A DNA stretch of 64,000 nt from contig NZ_SCRP01000002.1 in NCBI RefSeq assembly GCF_004298475.1, positions 354,062 through 418,061 on the forward strand, read 5' to 3'. This document shows positions 1-64,000 of the stretch, in pieces (position 1 is the first letter of the stretch; each line of letters starts with the position of its first letter). The notes below the pieces were generated by a model that worked only from the letters and a program-made list of their open reading frames with translations, made no database searches and was not told the DNA's origin. A program made the translations under genes and the position numbers. This DNA is from Paraburkholderia sp. GTDB taxonomy: Bacteria; Pseudomonadota; Gammaproteobacteria; Burkholderiales; Burkholderiaceae.

Positions 1-2177
1 AGCGGCAGACGCGCGAGTTCGCGCCCGAGCGGCGTCAGCGCGTTGTCGTCGTCGACGGCGCCGAGTTCGCCCAGCAGTTGATAGCCATCCGCAATCGCGC
101 GGCCCGGCGGCGGTTCGATGAACGGAAATGTTTCGATCGCCGTGAGATGCAGCGATTTCATGCGCAGAATCACCGCCGCGAGCGACGAACGCAAAATTTC
201 CGGATCGGAAAATTTTGGGCGCGAAAGGAAATCCTGCTCTTCGTACAGGCGGATGCAGATACCGTCCGCGACGCGGCCGCAGCGGCCCGCGCGCTGGTTC
301 GCGGCCGCCTGCGCAATCGATTCGATCTGAAGCTGCTCGACCTTGTTGCGGTACGAGTAGCGTTTCACGCGCGCAAGGCCCGTATCGACCACATAACGGA
401 TGCCCGGCACCGTGAGCGACGTTTCCGCGACGTTGGTGGCGAGCACGATGCGGCGCGCGTTCGACGGCTTGAATACGCGCTCCTGCTCCTGGGCCGAAAG
501 CCGCGCGAAAAGCGGCAGGATTTCCGTGTGCGGCGGATGATGCTTGCGCAGCGCCTCGGCGGCGTCGCGAATTTCGCGCTCGCCCGGCAGGAACACGAGC
601 ACGTCGCCCGAGCCTTCGCGGCACAGTTCGTCGACGGCGTCGACGATCGCATCCATCAGATCGCGGTCGCGCGCCGACTCGCGCTGCGGCTTGCCTTTTT
701 CGCGCCCCGTCGTGCCCTGGGCGGCCTTCACCGCCGGGCTGTCCTCGACCACCGGCCGGTAGCGCACCTCGACCGGATACAGCCGCCCGCTCACCTCGAT
801 CACGGGCGCGGGCGTCTCCTCGCCGCCGAAATGGCGTGCAAAACGGTCGGCATCGATGGTCGCCGAAGTCACGATGAGCTTCAGGTCCGGCCTGCGCGGC
901 AAGATCTCTTTCAGATAGCCGAGCAGGAAGTCGATGTTGAGACTGCGCTCGTGCGCCTCGTCGATGATGATCGTGTCGTAGGCCTTGAGCAGCGGATCGG
1001 TCTGCGTCTCCGCGAGCAGGATGCCGTCGGTCATCAGCTTGACCGACGCGCCCGCCGAGAGGTTGTCCGTGAAGCGCACCTTGTAGCCCACCACCTCGCC
1101 GAACGGCGTGGCGAGTTCGTCGGCGATCCGGCGCGCCGTGGCCGACGCCGCGATCCGGCGCGGCTGCGTGTGGCCGATGAGCCCCGTGCCGCCCGCGCCC
1201 AGGCCGCGCCCGAGCGCCAGCGCGATCTTCGGCAACTGCGTGGTCTTGCCCGAGCCGGTCTCGCCGCTCACGATCACGACCTGGTTTTCGGCGATGGCGC
1301 GCGCGATTTCCTCGCGGCGGCCGCTGACCGGCAGCGCTTCGGGGAATGTGATCGGCGGAACGGGATTCGGCTCGACGACGCGGCGTGCGGGGTGCGCTGT
1401 GCGTTCTTTGTGTTCTTTGCTTTCCTTGCGTTCGCCGTTTGCCGCGGACGCAGGCGTGAGCACGCCCGCCTGTGGCTGTGCTTCGCGCGAGACGCGCGCT
1501 TCGGCCGGTTTGGACGCGCGCGGCGCCGTGGCCTGCGGCGGGCGAGGTCTGGCGTCGCGCGATCCTGGCGAAGACGCGCGCGGCGCGGCTGGACGGTCGC
1601 CCGACGGCTTCGGCGGCTGCGCGTCGCGCCGCTCGGTGTGCGCTCCGCGTGCTGGCGACGGATTGTCGTTACGCGGCTTCGCGGATTGCTCGCGACGCGG
1701 TTTATGTTGCTGCGGCTGCGATTGTTGCTGCGGCTGCGGTTGTGACTGGGATTTCGCCTGTGCATCGGCCTGTTGCCCCGCCTGCCGCTCGCGCGGGTGC
1801 GCCGGTTGCTCGCGCTCGCTCCCGAATTTCGCCTGGGACTTCGCTTTCGGCTGCGCTTGCGGCTGCGCTTTCGGCTGCATTTGGCGCTGCATTTCAGGCT
1901 GCTTTTCGCCCTTCGTGAACTGCTTTTCGCGCTCCACAGGTTGCGGCTGCGGCTCCGGCTGAGCGAGCGGTTTATCCGCGCGCTTTTGCTGGTTGCGCGC
2001 GCCGCCAGGCGGTCCGCCACGCACGAGTTCCGCGAGCCGTTGCGCCGACGCGGGCTTCGGCGCCTCGGCATAGCGCTGCGCACCGCGTTTTTCGTGCGCA
2101 CCATCGCGCGCCGCGCCGGTCTCGTCGCGGCTGTTGCTGCCCTGCCCGCCGACAGGTCTTTTGGGTACATTCGACAT
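1..2177 (-). CDS. hrpA: ATP-dependent DEAH-box RNA helicase HrpA, 3' end cut by window
   Basis: About 725 codons are visible and the C-terminal half lies outside the window. The first ~290 residues are a low-complexity stretch rich in Gln, Pro, Lys and Ala with no domain I recognise. The helicase core follows: Walker [10 protein letters not shown] near residue 305, DEAH near residue 405, an SAT motif near 435, then the second RecA-like domain with NQRAGRCGR. HrpA-family proteins unwind RNA and act on mRNA or stalled ribosomes. The ATG at 2177 lies only 8 nt from a TATAAT read on this strand, with no Shine-Dalgarno sequence, so the transcript may be leaderless. Divergent from argA. The family call is secure; the role of the N-terminal extension is unknown. 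Confidence 0.93.
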
Positions 2178-2185
2178 GGGGGCGC

Positions 2186-2193
2186 ATTATAAT
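2186..2193. promoter_or_regulatory. Palindromic -10 element shared by divergent hrpA and argA
   Basis: ATTATAAT is its own reverse complement. It gives a perfect TATAAT at 2188-2193 on the + strand and at 2186-2191 on the - strand. It sits in the 23-bp gap between the two start codons, 7 nt from the argA ATG and 8 nt from the hrpA ATG. Transcription starting at the usual distance would begin at or next to both ATGs. No convincing -35 box is visible on either side. Confidence 0.6.
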
Positions 2194-2200
2194 CCCGGGC

Positions 2201-3580
2201 ATGAATTCCCAAACCGACCTCGTCCCCGCGCCCGCAGGCTCGCCGGCTTCCTCCGGCGCCGCGGAGTCCGTCTCGCAGCACGCGCAGTTCGTCGACTGGA
2301 TGCGATCGGTCGCACCCTACATTCACGCGTTCCATAACAAGACGTTCGTCGTCGGTTTTGGCGGCGAGGTCGTGCACCAGAATCTGCTCAACGCGCTCGT
2401 CGCCGACATCGCGCTGCTGCAGGCCATGGGCATCCAGATCGTGCTCGTGCACGGCTCGCGCCCGCAGGTCGAGGAGCAGATGAGCCTGCACGGCGTCGAA
2501 TCGGAGTTCTCGCACGGCATGCGCATTACCGATGCGCGGGCGCTCGAATCGGCGAAGGAAGCTGCGGGCGAAGTGCGTCTCGACATCGAGGCCGCGATCA
2601 GCCAGGGTCTGCCGAACACGCCGATGGCGCACGCGCACATCAGCGTCGTCTCGGGCAACTTCGTGACGGCGCGGCCCGTGGGCATTCTCGACGGGGTCGA
2701 CTTCCAGCACACGGGTCTCGTGCGCAAGATCGACGCCGACTCGATCAGACATTCGCTGGCTAGCCGCAAGCTCGTGCTGCTCTCGCCGCTCGGCTTCTCG
2801 CCGACCGGCGAGGCGTTCAATCTGTCGATGGAAGACGTTGCCTCGGCTGCGGCCATCGGACTGCGCGCCGACAAGATTATTTTCCTCACGGAAACACCGG
2901 GCCTCATCGACGCGGAAGGCGAGCTGATCCGCGAATTGTCGCTCGACGACGCCTACAAGCTGCACGAAAGCGGCACCGTGCTCGGCGACGCGGCCTTCTA
3001 TCTGAAGCACTCGATTCGCGCGTGCCGCGGCGGCGTCGGCCGTGCGCACATCATTCCGTACGCGCTCGACGGCAGTGTCCTGCTCGAACTGTTCCTGCAC
3101 GACGGCGTGGGCACCATGATCTCGTACGAGAACCTGGAGAGCCTGCGCGAAGCGACGCCGGACGACGTCGGCGGCATTCTCACGCTGATCGAGCCGCTCG
3201 AAATGGACGGCACCCTCGTACGGCGCGGGCGTCACCAGATCGAGCGCGACATCGACCACTTCTCCGTGATCGAGCACGACGGCGTGCTGTTCGGCTGCGC
3301 GGCGCTGTATGCCTACCCGCAGGAGCGCATCGGCGAGATGGCGTGCCTGACCGTATCGCCCGAAGCGCAAGGCGTGGGCGACGGCGAGCGCCTCTTGCGC
3401 CGCATCGAGCAGCGGGCGCGGGCGCGCGGCCTCACACGCATCTTCGTGCTGACGACGCGCACCGAACACTGGTTCCTCAAACGCGGTTTCGTAAAGGCAA
3501 CGGTCGACGATCTGCCCGAAGATCGCCGCCGGCTCTACAACTGGCAGCGCAAGTCGCTCGTGCTGATGAAACAGCTTTGA
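2201..3580 (+). CDS. argA: Amino-acid N-acetyltransferase (N-acetylglutamate synthase)
   Basis: 459 residues with the classical ArgA layout: an amino-acid-kinase fold (about residues 25-290, including GGEVVHQN and the VHGSRPQ loop) followed by a GNAT acetyltransferase domain (about 300-459, with an acetyl-CoA-binding segment around EAQGVGDGERLL). It transfers acetyl from acetyl-CoA to glutamate in the first step of arginine synthesis, and enzymes of this type are normally arginine-inhibited. The start has no Shine-Dalgarno and lies 7 nt after a TATAAT, so leaderless translation is likely. The length is close to E. coli ArgA (443). The next gene, yggX, begins 63 bp downstream. Confidence 0.95.
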   Translation: MNSQTDLVPAPAGSPASSGAAESVSQHAQFVDWMRSVAPYIHAFHNKTFVVGFGGEVVHQNLLNALVADIALLQAMGIQIVLVHGSRPQVEEQMSLHGVESEFSHGMRITDARALESAKEAAGEVRLDIEAAISQGLPNTPMAHAHISVVSGNFVTARPVGILDGVDFQHTGLVRKIDADSIRHSLASRKLVLLSPLGFSPTGEAFNLSMEDVASAAAIGLRADKIIFLTETPGLIDAEGELIRELSLDDAYKLHESGTVLGDAAFYLKHSIRACRGGVGRAHIIPYALDGSVLLELFLHDGVGTMISYENLESLREATPDDVGGILTLIEPLEMDGTLVRRGRHQIERDIDHFSVIEHDGVLFGCAALYAYPQERIGEMACLTVSPEAQGVGDGERLLRRIEQRARARGLTRIFVLTTRTEHWFLKRGFVKATVDDLPEDRRRLYNWQRKSLVLMKQL

Positions 3581-3643
3581 GCGTCCCCATCCACCGATGA
3601 AGCGCGACACCCCCCACACATACGACAACAGGAGTAGCAAAGC

Positions 3644-3919
3644 ATGGCCCGTATGATCCAATGCGCAAAGCTCGGCAAGGAAGCCGAGGGTCTCGACTTT
3701 CCGCCGCTGCCCGGCGAACTTGGCAAGCGCATCTATGAGAGCGTTTCGAAGGAAGCCTGGCAGATGTGGCTCAAGCACCAGACCATGCTGATCAACGAAA
3801 ACCGCCTGAACATGGCCGACCCGCGCGCGCGTCAATACCTGATCAAGCAGACGGAGAAGTTCTTCTTCGGCGACGGCGCCGACCAGGCAGCGGGCTACGT
3901 GCCGCCGACCGAAGGCTGA
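3644..3919 (+). CDS. yggX: Fe(2+)-trafficking / oxidative damage protection protein YggX
   Basis: 91 residues, the usual family size, starting [16 protein letters not shown] with the conserved Cys7 and the [18 protein letters not shown] block typical of YggX. The family protects iron-sulfur proteins from oxidants and is linked to iron handling and MutY function. A good Shine-Dalgarno (AGGAG) lies at about 3631-3635. It probably shares the argA transcript, and a strong terminator follows. Confidence 0.95.
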
Positions 3920-3970
3920 TCCGCGCCTCGGCCTCGCCCAATCGCGACAAGTCGCCTACCGGCATGAAGA

Positions 3971-3997
3971 AATCCGCGCCCCGAGCGCGGATTTTAT
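3971..3997 (+). terminator. Rho-independent terminator after yggX
   Basis: A 9-bp perfect stem (AATCCGCGC, 3971-3979, with GCGCGGATT, 3985-3993) and a 5-nt loop, followed by TTATT. It ends the argA-yggX unit and faces the convergent phosphoesterase gene. Confidence 0.85.
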
Positions 3998-4036
3998 TTG
4001 TGCACGCTGATTGCACGGGTTTGCGGCGGTAGCGCG

Positions 4037-4516
4037 TTACGCGACCAACTGTGCATGCTCGACGCTCAGTTCGCCCGATTTTCCGATAGTCAACATCGCA
4101 GCCGTAACGGGCAGCCTGAAACGGCGTGGCCCCGCGCTGCCCGGATTCACATAGAGCACGCCATCGCGAGCCTCCAGCGAAGGCTTGTGCGAATGACCGC
4201 TCACGACCACCGCAATGCCGCGGCTCGCGGGGTCGTCGCGCAGATCAGGTAATTCGTGCACGACCGCGATCTTCACGCCGCCGATTTCCAGCACCGTTTG
4301 CACCGGAAGCGCTTCAGCCCATGCTCCGCGATCGTTGTTGCCGCGTACTGCGGTCAGCGGCGCAATCACGGCGAGTGCCGCAAGCACGGACGAATCGCAA
4401 ATGTCCCCCGCGTGAACGATCGCGTCACAGCCGGCAAGAAAACGCAGCAGTTCGGGCCGCACCAGATTGTGCGTATCGGAAACCAGGGCAACGCGAAACG
4501 GGTTTGGTACAGGCAT
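4037..4516 (-). CDS. YfcE/MJ0936-type metallophosphoesterase
   Basis: 159 residues carrying all the metal-binding motifs of the small calcineurin-like phosphodiesterases: DTH (residues 14-16), HAGDICD, RGNND and SGHSHKP. Enzymes of this group are dinuclear-metal phosphodiesterases active on artificial substrates such as bis-pNPP; their cellular substrate is usually unknown. Starts MPVPNPF. Convergent with yggX. The gap of about 110 bp to the cupin gene upstream holds no recognisable feature. Confidence 0.88.
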   Translation of the reverse strand: MPVPNPFRVALVSDTHNLVRPELLRFLAGCDAIVHAGDICDSSVLAALAVIAPLTAVRGNNDRGAWAEALPVQTVLEIGGVKIAVVHELPDLRDDPASRGIAVVVSGHSHKPSLEARDGVLYVNPGSAGPRRFRLPVTAAMLTIGKSGELSVEHAQLVA

Positions 4517-4628
4517 GAGTTGCGCAAGCGCGGTCTGGCACGCGAAGGGCGTGCAAATAGGGTTCAGGCGCGATTATCGTCGATGGTGTTCAGCGCCTGG
4601 GTAAGATCGGAAACCCGCAGCCCCGGTT

Positions 4629-5003
4629 TCAGGCCTCACTCTCCGCCTCGCCCTCATCCGCACTGAAGTAAACGGTGAGCCAGACAGTCGGCGCCGTCTC
4701 GTCGGTCCACGCCACGCGATGCCGGCAATGCGCCGGAATGTACACGTAGTCGCCCGGCAGCAACTGCCGCCGCACGGGCATGTCGGCTTCGAATTGCAGG
4801 GCTGCGGCGCCCGTCAGCACCACCACCCATTCGTCGCGCGGATCGTCGTACCAGAATCCATCCGGGCTCGTCTGTCCTGTCGATATGATCCGTTCGATCA
4901 TCAAACCGCGCTGCGTCACGAGCCGGTCGATGCGCTCGCTCGTCGCCTCGTGTTCGATGCCCACGAACAGGTTGCCGGACGCACCCGGCGAGATCGCGCT
5001 CAT
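4629..5003 (-). CDS. Small single-domain cupin protein
   Basis: 124 residues forming one cupin barrel; the second cupin motif is clear (PGDYVYIPAHCRHRV) and the first is degenerate (DPRDEWVVVLTG). The substrate cannot be deduced. Its ATG overlaps the stop of the upstream oxidoreductase gene (ATGA at 5000-5003), so the two are almost certainly translationally coupled and may act in one process. Small cupins of this type are often uncharacterised metal-dependent sensors or isomerases. Confidence 0.8.
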   Translation of the reverse strand: MSAISPGASGNLFVGIEHEATSERIDRLVTQRGLMIERIISTGQTSPDGFWYDDPRDEWVVVLTGAAALQFEADMPVRRQLLPGDYVYIPAHCRHRVAWTDETAPTVWLTVYFSADEGEAESEA

Positions 5004-6385
5004 TTCAGTGGCCTCAGTCCGTCGAGCAGCGTCGGCACCAGCTCGCTCACGGTCGGGTGAATATGCATCGCAAACTGCAGCGTCGTATACGGCGCATCGG
5101 CAGTCATGATGTCGATGAACGTGTGGATCGCTTCGTCGCCCTCGATGCCGAAGATCGACGCGCTCAGTATGCGCTTCGTCTGCGCATCCACCAGCGCCTT
5201 CATGAAACCATCCGTCTCGCCACGCTCGCGGGCGCGGCCCACGCGCGACATCGGCATGGTCGAAACCAGCGCAGGCCGCCCGCTTTCGCGCACTGCGCGT
5301 TCGCTCATGCCTACGCGCGCGAGCGGTGGATCGACGAACACCGCATAGGCCGGGATACGCGCGTCGGCGCTGCGATTGCCGTCATCGAGCAGATTGGCCG
5401 CGATGATCTGGTAGTCGTCGTACGAGCTATGTGTAAACGCGCCACGCCCGTTCACGTCGCCAAGCGCCCAGACGCCTTCGACCTTCGTGCGCAACTGCCC
5501 GTCGACTGGGATGATGCCGTGCGCGTCGCGTGCGATGCCCGCCGCTTCCAGCCCCAGATCATCCGTGTTCGGGATGCGTCCCGTCGCGAACAGCAGGTGC
5601 GAGACGTCGAGCACCGCATCGTCGAGGGCAATGCGTGTGCCGCCGTCGCCGAGCGGCTCGACGGCGCGCGGGGCCGTTCCGAAACGAAACTCGACACCCT
5701 CGCGCGCCATCACCTCCTGTACCGCAAGGGCGACATCTTCGTCTTCGCGCGCGAGCACGCGCGCACCGCGCACGAGCACCGTGACGCGGCTGCCGAAACG
5801 CCGGAAGATCTGCGCGAATTCGAGCGCGATATAGCTGCCGCCGACTATAGCCAGATGCGACGGCAGCGTATCGAGCGCAAGGATCGAGGAGTTGGTTTCG
5901 TATCGGATACGTTCGAGGCCGGGAATCGACGGCACCGAGGCGCGCGTGCCGGTATTGAGGAAAATTTCCGGGGCATCGAGTGCGAGCGCCTCCCCTCCGG
6001 CTGCCTCGACGCTCACCGCATGCGGCCCCGTGAAGCGCGCGTGTCCCTGAAACACCGTGACGTTGGGCGTCGCACGCAGCCAGCGCTCGACGCTGTCGCG
6101 TGAAGCGCCGATGATGCGGTCCTTGCGCGCCTTCACGAAAGCAAGATCGACACGCACATCGCCGTCCACCTGCACGCCAAAGTCCGCTGCATGGCGTGCG
6201 ACATGCGCGGCGCGCGCGCAGGCGACATAAGCCTTGGTCGGCGTACATCCGACGTTCACACAGGTGCCGCCGAACGCAGCGCGCTCGACCACCGCGGTCT
6301 TGCGGCCGCTCTTGCCGAGGCGCACGGCAAGCGCAGGCCCGCTCTGCCCCGTGCCGATCACGATTGCGTCGAAATGTTGTGACAT
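5000..6385 (-). CDS. Mercuric-reductase-like FAD/NAD(P) disulfide oxidoreductase
   Basis: 461 residues when started at 6385, which is preceded by a GGAG Shine-Dalgarno; a longer reading to 6454 is possible but has no ribosome site. It is a class I pyridine nucleotide-disulfide oxidoreductase: FAD-binding GTGQSG (11-16), redox-active pair Cys42/Cys47 in GGTCVNVGC, a second Rossmann fold near residue 170, and a C-terminal dimerisation domain with HIHPT. It lacks the N-terminal heavy-metal domain of MerA, and no mer genes are nearby, so mercury reduction is unlikely. The physiological substrate is unknown. Coupled to the downstream cupin by an ATGA overlap. Confidence 0.88.
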   Translation of the reverse strand: MSQHFDAIVIGTGQSGPALAVRLGKSGRKTAVVERAAFGGTCVNVGCTPTKAYVACARAAHVARHAADFGVQVDGDVRVDLAFVKARKDRIIGASRDSVERWLRATPNVTVFQGHARFTGPHAVSVEAAGGEALALDAPEIFLNTGTRASVPSIPGLERIRYETNSSILALDTLPSHLAIVGGSYIALEFAQIFRRFGSRVTVLVRGARVLAREDEDVALAVQEVMAREGVEFRFGTAPRAVEPLGDGGTRIALDDAVLDVSHLLFATGRIPNTDDLGLEAAGIARDAHGIIPVDGQLRTKVEGVWALGDVNGRGAFTHSSYDDYQIIAANLLDDGNRSADARIPAYAVFVDPPLARVGMSERAVRESGRPALVSTMPMSRVGRARERGETDGFMKALVDAQTKRILSASIFGIEGDEAIHTFIDIMTADAPYTTLQFAMHIHPTVSELVPTLLDGLRPLK

Positions 6386-6545
6386 GCCGCCTCTCCTTCG
6401 TGAGTTTGCGTGAACGCAGTGCCCTGACCGCAGTGCCCTAACGATTCGCGGCATCTTACGCCTGTCGTTCTAACGACGACGCCCGCGCGCACGTGCGCCG
6501 CCAGGCGATATCGAATGACATTTTTCCCGTAAGGAAATCAGCAAC

Positions 6546-6576
6546 AAAAGAGCCGCCCCGCAGCGCGGGACGGCTC
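6546..6576 (-). terminator. Rho-independent terminator of the 64-aa ORF
   Basis: 12-bp stem GAGCCGCCCCGC / GCGGGACGGCTC with one mismatch and an AGC loop, followed on the - strand by TTTTGTTG. It lies about 80 bp past the stop of the small ORF at 6657-6851. Confidence 0.75.
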
Positions 6577-6656
6577 GCGGACTCACGCTACGACACTAAA
6601 CAAGCAGTGCCGGCGCGAGTCAGGGGATCAGGGTTTCGTACCGGCAATCCGGGGCT

Positions 6657-6851
6657 TCAGTGAACGCACTCGCCATGCGCAGCGCACAACAGTTCGCGCG
6701 AACGTTGCAGCGCGGCACGCGCACTGCGCGTGGCGACGATCAGTCCGACCTGGCTCAGATTGAAGTCGGTCGAAACCATCATCTGCATCAGGTCCACCAT
6801 GGGTAAAACCAGTGCAGGTTGAAATAGCTGGCGTTCGATAAAGGATTTCAT
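6657..6851 (-). CDS. Small hypothetical protein (64 aa)
   Basis: The reading from ATG 6851 (MKSFIERQLF) has a GGAG Shine-Dalgarno about 8 nt upstream and gives 64 residues; a longer start at 6902 has none. The product has a hydrophobic, Met-rich central part (VLPMVDLMQMMVSTDF) and a basic segment with many Arg and Ala residues, and ends with two Cys and two His residues. I recognise no family. The dedicated terminator downstream supports a real transcription unit. Confidence 0.55.
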   Translation of the reverse strand: MKSFIERQLFQPALVLPMVDLMQMMVSTDFNLSQVGLIVATRSARAALQRSRELLCAAHGECVH

Positions 6852-6902
6852 GATGGCTCCCGCTTCGCCATCGCCTCCTGCGGGATGCCATGGCGTTTCC
6901 AT

Positions 6903-7536
6903 ATGTGTGCCATTCTAGAAACCCGTCATTCCCCGATAAATGGGCCGTATACGAAGTCACTTATCGCGCAAGACGAACAATCGACGCAGAACAGCCGCAC
7001 GAAGCCGGCTGCGCAACATTTTCCCGAACCAGATTCCCTTTCGCACGCAGCACCCGCTGCACCGCATCACCACAAAACACGTCAATTCGTGCGATGAATT
7101 CCTGAGTCGTATGAGCAGCAACGGGAAACTGAATCTGGCAGCGCGCATTCGACGTCCGCGTCGTGATCGGCTTCGCACGGCTTCTCGCGAACTGCACCGT
7201 GACACAAGTGCAGGCTCACATAAGCGGCTCGCACAAGGCGTCCCGGACCTCGGCGTGCGCAGCCACTGCGAGCGCTTCCGTTCGTCCTACCTGGTTTCCA
7301 GGTCGGCGCCAGATCGGCAACCGTGTCGCCCACAACCAGTCTGCCGCGCTGTCCCGGTTGCAAACGCAACCGTTATCGCCCGGCTGGTGCCGTTCGGCGC
7401 GTGAATGTGCTGGCTGATTGACACACAGTCGTTGCAACGCGGCGCAGCATCGTGCGGCGCATCGCGTCATCCCGATTATTTTGGGTTGCAATCACTACTA
7501 TGACGCGGCGACAATGCACCGGTATCTGGAGGATCT
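6903..7536. other. Intergenic stretch with no recognisable gene
   Basis: Open frames exist on both strands because of the high GC content, but none has a convincing ribosome site, motif or codon pattern. I see no repeats and no RNA gene. Confidence 0.5.
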
Positions 7537-7809
7537 ATGAGAGGACTCGTCCTGCTAGCCGGAGTCAGCGTGCTGGCAGCGTGCACATCGGTAACCGATG
7601 TGCACTCGCAACAAGATGGGCATTTGATCGTGACGAGCCGCGCACGCTGGAACATCGTGTCCTGGAATCGCGTGCGCAACGCCGGTATCGGCGAGGCACA
7701 GGCCTACTGCAAAAAATTCAGGAAGGAAATGCACACCGTCGAAATGCACACCGAGGGGCTGCGCGACGTAACGGCGCAATCAGTTGTATTGATCTTCGAC
7801 TGCATCTGA
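7537..7809 (+). CDS. Small predicted lipoprotein (90 aa)
   Basis: Starts MRGLVLLAGVSVLAAC: a short basic n-region, a hydrophobic core and a lipobox LAAC with Cys16 as the lipid-modified residue. The mature ~75 residues contain YCKKFRKEMH and a final Cys (FDCI), so a disulfide with the other mature Cys is possible. A GGAGG Shine-Dalgarno lies 4-8 nt before the ATG. The family resembles short hypothetical lipoproteins of Burkholderiales; function unknown. Confidence 0.75.
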   Translation: MRGLVLLAGVSVLAACTSVTDVHSQQDGHLIVTSRARWNIVSWNRVRNAGIGEAQAYCKKFRKEMHTVEMHTEGLRDVTAQSVVLIFDCI

Positions 7810-8005
7810 GCCGGTACGTCCACTGCCTGGCGCTGCGGGCCACCACGTTGAGCTGGCCGGGCATGCCATCCGATCCGCAACCATTTCCAATTGCGACGTC
7901 ATTCTCGTTGTCGCAATAAATTATTGCCCTTCTCCCTACTATTCAGACAGCATTCCCAGGATACACTGGCGACACATTTCGTTACGCTTCGTCGCAGGTG
8001 GTTAC

Positions 8006-8107
8006 ATGGTGACCGCATTTCTCATTGTGTGTCCGTTCGGGATTCTTGCCCTGTTTGGTTTCGCCCGGATGATCGATCCGCGCACGGGTCGATTCCGACA
8101 CCGATAA
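8006..8107 (+). CDS. Possible 33-aa single-span membrane protein
   Basis: ATG 8006 to TAA 8105-8107 encodes MVTAFLIVCPFGILALFG followed by FARMIDPRTGRFRHR. It has one hydrophobic helix and a positively charged tail, an arrangement typical of small inner-membrane proteins. AGGTGG lies 6-11 nt upstream as a moderate ribosome site. It is far below usual annotation cut-offs; the surrounding 7810-8538 region holds no other convincing gene, so this is tentative. Confidence 0.3.
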   Translation: MVTAFLIVCPFGILALFGFARMIDPRTGRFRHR

Positions 8108-8538
8108 TCCCTGCCGCTTCAGCCGTTGTTCGCATTGGCTTCCCGAATCCTCGGCCACATCGGTCATTCGGCACGACGCGATCAACCGGGTTCGCCGCAT
8201 CGCCGCGGTGGAAACCTTCGCGCAGCAACGCCCGTCTCCTTCCCCGTAGTTGCACGCAAGCGCAATGCGCCCGGCCTGTTGGCCCGCTCGCGCTGGAGCA
8301 GTTGCCATGCAGCGGTACGCCTTCCCGGCGTGACGCTTGCGCGAGCGGCACCGGTACAACACCGGCTCTGTCCTGCGCACAACCCACACCGCTCATCTGA
8401 ATCTCCCAGGTCGCCTCGCGTGATCTGTGTCGCCAACACGCAACTGAGTCGCGCTCGATACCCGCAGCGAACGATACATTTGCATCACTAATGATTTGAC
8501 TGACACTCAAACGAAGCACGTCTTGAACCGGTCGCTGA
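8108..8538. other. Intergenic stretch with no convincing gene
   Basis: A - strand frame starting at 8396 (124 codons to 8022) has a GGGAG ahead of its ATG, but its Cys- and Arg-rich composition looks random and it overlaps the small ORF at 8006. Nothing else is recognisable. Confidence 0.4.
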
Positions 8539-8577
8539 AAAAGCAAAACCCGCGAAACCTCAGGCTTTCGCGGGTTT
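8539..8577 (-). terminator. Terminator of the tRNA-Leu gene
   Basis: Perfect 12-bp stem AAACCCGCGAAA (8546-8557) with TTTCGCGGGTTT (8566-8577) and an 8-nt loop; the - strand continues TGCTTTTT. Confidence 0.85.
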
Positions 8578-8610
8578 GCTGGATTTCCCGGACTGGGCGG
8601 GAGAATTCTT

Positions 8611-8980
8611 TGGTGCCGGGGACCGGACTCGAACCGGCAAGCCGTAAGGCGGCGGATTTTCGTCACACCACGTCTTTCGACGCCGCGCGCATCGCTCTGC
8701 GCGCGTTCGTGCGCTGGACTATGCCTTCGCCCTAGCCACGCACAGCGTCTTGCACGCTGCGCACCGCCTTAGGCGCCCCCCGTCTAGTCTCTACACCTTC
8801 CGCGCCGCCGCGCATGCGCAGCAACCGGCTTGGCTCGGCGTTGCCTCGGCGCCGTTCGCGCTCTCGCGCCGTACGGCCCAGGGGGTTCGCCGAATTTGAG
8901 GGGTTCTGCACCGGCCGTTTCTGGCCGGGCACTCAAATTTCATTTAAGTCCGCTATGTTTACCAATTTCATCACCCCGGC
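8611..8980 (-). tRNA. tRNA-Leu(UAA) interrupted by a group I intron
   Basis: The exons are 8946-8980 (35 nt) and 8611-8660 (50 nt). Joined they give an 85-nt tRNA: acceptor GCCGGGG/CCCCGGC, anticodon stem GCGGA/TCCGC around loop CTTAAAA (anticodon UAA), a short variable arm GCCTTACGGC, T-arm GGTTCGAGTCC, and an encoded CCA at 8611-8613. The exon junction falls between U34 and A35, the classical tRNA-Leu(UAA) group I insertion point. No other gene is nearby, and a terminator follows. Confidence 0.93.
8661..8945 (-). ncRNA. Group I self-splicing intron (285 nt) in tRNA-Leu(UAA)
   Basis: The 5' exon ends in U and the intron ends in G, as group I chemistry requires. Core blocks in order on the - strand closely match my recollection of the Azoarcus tRNA-Ile intron: TCAAATTCGGCGAA (P/P4 strand), GGCAACGCCGAGCC, GAAGGTGTAGAGACTAGACG (R, with P7 5' strand AGACTA), CCTAAGGC, and GAAGGCATAGTCCAG (S, with P7 3' strand). 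A P2-type hairpin CCGGCC/GGCCGG lies near the 5' end. There is no homing-endonuclease ORF. Subclass IC3 is inferred from the resemblance. Confidence 0.92.
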
Positions 8981-9072
8981 AAGGGCGGACGCGATTCTAC
9001 CATTGCCCCACGCCGTCCCCAAACTCGGCGCGTCATCTGCACGTCACACGCTATTTCCATAATCCGCCTCAT

Positions 9073-9086
9073 TGAAAACGTTTACA
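9073..9086. promoter_or_regulatory. Putative LacI-type operator upstream of the LacI gene
   Basis: TGAAAACGTTTACA contains the AACGTT core with the central CG typical of LacI/GalR operators, 18 bp before the regulator's ATG, suggesting autorepression. A related AACGTTT core recurs at 10253-10259 ahead of the transporter. Confidence 0.55.
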
Positions 9087-9103
9087 ACGTCAGGACCGCA
9101 CAC

Positions 9104-10177
9104 ATGACGTCAACCATCAAGGATGTCGCCGCACATGCGGGATTCTCAATCGCCACCGTTTCGCGGGCGATCAACGCGCCTCACACCGTCAATCCGGTCA
9201 CGCTCGCCAAGGTGCGCGAGGCCATCCAGGCGCTGAAGTTCCATCCGAGCCCGCTCGGCCGCCAGTTGCGCGGCGAGCGCACGCGCCTGATCGGCGTCGT
9301 CCTGCCCACCCTCGCAAACCCCGTGTTCGCCGAGTGTCTGCAGGGCATCGACGAACTCGCCGCCGAGCAAGGCTTCCGGCTCATGCTGATGACCACGCAG
9401 TATGACGAACAGCGCGAGCGCCACGCGATCGAGACGTTGCGCGCACAACGCGTCGAGGGCCTCATTCTGACTGTCGCCGACGCGGACACGCATCCCCTGC
9501 TCGACGAACTCGACGCCGACGGTCCGCTCTACGTGTTGATGCACAACGACACGAAGCGCCGCCCGTCGGTATCGGTCGACAATCATCGGGCCGCCAGCGA
9601 CGGCGTGCGCATGCTGATCGCGCACGGCCATCGCCGCATCCTGATGCTCGCCGGCACGCTCGCAGCGTCCGACCGCGCACGCCAGCGCCATGCGGGTTAC
9701 ACGCACGCGATGCAGCAGGCTGGCCTTACGCCCGCACCGGCACTGGAAATCGACTTCAACGCCGACGAACTCGCACCCGAGGTGCTCGCGCACCTGACGG
9801 ACGGCCAGCAGTCTCCCACTGCCCTCTTCTGCAGCAACGATCTGCTTGCCATGGTTGTGATGCGCGGTCTGCGCCGTGCACGCATGCGCGTGCCGCAGGA
9901 CATGTCGATCCTTGGCTTCGACGGTCTCTCGATGGGCGAACTGCTTGCGCCAGCGCTCGCGAGCATCGGAACGCCAAACCGCGAGATTGGCCGGGCGGCA
10001 TGGCAGAAGCTGATGGCGCGCATCGTCGGCGAATACGCTGACGCGCCGCTCGCACTCACGTTGCCGCATACGCTGCGCGAGGGCGGCACGATCGCCGCCA
10101 TCGCGAACACGCCACTCGCCCGCGCCGGTCAGGCACCGGACGCATCGCGCGAAAGCGACGACGCGCTGCTGCCTTGA
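9104..10177 (+). CDS. LacI-family transcriptional regulator
   Basis: 357 residues. The N-terminal LacI helix-turn-helix (TIKDVAAHAGFSIATVSRAIN, with the hinge helix near residue 55) is followed by a periplasmic-binding-protein-like effector domain with the usual GVVLPTLANPVFAECLQGI start. It lies 105 bp ahead of a complete ABC importer and a phosphodiesterase on the same strand, so it most likely represses that operon in the absence of its substrate. AACGTTT-centred sites stand upstream of both the regulator and the importer. The effector is unknown; a glycerophosphodiester or a product is the natural guess. Confidence 0.92.
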   Translation: MTSTIKDVAAHAGFSIATVSRAINAPHTVNPVTLAKVREAIQALKFHPSPLGRQLRGERTRLIGVVLPTLANPVFAECLQGIDELAAEQGFRLMLMTTQYDEQRERHAIETLRAQRVEGLILTVADADTHPLLDELDADGPLYVLMHNDTKRRPSVSVDNHRAASDGVRMLIAHGHRRILMLAGTLAASDRARQRHAGYTHAMQQAGLTPAPALEIDFNADELAPEVLAHLTDGQQSPTALFCSNDLLAMVVMRGLRRARMRVPQDMSILGFDGLSMGELLAPALASIGTPNREIGRAAWQKLMARIVGEYADAPLALTLPHTLREGGTIAAIANTPLARAGQAPDASRESDDALLP

Positions 10178-10252
10178 TGCTCCCCTGATCCTTTCACCGT
10201 GCCGTGCTGCGCGCAGCCCGGCGGCACAGTGCCAGTAACGCGCAGTACCCAC

Positions 10253-10259
10253 AACGTTT
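10253..10259. promoter_or_regulatory. Second AACGTTT half-operator before the ABC transporter
   Basis: ACAACGTTTCTC at 10251-10262 shares the AACGTTT core with the site at 9073-9086. It sits 24 bp before the chosen start of the substrate-binding protein, which favours that start over the longer reading from 10199. Confidence 0.4.
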
Positions 10260-10282
10260 CTCACCCGACCCGGACATCTGAC

Positions 10283-11392
10283 ATGACTCGCCGATTCGCC
10301 TCATCTATTTCGTTATCCTTCATTTCAGTACGCGTAGCCGTCCATGCACTTGCCGCGCCGCTCAAGCGCGCTTCGCGCGCACTTCCGGCCGCAGCCGCCG
10401 CTGCATCGATCGCCCTCGCCGCAGGCATCGCGACGAGCAGCGCCGCCCACGCCGGACAAACCGCGATCTGCTACAACTGCCCGCCCGAATGGGCCGACTG
10501 GGCGAGCCAGATCAAGGCGATCCAGAAGGAAACCGGCATCCGCGTGCCGTTCGACAACAAGAACTCCGGCCAGGCCATCGCGCAGCTGATGGCCGAAGCA
10601 AAGAGCCCGGTTGCGGACGTCGTGTATCTGGGCATCTCGTCGGCGGTCCAGGCGAAGGACAAGGGCCTGGTCACGCCGTACAAGCCCGCGCACTGGGACG
10701 AGATCCCGGCGAACCAGAAGGATCCGCAGGGCAACTGGTTCGCCATCCATTCCGGCACGCTCGGCTTCCTCGTGAACAAGGACGCACTCGAAGGCAAGCC
10801 GGTCCCGGCTTCGTGGGGCGATCTGCTCAAGCCCGAATACAAAGGCATGATCGGCTATCTCGATCCGTCGAGTGCGTTCGTCGGCTATGCGGGCGCAGTG
10901 GCCGTGAATCTCGCGCTGGGCGGCACGCTCGACAATTTCCAGCCCGCCTTCGACTGGTTCGGCAAGCTCAAGGCCAATCAGCCCATCGTGCCGAAGCAAA
11001 CGGCCTACGCGCGCGTGCTCTCCGGCGAGATTCCAATCCTGCTCGCCTACGATTTCGACGCCTATCGCGCGAAGTACAAGGATCAAGCGAACGTCGAATT
11101 CGTGATCCCGAAGGAAGGCACGATTTCGGTGCCGTACGTCATGAGCCTCGTGAAGAACGGCCCGCATGCCGACAATGGCAAGAAGGTGCTCGATTTCGTG
11201 CTCTCCGACGAAGGCCAGAAGCTGTGGGCCAATGCGTATTTGCGTCCGGTGCGCGCGAGCGCGATGTCGCCGCAGATCGCCGCGAAATTCCTGCCAGCGA
11301 CCGAGTACGCACGCGCGAAACCGGTTGACTTCGCGAAGATGGCCGCGCAACAGAAGGCGTTCGGCGAGCGCTATCTGCAGCTCATGCACTGA
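10283..11392 (+). CDS. ABC transporter periplasmic substrate-binding protein
   Basis: 369 residues from ATG 10283. It has a long Tat/Sec-like N-terminus (MTRRF, then an Ala-rich hydrophobic stretch) with a likely cleavage at AHA/GQ near residue 58. The mature part is a type 2 extracellular solute-binding protein of the iron/phosphonate/putrescine-like group (VADVVYLGISSAVQAKDKGL, VPYVMSLVKNGPH). The substrate is not obvious from the protein. Association with a GpdQ-like phosphodiesterase suggests a phosphodiester or phosphonate. First gene of a five-gene co-directional operon; no clear Shine-Dalgarno. Confidence 0.88.
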   Translation: MTRRFASSISLSFISVRVAVHALAAPLKRASRALPAAAAAASIALAAGIATSSAAHAGQTAICYNCPPEWADWASQIKAIQKETGIRVPFDNKNSGQAIAQLMAEAKSPVADVVYLGISSAVQAKDKGLVTPYKPAHWDEIPANQKDPQGNWFAIHSGTLGFLVNKDALEGKPVPASWGDLLKPEYKGMIGYLDPSSAFVGYAGAVAVNLALGGTLDNFQPAFDWFGKLKANQPIVPKQTAYARVLSGEIPILLAYDFDAYRAKYKDQANVEFVIPKEGTISVPYVMSLVKNGPHADNGKKVLDFVLSDEGQKLWANAYLRPVRASAMSPQIAAKFLPATEYARAKPVDFAKMAAQQKAFGERYLQLMH

Positions 11393-11421
11393 TCCCGCCA
11401 CGCACCGATACGCTCACCGAC

Positions 11422-12246
11422 ATGCACGACATCACCTTTCCCCTGCGCTGGCGCGCGGCGCTCGTCGCACCGGCGCTCGTGATCTTCCTCGCGTTCTGGC
11501 TGCTGCCGATGGCGGCGCTCGTCCAGGTGAGCGCGGACGGTCATTTCGTCGAGACTTATCGCGCGCTGCTCACGAATAGCCGCTACATGGAGAGTCTCGC
11601 CGCGACGATCGCACTGTCCGCAGCCGTCACGGCGGCCACGCTCGCGCTCTCGACGATCTGCGGCATGCTGCTCGTGCGGCGCCAGTTTCCGGGGCGCGCC
11701 GCGCTTGTGGCGTTGCTCACGTTTCCGCTCGCGTTTCCGGGCGTCGTCGTGGGCTTCATGGTGATCATGCTCGCTGGACGTCAGGGGCTGATCGGTGCGC
11801 TCGCGTTGCGCCTCACCGGCGAGCGCTGGGTGTTCGCCTATTCGATGGCCGGGCTCTTCGCGGGTTATCTGTACTTTTCGATTCCCCGCGTGATCGTGAC
11901 GGTGATGGCCGTCGCGACGAAGCTCGATACATCGCTCGAAGAAGCCGCGCGCTCGCTCGGCGCAACGCCCTGGCACATCGTGCGCGACGTGATCCTGCCC
12001 GCGCTCGCACCGGGCCTGATCGCGGCGGGCGCCGTGTGCTTCGCGACCGCCATGGGCGCATTCGGCACGGCGTTCACACTCGCCACCGACATCGACGTCC
12101 TGCCGATGACCATCTACACCGCGTTCACCCTCAACGCGAACATGGTGACGGCCGCGGGCCTGTCGATCCTCCTCGGGCTGGTGACCTGGGCCGTGCTCAC
12201 CGTCGCGCGCAGCCTGACCGGCTCGGCTGTCGCGGCCACCGCATAA
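11422..12246 (+). CDS. ABC transporter permease (first subunit)
   Basis: 274 residues with about six membrane helices and a binding-protein-dependent permease EAA loop (EEAARSLGATPWHIVRDVILP, about residues 173-193) that contacts the ATPase. Begins 29 bp after the binding-protein gene and ends 20 bp before the second permease. Forms the heterodimeric channel with the next product. Confidence 0.9.
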   Translation: MHDITFPLRWRAALVAPALVIFLAFWLLPMAALVQVSADGHFVETYRALLTNSRYMESLAATIALSAAVTAATLALSTICGMLLVRRQFPGRAALVALLTFPLAFPGVVVGFMVIMLAGRQGLIGALALRLTGERWVFAYSMAGLFAGYLYFSIPRVIVTVMAVATKLDTSLEEAARSLGATPWHIVRDVILPALAPGLIAAGAVCFATAMGAFGTAFTLATDIDVLPMTIYTAFTLNANMVTAAGLSILLGLVTWAVLTVARSLTGSAVAATA

Positions 12247-12266
12247 GCAATATCGGGGAACCGCAC

Positions 12267-13157
12267 ATGAACTCAGTCGTCACGCCTGTCGCATCCACCG
12301 CACGGAGGCGGCGCGCGCTGCCCTCCGCCCGCACATGGCTCGCGTTCGCGCAATGGTGCGTCACGCTCGCCACCTGTGCTTTTCTGATCGTGCCCGTCGT
12401 GATGTCGATCGTCGCCGGCCTCACGGTCAACTACTTTCGCGGCATCTCGAGCGGCTTCACCTTGCGCTGGCTCGATCAGGTCTGGACGCAATATCACGAG
12501 TCGGTGTTCCTCTCGCTCGAAATCGCCGCCGCCACGCTCGTCATCACGCTCGTGGCGGGCGTGCCCGCGGGCTATGCACTCGCGCGCAGCCGCACACGCC
12601 TCTCGCGGCTGATCGAGGAACTGCTCGTCATGCCCATCGCGCTGCCGGGCCTCGCCTCGGCGCTCGCGCTGCTCGTGGTGTACGGCGGCTTCACCGCATT
12701 TCGTTCGAGCACCGCGTTCATCGTGGTCGGCCACGTGGTGTTCACGCTGCCGTTCATGGTGCGGCCCGTCGCAGCCGTGTGCGCTTCGGCGGACCTGCGC
12801 ACGCTCGAAGAAGGCGCCGCAAGCCTCGGCGCAACTTTCATCCAGCGCTTTGTCACGATCGTGCTGCCCAATGCGCGGGCCGGCATCGTCGCGGGTGCAC
12901 TCGCGGTGCTCACGCTCTCGATCGGCGAATTCAATCTCACCTGGATGCTGCACACGCCCGACACGCGGACGCTGCCGGTCGGTCTCGCCGACGCCTACGC
13001 ATCGCTGCGCATCGAAGTGGGCAGCGCCTACACGATCCTCTTCCTCATGATGACGCTACCGCTGCTCGTGGCAATGCAATGGCTCGGCGTGGACGCATCG
13101 GGCGGCCAGATCAACCGCAAGGCCCGCAAGCGCCATACCAACAAGGATTCCCGATGA
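12267..13157 (+). CDS. ABC transporter permease (second subunit)
   Basis: 296 residues from ATG 12267, preceded by GGGGAA; a longer frame reading from 12036 is only overlap with the upstream permease. About six membrane helices and an EAA loop (EEGAASLGATFIQRFVTIVLP). The C-terminus is basic (RKARKRHTNKDSR). Its stop overlaps the ATPase start (ATGA at 13154-13157). Confidence 0.9.
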   Translation: MNSVVTPVASTARRRRALPSARTWLAFAQWCVTLATCAFLIVPVVMSIVAGLTVNYFRGISSGFTLRWLDQVWTQYHESVFLSLEIAAATLVITLVAGVPAGYALARSRTRLSRLIEELLVMPIALPGLASALALLVVYGGFTAFRSSTAFIVVGHVVFTLPFMVRPVAAVCASADLRTLEEGAASLGATFIQRFVTIVLPNARAGIVAGALAVLTLSIGEFNLTWMLHTPDTRTLPVGLADAYASLRIEVGSAYTILFLMMTLPLLVAMQWLGVDASGGQINRKARKRHTNKDSR

Positions 13158-14194
13158 AACTCGATTCCATACCGATCACCCTCACGCGTTGCGCGAAGAC
13201 GTTTCGCGGCGCGCGCGTGCTGGAGCCGCTCGATCTTGCGATTGGCGCGGGCGAAACGCTCGTGCTGCTCGGGCCCTCCGGCTGCGGCAAAACGACGACG
13301 CTGCGCCTCATTGCCGGGCTCGAATCGCCCGACGCGGGCGGCAGCGTGAGATTCGGCGACGACGACGTAACCGCCCTGCCCATCGAGCGCCGCAAGGTCG
13401 GCATGGTGTTCCAGAACTACGCGCTCTTTCCGAATCTCACGGTGCGCGAGAACATCGGTTACGGCCTCAAGATCCAGAAAGTGCCGACCCATACCGCACG
13501 GGAACGCGTAGACGAACTGCTCGCCATGATGCGTCTCGAAGCGCACGCCGATAAAAACATCGCCCAGCTTTCGGGCGGTCAGCGCCAGCGCGTCGCGCTC
13601 GCCCGTGCGCTCGCACCGCGTCCACGCGTGCTGCTGCTCGACGAGCCGCTCACGGCCCTCGACGCGCGCCTGCGCGATGCGCTGCGCAGCGACATGAACG
13701 CGCTGCTGCGCGAACTCGGCGTGACGACCGTCTACGTCACGCACGATCAGGCCGAAGCGATGGAGCTTGGCGACCGCATCGTCGTGATGAGCGCGGGCCG
13801 CATCGAGCAGATCGGCACGCCGCGCGACATCTACTATCGTCCGGCGAGCCGCGCGGTCGCGCAGTTTGTCGGCACGCTCAACCGGCTCGCGGGACAATGG
13901 CAGGACGGCATGCTGCGCACGACCGGCGGCGCCGTGCCGGCCGCCGCGCCGCACATGGCGGGTGCGAGCGAGCTGTATTTCCGCCCCGAGGACGCGACGC
14001 TCGACGATCCCGCTACCGCGCAACTGCGCGGCGTGATCGGGCGCACGACGTTTCTCGGCGAACGCACGCGCCTGACGATCGAGGGCGCGACGCACGACAC
14101 GCTCGTCATCGATGTCGCCGGGCGCGTCGAACTCGCCCCAGGCACGCCGGTCGGGCTGTCAATCGAAGCCGGCGCACTGATCGCGCTCGCATAG
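13154..14194 (+). CDS. ABC transporter ATP-binding protein (PotA/UgpC-like)
   Basis: 346 residues from ATG 13154, overlapping the preceding stop. Walker A GPSGCGKTT near residue 41, Q-loop VFQNYALFPNL, signature LSGGQRQRVALARAL, Walker B VLLLDEPL, H-loop VTHDQAEAM, then a C-terminal TOBE-type domain (about 250-346, ELYFRPEDATL). It energises the importer formed with the two permeases. The TOBE fold places it with carbohydrate, polyamine and glycerol-phosphate-type importers. Confidence 0.93.
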   Translation: MKLDSIPITLTRCAKTFRGARVLEPLDLAIGAGETLVLLGPSGCGKTTTLRLIAGLESPDAGGSVRFGDDDVTALPIERRKVGMVFQNYALFPNLTVRENIGYGLKIQKVPTHTARERVDELLAMMRLEAHADKNIAQLSGGQRQRVALARALAPRPRVLLLDEPLTALDARLRDALRSDMNALLRELGVTTVYVTHDQAEAMELGDRIVVMSAGRIEQIGTPRDIYYRPASRAVAQFVGTLNRLAGQWQDGMLRTTGGAVPAAAPHMAGASELYFRPEDATLDDPATAQLRGVIGRTTFLGERTRLTIEGATHDTLVIDVAGRVELAPGTPVGLSIEAGALIALA

Positions 14195-14248
14195 TTTCTG
14201 GCGACAATTGCATTGACGACAATTGCGCCTTACCCGGAGAGAACCCCC

Positions 14249-15076
14249 ATGCTGCTCGCCCAGATCAGCGACCTTCATATCAAGCAACCCGGCGCACTCG
14301 CCTACCGGCGCGTCGATACCGCGGCGCGTCTTTCGCGCACGATTGCGCGGCTGAACGCACTCGCGCCGCGCCCGGACGCGGTCGTCATAACCGGCGATCT
14401 TGTCGACCGCGGCTCGACCGAAGAGTACCTGCACCTCAAGGCGCTGCTCGCCCCGCTGGAACTGCCGTACTGGCTCATGGTCGGCAACCACGACGCACGC
14501 GAGGCGCTGCGCGAAGTCTTTCCCGAACGCGCCGAACTGCGTGCGGGCGGCGAGTTCGTGCAATACGCCGCCGATATCGGCGAGATGCGACTGATCGCGC
14601 TCGATTCCATGCAGCCCGGGCAAAGCGCGGGCACGCTGTGCGCGCAGCGGCTCGCATGGCTCGCGGCGCAGCTCGACGCCGCACGCGCGCGTCCCGTGAT
14701 CGTCGCACTGCATCACCCGCCGTTCGATTGCGGCATCGGCCACATGGACGCGATCCGGCTCGACGACGCAGCGGCGCAGGCACTGGAAGCGCTGATCGCG
14801 CAGCATCCGAACGTCGAGCGCGTGATCTGCGGCCACGTTCATCGGCCGATGTTCGTACGCTTCGGCGGCACGATCGCTTCAGCCGTGCCCGCACCCGCGC
14901 ATCAGGTGACGCTCGATCTCGCGCCCGGCGCGACCTCTACCTTCACGCTCGAACCACCCGCGTTCGCACTGCATCGCTACGATCCGCGCGGCGGCGTCGT
15001 TACCCACCACGCGTACGTCGATGAATCGGAGGGCCCTTATCCTTTTTACGAACCCTCGGGCGGCCTGATTCCCTGA
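14249..15076 (+). CDS. GpdQ-like glycerophosphodiesterase / class III phosphodiesterase
   Basis: 275 residues, the length of Enterobacter GpdQ. It has the complete metallophosphoesterase signature: DLH (Asp8, His10), GDLVDRG, GNHD, HHPPF and GHVH. GpdQ-type enzymes hydrolyse glycerophosphodiesters to glycerol-3-phosphate plus alcohol and also attack other phosphodiesters. Last gene of the LacI-controlled import operon, with a GGAGAG Shine-Dalgarno. A short direct repeat (GACAATTGC, twice) lies just before it. No signal peptide, so it acts in the cytoplasm on the imported substrate. Confidence 0.9.
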   Translation: MLLAQISDLHIKQPGALAYRRVDTAARLSRTIARLNALAPRPDAVVITGDLVDRGSTEEYLHLKALLAPLELPYWLMVGNHDAREALREVFPERAELRAGGEFVQYAADIGEMRLIALDSMQPGQSAGTLCAQRLAWLAAQLDAARARPVIVALHHPPFDCGIGHMDAIRLDDAAAQALEALIAQHPNVERVICGHVHRPMFVRFGGTIASAVPAPAHQVTLDLAPGATSTFTLEPPAFALHRYDPRGGVVTHHAYVDESEGPYPFYEPSGGLIP

Positions 15077-15087
15077 ACGCAGCGCGC

Positions 15088-15124
15088 GGGATGCACACGG
15101 GTACATACAACCCGTGTGCATCCC
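15088..15124. repeat. Perfect 15-bp inverted repeat after the phosphodiesterase gene
   Basis: GGGATGCACACGGGT (15088-15102) and ACCCGTGTGCATCCC (15110-15124) with a 7-nt loop, 11 bp after the stop codon. It would form a very stable RNA hairpin but has no T-run on either side, so it may stabilise the operon's 3' end or mark a repeat insertion. It abuts the 13-bp tandem array. Confidence 0.8.
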
Positions 15125-15127
15125 GCT

Positions 15128-15320
15128 GGTATTCGCCGCTGGTATTCGCCGCTGGTATTCGCCGCCGGTATCCGCCGCCGGTATCCGCCGCTGGTATCCG
15201 CCGCTGGTATTCGCCGCTGGTATTCGCGCCGGTATCCGCCGCCGGTATCCGCCGCCGGTATCCGCCGCCGGTATCCGCCGCTGGTATCCGCCGCTGATAT
15301 CCCCGCCGGTATCCGCTGTT
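15128..15320. repeat. 13-bp tandem repeat array, about 15 units
   Basis: Unit GGTATYCGCCGCY repeats without gaps from 15128. I counted 15 units: 12 are exact to the degenerate consensus, units 8 (15219-15230) and 14 (15296-15307) are 12 nt, and the last is degenerate (GGTATCCGCTGTT). The only variation is at the Y positions. Because 13 is not a multiple of 3, any frame through it yields a 13-residue repeat peptide, which explains spurious ORFs here. No gene lies inside; it separates the phosphodiesterase from the MFS gene. Confidence 0.93.
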
Positions 15321-15416
15321 CACAGGCGCGATCACGCTCGCTCCGGTATGATCGGCACCCTTGATTCCAGCCTTTCCAGCCTTTCGTTTCACCGGCTGCC
15401 GCCCGCTCCTGACCCC

Positions 15417-16628
15417 ATGTCCACTTCCGTTTCCGCACCCGCTGGCGACAACCCGTCATTGCGCAGCCTCCTGCTCCTGCTGGCGACCATTGCGGGCGTC
15501 TCGGTCGCGAGCATTTACTACAACCAGCCGCTACTCGACGACTTCCGCAGATCCTTCCCCGAGAGTTCCAACTGGATTGGCGCGGTGCCCGCCGCCACGC
15601 AGCTCGGCTATGCCGCCGGGATGCTGCTGCTCGCGCCGCTTGGCGACCGCTTCGACCGCCGCCGCCTGATCCTGCTGCAGATCGCGGGCGTCTGCATCGC
15701 GCTGCTCGTCGCCGCCGCTGCGCCGAACCTTGCCGTGCTGATCGGCGCAAGCCTCGCGATCGGTGTGCTCGCAACCATCGCGCAACAAGCCGTTCCCTTC
15801 GCCGCCGAACTTGCGCCGCCCGAGGCGCGCGGCCACGCCGTGGGCACCGTCATGAGCGGCCTGTTGATCGGCATCCTGCTCGCGCGCACCGTGGCCGGGT
15901 TCGTCGGCCAGTACTTCGGCTGGCGCGCCATGTTCGGCGTTTCCGTCGTCATGCTGCTTGCGCTCGCGGTCGTCGTCGTTCTGAAGCTGCCGCGCAGCCA
16001 GCCCACGTCCACGCTCGGCTACGGCAAGCTGCTCGCCTCGATGTGGCATCTCACCGTCGAATTGCGCGGACTGCGCGAAGCCGCCACCACGGGCGCGTTC
16101 CTGTTCGGCGCATTCAGCATGTTCTGGCCCGTGCTCACACTGCTGCTCGCGGGCGAGCCGTTCCACCTCGGGCCAGAGGCGGCCGGACTCTTCGGCGTGG
16201 TCGGCGCGGCGGGCGCCATGGCCGCGCCGGTTGCGGGCCGCTTCGCCGACAAGCGCGGCTCGCGCGCGATCATCACGATGTCGCTCGTGCTCATGGCGCT
16301 CGCCTTCGTGATCTTCGCGTTTTCGGGCAAGAGCCTCCTCGGGCTTGTGATCGGTGTGATCGTGCTCGACATCGGCGTGCAGGCCGCGCAGATTTCGAAC
16401 CAGTCGCGCATCTACGCGCTACGGCCCGAAGCGCGCAGCAGGGTCAACACGGTCTACATGGTCGCGTACTTCATCGGCGGCGCGGCCGGGTCCGCGGTCG
16501 GCGTGACGACCTGGCACATGTTCGGCTGGGTCGGTGTGTGCATCGCCGGGCTCGTGTTCACGGCGCTCGCGGGCTGGGTTCACGTGGCCATGCGACCTCG
16601 CCCCGGGCAACGCGCCCAGACGTCGTGA
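15417..16628 (+). CDS. MFS transporter (12 TM, drug/sugar efflux type)
   Basis: 403 residues from ATG 15417 (MSTSVSAPAGDNP); the frame is open further upstream only because of the tandem repeat. A DHA1-like major facilitator: about 12 hydrophobic helices, motif A-like LAPLGDRFDRRRLI in the loop between helices 2 and 3, and FADKRGSRAI in the second half. The substrate is unknown; the family exports small molecules with proton exchange. The start lies ~97 bp past the 13-bp repeat, so repeat length could affect its expression. Confidence 0.88.
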   Translation: MSTSVSAPAGDNPSLRSLLLLLATIAGVSVASIYYNQPLLDDFRRSFPESSNWIGAVPAATQLGYAAGMLLLAPLGDRFDRRRLILLQIAGVCIALLVAAAAPNLAVLIGASLAIGVLATIAQQAVPFAAELAPPEARGHAVGTVMSGLLIGILLARTVAGFVGQYFGWRAMFGVSVVMLLALAVVVVLKLPRSQPTSTLGYGKLLASMWHLTVELRGLREAATTGAFLFGAFSMFWPVLTLLLAGEPFHLGPEAAGLFGVVGAAGAMAAPVAGRFADKRGSRAIITMSLVLMALAFVIFAFSGKSLLGLVIGVIVLDIGVQAAQISNQSRIYALRPEARSRVNTVYMVAYFIGGAAGSAVGVTTWHMFGWVGVCIAGLVFTALAGWVHVAMRPRPGQRAQTS

Positions 16629-16701
16629 CGAGCCGGAGCCCGAGCGCCCAGGCACGCCGCATGCGGCACAGCGCGTGACTTGATGCGCCGGAGGAACGCT
16701 C

Positions 16702-16839
16702 ATGAAACGCCTGATTGCATTGATGCTCATTGCCGCCTCAGCGGGCACGATCGCCGCCTGCAATACCATGGCGGGTGCCGGGCAGGACTTGTCCGCAGGC
16801 GGTCACGCCATTACGAACAGCGCGGAAAAGGCGAAATAA
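16702..16839 (+). CDS. Entericidin A/B family lipoprotein (45 aa)
   Basis: A short gene encoding MKRLIALMLIAASAGTIAAC and a mature tail NTMAGAGQDLSAGGHAITNSAEKAK. It has a signal peptide with lipobox IAAC (Cys20) and the AGxDLxxGGxAI pattern of entericidins, small outer-membrane lipoproteins of the EcnA/EcnB type. A strong GGAGGA Shine-Dalgarno lies at 16690-16695. It stands alone between the MFS gene and the thiC leader. Confidence 0.88.
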   Translation: MKRLIALMLIAASAGTIAACNTMAGAGQDLSAGGHAITNSAEKAK

Positions 16840-17011
16840 GCGGAGAAGTAGCCGCCGACGTCTCGGAAAATCGCGCAAAAGCGATCACGACCTGTTTCGG
16901 CCCGCAGCACTCGTCCAATTCATGTTGCAAGCGCGCCACCATCGGCGCCGCATACAGGGGCAAGCGTCACTTGCCAGATTGTCGCAACGCGGTGTATCGT
17001 TTGCCCTGCTT

Positions 17012-17118
17012 ACGCGGGGGTCCTGCGTCATGCGCCGTATCGAACGAAAGTCGAGCGGCGTATTGCGCGGGTGAGAAATACCCTTTGAACCTGATCTGGA
17101 TAATGCCAGCGCAGGGAT
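17012..17118 (+). promoter_or_regulatory. TPP riboswitch (THI element) of thiC
   Basis: The conserved aptamer segments are present in order: a GGGGG-type 5' strand with CCTGCG near 17016-17027, GGGTGAGAAATACCC near 17070, TGAACCTGATCTGGATAATG near 17085-17104, and CCAGCGCAGGGA ending near 17116. Binding of thiamine pyrophosphate would repress the downstream thiC, 215 nt away. Exact ends are approximate. Confidence 0.93.
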
Positions 17119-17224
17119 GCGTCCGGATTTCGCGGCAGCACCGGCCTCACCTCTTCAATGCGAAATTCGTCCACGTTCCGTCTCGCCTCCTGCTAAGCCA
17201 TCGTTTTCAAATAGCTTTGCATGA

Positions 17225-19265
<2,041 letters not shown>

Positions 19266-19285
19266 CGGCTGATACGCGTTCGAAA

Positions 19286-19321
19286 CCCCGGCAGACTCGG
19301 TGAAATGTGGGCCTGCCGGGG
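19286..19321 (+). terminator. Hairpin after thiC, possible terminator
   Basis: 9-bp stem CCCCGGCAG/CTGCCGGGG 20 bp past the thiC stop. It lacks a proper T-run, so it may act with Rho or only protect the 3' end. Confidence 0.4.
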
Positions 19322-19473
19322 CTTCAATGCGCGAAACACTCTTTTACGACTCCAACCGCTCACTGACAATCGAGCACATCCGGATACGGGTTCGCTGGAT
19401 ACGATGGGTGTAGTAGCGGTGCAGCCTGCGTCCCGCACAGGCCGCGCCGCTCGAAACCACCCCGGAGTCAAAC

Positions 19474-19695
19474 ATGAAAACCCTCGGACGCGCACGCACC
19501 CTTCTTACCCTCACGGCGCTCGTGACGGCCATCTCGAGCCTTTCCGCCTGTGACAACCTGTCGAGACGCGACCGGGACACCATAATCGGTGCGGGCGTTG
19601 GCGGCGTGGCCGGTGCGGCGCTCGCCGGCGGCGCGCTCGCGACGGTCGGCGGTGCGGCGGTAGGCGGCATCATCGGCAACCAGGTCGGCAAGTAA
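19474..19695 (+). CDS. OsmB-like glycine-zipper lipoprotein (73 aa)
   Basis: MKTLGRARTLLTLTALVTAI with lipobox LSAC near residue 26, then a glycine-zipper segment (GAGVGGVAGAALAGGALATV, AAVGGIIGNQVGK) typical of OsmB and related 2TM glycine-zipper outer-membrane lipoproteins. These are usually induced by osmotic or stationary-phase stress. Single-gene unit, with a strong terminator at 19785-19825. Confidence 0.85.
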   Translation: MKTLGRARTLLTLTALVTAISSLSACDNLSRRDRDTIIGAGVGGVAGAALAGGALATVGGAAVGGIIGNQVGK

Positions 19696-19784
19696 GCGCA
19701 CGCGCGCTGGCACGGCGAACGGCACAACATCACACCAGACGCACCTCTAGCGACAGGCAAAAACGCAAAGATCAGAGAGGCTGA

Positions 19785-19825
19785 GCGGCGCATTCCCGGT
19801 TCACGGGATGCGCCGCTTCTCTTTT
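19785..19825 (+). terminator. Terminator after the OsmB-like gene
   Basis: Long GC stem GCGGCGCATTCCCG / CGGGATGCGCCGC with one bulge and a GTTCA loop, followed by TTCTCTTTT. Confidence 0.85.
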
Positions 19826-20149
19826 CGGGCACGGCAACCACGCGAAACACACCTGCGCGCTTCATCCACTCCACATTCGCAAACACGTAGCGCGCGCACC
19901 CATTCCGGGCCGGGGGCGGGATGTGCCTGTGCGCCCGATGCGCTGCTGTCGCTGTCATGTCTATCCCGCATGCTGTCCGCGGCCCGTCCGGGGCTGAAAC
20001 GCGCCCGCCGTGTCGTTGTTTTTTGCGGCCTTGGCAGGCGCAAACGCGGGCCGCGCACCCCGCGTCAAATCGCCGTCCGTGCCCGGCCGCAACATCGTTG
20101 CGGCCGCAAATGCCGCACGCCGATCGGGGCTTGGCGGTAGTTTCCCTGC
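19826..20149. other. Intergenic stretch without recognisable gene
   Basis: GC-rich and Arg/Ala-coding in every frame; no motif, no ribosome site worth noting. Confidence 0.5.
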
Positions 20150-20177
20150 TTGACGCCGGTTCCGTCTTTTATATGCT
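20150..20177 (+). promoter_or_regulatory. Candidate promoter of the lactate permease gene
   Basis: TTGACG (20150-20155) and TATGCT (20172-20177) separated by 16 bp, about 110 bp upstream of the permease ATG. It leaves a moderate 5' leader. Confidence 0.5.
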
Positions 20178-20295
20178 GCTAGGGGGCATCGGGGAGTGAA
20201 GCAATATTTTAATTACACACCCGTCTTCACCAGCGCCCCCGCGTACCGGAGAACATCTTTCGCGCCGAATCGAACACGCAAAAAGAGGAGACGTC

Positions 20296-21897
20296 ATGTT
20301 CCACCAGTTGTTGACTCCAATCGGCAATTCGCTATTCCTGTCCTTCTTGATCGCCGCCTTGCCGATCATCACCGTGCTCGCCCTGCTGGGCTGGGCGCGG
20401 CGACCCGCGTGGCAGGCTTCGCTCGCCGGCCTCGTCGTCGGCCTGCTCGTCGCGATCCTCGGCTGGCAGTTCCCGGTCGGGCTCGCGTTCAATTCCGTCT
20501 TCGCGGGTGCCGTGTTCGCGCTGTGGCCTGTCATGTGGATCGTCGTCACGGCGATTCTGCTTTACAACATCGCGCTGCGCTCAGGCCGGTTCGCCGCGTT
20601 TCGCATGTGGCTGCTCGATCACCTGCCGAACGACCGGCGCATCGTGCTCGTCGTGGTCGGCTTTTCGTTCGGTGCGCTGTTCGAGGGCATTTCCGGCTTC
20701 GGCACGCCAATCGCGATCACGAGTTCGCTGCTGATCATGCTCGGTTTCCCGGCACTCGAAGCACTGACGTTCACGCTGATCTTCAACACCGCGCCGGTGG
20801 CATTCGGCGCGCTCGGCGTGCCGATCACCGTGCTCGGCGCCGTCACCCATCTGCCCGCCGATGCGCTCGGCAAGATGGTCGGCCGCCAGTTGCCGTTCTT
20901 CGCACTGGCACTGCCGTTCTACGTGATCGGCATCTACGCGGGCTTTCGCAACATGCTGCGCGTGTGGCCGGTCCTGTTCGTCGCGGGCGGCAGCTTCGCG
21001 CTCACGCAGTTCGTCACCGCGAACTTCATTAACTACAGCCTGACCGACGTTCTCTCGTCGCTCGTTTCGCTGATCCTCACGATTGCATTCGTGCACGTGT
21101 GGAAACCCGCTCCCGATCCGAAGTTCGAGATCAAGGTCGACCGCTCGAAGGAAGTGCGCGCCGACGTGCCGGGCGTGCAAGGCTGGTATCCGTGGCTGAT
21201 CGTGTCCGTGGTCGTGATTCTGTGGACGATCCTGAAGGTGTTCACGCACGGCGAGGCGAAGATCCCCTGGCCGGGCCTCGACAAGGCCGTGTTCATCACG
21301 CTCTATAACACGCCCTATGGCGCGATCTGGGACTTCCAGCCGCTCGCCACCGGCACGGCCATTCTCGTCGCCGCGCTGATCACGGCGTTCATCGTGCGCC
21401 TGAAGTTCTCGGACTTCTGCTGCGCGATCTCCGACACGTGGGTCCAGACGCGCATCGCCATCTTGACCGTGGCGACCATCGTCGGTCTCGCCTATCTGAT
21501 GAACTACTCGGGGCTCACCTACACGCTCGGTCTCGGCGCGGCTTCGGTGGGTGCGTTCTTCCCGCTCATCTCGGCGTTCCTCGGCTGGGTGGCGGTGTTC
21601 CTCTCGGGCAGCGACACCTCGGGCAACGCGCTCTTCGGCAACCTGCAGGTGGTCGCTGCGAAGCAGTTGAACCTGAACCCCGTGCTGATGGCGGCAACCA
21701 ATTCGTCGGGCGGCGTGATGGGCAAGATGATTTCGCCGCAGAACATCTCGACGGGCGTCGCCACCACCGACCTCAAGGGCAAGGAAGGTCACGTGTTCGC
21801 GAAGACCTTCAAGCACTCGATCCTGCTGACCGTCCTGCTCGGCATCCTCGTGTGGCTGCAGCAAAACGTGTTCACGTGGATGATTCCTCCGCACTGA
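20296..21897 (+). CDS. lldP: L-lactate permease (LctP family)
   Basis: 533 residues with about 12-14 hydrophobic helices and the hallmark LctP segments (GISGFGTPIAITSSLLIMLG, NTAPVAFGALGVPI, GSDTSGNALFGNLQ, NSSGGVMGKMISPQ). The family imports L- and D-lactate and glycolate with protons. Shine-Dalgarno AGAGGAG stands before ATG 20296. No lactate dehydrogenase gene is adjacent; it is a monocistronic unit ended by a bidirectional terminator. Confidence 0.94.
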   Translation: MFHQLLTPIGNSLFLSFLIAALPIITVLALLGWARRPAWQASLAGLVVGLLVAILGWQFPVGLAFNSVFAGAVFALWPVMWIVVTAILLYNIALRSGRFAAFRMWLLDHLPNDRRIVLVVVGFSFGALFEGISGFGTPIAITSSLLIMLGFPALEALTFTLIFNTAPVAFGALGVPITVLGAVTHLPADALGKMVGRQLPFFALALPFYVIGIYAGFRNMLRVWPVLFVAGGSFALTQFVTANFINYSLTDVLSSLVSLILTIAFVHVWKPAPDPKFEIKVDRSKEVRADVPGVQGWYPWLIVSVVVILWTILKVFTHGEAKIPWPGLDKAVFITLYNTPYGAIWDFQPLATGTAILVAALITAFIVRLKFSDFCCAISDTWVQTRIAILTVATIVGLAYLMNYSGLTYTLGLGAASVGAFFPLISAFLGWVAVFLSGSDTSGNALFGNLQVVAAKQLNLNPVLMAATNSSGGVMGKMISPQNISTGVATTDLKGKEGHVFAKTFKHSILLTVLLGILVWLQQNVFTWMIPPH

Positions 21898-21916
21898 GCG
21901 CCGTTGTGCACAGCGT

Positions 21917-21957
21917 AAAAAAAATCCGCCTGCGTGTGACGCGCAGGCGGATTTTTT
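21917..21957. terminator. Bidirectional terminator between lldP and bamC
   Basis: 13-bp perfect stem AAATCCGCCTGCG (21922-21934) with CGCAGGCGGATTT (21942-21954), A-run before and T-run after, so it can serve both convergent genes. Confidence 0.92.
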
Positions 21958-22006
21958 AATGGAGGCCCGGCGTGCGGGCCCGCGGCCCGTTCGGGCCGCG
22001 AAAGCG

Positions 22007-23263
22007 TTACTGCAGTTGCGAGACGACGAGGTTCATGATCTCGCGAGCCGGGTTCGACGTATCGATCTTGCCGGCGTCGTCGACGATCGCCACGCGCGTC
22101 TGGGTCTCGGTAATGGCGCGGACGTTCAGCTTGTACAGCTTCGCGATCTTCTCCTTGCGGCCATGGAACACCTGGTCCCAGAAGCCCTGCGAGTCGGAAG
22201 TCATGTCCTTCGGGTCGACGTAGCGCACGTAGTAGATGCCCTTCGTGCGATCGCGCTCGTCCACGGTGAAGCTCGCGCGGTCGAGCGCGATGCCCACACG
22301 CAGCCACGCGCGGTCATACGACTCGCCGAGCGTGAGTTCCGTCGACGTGTACTGGCCGCCCGACGGCGACACGCCGCGTCCCGACTGCTGCGCGGAAGCA
22401 GCGGCGTCCTGCGCGGCGAAGTTGGCGTTCTGTGCGGCAACGGCAGCAGCAGCCGGATCCGCCTTCGACTTCGTCTTGTCGGCCTTGTCGGTCGGCTTCG
22501 CGTCCGCTTCGGCGACGGCCTGCACGTCGGGCACGCCCGGCTTCGCATTCGCGAGCGTTACCATCAGGCGCTTCAGGTATTCGGTTTCGAGCGCGGGATC
22601 GTTGGGCTTCGGCGCCCACTTCGTGCTGTCGTTGTTGACGCCACCAACCTGCTCGCTCAAACCCTTCTGGCTGATGAAGATATAGGTGCCGCCGGCCGGC
22701 GACGTTTCGAGACGCGTGCGGTACTTGTTGCGCTCGGCCCCGACATACGAATTGCCCATTGCCCACGACAGCGTGTTGCGGATCAGGCCGTCGCTGATCT
22801 TCTGGTGCGTTTCGTTCCAGTCGGTCTCCATGACGCCCTTGTCGCGCTGGTCGACCACCAGCAGGAAACCCTGTTCCTGCCAGAAGCGGCGCACCTGCGG
22901 CCAGACCTCGTCGGGCTTCTTGTTGTCGATGACGAGCCAGCTTTCCGTGCCGTCACGCTGGATATGCATGCCCGCCACCTGCGGGAGCACGCGCGTATCG
23001 TCGACCGACGACGGCGCTGCGGTCTCGACCCGCTGGAGCGCGGAGAGCGAAGTCTCGCCGCCCGCGGGCGGCAGCGAACGCTGGTCGGACGTTTCGTCGA
23101 GCATGTTCGGCGGAATGGCCAGCGACGACTCCTTGGCCTTCGTTTTGATGTCGCTGCGGTAATCGGTCTTGGGAGCCGACGGCGAGCTGCAGCCGGCGAC
23201 CAGCCCGCCTGCCATCAGGAATGCGACAGCGCGGATGGCAAGACGTTGATGAAAATCACTCAT
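22007..23263 (-). CDS. bamC: Outer membrane assembly factor BamC (NlpB)
   Basis: 418 residues. Signal peptide with lipobox VAGC (about residue 25), an unstructured N-terminal segment (SSPSAPKTDYRSD) that in E. coli contacts BamD, then two helix-grip domains (about residues 95-230 and 320-410; ESWLVIDNKKPDEVWPQVRR begins the first). The linker is long, Ala/Lys/Asp-rich and poorly conserved. BamC is a lipoprotein subunit of the beta-barrel assembly machine. In many relatives it follows dapA; that gene is not next to it here. Confidence 0.92.
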   Translation of the reverse strand: MSDFHQRLAIRAVAFLMAGGLVAGCSSPSAPKTDYRSDIKTKAKESSLAIPPNMLDETSDQRSLPPAGGETSLSALQRVETAAPSSVDDTRVLPQVAGMHIQRDGTESWLVIDNKKPDEVWPQVRRFWQEQGFLLVVDQRDKGVMETDWNETHQKISDGLIRNTLSWAMGNSYVGAERNKYRTRLETSPAGGTYIFISQKGLSEQVGGVNNDSTKWAPKPNDPALETEYLKRLMVTLANAKPGVPDVQAVAEADAKPTDKADKTKSKADPAAAAVAAQNANFAAQDAAASAQQSGRGVSPSGGQYTSTELTLGESYDRAWLRVGIALDRASFTVDERDRTKGIYYVRYVDPKDMTSDSQGFWDQVFHGRKEKIAKLYKLNVRAITETQTRVAIVDDAGKIDTSNPAREIMNLVVSQLQ

Positions 23264-23628
23264 GTTCGGGTAATCCCTCGGCTACGCCACGGCCAGTTTG
23301 CGTGGATCAACCAATTATTTTACCGGTCCCGGGAGCCCCTGTGCAAAATCCGCGCCCCGTCACTGATCGACGCACCGGCAATGACGCCGCTATTGCATTC
23401 TTCTTGATTCCCGAGCAGGTTCGCGCAAAACCCGAAATCCGGATTTTCACTTTGATATCAATGCACTGGCGACCTTTTTTTGCGTTCGGATGCGGTCTGC
23501 GCGCCATGGTCGTGGCCGTCCGGTGCGAGTCCGTGAAACGCACCATCAGCCATAAAAAGGTTCGGAGCGCTTTATGCGCACGCGCAAATGGAGGCGGAAG
23601 CCGCCTCACGTGATTCGTCCGTGCGGTG
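23264..23628. other. Intergenic stretch
   Basis: Contains a GAGGCGG/CCGCCTC hairpin (23590-23606) just past the stop of the next - strand gene, and presumably the bamC promoter. No gene is recognisable. Confidence 0.5.
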
Positions 23629-24117
23629 TCAGTCGGACGGGGCGCCCGGATCGGGCATGGTCTTCGCAAGCGACGCCGGCGCGAGCCAGCGAAACGACTT
23701 GAGGCCCGACGCGTCGAACGTGCATTCGGCGGCGGCGGGCGTTTGCTTTGGCTTTTTGATGCCGAGTTTCTGCGTAAGTACGTCGACCGGCGTAGTGGGT
23801 TTGGGTTCGGCACTGGCCGCCGAAGCCTCCGAGGGCGCTGAGGCCGCCGACGCAAGCGCCGCCTTTGCGTCCGAAGCGTCCGAAGCGGCATCTGCAACGG
23901 CTTGATGCGTCGCTTCGAGGTGACCTTCGACCACGACGCGGCTACCGCGATACGCGACTGCAGTGTGCGTGACAGAAAGCTCGCCATGCGACGCGTCCGC
24001 GAGGCGGCTGCGCATTTCCTGTTGGCACGCGCTGGAATTGCGGTACTGCGTGGCGCATCCTGCGAGCAAGGCGGTAGTGGCCGCGAGGCCGACGAGACAT
24101 ACTTTCCGGGTAATCAT
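23629..24117 (-). CDS. Predicted lipoprotein (162 aa)
   Basis: Starting at ATG 24117 (MITRKVCLVGLAATTALLAGC) it has a clear signal peptide with lipobox LAGC, Cys21. The reading from 24213 has no signal at its N-terminus, so the shorter start is preferred. The mature protein has a conserved-looking first half with one Cys (SSACQQEMRSRL), then an Ala/Ser/Asp-rich low-complexity stretch, then a final ~45 residues (LTQKLGIKKPKQTPAAAE). I recognise no named family. It lies in the same orientation as bamC. Confidence 0.75.
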   Translation of the reverse strand: MITRKVCLVGLAATTALLAGCATQYRNSSACQQEMRSRLADASHGELSVTHTAVAYRGSRVVVEGHLEATHQAVADAASDASDAKAALASAASAPSEASAASAEPKPTTPVDVLTQKLGIKKPKQTPAAAECTFDASGLKSFRWLAPASLAKTMPDPGAPSD

Positions 24118-24367
24118 TGCTGCTCCGTTTTCAGGCTGCAGCAAGTGTAGCGTAAGACCCCATGCGCCTTGCGGGGCGCCCGCACCGCGCATGCGGGCTT
24201 GCCGTCTTCCCATCCGCTTACGCGGCGAAATTTCGCGGCGGGAGGCAGCGCGTTTGCGATCTTGCCGTCAACGGCGATTCGCCCCTGACACGACGTCGAA
24301 ACAGAACTGCTTATCTTCATGCACGGCTACACCGGCCGGGCAGCTTTCTGCTTCCCCGGCGCCCCAA

Positions 24368-25858
24368 TCAGGCTCCGGTGGCAAAAACAGGTTCGAGCGC
24401 GCGATAGAGCGCGCGGAACGTCGGTCGACGTGCCTCGCGATACCAGGCGTGGCGCGCAGCGTCCGGTTCGCGCACGGCCAGTACAGTCGGTTGCGGACAC
24501 ACCGATTCCAGCGTCGCGGCCGGTTCCAGCGCAAGGTGCGCAAGGCGCGCCGCACCGAGCGCCGGCCCGACTTCGCCGCCCGCGCGCAGCGTCAGTGCGC
24601 GGCCGCTGATATCGGCTAGCATCTGCGTCCACCAGGCGCTGCGCGAACCGCCGCCGATCACCGTGATCGAATCGGGCACAAGCCCGGCGGCGTGCAACGC
24701 ATCCATGCCGTCGAGCAGCGCGAAACCCACGCCTTCGAGCGTTGCATTCGCAAGATCGGCGCGCGTGGTCTGCGCCGTCATGCCATAAAAAACGCCCTTC
24801 GCGTTAACGTTGTTATGCGGCGTGCGCTCGCCGCTCAGATAAGGGAGAAACCACGGGCGGCGCGCATCGGTTTGCGCGTTCGAGTGCGCTTCGGCATCGG
24901 CGAGCAAGGCCGCCACGCTTTCGTAACCCGTGCATTGCGCGGTGAAATCGAGGCAACTGGCGGCATTGAGCATCACCGACATCAGATGCCAGGTCTGCGG
25001 CAGCGCATGGCAGAAGCTGTGGACGGCCGATTCGGGATTCGCGCGAAAACCGTCCGATACCGCGAAATAGACGCCGGATGTGCCGAGCGACAGCATCGCA
25101 TCGCCGGGGCGCACGATCCCGACGCCAACCGCGCCCGCCGCGTTATCGCCGCCGCCCGCGACCACGGGAATTTCGCGCAGCCCGAATTCGCGCGCCAGTT
25201 CCGGGCGCAGCGTGCCGGTGATCCGGTTGCCCTCGAAGACCGCGGGCATCTGCTCGCGCGCAAGCCCGCATGCAGCCAGCAACGCATCGCTGTAATCGCG
25301 CTTCGCGATGTCGAGCCACAGCGTGCCGGAAGCGTCCGATGCATCCGTCGCGAATGCGCCGGTCAGCAGATAACGCAGATAATCCTTCGGCAACAGAACA
25401 TGCGCGATGCGCGCGAACACTTCGGGTTCATGCTTGCGCACCCACAGCAGCTTGGGCGCGGTAAAACCCGGCATCGCAAGATTGCCCGCGATGGCATGCA
25501 GTTCCGGCATCGCACGTTCCAGTTCGAGACATTCGACATCGGAACGGCCATCGTTCCACAGGATCGCGGGACGCAGCACTGCACCGCCTGCATCGAGCAG
25601 CGTCGCGCCATGCATCTGGCCGGTCAGGCCGAGTGCCTCGATACGTGCAGGCTCGACGCCCGCAGTCGCAGCCTGCGCGAGCAACGCGCGCAGCGCGGTC
25701 TGCGTGGCGCGCCACCAGTCCTGCGGCGCCTGCTCGGACCAGCGCGGCTGCGGCCGGCTTGCCGTGAGCGGCGCGCTCGCGCTGCCGAGCACGCCGCCCG
25801 CGCGGTCCAGCAGCACGGCCTTCACGCCCGACGTCCCGAGATCGATACCGATGAACAT
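24368..25858 (-). CDS. xylB: Xylulokinase
   Basis: 496 residues of the FGGY carbohydrate kinase family: N-terminal phosphate-binding MFIGIDLGTSGVKAVL, substrate-binding GLTGQMHGATLLD with the xylulokinase-specific QMHG, and the C-terminal FGGY-type GGGSRSAWWTQMLADI. Phosphorylates D-xylulose to xylulose-5-phosphate. Follows xylA by 29 bp in the same operon. No xylose transporter is in the window. Confidence 0.95.
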   Translation of the reverse strand: MFIGIDLGTSGVKAVLLDRAGGVLGSASAPLTASRPQPRWSEQAPQDWWRATQTALRALLAQAATAGVEPARIEALGLTGQMHGATLLDAGGAVLRPAILWNDGRSDVECLELERAMPELHAIAGNLAMPGFTAPKLLWVRKHEPEVFARIAHVLLPKDYLRYLLTGAFATDASDASGTLWLDIAKRDYSDALLAACGLAREQMPAVFEGNRITGTLRPELAREFGLREIPVVAGGGDNAAGAVGVGIVRPGDAMLSLGTSGVYFAVSDGFRANPESAVHSFCHALPQTWHLMSVMLNAASCLDFTAQCTGYESVAALLADAEAHSNAQTDARRPWFLPYLSGERTPHNNVNAKGVFYGMTAQTTRADLANATLEGVGFALLDGMDALHAAGLVPDSITVIGGGSRSAWWTQMLADISGRALTLRAGGEVGPALGAARLAHLALEPAATLESVCPQPTVLAVREPDAARHAWYREARRPTFRALYRALEPVFATGA

Positions 25859-25887
25859 GTCTCTATCCTTGCCGGTCTCGCCAGCGG

Positions 25888-27210
25888 CTAGCGCAGCCCG
25901 TAAATCGCCTGATTGACGATGTTTTCGAGCCGCTCCTGCTGACCGCTCGCGTGCTGCGGATTCATGCCGTGCGCGGTGGCATCGGCGGCGAGCGAAGACA
26001 GCGAATAGCCGCCCGCGAGGATCTTGCGGCCGAACTCCGTATCCCAGCCCGAATAACGTTGCGTGCGAAACTGTTCGAGACGGTCGTGTTCGACGAGCAC
26101 CGCGGCGCGCTCCAGCGCGATTGCGAGCACATCCATCGCGCCGACGTGGCCGTAGAAGAGATCTTCGGCGTCGCTGCTCTGGCGGCGCACCTTCGCGTCG
26201 AAATTCATGCCGCCAGTCGAGAATCCGCCATGACGCAGGATTTCGTAAAACGCGAGCGTGAGTTCTTCGACGCTATTCGGGAACTGGTCCGTGTCCCAGC
26301 CGTTTTGCTGATCGCCGCGGTTCGCGTCCACGCTGCCGAACACGCCGAGCGCGAAGGCCATGGCGATTTCGTGATGGAACGAGTGGCCCGCGAGTGTCGC
26401 ATGATTGGCCTCGATATTGACGCGGATTTCGTTTTGCAGGCCGTATTGCGCGAGAAAACCATAGACCGTCGCGACGTCGTAATCGTATTGATGCTTGGTG
26501 GGCTCCTGCGGCTTCGGCTCGATCAGCAGCGTGCCCTTGAAACCGGTGCGGTGCTTGTGCTCGACCACCATCGAAAGGAAGCGCGCGAACTGCTCGCGCT
26601 CGCGCATGAGGTCGGTGTTGAGCAGCGTGTCGTAACCTTCGCGGCCACCCCACAGCACATAGTTTTCGCCGCCGAGCTTGCGCGTGGCGTCGAGCGCATG
26701 GCACACCTGCGTCGCGGCATAGGCGAACACTTCGGGATTCGGACTGGTTGCCGCGCCGCCCGCATAACGCGGGTTCGAAAAGAGATTTGCCGTGCCCCAC
26801 AACAGCTTCACACCGCTCGCCTGCTGACGCTCGCCGATGTAATCGACCATGCGCGCGAAATTCTCGGTGTAGTCCTTCAGGTCCTTGCCCTCGGGCGCGA
26901 CATCGGTGTCGTGAAAGGTATAGAAAGGCGCGCCGAGCTTCGAGAAAAACTCGAACGCGGCGTCGGCCTTCTGGCGCGCGCGCTCCATGGCGTCGCCCGG
27001 CTGCTGCCACGGACGATGAAACGTGCCCTGCCCGAAAATATCGACACCGGGCCACACGAACGTATGCCAGTAGCACACGGCGACACGCAGATGCTCTTCA
27101 AGGGTTTTGCCGAGGATTTTCCGCGAGCGGTCGTAATGGTGAAAAGCGAGTGGATTGTCCGACTGCGGGCCCTCGTAGCGGATCGCGGGAATATGTTCGA
27201 AATACTGCAT
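25888..27210 (-). CDS. xylA: Xylose isomerase
   Basis: 440 residues from ATG 27210, identical in length to E. coli XylA and preceded by GAGGAGTCGCC. Catalytic and metal-binding landmarks are present: FHDTDVAP (His/Asp), [14 protein letters not shown], the [14 protein letters not shown] metal segment and [17 protein letters not shown]. Interconverts D-xylose and D-xylulose. First gene of xylAB; divergent from xylR, so the 360-bp gap must hold the xylA promoter. Confidence 0.97.
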
Positions 27211-27473
27211 GGCGACTCCTCTCATGTTGCGGCGCAACGGCACGCGCCCGGCTGTGTGAGAGCCATACTGCCCGCGCCGCACGGCGAGGGGAATTGCGAA
27301 ATTGCGGGAGCCCTATAACGTTTCCTGCCAGCCGCACGCGTGCCGCCCACGCGCCGCAAAATGTCGGCCTAAAATAACTGCACGCTTAAAAGGCAAAAAC
27401 CCGAAGCGAAACCCGAGCCGAAGCCAGAGCCAAGACAGCGCCGCGTGAACAACACACACGCGACCGCCCGCAC
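27211..27473. other. xylA-xylR divergent control region
   Basis: No coding signal. CCTATAACGTTTCCTG near 27312 and CTAAAATAACTGC near 27371 are the only AT-rich patches likely to include promoter or operator elements. I could not identify a XylR site with confidence. Confidence 0.4.
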
Positions 27474-27507
27474 AAGGAACAAGGAACAAGGAACAAGGAA
27501 CAAGGAG
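27474..27507 (+). repeat. Heptanucleotide repeat (AAGGAAC)x4 + AAGGAG ahead of a leader ORF
   Basis: Four exact AAGGAAC units (27474-27501) followed by AAGGAG (27502-27507). The last is an ideal Shine-Dalgarno 3 nt from the ATG at 27511. The repeats offer several overlapping ribosome-binding sequences and are prone to slippage. Confidence 0.85.
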
Positions 27508-27510
27508 ACG

Positions 27511-27576
27511 ATGGCGTCGACAGCCCCGCGCCCGCCAGCCACGGCCCGCCGCGATGTCGCGCCCGACATGCCATGA
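27511..27576 (+). CDS. Leader ORF (21 aa) coupled to xylR
   Basis: ATG 27511 to TGA 27574-27576 encodes MASTAPRPPATARRDVAPDM plus a final Pro. Its stop overlaps the xylR start as ATGA (27573-27576). It has the strong AAGGAG site, whereas xylR itself has no Shine-Dalgarno, so xylR is probably translated by coupling. The peptide has four prolines and is unlikely to be functional on its own. Confidence 0.55.
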   Translation: MASTAPRPPATARRDVAPDMP

Positions 27577-28835
27577 ACCGCGCCCCCGCTTCCCAGACGC
27601 CGCACCGCATCGCGCTGCTCTTCAACGCGAATAAGGTCTATGACCGAGAGATCATTGCGGGAATCGGCCATTACCTGCATTCGACGCGCGTTGCGTGGGA
27701 CCTGTTTCTCGAAGAGGACTTCCGCTGCCGCCTCGCGGGCATCGAGCGCTTCGACGGCGACGGCATCATCGCCGACTTCGACGACCCCGCCGTGGCCGAG
27801 GCGCTGATCGGCTGTCGCCTGCCGGTGGTCGCAGTCGGCTCCTCGTTCGAGGACCCCGCGCACTACCCGCCCGAGCTGCCCTATATCGCCACCGACAACG
27901 CCAAGCTCGTCTCGCTCGCATGGACGCATCTGATCGGCGCAGGACTGCCGCATCTCGCGATGTACAGCCTGCCGGTCGCGCAGGAGAACCGCTGGGCGCA
28001 GGAGCGCGAACTGGCCTTCCAGAAGCTCGCGCAGGACGAAGGCGTCGCCGCGCCCGTCTATCGCGGACTCGCGACGAGCGCGCCCGCCTGGAACCAGGCC
28101 ATCGAGCAATTGAGCGAATGGCTGCACAGCCTGCCCAAGCCGGTCGGCGTGATCGCCGTCACCGACGCGCGCGCGCGGCATCTGCTGCAGGCGTGCCTGA
28201 TCCACGGCATCGCGGTGCCCGAACAGGTCGCGATCATCGGCATCGACAACGACCCGCTCACGCGCACGCTCACCCGCATTCCGCTGTCGTCGGTGATCCA
28301 GGGCACTGAGGAAATGGGCAAGACGGCGGCGCACCTGCTGCACCAGATGCTGCGCGGCGCGCGTTTTCCCGGACGGCGCATTCTGGTTCCGCCGGTCGGC
28401 ATCAACGTGCTCGAATCGACGAAGCACGAACCGCTCTCAAGCCCGCACGTCATGCGCGCACGGCACTTCATCCGGCAATACGCATGCCAGGGCATCAAGA
28501 CCGAACAGGTCGCGGACTACGTCGGCATTTCGCGATCGTCGCTGGAAGAGTATTTCCGGCGCGAACGCCAGTGCACCGTGCACCAGGAAATCCTGCGCCA
28601 CAAGCTCGACGCCGCCAAGGCGATGCTCGCCTCGCGCGACGCGGCGAGCGCCGAAGTCGCGATCCGCTGCGGGTTCACTTCGCTTCAGTACATGTACGCC
28701 GTGTTCAAACGCGAACTCGGTTGCACGCCGCGCGAGTATCAGGACAGCGTTGCGCTTGCACCCATGTCTGCCCCCGCATCTTCGTCGCCGTCGCCAGCGT
28801 CCGCGCGCCCGGATTCCGGCCACGGCCGCCAATAA
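27573..28835 (+). CDS. xylR: Xylose operon regulator XylR (AraC family with LacI-type sensor)
   Basis: 420 residues (E. coli XylR 392). The N-terminal ~290 residues form a periplasmic-binding-protein-like sugar sensor (RIALLFNANKVYDREIIAGI, IGIDNDPLTRTLTRIPLSSV). The C-terminal ~110 form an AraC DNA-binding domain (QVADYVGISRSSLEEYFRRE, ending FKRELGCTPREYQ). The C-terminus extends about 25 Ser/Pro-rich residues. It should activate xylAB on binding xylose. galM follows 20 bp downstream. Confidence 0.93.
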   Translation: MNRAPASQTPHRIALLFNANKVYDREIIAGIGHYLHSTRVAWDLFLEEDFRCRLAGIERFDGDGIIADFDDPAVAEALIGCRLPVVAVGSSFEDPAHYPPELPYIATDNAKLVSLAWTHLIGAGLPHLAMYSLPVAQENRWAQERELAFQKLAQDEGVAAPVYRGLATSAPAWNQAIEQLSEWLHSLPKPVGVIAVTDARARHLLQACLIHGIAVPEQVAIIGIDNDPLTRTLTRIPLSSVIQGTEEMGKTAAHLLHQMLRGARFPGRRILVPPVGINVLESTKHEPLSSPHVMRARHFIRQYACQGIKTEQVADYVGISRSSLEEYFRRERQCTVHQEILRHKLDAAKAMLASRDAASAEVAIRCGFTSLQYMYAVFKRELGCTPREYQDSVALAPMSAPASSSPSPASARPDSGHGRQ

Positions 28836-28855
28836 ATATCTCCCGCTCGAGCCCC

Positions 28856-29935
28856 ATGAACAGCTTCGCCCATCTGCCCGCCGAACCCTGGGGCACCCTG
28901 CCCGGCGGCGATCCCGTCCGGCTCTACACGCTGCGCAACGCGCAGGGCATGAAGCTGACGATCAGCGATCTCGGCGCGACACTCGTCTCGTGGCTCGCGC
29001 CCGACCGCGCCGGGCGCCTCGCCGATATCCTGCTCGGCCACGACACGCCCACCCAATACTACGCAGCGAGCACTTACATGGGCGGCCTCGTCGGGCGCTG
29101 GGCGAATCGCATCGGCGGCGCGCGCTTCACGCTCGACGGCATCGAATACACGCTCGACCGCAACGAGAACGGCAACTTGCTGCACGGCGGCGCGAACGGC
29201 TTTCATCGTGCGATGTGGCAGGTCGAAGACGATCGCGGCGCGCTGGCGCTGCGGCTCGACTCGCCGGAAGGCGACGCCGGATTTCCCGGCAACGTGAGCG
29301 TGCAGGTGCGCTATACGCTCGACGACGAAGGCACGCTCACGATCGACTACGAAGCCGTGAGCGACGCACCGACGCCGCTCAATCTCACGAGTCACGCGTA
29401 CTTCAATCTCACCGGCGAGCCCGGCTCGGATATTCGCGGACACGTTCTCACGATCGACGCCGATGCGTTTCTCGAAGTCGATCCGCAGTTGATCCCGGTC
29501 GGCATCGCCGACGTGTCGGGCAGCGCCTTCGATTTCCGCCACGGTGCGCCGCTGGGCGCGCGGCTCGACTGGCCGAACGCGCAGCTCGCGCGCACACGCG
29601 GCTTCGATCATTGCTACGTGCTGCGTGAACCGGCTGCCGAACCAGGCACGGCGCGCGCGGTGCGCAACGTTGCGTGCGCATACGATCCGGGCAGCGGTCG
29701 CGAACTGAGCGTCGCGACCGACCAGTGCGGCCTGCAGTGCTATACGGGGAACTATCTGGACGGCATGCCGGGCCGCCATGGCGCGGCGTATGTGCGCCAT
29801 GCGGGCCTGTGCCTCGAAGCGGGCGGCTTCCCGAACCAGATCAACATGGAAGCCCCCGAGCGCGACGCCGTGGTGCTACGCCCCGGCGCCACGTATCGTC
29901 AGGTCACGCAGTACCGCGTGGGCGTGCGCACCTGA
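28856..29935 (+). CDS. galM: Aldose 1-epimerase
   Basis: 359 residues from ATG 28856; the frame is open upstream only as overlap with xylR. GalM landmarks: NRIGGARFTLDG, LHGGANGFHRAMW with an active-site His, NLTSHAYFNL with the second His, and LEAGGFPNQINM with the catalytic Glu. Interconverts alpha and beta anomers of aldoses, which feeds XylA. Probably co-transcribed with xylR, although no strong Shine-Dalgarno is visible. Confidence 0.94.
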   Translation: MNSFAHLPAEPWGTLPGGDPVRLYTLRNAQGMKLTISDLGATLVSWLAPDRAGRLADILLGHDTPTQYYAASTYMGGLVGRWANRIGGARFTLDGIEYTLDRNENGNLLHGGANGFHRAMWQVEDDRGALALRLDSPEGDAGFPGNVSVQVRYTLDDEGTLTIDYEAVSDAPTPLNLTSHAYFNLTGEPGSDIRGHVLTIDADAFLEVDPQLIPVGIADVSGSAFDFRHGAPLGARLDWPNAQLARTRGFDHCYVLREPAAEPGTARAVRNVACAYDPGSGRELSVATDQCGLQCYTGNYLDGMPGRHGAAYVRHAGLCLEAGGFPNQINMEAPERDAVVLRPGATYRQVTQYRVGVRT

Positions 29936-29995
29936 ACCGCCATGCGGGCCGGCGCACGTCGCGCTTGACACGATCACCGCGCGATCACCGCACGC

Positions 29996-30850
29996 TCACT
30001 TGTCGTAGCGATACACACCTTGCCCGGTCTTGCGGCCGAGCTGGCCCGCCGCGACCTTCTCGCGCAGCAGCGGACAGGCGCGATACTTCGAGTCCCCGAA
30101 GTCTTTCAGGAACACGTCCATCACGGAGAGGCACACGTCGAGACCGATCAGGTCCGCCAGCGCGAGCGGCCCAATCGGATGATTGGCGCCGAGCTTCATG
30201 CCGGCGTCGATCTCCTCGGCGCTCGCCGTGCCTTCCGCGAGCACGAAGAACGCTTCGTTGATCATCGGCACGAGAATGCGGTTCACCACGAAGCCCGGTG
30301 AATTCTTCACGTCGATGGGCGTCTTGTCGAGGCGCTTCGCGAGTTCGTGGACGTCCTGCGCGATCTGTGCGCGCGTCTGCAAACCGCGGATCACTTCCAC
30401 CAGCGGCATCATCGGCACCGGATTGAAAAAATGCATGCCGATAAAGCGCGATGGATCGGCCAGCGTCGTTGCGAGCGCCGTGATCGAAATCGACGACGTG
30501 TTCGACGCGATGATCGCATCCGGCCGCGCAGCGGCTTCGATCTGCTTGAGAATGCGCGTCTTGAGTTCGGCGTTCTCGGTCGCGGCCTCGATCACGAGAT
30601 CCACGCCCGCGAGACGCTGGTAATCGGTGGACGTTTCGATGTGCGTGAGCGCCGCGTCGCGCACGTCGGCGGCGAGCTTGCCCTTCGAAACGAGCCGCTC
30701 GAGGCTGTGCGTGAGCGTCGCCACGCCTTTTGCGAGCGCTGCGTCGGTCACGTCGATCATCACCGCCTTCAGGCCCGCGACCGCCACCGCCTGCGCGATA
30801 CCGTTGCCCATCGTGCCCGCACCCACGATCCCCACCGATTCGATAGCCAT
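29996..30850 (-). CDS. paaH: 3-hydroxybutyryl-CoA dehydrogenase
   Basis: 284 residues: NAD-binding GAGTMGNGIAQA at residues 10-21, catalytic region SNTSSISITALA and MHFFNPVPMMPLVEVIRG, then the C-terminal dimerisation domain (VNRILVPMINEAFFVLAEG). Oxidises 3-hydroxyacyl-CoA to 3-oxoacyl-CoA, in butanoate/PHB or phenylacetate metabolism; the short single-domain form fits Hbd/PaaH. It is the last conserved gene before the accessory island. Confidence 0.93.
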   Translation of the reverse strand: MAIESVGIVGAGTMGNGIAQAVAVAGLKAVMIDVTDAALAKGVATLTHSLERLVSKGKLAADVRDAALTHIETSTDYQRLAGVDLVIEAATENAELKTRILKQIEAAARPDAIIASNTSSISITALATTLADPSRFIGMHFFNPVPMMPLVEVIRGLQTRAQIAQDVHELAKRLDKTPIDVKNSPGFVVNRILVPMINEAFFVLAEGTASAEEIDAGMKLGANHPIGPLALADLIGLDVCLSVMDVFLKDFGDSKYRACPLLREKVAAGQLGRKTGQGVYRYDK

Positions 30851-31185
30851 GTCTCGTCCTCGCTCTTCTGTCTGCGACGCCGGCGCATCGCGTATCTGGA
30901 ATGCCGGTGGTGCGGTGCACCAATGTCTGACAGTTTAGCGGGTGTGGGGAATGGGTGGTGCGGGTGTGGGCGCGCGTTCGGCGCTGAAATGGCGCGAAGT
31001 GCCGCACTTCGAGTGACGCTTCGTCGGCAGGGTTGGGGATGCTCTATCCGATTCATCGGTGGTCGGTGCGTTCGTACGCGTCCGAATTTTGAAAATTTTT
31101 CGTGCCCGCAATGTGCGCATCACAAATGAAAAACATCATATGTCGTGTTTAGTGGTGCGAATCTGTAATTTTTGGACACACCAAC
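30851..31185. other. Island left border region
   Basis: GC-rich up to about 31080, then abruptly AT-rich. No gene, tRNA or integrase is visible at the transition. Confidence 0.5.
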
Positions 31186-31221
31186 GCTTCGTTAAACATT
31201 TTTAGCGAAGCCCGATTTTTT
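31186..31221 (+). terminator. Terminator-like hairpin before the leader-peptide gene
   Basis: 11-bp stem GCTTCGTTAAA / TTTAGCGAAGC (one G-T pair), loop CATT, followed by CCGATTTTTT. It lies 46 bp upstream of the peptide ATG, with no + strand gene before it, so it is either the end of a lost gene or an attenuator. Confidence 0.65.
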
Positions 31222-31267
31222 AACGCAGCCATTCCATTTCCGATTCTTTATTAATCTGGAGATTCAA

Positions 31268-31345
31268 ATGAAAGAGCTTACCGCCTCTGAAATTTCTTCC
31301 GTCTCGGGTGCCGATGGTCTGGAGCGTGTTAGGCACTTTGGATAA
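31268..31345 (+). pseudogene. Truncated double-glycine-type leader peptide of a secreted peptide
   Basis: ATG 31268 with a GGAG Shine-Dalgarno encodes MKELTASEISSVSGADG, then LERVRHFG and a stop. The first 15 residues match the double-glycine leader pattern of bacteriocin and microcin precursors (MrELtxxEixxVSGG), with GA in place of GG. The codons after about residue 18 lie inside the end of an IS-like element (31322 onward), so the mature peptide has been replaced. Such leaders are cut by C39-peptidase ABC exporters; a wrecked exporter of that type lies at 40368-42967. Confidence 0.6.
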
Positions 31346-31938
31346 TAGGTGCGGCATGAACAAGCATAAGCATGGCGAAGACGACGAAGTGCAGGCCTGC
31401 GAGAGTTTCAGGCAGACGCTCGTAGTCGCGTGCCAGCCGCCTGAAGCGGTTCAGCCATCCGAAGCCGCGCTCGACCACCCAGCGGCGCGGCAGCAGCACA
31501 AAGCCTTTCTTCGCCTCGGGCAGTTTGATGACCTGCAATTGCATGCCTTCGTCGCGCGCGGCCTGCGCAGCCGTGTCACCCGTATTGCCCTGGTCAGCAA
31601 AGGCGAGTTTCACCGTCTGACCCGTGACGTGCTGAACTTGACGCGCAAGCTCGCCCACCTGCGCACGCTCCTGCTCGTTGGCAGGCGTAATGTGCACCGC
31701 GAGCAGCATGCCCAGCGTATCGACAGCCATATGAACCTTGCTGCCCCGCTTGCGCTTGTGGCCGTCATAGCCCGCGCGCGGTCCGCTTTCGCACGTGGAC
31801 TGCAACGTGCGTCCATCCAGAATCACTGCACTGGGCTGAGCCTGGCGTTCCTGCGCCACGCGCAGCACCGAACGCAAATCGTTGACCATCGCCTCGAAGC
31901 CAGGTTGCCAGGTTTCGCTGCAAATACCTAACACCCTC
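31322..31938 (-). mobile_element. Internally deleted IS5-like insertion element (617 bp)
   Basis: Bounded by near-perfect 12-bp inverted repeats GAGCGTGTTAGG (31322-31333) and CCTAACACCCTC (31927-31938). It contains a transposase gene missing its N-terminal part. No target duplication is apparent at the two outer junctions, which suggests an adjacent deletion. The right end touches the ribosome site of the next gene; the left end truncates the peptide gene. The exact subgroup was not determined. Confidence 0.8.
31329..31934 (-). pseudogene. IS5-family transposase, N-terminally truncated
   Basis: About 200 residues remain, opening at a GTG inside the terminal repeat. The DDE catalytic residues are still present (VILDGRTL, FADQGNTG, VVERGFGWLNRFRRLARDYE), and the C-terminus HAAPIIQSA reaches the far end of the element. 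Full-length relatives are about 270 residues, so roughly 70 N-terminal residues (DNA-binding part) are missing. Probably inactive, but mobilisable in trans since both ends remain. Confidence 0.82.
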
Positions 31939-31950
31939 TAGGAGAGTGCA

Positions 31951-32574
31951 ATGGCAAATATCCCTAGTGTCATCACTTATAAGCTACCTGAGTTCGCTGA
32001 GTTCCCGTCAAACATAGCGAAATGGAAAGTAGATACCAATAGGGCTGTCCTGTTGATACACGACATGCAAAAATATTTTATTCGATCATTTGATGATGAA
32101 ATTAAAATTAAATTGATCAAGAATATTTATTTAATAAAGAATTGGTGCATCGAAAATAATATACCTGTTGCCTACTCTGCTCAACCCGGAGGCATGAACG
32201 AGGAGCAGCGTGGATTATTAAAAGATTTCTGGGGCGCGGGCATGAAGATAGCCGCAGAAGATCGAGAGGTTATTGATGAAATCTCGCCAACATCAGAAGA
32301 TTGGCAATTTGAGAAATGGCGATACAGCGCATTTTATCGTTCAAATCTGCTTAAAAAAATAAAAGAAAACAAAAGAGATCAACTCTTAATAACTGGGGTG
32401 TATGCCCATATTGGAGTCTTGGCAACAGCAGTAGAATCTTTTACCAACGATCTTGAAACATTTGTGGTAGGGGATGCCATTGCAGATTTCTCCCATAGCC
32501 ATCATCGACTGACAATGGAATATGCCGCAGAACGTTGCGCCGTCGTAATCCCCACTCAGGATATTTTGTCATGA
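31951..32574 (+). CDS. phzD: PhzD-type isochorismatase (ADIC hydrolase)
   Basis: 207 residues, exactly the PhzD length. The catalytic residues fall at the PhzD positions: Asp38 in LIHDMQKYF and Lys122 in EKWRYSAF. The isochorismatase cysteine region reads GVYAHIGVLATA, with Val as in PhzD rather than the Cys of EntB-type enzymes. Expected reaction: 2-amino-2-desoxyisochorismate to trans-2,3-dihydro-3-hydroxyanthranilate plus pyruvate. AGGAG at 31940-31944 is separated from the IS end by one base. Codon use is AT-rich, unlike the flanks. Its stop overlaps phzE (ATGA). Confidence 0.92.
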   Translation: MANIPSVITYKLPEFAEFPSNIAKWKVDTNRAVLLIHDMQKYFIRSFDDEIKIKLIKNIYLIKNWCIENNIPVAYSAQPGGMNEEQRGLLKDFWGAGMKIAAEDREVIDEISPTSEDWQFEKWRYSAFYRSNLLKKIKENKRDQLLITGVYAHIGVLATAVESFTNDLETFVVGDAIADFSHSHHRLTMEYAAERCAVVIPTQDILS

Positions 32575-34544
32575 GCACGATAAATTCGTCTGCCACTATT
32601 AATACCAACGAATTTGCATCAATTTTCTCCCCTTCCCCAGAGCCATTTGCCATTCTATATCGACCAGAAAGCTCCCCCAATGAATCAGTGGATATATTCA
32701 CCTGCGATGTAAAAATCGCAGAAGAGATCGGTGAAATTACAATTAACAGAAATCGCAACACAAACGGAGATAACTTCTACTCCACTCTTGTACTAATTCC
32801 GTATAGACAAATCAAGGAGAGAGGGTTTGACTTTGTTGATGATCATACGCCTCTTGTTGTCATGGAAGTCAAAACTCAAACAAAACTACCTAAAAAACTT
32901 CTTGTTGAATATATTAATAACATCCCCATTACGCTAGACGAAGGACGCTACGACATAGACGATGATGAATATGGGAAGATAGCCAGATCGATTATTACTG
33001 AGGAAATCAGGAAAGGCGCTGGCGCCAACTTTGTATTAAAAAGATCTTACATATCAAAAATTAATGGCTACGACATTCAAAAGGCCCTCTCAATTTACAA
33101 GAATGTGCTAGAGCGGGAGATGGGAGCATATTGGATTTTTATTGTCTATACCGGCGATATGACTTTAATAGGAGCAACTCCAGAACGGCATGTAAGCCTG
33201 TCCGAAAGGAAGATAACGATGAATCCCATCAGTGGGACATACCGTTATCCGAAAACCGGCCCCTCAGTTAGAGGGCTGCTGGACTTTCTGGAGGACAATA
33301 AGGAAGTAGAAGAACTTTACATGGTAGTAGATGAAGAGTTGAAGATGATGTCTCGAATTTGTGACGCAGAACCAACTCTCACGGGGCCGTATATAAAAGA
33401 AATGACAAAATTAGCCCATACGGAATATCTCATCGAGGGAACAACTTTTCTGAGCCCACAAAAAATAATTAAAGAAGCACTTTTCGCCCCCACTATTACA
33501 GGCAGCCCCCTGGAGAACGCCTTTCGCGTAATAAAAAAATACGAGCCAAATGGAAGAGGATATTATGGAGGGGTAATCTCGCTATTCGGCTCAGATAAAA
33601 ATGGACTTGATTACATCGACTCATCAATATTAATTAGAACAGCGCAAATTGATACTTCCGGCGAGCTTAAGATAAGCGTAGGATCAACTTTGATTAGAAG
33701 TTCCAACCCCATAACGGAGGCTTTTGAAACCACAACAAAGGCCGCAGGATTATTGTCGGCAATAAAACAAGCACAGAACGAAAATAACTCAAACAGCCCT
33801 ACCTTCAATAGGATTAATTTTCACGAACTACCAGAGGTCCAGAACTCACTAAAGTCGCGCAACAGTTTTATATCGAATTTCTGGCAAAAAGAATTCAAGC
33901 AAAAGCATCGATATGTTAGCTCCCTTCAAGGGCTGAAAACGTTAATAGTTGATGCAGAGGATACGTTTACGTCCATGCTATTCCACCTTATTCGAGCACT
34001 TGGGCTGAATGTTGTGGTGGCTAAACATGACGAACACTACAGTGTTAAAAATTTTGATGTTATTGTACTTGGCCCGGGGCCAGGAAACCCAGAGAACAAG
34101 AGTGACATTCGGATTATCAATATTGAAAAAACAATAAAAAATGTCATTCTCGAAGGAATTCCATTTTTGGCTATTTGCCTGAGCCACCAAATACTTTGCT
34201 CGCATCTTGGGATCAATATCTCCCTAAACGAATCACCCAGCCAAGGACTACAGAAAGAGATCGACCTGTTTGGCGATAAAGAGCGCGTAGGATTTTACAA
34301 CTCCTATACTGGAATATCCACAGCAAATAAATACTCGATGGATCGGCTGGGATTAATTGAAATATCCAGGGATGAAATCACAAATGAAGTACATGCCGTA
34401 AGAGGAGAAACGTTTTCATCAATGCAATTTCATCCCGAATCCATCTTGACTCAAAATGGAGTTGATATTCTAGAAAAAAGACTCGTCGAAATTTTTTCAA
34501 AGAAAAATAAAAACACCCTTAGACCGGCGTTAGCCTCCCAATAA
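32571..34544 (+). CDS. phzE: PhzE-type 2-amino-2-desoxyisochorismate synthase
   Basis: 657 residues from ATG 32571, overlapping the phzD stop; PhzE proteins are about 630. The N-terminal chorismate-utilising domain (about 120-415) contains PISGTYRYP, VDEELKMMSRICD, GSPLENAFRVI and YYGGVISLFG. The C-terminal glutamine amidotransferase domain (about 455-645) contains GPGPGNPE, the Cys nucleophile in AICLSHQ, the PhzE-like DLFGDKERVGFYNSY, and His/Glu in QFHPES. Makes ADIC from chorismate and glutamine. The single-chain order and the DLFG segment fit PhzE rather than TrpEG. AT-rich. Confidence 0.92.
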   Translation: MSTINSSATINTNEFASIFSPSPEPFAILYRPESSPNESVDIFTCDVKIAEEIGEITINRNRNTNGDNFYSTLVLIPYRQIKERGFDFVDDHTPLVVMEVKTQTKLPKKLLVEYINNIPITLDEGRYDIDDDEYGKIARSIITEEIRKGAGANFVLKRSYISKINGYDIQKALSIYKNVLEREMGAYWIFIVYTGDMTLIGATPERHVSLSERKITMNPISGTYRYPKTGPSVRGLLDFLEDNKEVEELYMVVDEELKMMSRICDAEPTLTGPYIKEMTKLAHTEYLIEGTTFLSPQKIIKEALFAPTITGSPLENAFRVIKKYEPNGRGYYGGVISLFGSDKNGLDYIDSSILIRTAQIDTSGELKISVGSTLIRSSNPITEAFETTTKAAGLLSAIKQAQNENNSNSPTFNRINFHELPEVQNSLKSRNSFISNFWQKEFKQKHRYVSSLQGLKTLIVDAEDTFTSMLFHLIRALGLNVVVAKHDEHYSVKNFDVIVLGPGPGNPENKSDIRIINIEKTIKNVILEGIPFLAICLSHQILCSHLGINISLNESPSQGLQKEIDLFGDKERVGFYNSYTGISTANKYSMDRLGLIEISRDEITNEVHAVRGETFSSMQFHPESILTQNGVDILEKRLVEIFSKKNKNTLRPALASQ

Positions 34545-34562
34545 TTAATCAAAAGGACGGAC

Positions 34563-36032
34563 ATGAATCAGATAATATCTGCAGAGCACAAAGCAGATAG
34601 TAGAGCCTGGCTTGGACTCACGGTCGTTTTAAGCCTGGTTTTGCTGGTTGCCATGGATGGCTCTGTGTTGTACCTGGCAATGCCAAAAGTTGCCGCATCA
34701 CTACAACCAACGGCCGACCAGGCATTATGGATATTAGATATATACGGATTCATTGTGGGATCGTTATTAGTGGCTTTCGGAAATATCGGAGACCATTACG
34801 GCAGACTCAAGTTGCTAGTCGCAGGATCATTAACATTTGGACTGGGTTCAACTCTTGCGGCATATTCAACGTCGGCAGAAATGCTAATCATATCGCGGGC
34901 TATCATGGGGCTCGGTGGTGCAACACTATTACCCTCTGGGCTTGCTATTGTAAGTAACCTATTTTTAAATCCTCGACAACGTGCACAGGCAATAGGGATT
35001 TTTGCGGCCACATTTGCCGGAGGATTCGCAATTGGTCCAATTATAGGAGGTACTTTACTAAGCAGGTACGATTGGGGAGTGGTTTTTTTAATTAATATAC
35101 CAGTTATTTTTTTATTTCTTTTAGGAGCCTGGAAACTGCTTAAAGACGTTAAGCAAGAAAATTATGGGAAAATCGATCTATTGAGTTTAGCGCTTTCTTT
35201 TGCTGGAATTTTATCTTTTATATATTCATTGAAGCATGGTGCCGCAGAAGGAATATCACTGAGCCAGATTGCCATCGGGCTTTTTGGCGCGGTTACTTTA
35301 TCTTGGTTCATAAGACGCCAAAAATACATAAAGCACCCCTTGCTTGATCTTTCTTTATTTAAAGATCGAATTTTTTTAATTGCGATCGGCACCGGATTAT
35401 TGTCCTTAGTGGTATGGGCAGCATCGGGCTATTTAACGGCAACATATCTACAATCAGTTCTCGGATATGATGTATTAACCGCCGCATTCCTGGCCATACC
35501 TGGAGCATTAGTTCTGACCGCGACTTGTATTTGGACCAACGAAATTGTTGAGAGAGTTGGCAGGAAGAACGCGCTTATTATGACGCATATTCTAATAAGT
35601 CTTGGCGTTCTTATATTGCTTTGGACTACTACGGATAACGGTGTTGCCGCATTCATCGCCTCAACGATGATTGCTGGGGTTGGATATGGCCTTTCCTTTA
35701 GCTTAGTTGCAGAGATAGCAGTTTCTGCAGTTCCCAAAGAAAGAGCTGGAGCCGCAGCCTCTTTGGCAGAGACTAGCAATGAAATAGGAAATGCCCTTGG
35801 TATTTCTATACTGGGATCGTTGGCTGCTTTTCATTTTAGGATATATGGCCCAGATATTGCCGGCACATTTAATGAAACTCTTATCAAAGCTGCGCAGTCA
35901 GCGGAGATCATTGATGAAGCCAGAAAAACATTCGTCGATGGCATGCATATAGCCCTCGGGGTAGGCGGAAGCATCACGCTGGCATTAGCGATTTTGGCGA
36001 TATTTTGGTTGCCCAAGAAACTTCCTGAATAA
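34563..36032 (+). CDS. MFS exporter, DHA2 (14-TM) family
   Basis: 489 residues with about 14 hydrophobic helices. Start region VAMDGSVLYLAMPKVAASLQ and the motif A-like GNIGDHYGRLKLLV place it in the EmrB/QacA/SmvA-like drug exporters. The AAGGAC Shine-Dalgarno starts 11 nt before the ATG and the gene lies 18 bp after phzE. Co-directional within the phz/CAR cluster, so the likely role is export of, and self-protection from, the cluster product. AT-rich. Confidence 0.9.
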   Translation: MNQIISAEHKADSRAWLGLTVVLSLVLLVAMDGSVLYLAMPKVAASLQPTADQALWILDIYGFIVGSLLVAFGNIGDHYGRLKLLVAGSLTFGLGSTLAAYSTSAEMLIISRAIMGLGGATLLPSGLAIVSNLFLNPRQRAQAIGIFAATFAGGFAIGPIIGGTLLSRYDWGVVFLINIPVIFLFLLGAWKLLKDVKQENYGKIDLLSLALSFAGILSFIYSLKHGAAEGISLSQIAIGLFGAVTLSWFIRRQKYIKHPLLDLSLFKDRIFLIAIGTGLLSLVVWAASGYLTATYLQSVLGYDVLTAAFLAIPGALVLTATCIWTNEIVERVGRKNALIMTHILISLGVLILLWTTTDNGVAAFIASTMIAGVGYGLSFSLVAEIAVSAVPKERAGAAASLAETSNEIGNALGISILGSLAAFHFRIYGPDIAGTFNETLIKAAQSAEIIDEARKTFVDGMHIALGVGGSITLALAILAIFWLPKKLPE

Positions 36033-36064
36033 ACCATCTTAACAATAGCCTAAATGGTTTTAAT

Positions 36065-37828
36065 ATGCGCCTAGCTCGAATTGTCTCTCAAGTAATGCAA
36101 AAGAATACAAACCGCCCTGCTATTGGAGAGCGTGAAGTAAAATATATCACAGATAAAAAAACAGGTCAGGTTCGCATAGAACTGCTAAATAGCTATAGGA
36201 CAATTACGTTTGGCCAAATGTGGGCCAAAGCGGAGGCAATTGCAAATAATTGGTATCGCAGCAGTCACTCTATTCTGAGGGATGGAGATCGAGTCGCAAT
36301 AATTTCGTTTACTAGTGGCGACTACGCCACTATAGATCTCGCTTGCATTCGTCTCGGCGCGGTATCAATACATTTGCAGGCGAATTCATCTCATGAACAA
36401 TTAAAATTAATAATTGAAGAGACTAGCCCAAAGATAATTGCTGCGAGCATCGAATATTTAGAAACTGCGGTAAGTCTTGCAAAATCAATCGATTCAATCA
36501 GTCAAATTGTTGTCTTTGACTATCATCACAATGTTGATGAGCACTCGGCCGTTTTAAAAAAATTTAGTGATGAATTGATTGACTCAGATAGAAAGATCTT
36601 CATTGAATCATTAAGTGAGATCATTCAGGCCGGTGAAAAAATGCCTGCTGCGCCATTCCCGGACGATGCGGAAAATAACGATCCGCTATCTATGCTTATT
36701 TACACGTCTGGTAGCACTGGTTCCCCCAAGGGAGCTATGTATACAGAAAAATTAGCATCTGGTATGTGGGGAGGTTCTTGGTCAAAAATCTTTTCGGATG
36801 AGATTGCAATCACCATTCACTATATGCCAATGAGCCATGTGGCTGGGCATTCATCCCTCAAGAATACTCTTGCACGAGGGGGGTGTAGTTATTTTACATC
36901 CAGGAGCAACTTATCTAGTTTTTTTGAAGATATCTCTTTAATACGACCAACAGAGCTATCGTTGGTACCTCGCGTCTGTGAATTGATTTATCAGAGATAC
37001 AATAGCGAATTACTTAAAAGAAAAGCTACCGAAAAAAACGATATTGATGTAGAAGAGAATCTAATGAAAGAGTTTAGATTTAAACTCTTGGGCGGACGAG
37101 TTGCCTGGGCTGGATGTGCATCTGCTCCGCTTTCCAAATATCTGTCGGACTTCATTGAGTCTGTTCTGGGAATAGAGCTTCATAGTATTTACGGATCTAC
37201 TGAGGCCGGCGTTGTCTGGATGGATAATAAATTAATGAAGCCCCCAGTAATTGATTATAAAATAATTGATGTTCCTGAACTAGGATATTTGACGTCCGAT
37301 AAGCCATATTCAAGGGGTGAGTTGTTATTAAAAACTGAGTCAATAATACCGGGCTACTACAAAAGGCCGGAGCTAAATGCTGAAATATTTGATGATGAGG
37401 GATATTACATAACTGGAGACATAGTTAAGGAGGTCAGTGATGGGAATCTTTATTTTGTGGATAGACGTCGTAACGTTGTCAAGCTTTCCCAAGGTGAATT
37501 TATCGCCACAGCTAATCTGGAAACAATTTATGGAGCTAGCCCGCTGATTAAGGATATTTTTATTTACGCCAACAGCGAATGGTCGTCTCCCTTGGCGGTA
37601 ATTGTGCCCACTTCCGATGTATTGAAACAACATAATGAAAAAGAATCTTTCGTCAAAAGATTAATACGAGATTCTTTGCGAGAAATAGCAAAGAAATCTG
37701 CCCTTAAAAGCTATGAAATTCCAAGAGATTTTTTGATAGAGAAAATTCCTTTTGTCTTGAATGGTTTGTTATCTGACCACGGCAAGCCGATTTGGCCAAA
37801 ACTGCGCTCACACTATATTGATCATTAA
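36065..37828 (+). CDS. Carboxylic acid reductase, adenylation (A) domain part
   Basis: 587 residues, an AMP-forming adenylation domain of the CAR/long-chain acyl-CoA ligase type: MLIYTSGSTGSPKGAMYTE (P-loop), YGSTEAGVVW, GYYKRPE, YYITGDIV, DRRRNVVKLSQGEF, and the C-terminal SYEIPRDFLIEKIPF. The last residues PKLRSHYIDH match the stretch where CAR proteins run on into the carrier domain, but TAA intervenes at 37826. The following frame continues the CAR homology, so the gene appears split by a one-base shift. Ribosome site weak. Expected to activate an aryl or cyclohexadienyl carboxylate as acyl-AMP. Confidence 0.88.
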   Translation: MRLARIVSQVMQKNTNRPAIGEREVKYITDKKTGQVRIELLNSYRTITFGQMWAKAEAIANNWYRSSHSILRDGDRVAIISFTSGDYATIDLACIRLGAVSIHLQANSSHEQLKLIIEETSPKIIAASIEYLETAVSLAKSIDSISQIVVFDYHHNVDEHSAVLKKFSDELIDSDRKIFIESLSEIIQAGEKMPAAPFPDDAENNDPLSMLIYTSGSTGSPKGAMYTEKLASGMWGGSWSKIFSDEIAITIHYMPMSHVAGHSSLKNTLARGGCSYFTSRSNLSSFFEDISLIRPTELSLVPRVCELIYQRYNSELLKRKATEKNDIDVEENLMKEFRFKLLGGRVAWAGCASAPLSKYLSDFIESVLGIELHSIYGSTEAGVVWMDNKLMKPPVIDYKIIDVPELGYLTSDKPYSRGELLLKTESIIPGYYKRPELNAEIFDDEGYYITGDIVKEVSDGNLYFVDRRRNVVKLSQGEFIATANLETIYGASPLIKDIFIYANSEWSSPLAVIVPTSDVLKQHNEKESFVKRLIRDSLREIAKKSALKSYEIPRDFLIEKIPFVLNGLLSDHGKPIWPKLRSHYIDH

Positions 37829-37917
37829 CTCGTCTTTATGAAAGCTCCCTCAATAAAGAAGCGGAGACATTACTTGATATATATAAAAATGGAGAAGAGC
37901 AGAGCGCACTTGATACG

Positions 37918-39492
37918 TTGATGCGTCTTGCACAAGGACTGGTTGGAGAAGTAGATGCAGGTGAGATTTCTCCAGATCTCTCTTTCCGAGAAATCGGCGG
38001 CGATTCTTTGTCGGCGGTACATTTTTCCCTTACTATTGAAGATATATTTGATGTAAGGCTGCCGATAGATGTTTTAATTAGCCCCGCTTATGATTTAGCG
38101 CATATCGCAAAATATATAGATGCCAAACGCAATCGAGAGACTGCTAGACCAGGATTTAGCCTAATTCATGGGGCAGCACCAACAGTAATATATGCCAACC
38201 AGTTAAAACTGGATAGATTTTTAGGCGAGAAATTTAGAGATGGTGCCGCGACAGTTCAAAGTGCTGGAAAAAAAACAAAGGTACTTTTGACAGGTGCTAG
38301 TGGATATCTTGGGAGGTTTTTGTGCTTGAGGCTAATGGAGGAATTGAGCAAAACTGGGGGCGAATTAATATGCATTGTTAGAGCCAAGGACGACGAGTCT
38401 GCTAGACGACGTCTTGAAGAGTCATTTGGAACAGCCGATAGTACGCTGACTTCAAAGTATAAATCGCTTGCTAATGAATATTTGCATGTTATGGCCGGAG
38501 ACATTGCAGAGAGCAAGCTTGGATTGTCCGAAGAAAGCTGGGGTTATTTGGCCGCCGAAGTTGATGCGGTATTTCATGTTGGAGCTTTGGTTAATCATGT
38601 TTTACCGTATAAGGATATGTTTGAGGCCAACGTTGTCGGTACCGCAGAGCTTATAAGTCTCGCCCTTAATACGAAAATTAAACGTTTTACTTTTATGTCT
38701 AGTATTGCTGTTGCTGCTCCTTCAGATAAAGATCCAGCATTGGATGAATATTCGGATATCAGGCAGAGTTTAGCGTATCAGAATATTGATAACTCATATG
38801 CAAATGGTTATTCGCTAAGCAAATGGGCAGGAGAAATCCTACTTCGTGAAGCTCATGAGCTTTACGGTTTACCAGTGACTGTCTTCAGGTCTAGCATGAT
38901 TCTGGCTCACCGTGAGTACAGAGGGCAGATTAATGTACCTGATATGTTTTCCCGTTTACTTTATAGCATAATAAATGCCAGGTCCGCCCCCCTCTCCTTT
39001 TATAAAAAAAGCAGCGATGCACCGCGACCGCATTATGATGGATTGCCGGTTGATTTTACTTCAACCGCTATTATTAATCTATCAAATGAAAATTCAAATA
39101 AATATATAACGTACAATTTGGTTAACCCCCATGATGATGGCATTTCTCTTGATACAATTGTGGATTGGCTCCAAACCTTTGGCTTTGATATCAAACGTAC
39201 GGAGCAGTATAACGAGTGGATTGGCGGATTTGAGTCTTCCCTGAAACAATTTCCCGACAGTCTTAAGGTTCACTCCTTTTTACCTCTTATTGATTCAATC
39301 CAGGAACCTCAGAATGCGGTCTCGGGATCTGTTATTCCGTCTGATCGATTCAGGGAGGCAATGAAACGACAAGGGGGCGAGGTAGAGGATTCATTCATTC
39401 CCCGCATAACAAAATCTCTTATCTGGAAATATATTTTGGATTTCAAGGAATTAGGGCTGTTTGTGGATGATATTCCCGTGAAGCAAGAATAA
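37918..39492 (+). CDS. Carboxylic acid reductase, carrier and reductase (T-R) part
   Basis: 524 residues from TTG 37918 (an ATG follows at 37921). Carrier domain with phosphopantetheine Ser in GGDSLS (about residues 28-33), then a thioester reductase domain (NAD-binding 4): LLTGASGYLGRF near 124 and YANGYSLSKWAGE with the catalytic Tyr/Lys. The frame is open back to 37822 and encodes CAR-like linker (LTRLYESSLNKEAETLLDIY). Together with the A gene the total is about 1,140 residues, the size of a normal CAR. It needs a phosphopantetheinyl transferase from elsewhere. GGAGAAGAG at 37891 is far from either start. Confidence 0.85.
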   Translation: MMRLAQGLVGEVDAGEISPDLSFREIGGDSLSAVHFSLTIEDIFDVRLPIDVLISPAYDLAHIAKYIDAKRNRETARPGFSLIHGAAPTVIYANQLKLDRFLGEKFRDGAATVQSAGKKTKVLLTGASGYLGRFLCLRLMEELSKTGGELICIVRAKDDESARRRLEESFGTADSTLTSKYKSLANEYLHVMAGDIAESKLGLSEESWGYLAAEVDAVFHVGALVNHVLPYKDMFEANVVGTAELISLALNTKIKRFTFMSSIAVAAPSDKDPALDEYSDIRQSLAYQNIDNSYANGYSLSKWAGEILLREAHELYGLPVTVFRSSMILAHREYRGQINVPDMFSRLLYSIINARSAPLSFYKKSSDAPRPHYDGLPVDFTSTAIINLSNENSNKYITYNLVNPHDDGISLDTIVDWLQTFGFDIKRTEQYNEWIGGFESSLKQFPDSLKVHSFLPLIDSIQEPQNAVSGSVIPSDRFREAMKRQGGEVEDSFIPRITKSLIWKYILDFKELGLFVDDIPVKQE

Positions 39493-39504
39493 TAAGATGG
39501 AGTA

Positions 39505-39963
39505 ATGGGAATTCGGCACCTTCGTTGTTTTCTCGCAGTTGCTGAAGAACTTCATTTCGCGCGTGCAGCGGAGAAACGGCATATCGGGCAATCCCCGCTG
39601 TCACGCACGATTAAGGAATTGGAAGAGGATTTGGGCGAACAACTATTTGTTCGCACCAGCCGCAGTACTCAGCTGACGCGAGCAGGCAAGCTGTTTCTGG
39701 AACACGTGCCGCGCGTATTCACCGCGTTGCAGCAGGCACGCGACAGCTTGAAAGCGGCGGCCAGTGGCTTCCAGGGCCAATTGCGGCTCATTCACCGCAT
39801 CGCGACTAACCCCGGGATCACGCTCGCTGACGTAGTGGTTCAACTTCCCGGCCTGGATTCGCACAAGCTACGCCAACTCGTCACTGAACTCTGCCGTCAG
39901 GACATCCTGGAATTAACCCATCAGCAACGGGATATAGCAACGCCCGAATCTGCATATCTATAG
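39505..39963 (+). pseudogene. Chimeric LysR-type regulator remnant
   Basis: Residues 1-93 are a normal LysR DNA-binding half (RHLRCFLAVAEELHFARAAE, LSRTIKELEEDLGEQLFVRT, ending FQGQLR). Then, instead of the effector domain, ~60 unrelated residues follow (IHRIATNPGITLADVVVQLP, KLRQLVTELCRQDILELT), resembling a winged-helix piece of unknown origin. Base composition returns to GC-rich here. A GGAG Shine-Dalgarno precedes the ATG. It could still bind DNA but cannot respond to an inducer. Confidence 0.7.
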
Positions 39964-39965
39964 TC

Positions 39966-40334
39966 ATGCTAATCCCATACGTATTTGTGCTCACGTGGCT
40001 CATTCCAGAAACCAAGGGCCTTTCAAAAAGCGAAATCGCGTCCCTGGTGGAATCCGCGAGGCTGTCATCCATCCCTCGAATCAAAAAATACTCTGGATAC
40101 GCTTTTGTTGTTTCAATGTTTTTACCCATAATTTTATTTACCTCTGCATTCGTAAAACTGGGGATCATCCCGGGTGAAATGTCTTTCATTTTTCCTTTGC
40201 GGATAGCAATGCTTTCGATGCTTTCGATAATTTCAAGCTATTTTTTGAAGTCATTATTCAACACCCTTATCTTCAAACCCGCCATCTATGAGCAGTTGCA
40301 CAAGCAACCACATCCCCCAAGACCATCCGCATAA
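39966..40334 (+). CDS. Hypothetical membrane protein, possibly chimeric (122 aa)
   Basis: Two or three hydrophobic helices (VVSMFLPIILFTSAFVKLGI; LRIAMLSMLSIISSYFL). The first ~20 residues (VFVLTWLIPETKGLSKSEI) look like the C-terminal end of an MFS sugar porter (PETKG motif), so the ORF may be a fusion of fragments. No family is recognised for the rest. It starts 3 bp after the LysR remnant, without a Shine-Dalgarno. An immunity or transport-accessory role is conceivable from context but unproven. Confidence 0.4.
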   Translation: MLIPYVFVLTWLIPETKGLSKSEIASLVESARLSSIPRIKKYSGYAFVVSMFLPIILFTSAFVKLGIIPGEMSFIFPLRIAMLSMLSIISSYFLKSLFNTLIFKPAIYEQLHKQPHPPRPSA

Positions 40335-40367
40335 CAGCCCACGCTCCAGCACCGCATTCGCTCGAAT

Positions 40368-41528
40368 TTGATGGCCCCACTATTTCGCCCCGAAGCCCTT
40401 CAGGGATCCCGCACACGTACACTCGGAGAAATCGTGCTGGTGCGGCCCGTGTCCTTCACGCTTCTAACGGCCACGGCAGTATGCATGGCGATGTCCGTTA
40501 TCTTGTTCTTCGTCTTCGGCACTTACACGCGCCGCACAACGGTTAATGGGGTGATCATGCCCGATTCCGGGCTCGTCAAAGTCTACGCTCAACAATCAGG
40601 CATTCTGAACAAGCGCGAAGTCGTCGAAGGCCAGCGCGTGACGCGCGGTCAGGCGCTCTACACGCTTTCGACTGATTTACAAAGCTCGGTTGGCGGCCTG
40701 ACCCAGGCGGCGCTCATCGCGCAGACGCTTCAGAGCAAGGCATCGCTCGAACAGGAGATGAACAAGACGAAGCTCTTGCAGCGCGATGAGCACAATACGC
40801 TACGAACGAAGATCGACAGCCTGCGCGCCACACTCGGTCGAATCGACGAACAGCTTGCCGCGCAGCGGATCCGCACGTCCATCGCTGCTGACGGCACGAT
40901 TACGCCTGGCGAATCAGTTGCGATCGTCGGGCCGTCGGGTTGCGGTAAAACCACCCTTGTCAACGTTCTGCTCGGCGCACTCGAACCGACCAGTGGCGTG
41001 ATTCGTATCGGCGGCATCGAACTCGGCCGGCTTGGCCTCGAACGGCTGCGCACGCTCATTGGCGCTGTGATGCAGGACGACGTGCTGTTCGCCGGATCGA
41101 TCGCCCAGAACATCAGTTTCTTCGATCCGGATGCTGATTCGCAGTGGATAGCCGAATGCGCGCGGCTCGCCGCCGTGCACGACGATATCGCCGCGATGCC
41201 GATGGGCTACAACACACTGGTCGGTGACATGGGAACCGTGTTGTCGGGAGGGCAGAAGCAACGCGTGTTGCTCGCACAAGCGCTCTATAGGCGACCGAAA
41301 ATCCTCGTGCTCGACGAGGCGACGAGTCACCTCGATCTGCAGCGGGAACAACACGTGAATGCGGCCGTCAGCAAACTGAAAATGACGCGCATCATCGTTG
41401 CGCACCGTCCCGAAACGATCGCGTCAGCATCGCGTGTCGTGATGCTCGACGGCGGCAAGGTGGTGTTCGATCGGCAATCGGCAATTGAGCACCGCGCACA
41501 CCCGGCAGCGGAGTCATTGCCGCGATGA
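40368..41528 (+). pseudogene. In-frame fusion of HlyD adaptor N-terminus and peptide-exporter ABC ATPase
   Basis: Residues 1 to about 177 are the start of an HlyD/RaxA-type membrane fusion protein: cytoplasmic segment LFRPEAL, one membrane helix VSFTLLTATAVCMAMSVILF, lipoyl-like start, and coiled coil. From about residue 178 (TITPGESVAIVGPSGCGKTT) it is the nucleotide-binding domain of a CvaB/RaxB-type bacteriocin exporter, with LSGGQKQRVLLAQAL and ILVLDEATSHLD. The rest of HlyD, the C39 peptidase and the exporter's membrane domain are absent, implying a deletion of roughly 2 kb. Cannot work as a type I secretion pump. Overlaps the TolC gene (ATGA). Confidence 0.85.
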
Positions 41529-42967
41529 AATGTCAATGTCGCATAGTCCGCAGTGTGTCTTTCGCCCTGCTCGCACTTGTACCAGCGGCGCCGGCTCAGG
41601 CGTTCGACATTTTCCGAACCGGCGATACCTCATCGGCCACGCCTGCCGCACCGCTGTTGAGCAACGCGTCGTGCGTATCCGAACCCGTCGACCGCCCACT
41701 GGCGTTGGAAGACACGCTTCTCCAGGCGATCTGTTCGCATCCTCAAGCGCGGCAAGCATGGGCGAACGCGCGCGCGCAGGCCGCGGCCGTCGGCATCGCC
41801 AAGGCCGCATACCTGCCAACGCTGAATGCCACGGCGGGCATCGATCGTGACACGCGTTCGACGACCTACGACTATGGCGCGACCGGACTTGGCTCGCAGG
41901 GCAGATCGCAGCGATCCTCCACCCAATATGGAATCTTGAACTTGAGTTGGGTGTTATTCGACTTTGGGAAACGCAGTGCTGATTTGCGGCAAGCACGCGA
42001 ACTGCTCGCTGCTGCCAACGCGGTGCAGGACGACACGCTGCAGGCGGTGTTCTTCAGCACGGCGCGGGCGTACTACGCCGTGCGCGACGCACATGCGTCC
42101 GTTGATGCCGCATGGCAGACGGAACGGATCGCCGACGAGAGCCTGGCCGCTGCACGCGCAAAGCACGATGCAGGAGCCGGCACGCTGAGCGACCGGCTGC
42201 AGGCGCAAACAACCTACCGCCGTGCAGTACTCGACCGCGTCAGCGCCGAGGGCGACGCGCGCACGGCGATAGGCGAACTCGCCGTGTCGATGGGACGCGA
42301 CGCGAATACGCCGGTGCAGATCATCGCGGCAGACTCGGTGCCCGATGAAAATGCCGTCGCCGCAGGCGTCGATGCGCTGATCGACGAAGCAAAAATGCGC
42401 CAGCCGAAACTCGCTGCTGCCCGCGCGAGGCTCGCGGCCGCTCGTGCAAACGTCGAGGCAGTGCGCGCGCAGAGCCGGCCGACGATTTCGATGACTGGCA
42501 GCCTCACGCAGAACAACCCTTCAACTCGACAGCAAGCCGATTCGTTTTCGATCTCACGCAGCCGTAGCAGCAAGATCGGCGTTCAACTGACGATCCCATT
42601 GTTCGAGGGCTTTGCATCCGGTTATCGCTTCGCCCATGCGCAGTCCCTGGCCGACGCGCAGGAAGCGGATCTGCACAATACCGAGCTACAGGTATCACTC
42701 GACGTCTGGCGGAGTTATCAAGCGCTGCAGGCTGATGCAATCAACCTGACAACCTCGAGAGACCTGCTTGATGATGCGCAGCGCTCACTAGAAATCGCAC
42801 GCGGACGTTACAAGGAAGGTGTGGGGACATTCATCGAATTGCTGAATGCCCAAACGGCGCTCGCCGATGCCCAGAAGCAGCGCGTGTTGGCGGTATCGAA
42901 GTGGAGAACTGCGCGGCTCAGTCTGGCTGCAAGCCTCGGAAAACTGGGTCTGTGGACAATGGATTAA
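41525..42967 (+). CDS. TolC-family outer membrane efflux protein
   Basis: 480 residues with a signal peptide (FALLALVPAAPAQA) and two repeated outer-membrane-efflux domains of long amphipathic helices, typical of TolC/RaxC. Its ATG overlaps the stop of the HlyD/ABC fusion, so it is the outer-membrane partner of a one-time type I peptide-secretion operon. It appears intact and could still pair with other pumps. GC-rich, like the genome. Confidence 0.9.
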   Translation: MKCQCRIVRSVSFALLALVPAAPAQAFDIFRTGDTSSATPAAPLLSNASCVSEPVDRPLALEDTLLQAICSHPQARQAWANARAQAAAVGIAKAAYLPTLNATAGIDRDTRSTTYDYGATGLGSQGRSQRSSTQYGILNLSWVLFDFGKRSADLRQARELLAAANAVQDDTLQAVFFSTARAYYAVRDAHASVDAAWQTERIADESLAAARAKHDAGAGTLSDRLQAQTTYRRAVLDRVSAEGDARTAIGELAVSMGRDANTPVQIIAADSVPDENAVAAGVDALIDEAKMRQPKLAAARARLAAARANVEAVRAQSRPTISMTGSLTQNNPSTRQQADSFSISRSRSSKIGVQLTIPLFEGFASGYRFAHAQSLADAQEADLHNTELQVSLDVWRSYQALQADAINLTTSRDLLDDAQRSLEIARGRYKEGVGTFIELLNAQTALADAQKQRVLAVSKWRTARLSLAASLGKLGLWTMD

Positions 42968-43146
42968 CGTGTTCGACTCGCGGACAACCCTCATCGCGGT
43001 TCGGCGAAAAAATTCCGCCGACATGCTCGTGTCCATGCCTCGCGTCGCCCCATTACGATCAGCGCCGATAGCCGTTTCTGAGTAATGGCAGTTCCGTCCT
43101 CCGCTACCTTCTGCTCACCGTTCTTGATCCGATCAAGGGCATCGCG

Positions 43147-43713
43147 CTAGAAGTTGTACTGCAGATAGATCTGCGTGAAGTTGATGCCCGGATTCGGCCT
43201 CTTGATGCCCGCGTTGGACAGGTGCTGGAAGCGGACACCGGCCTGATAGTTCTGGCGCTCGCCGAATTGCGCGCCAACGCCAAACGTCTCGGAGAACTGG
43301 AAGGCAGTCGACACAGTCCGGCCAGGCGCCACATAGACGCTCGACAGCAGACGCACCCCAGGGCCCGCCTCGAAGTACGGACGGATCCATCCCGTGTCCT
43401 TGATGATGCGGAACATCGGTGTGATGCCGAACTCCCAGATGCCTCGGGCCGATGCATTGGAAGGCGTTGCATGCCAGTACGCGACGTGGCCCTCGCCGAC
43501 CACGGTGAAATGAAAGCCGCCAACATGCCACCATTCCCAGCCGGGATCCCAGACGACGCCGAGATCGAATTTCTTCAGGTCATGGTCACCGATCCCTCCA
43601 CCAAGCTGGACGCCGAACCGATCAGCGTGCGCGCTTGCGGATCCAAGACCCAGCAGAGCCGCCAGCACCCCGCGCGCGCAATAGTCCTGCCACGGCAATT
43701 TCTTTTCTTTCAT
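43147..43713 (-). CDS. PagL-like lipid A 3-O-deacylase (acyloxyacyl hydrolase)
   Basis: 188 residues. Signal peptide ending near SASAHA, then an eight-stranded outer-membrane barrel with the PagL catalytic His-Ser motif in FQHLSNAGI (about residues 164-172), followed by PNPGINF and a C-terminal aromatic residue (YLQYNF). PagL removes the 3-O-linked acyl chain of lipid A in the outer membrane and alters endotoxin recognition. Stands alone in the right part of the island. Confidence 0.88.
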   Translation of the reverse strand: MKEKKLPWQDYCARGVLAALLGLGSASAHADRFGVQLGGGIGDHDLKKFDLGVVWDPGWEWWHVGGFHFTVVGEGHVAYWHATPSNASARGIWEFGITPMFRIIKDTGWIRPYFEAGPGVRLLSSVYVAPGRTVSTAFQFSETFGVGAQFGERQNYQAGVRFQHLSNAGIKRPNPGINFTQIYLQYNF

Positions 43714-44640
43714 GGAAGCCCCGATGCGAAGGTCAATCTAACGACGCTGGAGCGAAGTCCGCCGGGGCGCGAGCGTCGCGCAACCGCCTTGGCATTTGGG
43801 CAGTTGCGAAAGTCGTCGTCGCCCGGGGCCGCGAAGCGACCCGCCGTGCGTCAAATCGGCCTGAGCCGGCTTGCGCCATGCGCCGGACGATCCATCCGTC
43901 CGACACACAGCGGACCGAAAACTAACGGATCCGCATTGATGGATAAACCTTGAAAGCGGCGATTCATCGTTGCGCATTCCACACCGGCCCAATAAAGCCA
44001 CTCAACCCAAACCCGTTCTTTGCATTGTAGGCAAGATCATTAAGCGAAGACAGCGTATTGAGTTGTCCACACCACAATCGAGCCATTTCCGAAGAACGGC
44101 GCCAGTTTAGACTTCTATTGGTAATCGTGCGTCTATCGTGTCTCGACCGCTTTTGCACCGCACAATATTGTGAGCATTACACTGTCATAGCTTCGGAGTC
44201 GCTGACGGGAGGCTTTCGACACGTAGCACAGAAGCGTCCCAACGATGTATTAATTACCTCACTTATCGGCATATTATGCTGAAGAATTAAATCTGCCATA
44301 TTTTCATTTTTATACTAGATTTAAGTGTCTGAAAATTACCGAAATCCGACAAACGCTATCTGACTGACAATGCTAATTCATGCTGTATCACGTCGGAATG
44401 AATAAGCACATCCGTTCAACCGGGATTAGCGCGCATGGATATGCGGCATCCAGTTTCGTCGTTGAATTCGATGGACACGCGGGCGTCGCGAGCTATGTTG
44501 GCTATTTCCGCTCGAAGCGATGCGAGCCGTCCTGGCCGACTGCATGGCGTTGTTCACGACAACGCTTTGCCTCGCACCGGGTCCAGGCTCAGCGCAGTAC
44601 GGAAGCGCACGCGCGAAGTCAAAGTGCACCGCATCGAGCC
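43714..44640. other. Gene-poor island DNA
   Basis: Mixed composition: GC-rich to about 44150, AT-rich from 44150 to 44400, GC-rich again. No ORF with motifs or ribosome site. It looks like decayed fragments. Confidence 0.5.
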
Positions 44641-44820
44641 AGCCCCCGACTTGCTGTGTGCAAAGAACCGGCATGTGCGTCACGAAGCCCGTTGCAAGCG
44701 CCGCGCGGACGAGAATCGCCTCGCGCGCAAGCGGTGCCTGCCGACACCCGCTCGCCAAGAACGCGTGCGCCCCAAAAGATGCTGAAGACTGGAGTCACGC
44801 ACGTAACTGTAAGCGCGTCA
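44641..44820 (-). pseudogene. Diverged 3'-end stub of an EamA transporter gene
   Basis: This stretch aligns along its whole length, with substitutions and small indels, to the 3' end of the intact EamA gene at about 45304-45485 (for example CCCGTTGCAAGCG, GACGAGAATCG and CTCGCC are shared). Only the last ~60 codons are represented, and the frame is broken. The divergence is too great for a fresh duplication, so this may be the copy that came with the island from a related species. Confidence 0.65.
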
Positions 44821-44829
44821 GAAAGACTC

Positions 44830-45080
44830 TCGAAATGGGATCGGAGGAGCTCTAAGGAAATATGCGACCAACACTCTAAAGGAGGTTGATTCCGAGTTAT
44901 ACGAAAAATTAAATTATACCCTTGAGAAATGCATTGTCACCAAGGATGCTGGTGCACTGATTTCCATCGGAACAAATATTTTGGACGAGCGTGGTGGCGA
45001 AATGAAATCTGGGTATAAAGGATTTATTCCTGACAATCGACTTCCCTGGAAGGGATGTTGTAGTTTTTTTAGAATTTTCA
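44830..45080 (+). pseudogene. AT-rich foreign coding fragment of unknown origin
   Basis: An uninterrupted frame reads RKYATNTLKEVDSELYEKL, then NYTLEKCIVTKDAGALISIG, TNILDERGGEMKSGYKGFIP and DNRLPWKGCC, with amino-acid usage like a genuine protein, no start codon with a ribosome site and abrupt ends. I recognise no family. It lies between the EamA stub and the intact EamA gene. Confidence 0.45.
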
Positions 45081-45287
45081 TTGCTGCAAAGATGTCTCTA
45101 GTTCGTTCGCGAGCGCTTGCCTCTCAAAGAAATAGAATGTTCGGCGAGATCGTCATGATCCGCTCGTTACCGGTCCTTGTATTGATTCGGCCAGCTGCGA
45201 GTCTTCATGCCGCTCATAAAGCGGTCGTAGCGCACGCATCGAATGCATGCGCTACCAAATCGAAACGCGGCGCCTAACACCAAAGGC

Positions 45288-46226
45288 TCACTGCTTCGCG
45301 CTAGCCCCACCCTGCTGCGCGCGAAGACCCGGCAGGCGCTTCACAAAACCCGTTGCAAGCGACGTGCCGACGAGAATCGTTGCGCACGCGCCGACCATGC
45401 CCGCCGACACACGCTCGCCCAGAAAGAGCGCCCCCCACAAGATGCCGAAGACCGGAATCACGAACGTGACGGTAATCGTGCGCGCGGGACCGATGGCGGC
45501 GATCAGCCGAAAGAACAGCAGATAGGCAATACCCGTACAGGCGATGCCGAGTCCGAGCACAGCGCCCCACGCGTGCAGCGAGATGGGCGTCGACGGCCAG
45601 GTCGCAACGGCGAACGGCACGAGCACGATCGTCGCGCCCATCATCGTGCCAGCGGCGACCGTGAGCGGATCGGCGCCGGTCAGATGGCGCTTCGTATAGC
45701 TCGCGGCAATGCCGTAGAGCAGCGTCGCGCCGAGCGCCGCCGCTGCCGCGAGTGCGGTGGTTGACGACGAAGCCCCGTCGCCCGCATGCGTCAGGATCTG
45801 GTCGCCCACGAGCGCGAGCACACCGGCAAACCCGATCACGAGCCCGGCAATGCGCATCCCGCTCAGCCGGTCCTTGAGCCACAGATACGCGACGACGGCG
45901 CCCCATAGCGGGGTCGTCGCATTGATGACCGATGTCACGCCCGCGGAGAGCGTCAGCTCGGCCCAGGCGAAGAGACAGAACGGTGCGGCCGAGTTGAGGA
46001 TGCCGACGACAAAAAGCGGCCAGGCCCGTTCGCGCAACGTACCGACCGCCTCACGCGCGGGACGGCGCAAGAACAGCACGAGCAGCAGGAACAGCGCGCC
46101 GATGCCGACGCGCAACGCCATCAATGGCGCAACGCCAAAATCGGCTACGCCGATGCGGATAAACAGGAACGATCCGCCCCACACGGCGGCGAGAAACAGG
46201 AGTTGAGCGAGCTCTATAGGGTCCAT
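45288..46226 (-). CDS. EamA/DMT-family transporter
   Basis: 312 residues from ATG 46226 (a GTG at 46235 is possible). Ten hydrophobic helices in two EamA repeats: LAQLLFLAAVWGGSFLFIRI starts the first, and LLYGIAASYTKRHLTGADPL the second. Family members export metabolites or amino acids; the substrate is unknown. It forms the right boundary of the accessory island, with a damaged relative of its 3' end 500 bp away. Confidence 0.9.
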   Translation of the reverse strand: MDPIELAQLLFLAAVWGGSFLFIRIGVADFGVAPLMALRVGIGALFLLLVLFLRRPAREAVGTLRERAWPLFVVGILNSAAPFCLFAWAELTLSAGVTSVINATTPLWGAVVAYLWLKDRLSGMRIAGLVIGFAGVLALVGDQILTHAGDGASSSTTALAAAAALGATLLYGIAASYTKRHLTGADPLTVAAGTMMGATIVLVPFAVATWPSTPISLHAWGAVLGLGIACTGIAYLLFFRLIAAIGPARTITVTFVIPVFGILWGALFLGERVSAGMVGACATILVGTSLATGFVKRLPGLRAQQGGASAKQ

Positions 46227-46392
46227 GACGGGCACTCATGTAAAAACCGGCTGGTTATGTGCACGCGCCGGTGGCCAAAACATGACCTGATCGTAAATCG
46301 TGCGGCGCGCGGTTCATAACGAGGGATTCTCACCGATATGTGAGGAAAATTAACAGCCGAATCTTGCTCACTCATTCACGCGACTGCGGCGA

Positions 46393-46893
46393 TCATACCG
46401 GCTGCGGCGGCGCGCTCGCTTCCCGGTTCGCCGATGCCCGAGCAATCGCACTGAGGTGATAACCAATACGCCAGAACATGAAAATGTTGATGACGCCCGC
46501 ACATGCCGTGGAAAGCCAGCCAACAACCGTTTGTCCATAGTCCGCAAAGCATGCGTCGATTAGCCAGTTCAACGCATACAGGAACACGACGCACTTCCAG
46601 CCGACCGTGACCGATAGCGGGAAATAGCGCGACATGAAGCGAGTACCGCCACGGTTTCTGCCGAAGAGGTACACAACACCCGCTATCGTCACGCCGAAAG
46701 TAGCCCACGCATTGGCGAGCATCCACGGTTCGACTTTCAGACTCGGCGTGGCCGCGATGAGAGAGAACTGTAGCCAGTCGAAAGTCGTGATGGCGAGGAA
46801 ATAGGCGAAGACCGCCCGTTCCGAAAGCGAGTGTTCGATCAGCTTTTTCCTGACGTATGGCGTGCTCCAGCAAAGGCGATGATCTACGGACAT
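46393..46893 (-). CDS. Hypothetical integral membrane protein (166 aa)
   Basis: Four predicted membrane helices (AVFAYFLAITTFDWLQFSLI; WATFGVTIAGVVYLFG; VGWKCVVFLYALNWLIDACF; WLSTACAGVINIFMFWRIGY). No family recognised. Start MSVDHRLCW is uncertain; no strong Shine-Dalgarno. Confidence 0.6.
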   Translation of the reverse strand: MSVDHRLCWSTPYVRKKLIEHSLSERAVFAYFLAITTFDWLQFSLIAATPSLKVEPWMLANAWATFGVTIAGVVYLFGRNRGGTRFMSRYFPLSVTVGWKCVVFLYALNWLIDACFADYGQTVVGWLSTACAGVINIFMFWRIGYHLSAIARASANREASAPPQPV

Positions 46894-47318
46894 GCGAACG
46901 AATCTCAGAGAGGGGGCCTGGGAAACTTCAAGCAGAGGAATTTTCCGTTAGGGCTCCTCAAACATCGGTATAGACCTCTCCGTGCAGCCTCCGGCGTTTT
47001 GCTTCGAGACGTTATGTGCGATTCATGAGGGCGCGACGTTCCGCAGCATAACACCCGCTGCGGTGGTCACACGCCTCGATACGAGGCACCGCCACCAAGG
47101 GCGCATCGGTCGCAGCAAGACCAAGGCCCGCGTCGTTGCTCGCTCTGGCATCGGCAGTCCGCTGCAGATCGAACGTCTGCCGATACTTGTCACGGGCGAT
47201 GTTCATCGCCCGCTCGGGGTTGCGGAACCTGCATCCTTGCGCGGCCCCACAAGCTCCCACCAAGCCCCAACATCCCGAGGTGGCCCCAGAGTGGCCCTAT
47301 TCCGCACAGGAAATAAAA
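46894..47318. other. Intergenic stretch without recognisable gene
   Basis: Small frames only on both strands; nothing supported by motif or ribosome site. Confidence 0.5.
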
Positions 47319-47350
47319 AAGGACCTACGGCTTTCACCGTAAGTCCTTAA
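47312..47350 (-). terminator. Terminator of the tRNA-Pro gene
   Basis: 12-bp stem AAGGACCTACGG (47319-47330) / CCGTAAGTCCTT (47337-47348) with one mismatch; the - strand then reads TTTTTATTT. Confidence 0.85.
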
Positions 47351-47356
47351 TTTTCC

Positions 47357-47433
<77 letters not shown>

Positions 47434-47503
47434 AGAGCTGAAAAGTATAACAGAGCCTCGCCCTAATTAGAACTGTCAGCGAGAAGTTTTGACGCATCGC
47501 ACT

Positions 47504-47908
47504 TCAACACCCCAGCAGATCGATCACGTGCAGCAATTCCTTGCGCAACTGATCGACATCGACCAGGGCCATCGCGCCATGCGCGGCAACCTGCGCTTCG
47601 CTAGCCTCTGTCTGAGCCGCCGGTTCATCGGTCACGGCACCGTGCGCGTCCAGACGGTTGCGCGCGCCATTGATCGTGAAGCCCTGCTCGTACAGCAGCT
47701 CGCGTATGCGCCTGATCAGCAGCACCTCATGATGCTGGTAATAGCGACGGTTGCCCCGCCGCTTCACGGGCTTTAACTGCGTGAACTCCTGCTCCCAGTA
47801 GCGCAGCACGTGTGGCTTCACGCCGCACAGCTCGCTCACTTCGCCAATCGTGAAATAACGCTTGGCCGGAATCGGAGGCAAGACGACCTTTTCGACTGTC
47901 TGTGTCAT
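47504..47908 (-). CDS. MerR-family transcriptional regulator
   Basis: 134 residues from ATG 47908 (MTQTVEKVVL). The winged-helix MerR domain begins YFTIGEVSELCGVKPHVLRY and continues RRGNRRYYQHHEVLLIRRIR. The short C-terminal part has no cysteine metal-sensor signature. Its position after ihfA in the pheST-ihfA operon is the usual one in beta-proteobacteria, where this gene is annotated only as MerR-like; target genes unknown. Confidence 0.92.
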   Translation of the reverse strand: MTQTVEKVVLPPIPAKRYFTIGEVSELCGVKPHVLRYWEQEFTQLKPVKRRGNRRYYQHHEVLLIRRIRELLYEQGFTINGARNRLDAHGAVTDEPAAQTEASEAQVAAHGAMALVDVDQLRKELLHVIDLLGC

Positions 47909-48002
47909 CGCCAGGTTGCCGTCGTGGTGGTTGCGCAATATCGCGTCGCCGTTTCGCTACGCTGCCCGCCTCATGCCACCGCGGCGGGGGCGCCGCTTGG
48001 GT

Positions 48003-48398
48003 TCAGCGGGTGAAGCTCGCTTCGGCGCCGCTTTCCACCAGCGCCTTCAATTTCTGGCTCGCATGGAACGTCACGACGCGACGCGCGGCGATCGGAATCG
48101 CCTCGCCCGTCTTCGGATTGCGGCCGGGTCGTTGCGGCTTGTCGCGCAACTGAAAATTGCCGAAGCCCGACAGCTTCACGCTGTCGCCGCTCTCCAGCGC
48201 GTCGCGGATCACGTCGAAGAACGCTTCCACCATGTCCTTCGCCTCGCGCTTGTTGAGCCCGACGTTGTCGAACAGCAGCTCCGCCAGTTCAGCTTTCGTC
48301 AGCGTCGGCGTGTCCGTCGAGGCAGGTATATCGCGATTCATGGCGCTTCGCTGTGCCGCAAGGAGGGCTTCGAAATCACTCGAGTTCATTTCGTTCAT
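48003..48398 (-). CDS. ihfA: Integration host factor subunit alpha
   Basis: 131 residues. The histone-like fold has the [20 protein letters not shown] start and the DNA-inserting beta-arm [20 protein letters not shown] with its intercalating Pro. About 25 residues precede the conserved start ([20 protein letters not shown]), longer than E. coli IHF-alpha (99). Bends DNA as a heterodimer with IhfB. Follows pheT, as in E. coli. Confidence 0.96.
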
Positions 48399-48504
48399 CT
48401 ATCTTTGAAATGGCGCGCTTCCAGTTGCAACAACAACACTGCAAACCGGAAGCCGGTCAACGGTACGCGTGGGTCTCAGGCCTTATTCAGGCCTTATCGA
48501 GACC

Positions 48505-50946
48505 TTATCCACGCAGCCGGGCGCCATACACTCGAGCCAGGCGGTCCACCAGGGACTTGATGGCCGCATCGACCGTCTCGTCCTGAAGGGTTCCGCCAGT
48601 ATCTTGCAGGGTCACCCGGAAGGCAAGGCTTTTCTCGTCCGCACCGAGCCCGGAAGTATTTGATTTTGCACGAAATTCATCGAAAAGCGCAACCCTCTGG
48701 ATAATCCGGCAAACCTCATCCTGCATGCCATTCTGGAACTCGTCCAGCAACGCCTGAACCTCAATTTTCTGATCGACGACAAGCGCGATATCGCGGCGCA
48801 CCGGCGGGAATTTCGAGACTTCAGACGGAGCCGGCAGTTCGCATGCCATCAGCGCATCGGCTTCGACTTCGAACACGATCGGAGCGTGCGGCAGATCGTA
48901 CTTCTGCATCCAGCGCGGATGCATTTCGCCGATCCAGCCCACCGCCTTGCCGTCCACTTCGACGCGCGCGCTGCGGCCCGGGTGCAGCGCCGGGTGCTCG
49001 GCCTTCACGAAGCGCGGCACGCGCGGCGCGAACAGCGCTTCGAGGTCGCCCTTCACGTCGAAGAAGTCGACGGCGCGCGACGGCACGCCCCACTGCTCTT
49101 CGAATGCCTGACCATAGGCGAGCGCGCCGATCATCTTCGGTTGTGCAAAGCCTTCGACGGTCATCTCGCCCGCAACAATCGACGGATCGTGCAGGAAAAC
49201 ACGGCCCGCCTCGAACACACGCACGCGCTCGGCGCGGCGGTTGAGGTTGTGGCGCAGCACATTGACGAGGCTGCCGATCAGCGTCGTGCGCATGACCGAG
49301 AGCTGGCTCGCGATCGGGTTCAGCAGACGCACGGGCTTGTCGTTGCCCGCGAAGTCCTGCTCCCATTCGGCATCGACGAAGCTGAAGTTGATCGTCTCCG
49401 CATAGTCGCGCGCGGCGAGCGCGTGACGGATCGCGTGAATCGAGCGGCGCGTCTCGTTGGTCGCGCGCATCTCGCTCTTCGCGACGGGCGGATTCGCCGG
49501 GATCTTCTCGAAGCCGTAAATACGCGCGACTTCCTCGATCAGGTCTTCTTCGATTTCGATGTCGAAGCGGTACGCGGGCGGCGTCACGCTGAACGTTTCG
49601 CCCTCGTCGCCACGACTGCGCTCGAACGCGAGACCCAGACGCGTGAAGATCTGCGCGATCTCATCGGCGCCGATCTGCACGCCGATAATGCGGCCCGCAC
49701 GCGCGACGCGCATGGTCACGGGCGCGCGCTGGGGCACATTGACGGTCTGGTCGTCGATCGGACCGGCTGCGCCGCCGCAGACATCGAGGATCAGTTGGGT
49801 GATGCGCTCGATGTGCTCGACGGTCGTGGACCAATCGACGCCACGCTCGAAGCGATGGCCCGCATCGGTCGAGAAGTTGTAGCGGCGCGAGCGGCCACGG
49901 ATGCTGTCCGGCCACCAGAACGCCGCTTCGAGATAGATATTCTTCGTATCGAGCGAGACGGCCGTGCTGTCGCCGCCCATGATGCCCGCGAGACTTTCGA
50001 TCTCGCGCTCGTCGGCGATCACGCCCACGGTTTCGTCGACTTCGACGGTGCTGCCGTTGAGCAGCTTGAGCGTCTCGCCCTTGCGACCCCAGCGCACGTC
50101 CATCGAGCCGTGGATCTTGTCGAGATCGAACACGTGCGACGGGCGGCCCAGTTCGAGCATCACGTAGTTCGAGATGTCGACGAGCGCCGAAATGCTGCGC
50201 TGGCCCGAGCGCTCAAGACGATCGACCATCCATTGCGGCGACTTCGCGTGCGCGTTCACGCCGCGGATCACGCGGCCCGAGAAGCGGCCGCACAGATCCG
50301 GCGCCGAGATCTTCACGGGCAGCTTTTCGTCGAGCGTCACGTTCACGGTCGGGAACGCGGGCGCGAGCAGCGGCGCGCCGGTAATCGCGGACGTTTCGCG
50401 CGCAACGCCGTACACCGAAAGGCAGTCGGCCTTGTTCGGCGTGAGCTTGATTTCGAAGATGGTGTCGTCGAGGTTGAGCGTCTCGCGGATGTCCTGGCCG
50501 ATCGGCGTATCCTGCGGCAGGATCAGCAGGCCGCTGTGGTCCTCGGAGAGTTTCAGTTCGCGCGCCGAGCACAGCATGCCCTGGCTTTCCACGCCGCGCA
50601 GCTTCGAGAGCTTGATCGCGAACGGCTTGCCGCCTTCCTCGGCGGGCGGCAGTTCCGCGCCGACGAGCGCCACCGGCACCTTGATGCCGGGCGCAACGTT
50701 CGGCGCACCGCAGACGATGTTCAGCGTCGCGCCCGTGCCGGCATCGACCTGACACACGTTGAGCTTGTCCGCGTCCGGGTGCTTGACGACTTCGAGCACG
50801 CGCCCGACGACGATCTTCGACGTGGGCGGCGCGACCGGGCGCAGACCTTCGACTTCGAGGCCGGCCATGGTGAGCGCGTGGGCGAGTTCGTCGGTCGTGA
50901 GCTTCGGATCGACAAAGCTTCTCAGCCAGGATTCGGGGAATAGCAT
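48505..50946 (-). CDS. pheT: Phenylalanyl-tRNA synthetase beta subunit
   Basis: 813 residues with the standard layout: tRNA-binding EMAP-like domain (about 40-150), B3/4 editing domain (about 210-400), B5 domain (about 405-480), catalytic-like core and C-terminal anticodon-binding FDX-ACB domain ([20 protein letters not shown]). Forms the alpha2beta2 enzyme with PheS. Start [14 protein letters not shown]. Confidence 0.97.
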
Positions 50947-51061
50947 TTCGTTGTACGTTCCAGACAGATTGAGACCACAGCGAAGGGTTCTCGCGCACCG
51001 TTATTTCAGTGCAGCGTCCGCCTCGCAAAGCGCAGATGCGTCGCGTCCCGCGAGGGACGCC

Positions 51062-52075
51062 TCAGGCGAACTGGCGCAGGAAGCGCAGATCGCCTTCGAA
51101 GAACAGGCGCAGATCCTGCACGCCGTAACGCAGCATCGTCAGGCGTTCGAGACCGCTGCCGAACGCGAAGCCGATATAGCGCTCCGGGTCGAGGCCCATG
51201 TTGCGGATCACGGCCGGATGCACCTGGCCCGAGCCCGAGATCTCGAGCCACTTGCCGGCGTTCTTGCCTTGCTCGAACATCATGTCGATTTCGGCCGACG
51301 GCTCCGTGAACGGGAAGTACGAAGGACGGAAGCGCACCTTGATATCGTCGCGCTCGAAGAACTTCTTGAGGAAATCCGTGTAGACGCCCTTCAGATCCGC
51401 GAAGCTGATGTTCTCCTCGATCCACAGGCCTTCGACCTGGTTGAACATCGGCGAGTGGGTCGCGTCGCTGTCGACGCGATAGGTGCGGCCCGGCACGATC
51501 ACCTTGATGGGCGGCGTGTGCGTGCGCGCATAGCGCACCTGCATCGGGCTCGTGTGGGTGCGCAGCACGAGCGGCAGGCCTTTGGCATCCTTGCCGTCGA
51601 TGTAGAACGTGTCCTGCATCGAGCGTGCCGGATGGTTTTCGGGGCTGTTGAGCGACGTGAAGTTGTACCAGTCGGTCTCGATTTCCGGACCGTCGGCGAC
51701 GTCGAAGCCGATGGAGCCGAAAATCTGCTCGACGCGCTCCCACGTGCGCATCACCGGATGCAGACTGCCCTTGCCTTGCCCGCGGCCCGGCAGGGTCACG
51801 TCGATCGCCTCGGCGGCGAGGCGCTGGTTCAGGAGCGCATCGGCAAGCGCCTGGCGGCGTGCGTTCAGCGCGGCCTCGACCTGCTGCTTCACGGCGTTGA
51901 TACGCGCGCCTTCGGTCTTGCGCGTCTCGGGATCGAGCTTGCCCAAGCCCTTCAGCAGCTCGGTAAGCGTTCCCGACTTGCCGAGAAAACGGGCTTTCTC
52001 GTTTTCGAGCGTGTTGACGTCAGGGGCGGAAGTGAAGGCGCTTTGCGCGTCGGCGACAATCTGGTCCAGATCCAT
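51062..52075 (-). CDS. pheS: Phenylalanyl-tRNA synthetase alpha subunit
   Basis: 337 residues from ATG 52075 ([11 protein letters not shown]), the length expected for the family; an in-frame ATG at 52084 is an alternative. N-terminal coiled coil, then the class II catalytic core (motif 2 [20 protein letters not shown]; motif 3 [18 protein letters not shown]). The Phe-binding pocket segment is present. Separated from rplT by a leader with strong hairpins. Confidence 0.97.
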
Positions 52076-52202
52076 TGATCCCATCTTTTCAGCGTCAGTG
52101 TTTGAGTCTTGAGCGATGCCGCTGCGATCTGCAATGTGCGAGCGGCACGGCATGAAACGATGCAAAAAGCGATGCAAAAAGCGGCGCAAGAAGCGTATTT
52201 AC

Positions 52203-52289
52203 CAACAAAAACGGGGCTCGGTGAGGAGCCCCGTTTTTGTTGCAGCGAATCCATCGCTCCGCGAAACGGCCGGAGTATTCGCTGCAACG
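52203..52289 (-). promoter_or_regulatory. Leader hairpin plus terminator upstream of pheST
   Basis: On the - strand a 12-bp hairpin (GTTGCAGCGAAT with ATTCGCTGCAAC, at 52278-52289 and 52239-52250) runs into a 17-bp perfect terminator stem (52203-52219 with 52226-52242) containing a TTTTTGTTG tail. The two share the CAAC bases at 52239-52242. This layout can end rplT transcription and could also work as a pheST attenuator. Confidence 0.75.
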
Positions 52290-52309
52290 AACCTGCGCAA
52301 TACCTGCTA

Positions 52310-52669
52310 TCAGGCAGCGACGGCGGCTTTCACCTGCTTGACGATCGCAGCAAATGCAGCCTTGTCGAACACCGCCATATCGGCCAGAACCTTGCGGTCG
52401 AGTTCGATCGACGCCTTCTTCAGGCCGTTGATGAACACGCTGTAGGTCATGTCGTGCTGACGCACCGCCGCGTTGATACGCGTGATCCACAGTGCGCGGA
52501 ACACACGCTTCTTGTTGCGGCGATCGCGGTAGGCGTACTGGCCTGCGCGCATGACCGCCTGCTTGGCGATGCGATAGACGTTATTGCGACGGCCGCGGTA
52601 ACCCTTGGCCAGGTTGATGATCTTCTTGTGACGGGCCCGTGCGGTAACCCCACGTTTGACTCGAGGCAT
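52310..52669 (-). CDS. rplT: 50S ribosomal protein L20
   Basis: 119 residues, [20 protein letters not shown], the family's usual size and sequence. Binds 23S rRNA early in assembly and in other bacteria also represses its own operon mRNA. Part of infC-rpmI-rplT. Confidence 0.98.
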
Positions 52670-52699
52670 GTTTAGCTCCTGTGAGTTGTCGGTTGAGGA

Positions 52700-52897
52700 T
52701 TACGCGAACGGCATCATTGCGCGGACGGAGTTCAGATCTGCATCATGAACGGCCGTTGCACCACGCAGGTGACGCTTGTTCTTGGTGGTCTTCTTGGTCA
52801 GGATGTGACGCTTGAAGGCTTGACCGCGCTTGACGGTACCACCCGGACGCACCACGAAGCGCTTTGCAGCGCTCTTCTTGGTCTTCATCTTGGGCAT
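52700..52897 (-). CDS. rpmI: 50S ribosomal protein L35
   Basis: 65 residues from ATG 52897 ([16 protein letters not shown]), highly basic, matching L35. 30 bp before rplT. Confidence 0.98.
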
Positions 52898-53199
52898 GAC
52901 GAATACTCCATTATTTGATGGACATGGGTGTGCGGCTGGCTCGCGCGCGCGATGCGCTTTGCCCTCTGACCGCCCTTCGAAACCCACTCCACTTGTTTTG
53001 GCAGCTGGCTGATCTTGCTAACCGCCGCTTTCAGGAAAAACGCCCGTTTACCGCACTGAACGTGCGGCGCGCGGGCGCCGTTCCGGAACCTGCTTCGCGC
53101 CCCGGCATCGAACGCCGCCGCGGCGTACTACTCAAAACTTCGCAAAACTTCACACCCGCCGCGCCGCCAGTGCGGCGCCACGCGTGCTCATTGCCGCAC
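52898..53199. other. infC-rpmI intergenic segment
   Basis: 302 bp, GC-rich with several potential stems (for example GGCGCGCGGGCGCC near 53068), a likely site for ribosomal-protein control of the operon. No gene. Confidence 0.5.
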
Positions 53200-53721
53200 T
53201 TACTTCTTTTTCTTCGGAGCGAGCACCATGATCATCTGGCGCCCTTCCATCTTCGGCATCTGCTCGACCTGGCCCACCTCGTCGAGGTCAAGGCGCAGAC
53301 GTTCGAGCATGCGCATGCCGATTTCCTGGTGGGCCATTTCGCGGCCCCGGAAACGCAACGTGATCTTCGTCTTGTCACCCTCTTCGAGGAAGCGGGTGAG
53401 ATTGCGCAGCTTCACGTTGTAATCGCCGTCGTCGGTACCCGGGCGGAATTTGACTTCCTTGACCTGGATGACCTTCTGCTTGAGCTTGGCCTCGTGCTGC
53501 TTCTTCGCCTCCTGGTACTTGAATTTGCCGTAGTCCATCAAACGACAAACCGGAGGCACTGCCTGCGGCGCAATTTCAACCAGATCGACGTCCTGTTGTT
53601 CCGACATCCGGAACGCATCAGCGAGCTTTACGATGCCGAGCGGCTCATTGTCGATTCCGACGAGACGCACCTCGGGCGCAGAAATTTCGCCGTTGATGCG
53701 ATGCGACTTATCAGTAGCGAT
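53200..53721 (-). CDS. infC: Translation initiation factor IF-3 (AUC start codon)
   Basis: 173 residues if started at the ATC 53721-53719, which follows AGAGGAAACGTAAC. From there the reading [20 protein letters not shown] gives the complete conserved IF-3 N-terminus. The first ATG-like start (GTG at about 53670) would delete 17 conserved residues. Rare AUU/AUC starts are how infC autoregulates: IF-3 rejects non-canonical start codons on its own mRNA. The rest ([31 protein letters not shown]) is canonical. Confidence 0.95.
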
Positions 53722-53771
53722 GTTACGTTTCCTCTAAAAATTAAAAAAACGAGCCGCGCTGCCGGAGTGGC

Positions 53772-55679
53772 TCACCGGAACGTCTGCACGTCCTCGCGCA
53801 GGCGCTCCGAAAAGGCATCGACGGGCATGACACCCAGATCGACGCCGCCACGGGCACGCACGGCTACCGTCTGTGCTTCACGCTCCTTGTCGCCGACGAC
53901 AAGCAGGTACGGGACCTTCTCAAGCGTGTGCTCGCGTATTTTATAGCTAATTTTCTCGTTGCGCAAATCAGCCTGCACTCTAACCCCTTGTTTTTGCAAC
54001 GATTGGGTCAGATTGGCGGCATAATCCGCCTGATTTTCCGCGATATTCATCACCACGACCTGGACTGGTGCAAGCCACGACGGCATTGCACCAGCATGGT
54101 GCTCGATCAGAATACCGAGGAAACGCTCCATCGAGCCGAGGATCGCCCGGTGCAGCATGATCGGTCGGCGGCGGCTGTTGTCCTCCGCGACGTACTCGGC
54201 GCCAAGGCGCTCCGGCAGCACCATGTCGAGCTGCAGCGTGCCGCACTGCCACGACCGGCCAAGCGCGTCCTTGATGTGGTACTCGACCTTCGGACCGTAG
54301 AACGCCCCCTCGCCCGCCAGCTCTTCCCACTTCAGGCCACAGGCCGTCAGTGCGTCGCGCAGACCCTGCTCGGCGCGGTCCCACGTCTCATCCGACCCCG
54401 CACGCGAATCCGGGCGCAGCGACAGCTTGATGTCGATATGATCGAACCCGAAATCCTTGTAGATGCTCATCGCGAGCGTATTGAAGGCGATGGATTCGCT
54501 GATGATCTGATCTTCCGTACAGAAGATGTGCGCGTCGTCCTGGACGAAGCCGCGCACGCGCATCAAGCCGTGCAGCGCGCCCGATGCCTCGTTGCGGTGG
54601 CACGAGCCGAATTCGGCGTAGCGCAGCGGCAGATCGCGGTACGAGCGCAGGCCGTGATTGAACACCTGGACGTGGCCCGGGCAGTTCATCGGCTTGATCG
54701 CGTAGTCGCGCTTTTCCGATTCCGTCGTGAACATGTTTTCACGATAGTTCTGCCAGTGGCCCGACGCTTCCCACAGCGAGCGGTCCATGATCATCGGCGT
54801 CTTGATCTCGTCGTAGCCGGCAACGCGCAGGCGGCCGCGCATGTACTGCTCGACCTGCTGCCAGAGCGTCCAGCCCCGCGGGTGCCAGAACACCATGCCC
54901 GGCGACTCGTCCTGCATGTGGAACAGGTCGAGTTGCTTGCCGAGCTTGCGATGGTCGCGCTTCTCGGCCTCTTCGAGCATGTGCAGGTAGGCGTCCTGAT
55001 CTTCCTTTTTCGCCCAGGCCGTGCCGTAAATGCGCTGCAGCTGCTCGTTCTTCGAGTCGCCGCGCCAGTAGGCGCCCGCAACCTTCATAAGCTTGAAGAC
55101 CTTCAGCTTGCCCGTGAACGGCACGTGCGGGCCACGGCAAAGGTCCGTGAAACCGCCGTGCGAGTACAGCTTGATGTCTTCGGCGCCCGGAATCGAGTCG
55201 ATGATCTCGGCCTTGTACTTCTCGCCGATGCTCAAGAAGTAATCGACCGCCTCGCCGCGCGAGACGACGCGGCGCGACACCGGCTCGTCCTTCTTCGCGA
55301 TTTCCTGCATGCGCTTTTCGATCTTGTCGAGATCTTCGGGCGTGAAGGGACGGTTGTAGGCGAAGTCGTAGTAAAAGCCGCTGTCGATGACCGGCCCGAT
55401 CGTGACCTGCGCTTCCGGGTACAGATCCTTGACCGCGTAGGCGAGCAGGTGCGCCGTCGAGTGACGGATGATGTCGAGGCCGTCTGCGTCCTTGTCGGTG
55501 ACGATGGCAAGCGATGCGTCACGATCGATCAGCGTTGACGTATCGACCAGTTCGCCATCGAGCTTGCCGCCGAGCGCCGCCTTGGCGAGACCCGGGCCAA
55601 TCGAGGCCGCCACTTCGGCGACCGTCACGGGATGATCGTACTGTCGAACCGAGCCGTCGGGCAGACGTATCGCAACCAT
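53772..55679 (-). CDS. thrS: Threonyl-tRNA synthetase
   Basis: 635 residues from ATG 55679 ([20 protein letters not shown]), preceded by GGAG. Domains: TGS (1-60), editing N2 domain with [11 protein letters not shown], class II core (motif 2 around [20 protein letters not shown], motif 3 [19 protein letters not shown]) and anticodon-binding domain. First gene of the thrS-infC-rpmI-rplT cluster. A strong terminator hairpin lies ~95 bp upstream. Confidence 0.98.
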
Positions 55680-55764
55680 TGCATTCTCCAAAATGGGCCG
55701 GCCCGATCTGAGCCAGTCGCACGCCGTCAAAGAGGCTCGCAGAGACCCGCACACGATCTCGCGG

Positions 55765-55802
55765 CCAAAAAAAATGCGGCCCCGCTTTCGAGGGGCCGCA
55801 TT
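55765..55802 (-). terminator. Strong terminator between tRNA-Val and thrS
   Basis: 11-bp stem AATGCGGCCCC (55773-55783) / GGGGCCGCATT (55792-55802); the - strand continues with eight T. It stops the tRNA transcript and may also attenuate thrS. Confidence 0.85.
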
Positions 55803-55988
55803 CACTTTTTCAATCCATACAGCAGGCGAAAGAGGTCCTCGACTAGCGTCGCTCCGAAGTAGTTTCGGTGAACGTTCGCGGTGTCATAACCGTATTCGCC
55901 TTGCCGTGTTCGCCTTGTGGCGCTGAGTGTTTCCACTGCAGCTTTTACTGCACCTGAAGCCTCGGCAATGCCGCTGCTTCGATTTCGT

Positions 55989-56065
55989 TGGTAGGCTCGA
56001 TTGGACTCGAACCAACGACCCCCACCATGTCAAGGTGGTGCTCTAACCAGCTGAGCTACGAGCCT
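55989..56065 (-). tRNA. tRNA-Val(GAC)
   Basis: 77 nt: acceptor AGGCTCG/CGAGCCT, anticodon stem CCACC/GGTGG around TTGACAT (anticodon GAC), T-arm GGTTCGAGTCC, encoded CCA. Confidence 0.95.
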
Positions 56066-56181
56066 AAAGAAACAAGATTATAAGAAGTGCCTGCAGACTT
56101 GGCAAGCGGTTTTTGCGACGCAGGAACAACGCCGCTTGAACGCGCTGCGGATCAACGCTTGTTACCGCTCGTCGCCCCTCG

Positions 56182-58413
56182 TCACCCCTTGCGCATCGCT
56201 CTCACTACGCCGCTCACCTCGCCGAGCAGCAAGCACGCCCGCTGGATCTGCGCGGAGTTCGACACCTCGACCGTAAACATCATGTACGCCGCGTTGCGCC
56301 GCGACTGCGTTTTCACGCCGATCACGTTCATCTTTTCGCGTGCGAACACTTCCGAAATGTCGCGCAGCAGGCCCTGGCGGTCGCTGGCCTCGATCGAGAT
56401 ATCCACCGGATAGACCGACTTGCCGCGTCCGCCCATCACGTCTGCGGACCATGTGGTCTGCAGCACGCGCTCTGGCGAGCGGTGCGCCATGCGCAGGAAC
56501 GTCGGGCAATCGCTGCGATGAATCGACATGCCCTTGCCGCGCGTGACGAAACCGCTGATGTCATCCGGAGGCGCCGGGCGGCAGCAGCGTGCAAGCTGCG
56601 TGAGAAGCGCGTCGACGCCAACCACGAGCACGCCCGACGACGCCCCATGCGCCACGTTCGTTCCGCTCGCGCGCTTCGTGAGCTGCTCGGGCGTTTCCAC
56701 TTGCGGCTCGGCAGCAGGGGCATCGTGCAGCGCCTGCTCGACACTGCGCAGACTGAACTCTTCCTTGCCGACCACGGCGAACAGTTCGTCGGGCGTCTTG
56801 AAGCCAAGCCGCACCGCAAGCTGATCGAGACTGACCGATGTGCGGCCCTCGCGCTGCAGAGTCTTTTCGACCATCGCCCGGCCGTTCGCGATGTTCTCCT
56901 GCGCATCGATCGCGTTGAACCACGCACGCACTTTTTGCCGCGCGCGCGAGCTCTGCAGATAGCCAAGCTGCAGATTGAGCCAGTCGCGCGACGGGCCACC
57001 CTCCTTCACCGTGACGACCTCGACGGTCTGCCCGTTACGCAGCGCCGTGTTGAGCGGCACCATCGCGCCGTCCACGCGCGCGCCACGGCAGCGATGGCCA
57101 AGCTCGCTGTGCAGGTGGTACGCGAAATCGAGGGGCGTCGCGCCGAGCGGCAGCGCGATCACGCGCGCCTGCGGCGTCAGTACGTAGATATGGTCGTCGT
57201 CGAGCGTGGTCTGGCGCAGTTGCTCCCAGGGCTGGCGACCGTCCGCCACGTCGTCCTTCCATGCGAGCAGCTGGCGCAGCCACGCGATCTTCTCGTCATA
57301 GCTTCCGCTTGCGCTGAACTGCCCGCCGTAGCCGCGCGAACCGGCTTCCTTGTAGCGCCAGTGCGCAGCCACGCCATACTCGGCGAACTGGTGCATCTCC
57401 TGCGTACGGATCTGCACTTCGAACGCGCGTCCGTCGTCGCCGATCACGACCGTATGCAGCGAGCGGTAACCGTTGGGCTTGGGGCGCGAAATGTAGTCGT
57501 CGAATTCCTTCGGCACCGGTTGCCAGAGGTTGTGCACGATGCCGAGCACCGTGTAGCAATCCTTGATATCCGGCACGATGACGCGGAATGCGCGCACATC
57601 GTAAAGCTCCGCAAAATCGAGATCCTTGCCCCGCATCTTCTTCCAGATGCTGTAGATATGCTTGGGCCGTCCGCTCACCTCGGCATGGATCTGCGCCGCC
57701 GCGATTTCGCGCTTTAACCGCGCAATCGCTTCGGAGACATAGGACTCGCGCTCGACGCGCTTTTCGTCGAGCAGCTTCGCGATGCGCTTGTAGGTGGCGG
57801 GCTCCTCGAAGCGAAACGCGAGGTCTTCGAGTTCCCACTTGAGCTGCCAGATGCCGAGCCGGTTTGCAAGCGGCGCGTAGATTTCGAGCGTCTCGCTCGA
57901 CACCGCCGGCGCGGGCGTGATCTTCGCCGCCGCGTAGTAGCGCAGCGACTGCACCCGCGACGCGAGCCGGATCAGCACAACGCGAATATCCTGCGCGAAC
58001 GCAAGCAGCATCTTGCGCAGCGATTCGACCTGCGCGCGGCGCTCGGACTGCGTGTCGTGCCCGGTGCCGGTCGCGGCGCTCTGTGCCGCGCGCAAGCTCA
58101 CGGTGCCGAGACGCAGCAGCTTGCGCACGTCGAAGACGAGCTTCGTCACTTCCGGTCCGAAGCGCGCTTCGAGCATCGTTTCAGGATCGTCCAGATGCGG
58201 CGCGATGTTGAAGAGCGCCGCAGCAAGCACCGCTGGCGGATCGATGTTCAGCGCGCCTACGAGCGTTGCAGTGCCCTGCGCATGCTCGATCAAAAGCTCG
58301 CCTGTCGACAGGCGAGCGTCGCCCGCGTGTTCGCGCACGAACGCAAGCGCGTCGTCGATGGACGGCAGCACAGCCGCAACGGCATGCTCGGATGGAAGGC
58401 TATCGCTACTCAT
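56182..58413 (-). CDS. relA: (p)ppGpp synthetase RelA
   Basis: 743 residues from ATG 58413 (MSSDSLPSEHAVAAV). Order: inactive HD-like domain (about 45-190; the HDxxED metal ligands are absent, the region reading ALFNIAPHLDDPETML), synthetase domain (SGRPKHIYSIWKKMRGKDL, ELYDVRAFRVIV, YRSLHTVVIGDDGR), TGS (about 400-460), and a C-terminal ACT domain. The loss of HD residues marks the synthetase-only RelA type rather than SpoT. Synthesises the stringent alarmone on starved ribosomes. Confidence 0.95.
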   Translation of the reverse strand: MSSDSLPSEHAVAAVLPSIDDALAFVREHAGDARLSTGELLIEHAQGTATLVGALNIDPPAVLAAALFNIAPHLDDPETMLEARFGPEVTKLVFDVRKLLRLGTVSLRAAQSAATGTGHDTQSERRAQVESLRKMLLAFAQDIRVVLIRLASRVQSLRYYAAAKITPAPAVSSETLEIYAPLANRLGIWQLKWELEDLAFRFEEPATYKRIAKLLDEKRVERESYVSEAIARLKREIAAAQIHAEVSGRPKHIYSIWKKMRGKDLDFAELYDVRAFRVIVPDIKDCYTVLGIVHNLWQPVPKEFDDYISRPKPNGYRSLHTVVIGDDGRAFEVQIRTQEMHQFAEYGVAAHWRYKEAGSRGYGGQFSASGSYDEKIAWLRQLLAWKDDVADGRQPWEQLRQTTLDDDHIYVLTPQARVIALPLGATPLDFAYHLHSELGHRCRGARVDGAMVPLNTALRNGQTVEVVTVKEGGPSRDWLNLQLGYLQSSRARQKVRAWFNAIDAQENIANGRAMVEKTLQREGRTSVSLDQLAVRLGFKTPDELFAVVGKEEFSLRSVEQALHDAPAAEPQVETPEQLTKRASGTNVAHGASSGVLVVGVDALLTQLARCCRPAPPDDISGFVTRGKGMSIHRSDCPTFLRMAHRSPERVLQTTWSADVMGGRGKSVYPVDISIEASDRQGLLRDISEVFAREKMNVIGVKTQSRRNAAYMMFTVEVSNSAQIQRACLLLGEVSGVVRAMRKG

Positions 58414-58488
58414 GAGACGGTGCCCGCCGGCACGCCGGACGGGATGCAACAGGAAAGAACCAACAACTGTAGAGGGCGGCGCGGATGC

Positions 58489-58842
58489 TCAACTACGCTG
58501 CGCCGCCACCACGACGATTTCAACGAGACATTCCGGATTCGCGAGCTTCGCCTCGACGGTCGCGCGCGGCGGCGTTGCACCCTGCTCGACCCACGTATCC
58601 CACACGGCGTTCATGCCGGGAAAATCCTTCATGTCTGCGATATAGATCTGCACGGAAAGCAGCAGCGATTTGTCGCTGTTCGCTTCGGCAAGCAGGCGAT
58701 CGATATGGCCGAGGACTTCTCGCGTCTGACCTGTGATGTCCTGCTTCGAGTCTTCCGCGATCTGGCCGGCGAGATAGACCGTGCCATTGTGAACGGCCGT
58801 TTCCGAAAGACGCGGACCGACATGGTGACGAATGACTGCCAT
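58489..58842 (-). CDS. RidA/YjgF family enamine-imine deaminase
   Basis: 117 residues; RidA-type fold with DITGQTREVLGHIDRLLAEA and DMKDFPGMNAVWDTWV. The conserved Arg of active RidA proteins may be represented by the R in PPRATVEAKLA near the C-terminus. Family members hydrolyse reactive enamines from PLP enzymes. Confidence 0.9.
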   Translation of the reverse strand: MAVIRHHVGPRLSETAVHNGTVYLAGQIAEDSKQDITGQTREVLGHIDRLLAEANSDKSLLLSVQIYIADMKDFPGMNAVWDTWVEQGATPPRATVEAKLANPECLVEIVVVAAQRS

Positions 58843-58901
58843 AAATAATCCTGTAGAGGTTGACTGCAGGTGATTCCGAGGCCGTTTCGGCCAATTTCAC
58901 A

Positions 58902-59795
58902 TTATGACGCTTCAGCGTGCGATGCACAGAGGAAGCGCTGCGCCACTGCGATCTGCCCGGCGTCCAGAAATGCCGGTGCATGGCCCGCGCCCGGGATTTC
59001 GACGCTCGAGACGTCATGTCCGGCTGCGACCATTTTCGCCACCGTCTCACGCGACAGCAGGTCCGAATGTTCGCCACGCACAACGAGCACCGGCCCCTTG
59101 AATGCCGCCAGCGAACGCCACATAAACTGCTCGCCCTGTGCACTCTGTTCAGGCGTAATGCTTTTGAACGGCTCGCCGATGCGCGGGTCGTAGCGCATGC
59201 GCCACCCGCCATCCACTTCATGCAGCAGCGGCGTGTTGATCTCGCGCCAGTCGTCGGCCGTGAGCGGCCCGAACGAGGCAGCGAGCTGCGCCGCGCGATC
59301 GATGCCCGCCTGCAGCGAAGGAAATCGCTCGTCGCGGCCGACGTAGTCGCCGATGCGCGCAAGCGCCACAGGCTCGATACGCGGACCCACGTCGTTCAGC
59401 ACCATGCGGCCAATCGGCGCGTCGGGCAAGCCCGCGAGCGCCATGCCGATCAAACCGCCCATCGATGTGCCGAACCAGTCCACGCTCTCGACGCCCGTGC
59501 GTGCGATCAGCGTGACCATGTCGGCCACGTACTGCGCGATGCCGTAGCCGCGCGGATCGACGAGCCACGACGACAACCCGCGCCCGGCCACATCGGGGCA
59601 AACGACGCGGTACATATCCGACAACGCGGCGGCGAGCCGGTCGAAGTCACGGCTCGAACGCGTGAGTCCGTGCACGCAGACGAGCACGCGCGGATTGGCT
59701 GCGTCACCCCACTCCGTGTACGCGATGCGATGCAGGCCCGAGGGGCTCAGACACTGAACATGGTGTTGTCGCGGCAAAACGGACGCCTGGCTCAT
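58902..59795 (-). CDS. Alpha/beta hydrolase
   Basis: 297 residues from ATG 59795, preceded by GAGGAG. Alpha/beta-hydrolase fold: oxyanion HGLTRSSRDFDRL, nucleophile elbow GTSMGGL (Ser near residue 110), and catalytic His in GAGHAPAFLDA near the C-terminus; the acid is likely the Asp in RGEHSDLLS. The substrate is unknown. Confidence 0.9.
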   Translation of the reverse strand: MSQASVLPRQHHVQCLSPSGLHRIAYTEWGDAANPRVLVCVHGLTRSSRDFDRLAAALSDMYRVVCPDVAGRGLSSWLVDPRGYGIAQYVADMVTLIARTGVESVDWFGTSMGGLIGMALAGLPDAPIGRMVLNDVGPRIEPVALARIGDYVGRDERFPSLQAGIDRAAQLAASFGPLTADDWREINTPLLHEVDGGWRMRYDPRIGEPFKSITPEQSAQGEQFMWRSLAAFKGPVLVVRGEHSDLLSRETVAKMVAAGHDVSSVEIPGAGHAPAFLDAGQIAVAQRFLCASHAEAS

Positions 59796-60014
59796 CAATG
59801 ACTCCTCGTTGAAGGCTGTGGGCCGATTGTAATCGGCTTTGCGCCGCACGAGAGCCACACGCGGGATGCCAGCGGGGTCTTGCCGGAGCCTGCTGGTTCA
59901 CCGGACTGCCCCGCGCAGCAAGGCGGCGCACGCACGCGACCTGGCCAACCGGCCTATGCCGTTCGGCCGACGTTTCACGCGCTCACCGAGGCGCGAGAAT
60001 GGACACGTCCAAAA

Positions 60015-60048
60015 ACGAAACGGGCGAGACCGAAGTCCCGCCCGCCCC
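60015..60048 (-). terminator. Terminator after the CoA-transferase operon
   Basis: Stem GGGCGAGAC/GTCCCGCCC with one mismatch and a CGAA loop (60022-60043); the - strand continues GTTTCGTTTTTGG. Confidence 0.75.
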
Positions 60049-60091
60049 GATCATGTTCGAGCCGTCCGTGTATATACAGCCGCTACAGCTT

Positions 60092-60733
60092 TCAGCTCAT
60101 GGCGCTCACATCGAGCGGCGCGCCCGTCTTCGCCCTGATTTCCTCGACGGTCACGCCCGGCGCCAGTTCGGTCACCACGAGGCCCGCGTCGGTCACCTCG
60201 ATCACGCCGAGATCGGTGATGATGACGTTCACGACGCCTACACCCGTAAGCGGCAGCGTGCAGCTTTCGAGAATCTTGTGCTGATCGCCCTTCGCGACGT
60301 GCTCCATGAGCACGACCACGCGCTTGACGCCCGCCACGAGGTCCATCGCGCCGCCCATGCCCTTGATCATCTTGCCCGGGATCATCCAGTTCGCGAGGTC
60401 GCCCTTTGCGCTCACCTGCATCGCGCCGAGGATCGCAAGATTGATGTGCCCGCCGCGGATCATCGCAAACGAGTCAGCCGACGAGAAGATCGACGAACCC
60501 GGCAGCGTCGTCACGGTCTGCTTGCCGGCGTTGATCATGTCCGCGTCGACCTCGTCGTCGGTCGGGAACGGGCCAATACCGAGCAGGCCGTTTTCCGACT
60601 GCAGCCAGACTTCCATGCCTTCGGGCACGTGATTGGCCACGAGCGTCGGCAAGCCGATGCCGAGGTTCACGTAAAAGCCGTCCTGCAGTTCCTGCGCCGC
60701 GCGTGCGGCCATTTCGTCACGATTCCATGCCAT
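60092..60733 (-). CDS. scoB: 3-oxoacid CoA-transferase subunit B
   Basis: 213 residues. Catalytic Glu lies in the conserved [12 protein letters not shown] segment (near residue 51), with [15 protein letters not shown] further on. Pairs with subunit A to move CoA between succinyl-CoA and acetoacetate. Twelve bp after scoA. Confidence 0.94.
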
Positions 60734-60745
60734 GATCGGTCTCCC

Positions 60746-61453
60746 TTAGGCGCGTGCCGCAGCGCGCACGGTGCGTTGTTCGATACGCTTTTCCGGGTGC
60801 GCATTGAGCACGATGCGCTGTACGAAGATACCCGGCGTATGGACCGCATCCGGATCGAGTTCGCCGTTCTCGACGATCTCTTCGACCTCCACGACCGTGA
60901 TCTTGCCCGCCATCGCGCACATCGGATTGAAGTTGCGCGCCGTACGGCGGAAAACGAGGTTGCCCGACTTGTCCGCCTTCCACGCCTTCACGAGCGCCAC
61001 GTCGGCCGTCAGCGAGTGCTCGAGCACGTAGTGCCGGTCGCCGAACTGGCGCGTTTCCTTGCCCTCGGCAATCAGCGTGCCATAGCCCGTGTTCGTAAAG
61101 AACGCCGGAATGCCCGCGCCACCTGCACGCAGCTTCTCGGCCAGCGTGCCCTGCGGCGTGAATTCAAGCTCGAGCTCGCCCGCGAGATACTGGCGCTCGA
61201 ATTCCTTGTTCTCGCCCACGTACGACGAGATCATTTTCTTGATCTGGCGCGTCTGCAGCAGCAGGCCAAGACCAAAGCCGTCCACGCCCGCATTGTTGCT
61301 GATGCAGGTAATGCCCTTCACGCCCGTGTCGCGCAGCGCGCCGATCAGCGCCTCGGGAATGCCGCACAACCCGAAACCGCCGACCGCGAATGTCTGGCCG
61401 TCCTTGACGATGCCTTCGAGCGCGGCTGCCGCGCCTGGGTAGACCTTGTTCAT
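60746..61453 (-). CDS. scoA: 3-oxoacid CoA-transferase subunit A
   Basis: 235 residues: [16 protein letters not shown] near residue 30, [20 protein letters not shown], and [14 protein letters not shown], all typical of SCOT-type subunit A. Likely role in ketone-body or acetoacetate use. Divergent from a PAS-LuxR regulator at 61688, the obvious candidate controller. Confidence 0.94.
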
Positions 61454-61687
61454 CAGTGTGTCCTTTCCTCGAATGAAAATCCGGATACCGGTTTGTTCCG
61501 GTCTTGCGCGAGGACGTCGAGCCCGTCCCGGGAAGGCTTCATTCTAGCCATGCACGCGTGGCGATGCAGTCAGGCAGCCGCCTCGGCCGTTCAGCCAATC
61601 GGCCTTCCTGTGGGTGCAAAGCGTACGCTGGCGGCATGTTGCGGCACAATACGCAAAACTACATAAAGCAATACCCGCATCTCCGCC

Positions 61688-62251
61688 ATGCACGACACGC
61701 CTGCCCGCTCCGCGCTCGACTATCAGACCGCCTTTCACCTGGCGCCGATCGGCCTCGTGCTATCGCGCGAACGCATCATCGAAGACTGCAACGACCAGGT
61801 CGCCGCCATTTTCCGCTGCACGCGCGAGGCGCTGATTGGCCAGTCCTTTCAGGTGCTGTATCCATCGGAGGACGAATTCGAGCGCATCGGCACACGCATT
61901 CCGCCGATCATGAGCGCGCTCGGCAGCTACGCCGACGATCGCATTATGAAACGCGCCGGCGGCGAGCTCTTCTGGTGCCACGTGACCGGCCGCTCGCTCG
62001 ATCGGGCGGCGCCTCATGCAGCGGGCGTCTGGACGTTCGAGGACCTGAGCGCGACGCGGCGCGTCGCCGTCGAACTGACGCCGCGCGAGCGCGAAATCGC
62101 CGCGCAACTGGTCACCGGCAAGACCAGCAAGCAGATCGGCCGGATTCTCGACATCAGCTCGCGCACCGTGGACGTCTACCGCGCGCGGCTCATGCGCAAG
62201 TACGACACCGGCAACGCGACCGAGCTGCTGCAGCGGCTGCTCGGGCAATAA
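61688..62251 (+). CDS. PAS domain / LuxR-type HTH regulator
   Basis: 187 residues: one PAS domain (about 14-115, FHLAPIGLVLSRERIIEDCN) followed by a LuxR DNA-binding domain (ELTPREREIAAQLVTGKTSK, ISSRTVDVYRARLMRKY). It lacks a receiver domain and so senses directly through PAS. Divergent from scoAB; target inferred from position. Confidence 0.9.
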   Translation: MHDTPARSALDYQTAFHLAPIGLVLSRERIIEDCNDQVAAIFRCTREALIGQSFQVLYPSEDEFERIGTRIPPIMSALGSYADDRIMKRAGGELFWCHVTGRSLDRAAPHAAGVWTFEDLSATRRVAVELTPREREIAAQLVTGKTSKQIGRILDISSRTVDVYRARLMRKYDTGNATELLQRLLGQ

Positions 62252-62331
62252 CGACGGCGAACGCGGCCTGGAGCGGCAACAGCAGGGGCAACCAAAGCGG
62301 CGGCGGCAACGGAAAGCGCGCCGCGGCGCGC

Positions 62332-62772
62332 TCAACCGGGCCGGCTCGCCTTGACGAGCGGAGCATGCTCGATCGTCGCACGCAGCGTGTCGGGAATCGG
62401 CACGGACTTGCCCGCCGCGTAGTCGATCCACACGCAACGGGCGTTGCCGCGCGCGTAGACCGTTTCAGGGTCGTCGGCGCGGCGCAGCTCGAACCCGGTG
62501 TCGAAGCTGCTGCGGCCCGGCTGGCCGACGGTCATCGTGCACAGAACATCGCCCGGATAGTGTAGCTGCCGCAGAAATTCCATCGAGGCGTTGACGATCA
62601 CCGGCCCCTGTCCTCGCGCATTGCTGCCGGCCACGCCCAACTGCTCGAACCAGGAAATCCGCACCTGCTCCATGTAGCGGAAATAGACCGTGTTGTTCAC
62701 GTGGCCGAAGGCATCCATGTCGCCCCAGCGGATCGGCATGGTCATTTCAAAAACGGGGTGGTAATCAGTCAT
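62332..62772 (-). CDS. Acyl-CoA thioesterase (4HBT / YbgC-like)
   Basis: 146 residues, hotdog fold with the catalytic Asp in RWGDMDAFGHVNNTVYFRYM. Hydrolyses short acyl-CoA; the exact substrate is unknown. Ends close to the SDR gene, in the same direction. Confidence 0.92.
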   Translation of the reverse strand: MTDYHPVFEMTMPIRWGDMDAFGHVNNTVYFRYMEQVRISWFEQLGVAGSNARGQGPVIVNASMEFLRQLHYPGDVLCTMTVGQPGRSSFDTGFELRRADDPETVYARGNARCVWIDYAAGKSVPIPDTLRATIEHAPLVKASRPG

Positions 62773-62826
62773 TGCACTTCTTTTTGCGTTGATACGAGGC
62801 GCCGCGCGGCGGCCCTGGCCCGCCGC

Positions 62827-63606
62827 TCAGGCGAGTCCGAAGCCGTCGTCGGCGGTGATGATGGCGCCGTTTATGAAGGAGGACTCGTCGGCGGCCAGCA
62901 ACAGCAGCAGGCCGTCGAGATCTTCGGGTGTGCCGACGCGATGACGCGGCAGCATCGAGATAAGCTTCTGGCCCTGCTCGGTCGCCCAGTGGTGGTGGTT
63001 GATTTCGGTGTCGATGTAGCCCGGGCAGATCGCGTTCACGTTGATCCCGTAGCGGCCCCATTCGAGGGCCATCGCCTTCGTCATGTGCACGACGGCAGCC
63101 TTGCTGATCGCGTACAGACCGATCTGCGGCAGCACGCGCAGCCCGGCCACCGAAGCGATGTTGATGATGCGGTACGCCGGCTTCGGGCCGCCGCCGTTGC
63201 CGCGCATGATCATGCGCCGCGCGACTTCCTGTGCGACGAAGAAGGCGCCGCGGGTGTTCGTGTCGAACACGTACTCGAAATCGGCGGGCGTCACGTCCGC
63301 CAGCTTCTGCGTGGTCGAGACGCCGGAATTGTTGACCAGGATGTCGATGGTGCCCGCCTCGGTTTCGGCATGCGCCACTGCAGAGCGGATGCTCTGGTAG
63401 TCCGTCACGTCGAGCGAAACGACGTGCGCAGCCCCGCCTTCGGCCTCGATCTCGGCGCGCAGCTCCTTGAGCCGCTCGACGCGCCGGCTCGCCAGTACGA
63501 CCTTCGCGCCGGCCTGCGAGAGCACGCGGGCAAAGCGCTTGCCAAGCCCGCTCGACGCCCCGGTGATCATCGCAACCTTGCCTTCCAGATTGATCGAGCG
63601 GCCCAT
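62827..63606 (-). CDS. SDR-family oxidoreductase
   Basis: 259 residues; classical short-chain dehydrogenase with TGASSGLGKRFA, NNSGV, catalytic Ser in NIASVAG and Tyr/Lys in YAISKAAV. NAD(P)-dependent alcohol or 3-oxoacyl reduction; adjacent to a thioesterase and upstream of ETF-QO, suggesting acyl-CoA-related metabolism. Confidence 0.92.
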   Translation of the reverse strand: MGRSINLEGKVAMITGASSGLGKRFARVLSQAGAKVVLASRRVERLKELRAEIEAEGGAAHVVSLDVTDYQSIRSAVAHAETEAGTIDILVNNSGVSTTQKLADVTPADFEYVFDTNTRGAFFVAQEVARRMIMRGNGGGPKPAYRIINIASVAGLRVLPQIGLYAISKAAVVHMTKAMALEWGRYGINVNAICPGYIDTEINHHHWATEQGQKLISMLPRHRVGTPEDLDGLLLLLAADESSFINGAIITADDGFGLA

Positions 63607-63784
63607 TTGCGGTCCCTGTTCAAATAAGAAGAAGAGACACCAGAACCGGCGTCAACAGAAAGACGACGATTCTGGCATAGAATAGAACGATCGTGCAGAA
63701 ATTGATTTGTCCGGTTGCAGCCCGGGGAACGTTACCCGACAATACGAACCCGAAAAAAGCATTCTAATGGCAAGAGGAGCTTTG

Positions 63785-64000
63785 ATGACCCCTGCAAGTC
63801 TTTTGGAGCAATACGGCCCGCGCGAGTCGATGGAATACGACGTGGTGATCGTAGGCGGCGGTCCGGCTGGTCTGTCTGCGGCGATCCGCCTGAAGCAACT
63901 GGCGCAGGAAAAAGGCGTCGAGATCGGCGTGTGCGTCCTGGAAAAAGGCTCGGAAATCGGGGCGCATATCCTCTCGGGCGCGGTCATGGACCCGCGCGCG
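63785..64000 (+). CDS. Electron-transfer flavoprotein-ubiquinone oxidoreductase, 5' end only
   Basis: 72 codons visible (window ends). The ATG 63785 follows AGAGGAG and is preferred over the in-frame ATG 63767. FAD-binding [20 protein letters not shown] and the ETF-QO signature [19 protein letters not shown]. Passes electrons from ETF to the quinone pool. Confidence 0.88.

Follow-up and report, generated by a model that had tools for sequence, protein, structure and literature searches.

We analyzed a 64-kb stretch of Paraburkholderia sp. DNA (the window, 64,000 nucleotides in full) in which genes for the phenazine-type enzymes PhzD and PhzE form an operon with an MFS exporter and a carboxylic acid reductase (CAR). 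Sequence comparisons support a non-phenazine pathway to trans-2,3-dihydro-3-hydroxyanthranilate (DHHA) joined to a CAR as a recurrent, selected gene set, which probably makes an undescribed small aldehyde. We consider it fairly likely that the set is a compact, horizontally spread natural-product operon by which chorismate is drawn off into a reactive amino-aldehyde. Of its copies, the one in this genome is probably non-functional or failing, while those in the congener G114, in Pseudomonas and in other genomes are intact. Gene identity, active-site residues, recurrence, selection and the extent of the conserved block rest on the data presented here.

Gene content and state of the operon

The short phzD-phzE-MFS-CAR island (Table 1) looks foreign, with a GC content of 0.412 where the remainder of the window has 0.635, confirming the claim of a preceding sequence-only reading that four co-directional, AT-rich functions lie in a GC-rich genome. 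The closest solved chains to the phzD product are 3r77 (recorded as 'probable isochorismatase', E 3.4e-78) and 1nf9 (named PhzD, E 6e-78). EntB has a Cys at the site where PhzD has Val; the segment GVYAHIGV here corresponds to GVYAHVGV in 1nf9. With Asp38 and Lys122 at the family positions, as the same reading had stated, no EntB-type Cys and a solved PhzD as nearest relative, the protein belongs to the PhzD family. The ATG of phzE overlaps the stop of phzD. Its product is a single chain with chorismate-binding and amidotransferase domains in one frame, again as claimed, and carries the GATase motifs GPGPG, CLSHQ and HPES. The nearest solved chain is 3r74 (E 1.8e-170 over 7-646; next match only 4.1e-24), recorded as 'Anthranilate/para-aminobenzoate synthases component I', which we take to be a PhzE. 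The predicted product is 2-amino-2-deoxyisochorismate (ADIC), not anthranilate. The exporter is closest to the LfrA, QepA, SmvA and EmrB models, with every score below the model cut-off; plain hydropathy, a simple method, gave 13 peaks for the 14 transmembrane segments previously claimed.

Table 1. Positions of the operon genes and flanking features in the window
Feature	Position	Strand	Evidence
701-bp insertion just upstream of phzD, without counterpart in G114	31235..31935		blastn colinearity vs G114
Truncated IS5-family transposase inside the 701-bp insertion	31329-31934	-	NF033580
phzD, isochorismatase-fold hydrolase	31951..32574	+	PDB chains 3r77, 1nf9; D38, K122; predicted ADIC to DHHA
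phzE, single-chain predicted ADIC synthase (chorismate-binding + glutamine amidotransferase)	32571..34544	+	3r74; PF00425 + PF00117
DHA2-type MFS exporter (putative)	34563..36032	+	PF07690 1e-49; LfrA/QepA/SmvA models
CAR adenylation (A) part, premature stop at end	36065..37828	+	NF041592 positions 32-612, 743 bits
CAR carrier + reductase (T-R) part, shifted frame	37828..39492 (first listed start 37918)	+	NF041592 617-1159, 658 bits; TIGR01746
LysR regulator remnant, N-terminal HTH only	39505..39960	+	PF00126

The CAR gene occupies two frames: the A part reaches a stop at 37828, after which the T-R part goes on in another frame, with one base absent between them in the alignment with the intact G114 CAR. 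The A part is similar to the solved CARs 6oz1, 5msc, 5msp and 5mso; the motifs PMSH and LSQGE are found in it, and the GGDS carrier serine and YSLSK in the T-R part. The essential residues as given in PMC5826065 are all present in the window parts and the aligned rows, namely the His (PxxH), the Glu, the carrier Ser, and the Tyr and Lys of YxxxK. The earlier description of a CAR with A, T and R parts thus holds for the parts and motifs but not for a single frame. At 743 and 658 bits, the two parts fall short of the NCBI equivalog cut-off of 1300 for a single-chain A-T-R protein. Since the intact G114 gene passes it (1395.8), the window gene is of the right family and is a damaged copy. The Irchel, Magnetospira, Saccharothrix and L151 CARs pass it too.

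At the operon head, blastn colinearity with G114 breaks at 31234/31936, both on one G114 position. This insertion and the CAR frameshift were absent from the sequence-only reading. The operon copy is probably decaying, because its CAR is frameshifted and an insertion has been gained at its head. It is somewhat likely that the locus in this genome is a dead transferred operon without present function, a view that does not conflict with the explanation we prefer for the intact copies. Besides the frameshift and the insertion between phzD and its upstream region, the LysR remnant favors this view; its counterpart in G114 is broken too, stopping early (read by eye). Against it, phzD, phzE and the MFS gene are open, 90-96% identical to G114 and have dN/dS of 0.08-0.18, though this spans the time before the damage. 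Further, the deletion was read in one draft assembly, so that a sequencing error is possible, and a split CAR need not be dead: according to PMC10179220, GriC and GriD are two distinct proteins.

Recurrence in other genomes and phenazine genes

In G114 the operon is syntenic, lies at the same genomic place and has an intact CAR. The dN/dS of the window operon against it is 0.08-0.23, with phzD 96% identical (0.08). The order phzD-phzE-MFS-CAR is also kept in at least three further genomes, Pseudomonas sp. Irchel s3h17, a second Pseudomonas (G993) and a Magnetospira MAG; the togetherness of the four genes is far from chance. Loci L118, L024, L041 and L151 have, next to phzDE-CAR, an MFS gene that shares 58-69% identity with that of G114. 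In at least three Pseudonocardiaceae phzD-phzE-CAR occur together, one of them with a homologous MFS gene. phzD, phzE and CAR, without phzF in the stretches read, recur in both Pseudomonadota and Actinomycetota, and these counts are lower bounds, because the contig scan rests on the best 80 of at least 595 stretches, some ending at contig ends.

As far as they were read, the two Pseudomonas loci resemble each other solely over a TetR gene paired with a flavodoxin-fold oxidoreductase, another TetR gene, phzD-phzE-MFS-CAR and a DAHP synthase. The oxidoreductase was not found beside the other clusters, and the TetR gave no match at 1e-8 in this genome or G114, an empty result of little weight by itself. 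The adjoining DAHP synthase, of class I in both Pseudomonas and class II in three Pseudonocardiaceae, ties the CAR to chorismate supply. An order-level search near Magnetospira gave a CAR in 2 of 248 cases, one being the query's own; around the other (G1487, 47%), the 19.9 kb read contain no phzDE. The genus has further CARs (G111, G022, G075; 41-42%), which were set aside, those genomes having no PhzE at E 1e-60. Plasmid-borne relatives were likewise discarded: at E 1e-40, PLSDB held 33 PhzE and 23 CAR-like records with no accession in common.

The phenazine core pathway (phzABCDEFG) resembles these clusters in having PhzE, PhzD, a DHHA intermediate and, in several clusters, a DAHP synthase, and differs in that a CAR here takes the place of PhzF, PhzA/B and PhzG. 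tblastn for PhzF, PhzB and PhzG at 1e-5 found no match in the 64-kb window or in eight cluster stretches of seven genomes (L006, L007, L024, L041, L118, L053, L150, L151). The PhzF family had no match in the whole of this genome (control positive in 11/14) or in the Magnetospira MAG. For PhzA/B, a search with PF03284 gave nothing in five of five whole genomes including this one, but its control also gave no match, so that the result carries no weight. An ordinary phenazine cluster with phzF, phzB and phzG elsewhere in the genome would fit the nature of PhzD and PhzE, and PhzF-family genes are present in three of five genomes examined (G114, Irchel, Saccharothrix). Against two phenazine PhzFs, however, the best family members of these three reach only 26-30% identity along most of the protein (that of G114 also 45% over 74 residues), compared with 47-58% for four PhzFs adjoining phzDE. 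Together with the two genomes lacking any match, this leaves the phenazine explanation very improbable, and within the limits of the assembly we reject it for this genome, in line with the sequence-only reading.

Relatives of the CAR

In a tree of 14 CARs, the five phz-linked CARs form one side of a branch (100/100). A 43-row tree built by a quick method does not recover them as a clade of their own: the actinobacterial members join four aminodeoxychorismate-linked CARs (SH-aLRT 87, on a short branch), and good support is confined to all 11 CARs together. Each of those four CARs has a DAHP synthase nearby, and the two scanned have an aminodeoxychorismate synthase as well. The Saccharothrix PhzE falls outside the group of five proteobacterial PhzEs, so the histories of PhzE and CAR differ.

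All 7 phz-linked CARs carry the exact A-domain string V259 A260 H262 S263 K266 W348, and none of 36 other rows does (23 of them examined for phzDE); only K266 is absent from all 36, W348, H262 and the others occurring in some. Compared by eye, the characterized CARs 5msc, 5msp and 6oz1 have R262, F/M/M266 and V/T/N348 in place of H, K and W; A-T-R architecture and catalytic residues are shared with these and 5mso. For a flank test, 16 loci were picked before string status was seen. phzD and phzE were found in 2/2 loci with the string and 0/14 without it (two negatives, L158 and L159, being near-copies). The L150 CAR is 90% identical to that of Saccharothrix and the L151 CAR 66%, so the test holds one truly independent success, L151.

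CARs being promiscuous, the signature may not report the substrate, and PMC5826065 states that a specificity code cannot be read from its positions. This promiscuity would also suit a CAR that works on some other acid, fatty or benzoic, as a mere neighbor of phzDE, with DHHA itself exported. According to PMC8361184, Streptomyces broth was the source from which DHHA was first obtained, and build-up of DHHA in a phzF mutant affected growth little. Such an arrangement is nevertheless quite unlikely, as the linkage is kept between Pseudomonadota and Actinomycetota, and the phz-linked CARs form a supported group with their closest relatives, which are also chorismate-linked.

The predicted pathway and its alternatives

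The chemistry of PhzE, PhzD and CAR is established for the families. In the pathway that we propose, PhzE would aminate chorismate to ADIC and PhzD would convert ADIC to DHHA. The CAR would then adenylate DHHA and attach it to the carrier domain of the same protein, and NADPH-dependent release would give 6-amino-5-hydroxycyclohexa-1,3-diene-1-carbaldehyde (C7H9NO2). The DHA2 exporter would pump out this aldehyde or its spontaneous products, which may be 2-aminobenzaldehyde (by water loss), 3-hydroxybenzaldehyde (by ammonia loss) or imine oligomers. We infer both DHHA as the CAR substrate and the aldehyde as the end point. The recurrent, selected gene set, with no phzF, phzB or phzG match in the cluster stretches, favors the earlier proposal that DHHA is activated, reduced to an amino-aldehyde and exported; the frameshift and insertion speak against it for the present copy. 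The single PPTase-family gene of this genome, AcpS-like by eye, also counts against it. In Pseudomonas, the product could be a substrate of the flavodoxin-fold oxidoreductase.

3-Hydroxyanthranilate could also be formed first, by a dehydrogenase encoded elsewhere. In this alternative, a host enzyme oxidizes DHHA to 3-hydroxyanthranilic acid, the CAR yields 2-amino-3-hydroxybenzaldehyde, and oxidative coupling leads to phenoxazinone pigments, as with 3-amino-4-hydroxybenzaldehyde in grixazone synthesis. A Streptomyces plasmid has a single-chain CAR adjoining genes presumably for 3,4-AHBA synthesis. GriC/GriD reduce an aminohydroxybenzoate, as stated in PMC10179220, and PMC5958127 and PMC5698749 describe the limazepine and tilivalline chorismate/DHHA pathways as running via 3-hydroxyanthranilate. 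Those pathways, however, carry their own dehydrogenase (Lim4, DhbX). tblastn with three SDR queries at 1e-4 found no SDR-type dehydrogenase in seven cluster loci or in 25-47 kb of the window; the queries, which did not include Lim4 and DhbX themselves, find one another in control loci. Nor was a zinc alcohol dehydrogenase found in the same regions; one does lie downstream of the further CARs of the genus that were set aside above (seen by Pfam at L008 and L010 and by tblastn at L009). No phenoxazinone synthase is among the families found in the conserved Pseudomonas block. We regard this route as unlikely. Action of the CAR on DHHA itself is strengthened by the lack of an SDR match in the seven loci and by the link between the CAR signature and phzDE.

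Titles and abstract openings in the open literature gave no description of a cluster with this gene set, which agrees with the sequence-only reading. The limazepine, tilivalline and benzoxazole pathways (Lim3-6; AroX/AdsX/IcmX/DhbX) likewise have PhzE/PhzD homologues outside phenazines and a DAHP synthase. They are described as oxidizing DHHA to 3-hydroxyanthranilate for assembly (by NRPS in limazepine and tilivalline), whereas here the acid would be reduced by the CAR. Grixazone GriC/GriD also turn an aminobenzoate-type acid into an aldehyde in secondary metabolism, but the acid comes from the 3,4-AHBA route and not from chorismate, the CAR is of two proteins and a phenoxazinone synthase is present. 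Oryzoxymycin, a DHHA-derived antibiotic, shares DHHA as a small-antibiotic scaffold; it is an ester of the acid, not an aldehyde, and is likened by compound only, not by genes.

More tentatively, at just short of an even chance, the clusters may represent a minimal undescribed natural-product class in which a non-aromatic cyclohexadienyl amino-aldehyde, three enzymatic steps from chorismate, is released as such. The genes for it would form a self-contained cassette, phzD-phzE-(exporter)-CAR, transferred between Actinomycetota and three classes of Pseudomonadota, and the CARs of this cassette would have a dedicated pocket for the substrate. If the proposed pathway is true, the DHHA branch point, from which phenazines and 3-hydroxyanthranilate products arise, would gain a third use in direct reduction to a reactive aldehyde. 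A pathway of three enzymes plus an exporter is small enough for rebuilding in a laboratory strain and direct product identification. CARs are valued biocatalysts whose natural substrates are, to our knowledge, mostly unknown, and the phz-linked proteins would provide a CAR group with a predicted native substrate and testable residues.

Gene content and condition of the island

The sequence-only reading described four co-directional functions in an AT-rich island of a GC-rich genome, and both points were confirmed. The island spans 7.5 kb with a GC content of 0.412, compared with 0.635 in its surroundings in the window, and its genes all lie on one strand (see table). The residues singled out in PhzD are present in the window sequence, and in a comparison with the PDB the nearest solved chains to PhzD and PhzE were, by a wide margin, phenazine-type enzymes (3r74 is presumably a PhzE structure). 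The absence of phzF extends genome-wide: no PhzF-family gene was found in the whole Paraburkholderia genome, G000 (38 contigs totalling 4.25 Mb; completeness 99.98).

The window is colinear from xylB through the cluster with G114, a congener genome carrying an intact operon, save for an insertion containing a truncated IS5 transposase. The carboxylic acid reductase (CAR) does contain the adenylation (A), carrier (T) and reductase (R) parts ascribed to it, but not in one reading frame. The G114 CAR is a single frame of 1142 aa, scoring 1395.8 against the NCBI equivalog cut-off of 1300; in the window the A part stops and the T-R part runs on in another frame, and alignment of the two shows the window copy to be short of one base. 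Because of this frameshift and the insertion upstream of phzD, the operon copy in G000 looks to be decaying, although the missing base may be an assembly error in the draft genome. By analogy, a CAR split into two proteins can still work: PMC10179220 describes GriC (AMP-binding) and GriD (reducing) as a working CAR made of two proteins. The GriC/GriD division would fall at the same place as the split in the window CAR. Two features around the island have the look of a degraded microcin export locus (see table). The PPTase family is represented by one gene in G000 (AcpS-like by eye) versus three in G114, one of them under the cut-off (loci L020-L023).

Between G000 and G114, the five pieces of the gene set are 90-96% identical with dN/dS of 0.08-0.23, and three flanking genes gave dN/dS of 0 to 0.07; the gene set has been under selection and is old in the genus. 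Of 144 genomes of the genus, 5 have a CAR (E 1e-30, G000 counted) and 3 have PhzE (E 1e-60), the two occurring together only in G000 and G114; in another of these genomes, G063, PhzE adjoins phzF and phzB. The family sample contained CAR in 2/398 genomes, G000 and G111 (the latter of the 41% kind), G114 not being among the matches listed, and the class sample in G000 only (1/369).

Coordinates and composition of features
Feature	Sequence	Position	Strand	Basis or remark
phzD, phzE, MFS exporter, CAR	window	7.5-kb island	+	family matches
phzE ATG	window	32571		overlaps stop of phzD
end of CAR A part	window	37828		stop; T-R part in another frame
insertion	window	31235-31935		directly upstream of phzD; absent from G114
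short ORF in insertion	window	31268-31345		by eye resembles bacteriocin leader (MKELTASEISSVSGADG...)
ORF, 122 aa	window	39966-40331		membrane-protein-like; no match in Pfam, NCBIfam or PHROGs
downstream ORF, then TolC-type gene	window	within 40368-42967		weakly HlyD-like N-terminus joined to ABC ATPase C-terminus
block kept in both Pseudomonas: TetR/flavodoxin-fold oxidoreductase pair, TetR gene, phzD-phzE-MFS-CAR, class I DAHP synthase	L024, G993			DNA comparison and family matches
small methyltransferase gene, then S-adenosylmethionine synthetase	L053	19167-21809		synthetase by eye; also adenosine-kinase-like gene, by eye
small methyltransferase gene, then S-adenosylmethionine synthetase	L150	7589-9509		synthetase by eye
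phenazine-type cluster: phzB, D, E, F, phzG-like gene	E. coli plasmid NZ_CP076707.1 (L017)	5135-17162		
phenazine-type cluster: phzB, D, E, F, phzG-like gene	Xenorhabdus plasmid NZ_CP147735.1 (L019)	7769-13506		
aminodeoxychorismate synthase, class II DAHP synthase, NodU-type carbamoyltransferase, P450, CAR	Pseudonocardiaceae (L154)	90-11457		
single-chain CAR adjoining apparent 3,4-AHBA genes	Streptomyces sp. Mut1 plasmid NZ_CP120998.1 (L113)	2518-11381		more distant CAR

Recurrence of the cassette and an A-domain signature

Genome contigs were scanned for PhzE, and a full CAR (>1000 bits) was found in the flanks of at least three of the best 80 loci of a longer list: L024 (Pseudomonas sp. 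Irchel s3h17), L041 (a Magnetospira MAG) and L053 (Saccharothrix carnea). PhzF, PhzB and PhzG had no match in these three stretches, and the neighbourhood check proposed by the sequence-only reading, for phzDE with CAR but without phzF, returned recurrent cases. L024 and L041 share the gene order of the window, and their MFS proteins are 64-66% identical to that of G114; the top match to the latter in the remaining 78 loci was 162 bits. In the Pseudomonas genus sample there were matches in 2/398 genomes, one being the query's own and the other, G993, carrying the same four genes. Over the 20-22 kb compared, DNA similarity between the two Pseudomonas loci is restricted to a conserved block (see table). 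Its second TetR gene also adjoins the Magnetospira cluster (68%) and has no match in G000 or G114; the flavodoxin-fold oxidoreductase adjoins only the two Pseudomonas clusters among the cluster loci compared. Phenazine-type clusters were seen on an E. coli and a Xenorhabdus plasmid.

In a tree of 14 CARs, the five phz-linked sequences formed one side of a branch (100/100). The PhzE tree (quick method, 87 rows, ten flagged for unusual letter make-up, including the five proteobacterial ones) grouped the five proteobacterial sequences with SH-aLRT 99 and placed Saccharothrix among other actinobacteria, so in actinobacteria PhzE and CAR have had different histories.

All five phz-linked CARs have V259, A260, H262, S263, K266 and W348 (G114 numbering). 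Five of these positions directly follow the catalytic His, and the sixth precedes motif A5; this location relative to the motifs would place them among the residues that line the acyl pocket in adenylation enzymes. CAR was found in 42 of 200 genomes of the Saccharothrix family (E 1e-100), and the exact string in 2 of 29 new CAR loci. The test covered 20-kb flanks of the best-scoring 16 of the 29, chosen before the string carriers were known: phzD and phzE were present at both CARs that carry the string and at none of the 14 that lack it, two of these 14 being near-copies of each other. The L150 CAR is 90% identical to that of S. carnea; the one independent case is L151 (66%), where an MFS with 58% identity to the G114 protein and a class II DAHP synthase are likewise present. 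K266 occurs in 7/7 phz-linked rows and 0/36 others; H262, W348 and the rest are found in some others. The methyltransferase and presumed S-adenosylmethionine synthetase genes at L053 and L150 suggest a methylated product from Saccharothrix-type loci.

Proposed route

In known pathways, trans-2,3-dihydro-3-hydroxyanthranilate (DHHA) passes next to PhzF (phenazines) or to the dehydrogenase Lim4 or DhbX, whereas neither was found in the phzDE-CAR clusters. The dehydrogenase step, to 3-hydroxyanthranilate, is as proposed in PMC5958127 and PMC5698749. No match to an SDR or zinc alcohol dehydrogenase was found by tblastn in the seven cluster loci or at 25-47 kb of the window, using three SDR and two ADH queries (one with a non-native N-terminal stretch) that found one another in control loci and did not include Lim4 or DhbX. 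Genus CARs outside the phz-linked group precede a zinc alcohol dehydrogenase. Since neither PhzF nor such dehydrogenases were found at the clusters, we favor a route in which CAR would reduce DHHA directly to its aldehyde, ending the enzymatic steps, and the MFS protein would then export it. The sequence analysis establishes which genes are present, their key residues, their linkage and how far the conserved block reaches, and from there we infer the CAR substrate, its product and any activity of that product.

Nearest other CARs and place of the cassette

The CARs of four other Saccharothrix-family loci, L152-L155, joined the seven phz-linked CARs in an 11-row group against 32 others (SH-aLRT 100). 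Inside it the phz-linked CARs are not a group, the actinobacterial ones falling with L152-L155 (SH-aLRT 87, short branch, quick method). If this weak branch is right, the string would track phzDE rather than the tree within the 11 rows, because L152-L155 lack it despite this grouping. All four have a class II DAHP synthase nearby and a PhzE-like match of 25-27%; scans of two loci, L153 and L154, showed the PhzE-like gene to encode a PabA-PabB type fusion that scores over the TIGR00553 cut-off. Because of these neighbors, the L152-L155 CARs are likewise tied to a chorismate-derived amino acid. A second type of chorismate-plus-CAR cluster is suggested, its aminodeoxychorismate synthase identified by scan in L153 and L154 and by tblastn only in L152 and L155. 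L154 also encodes a NodU-type carbamoyltransferase and a P450. The genes beside the Streptomyces sp. Mut1 CAR we take to be for 3,4-AHBA synthesis, and this single-chain CAR possibly replaces GriC/GriD of grixazone synthesis.

Text searches of the open-access literature (titles and abstract starts) yielded no description of the gene set or pathway; since subscription papers and MIBiG were outside the search, novelty is provisional. The phzDE-CAR cassette put forward as a candidate new pathway is real and recurrent, with a damaged copy in the window, and is apparently undescribed so far. Among chorismate/DHHA pathways it counts as a new variant, not as an altogether different type of system.
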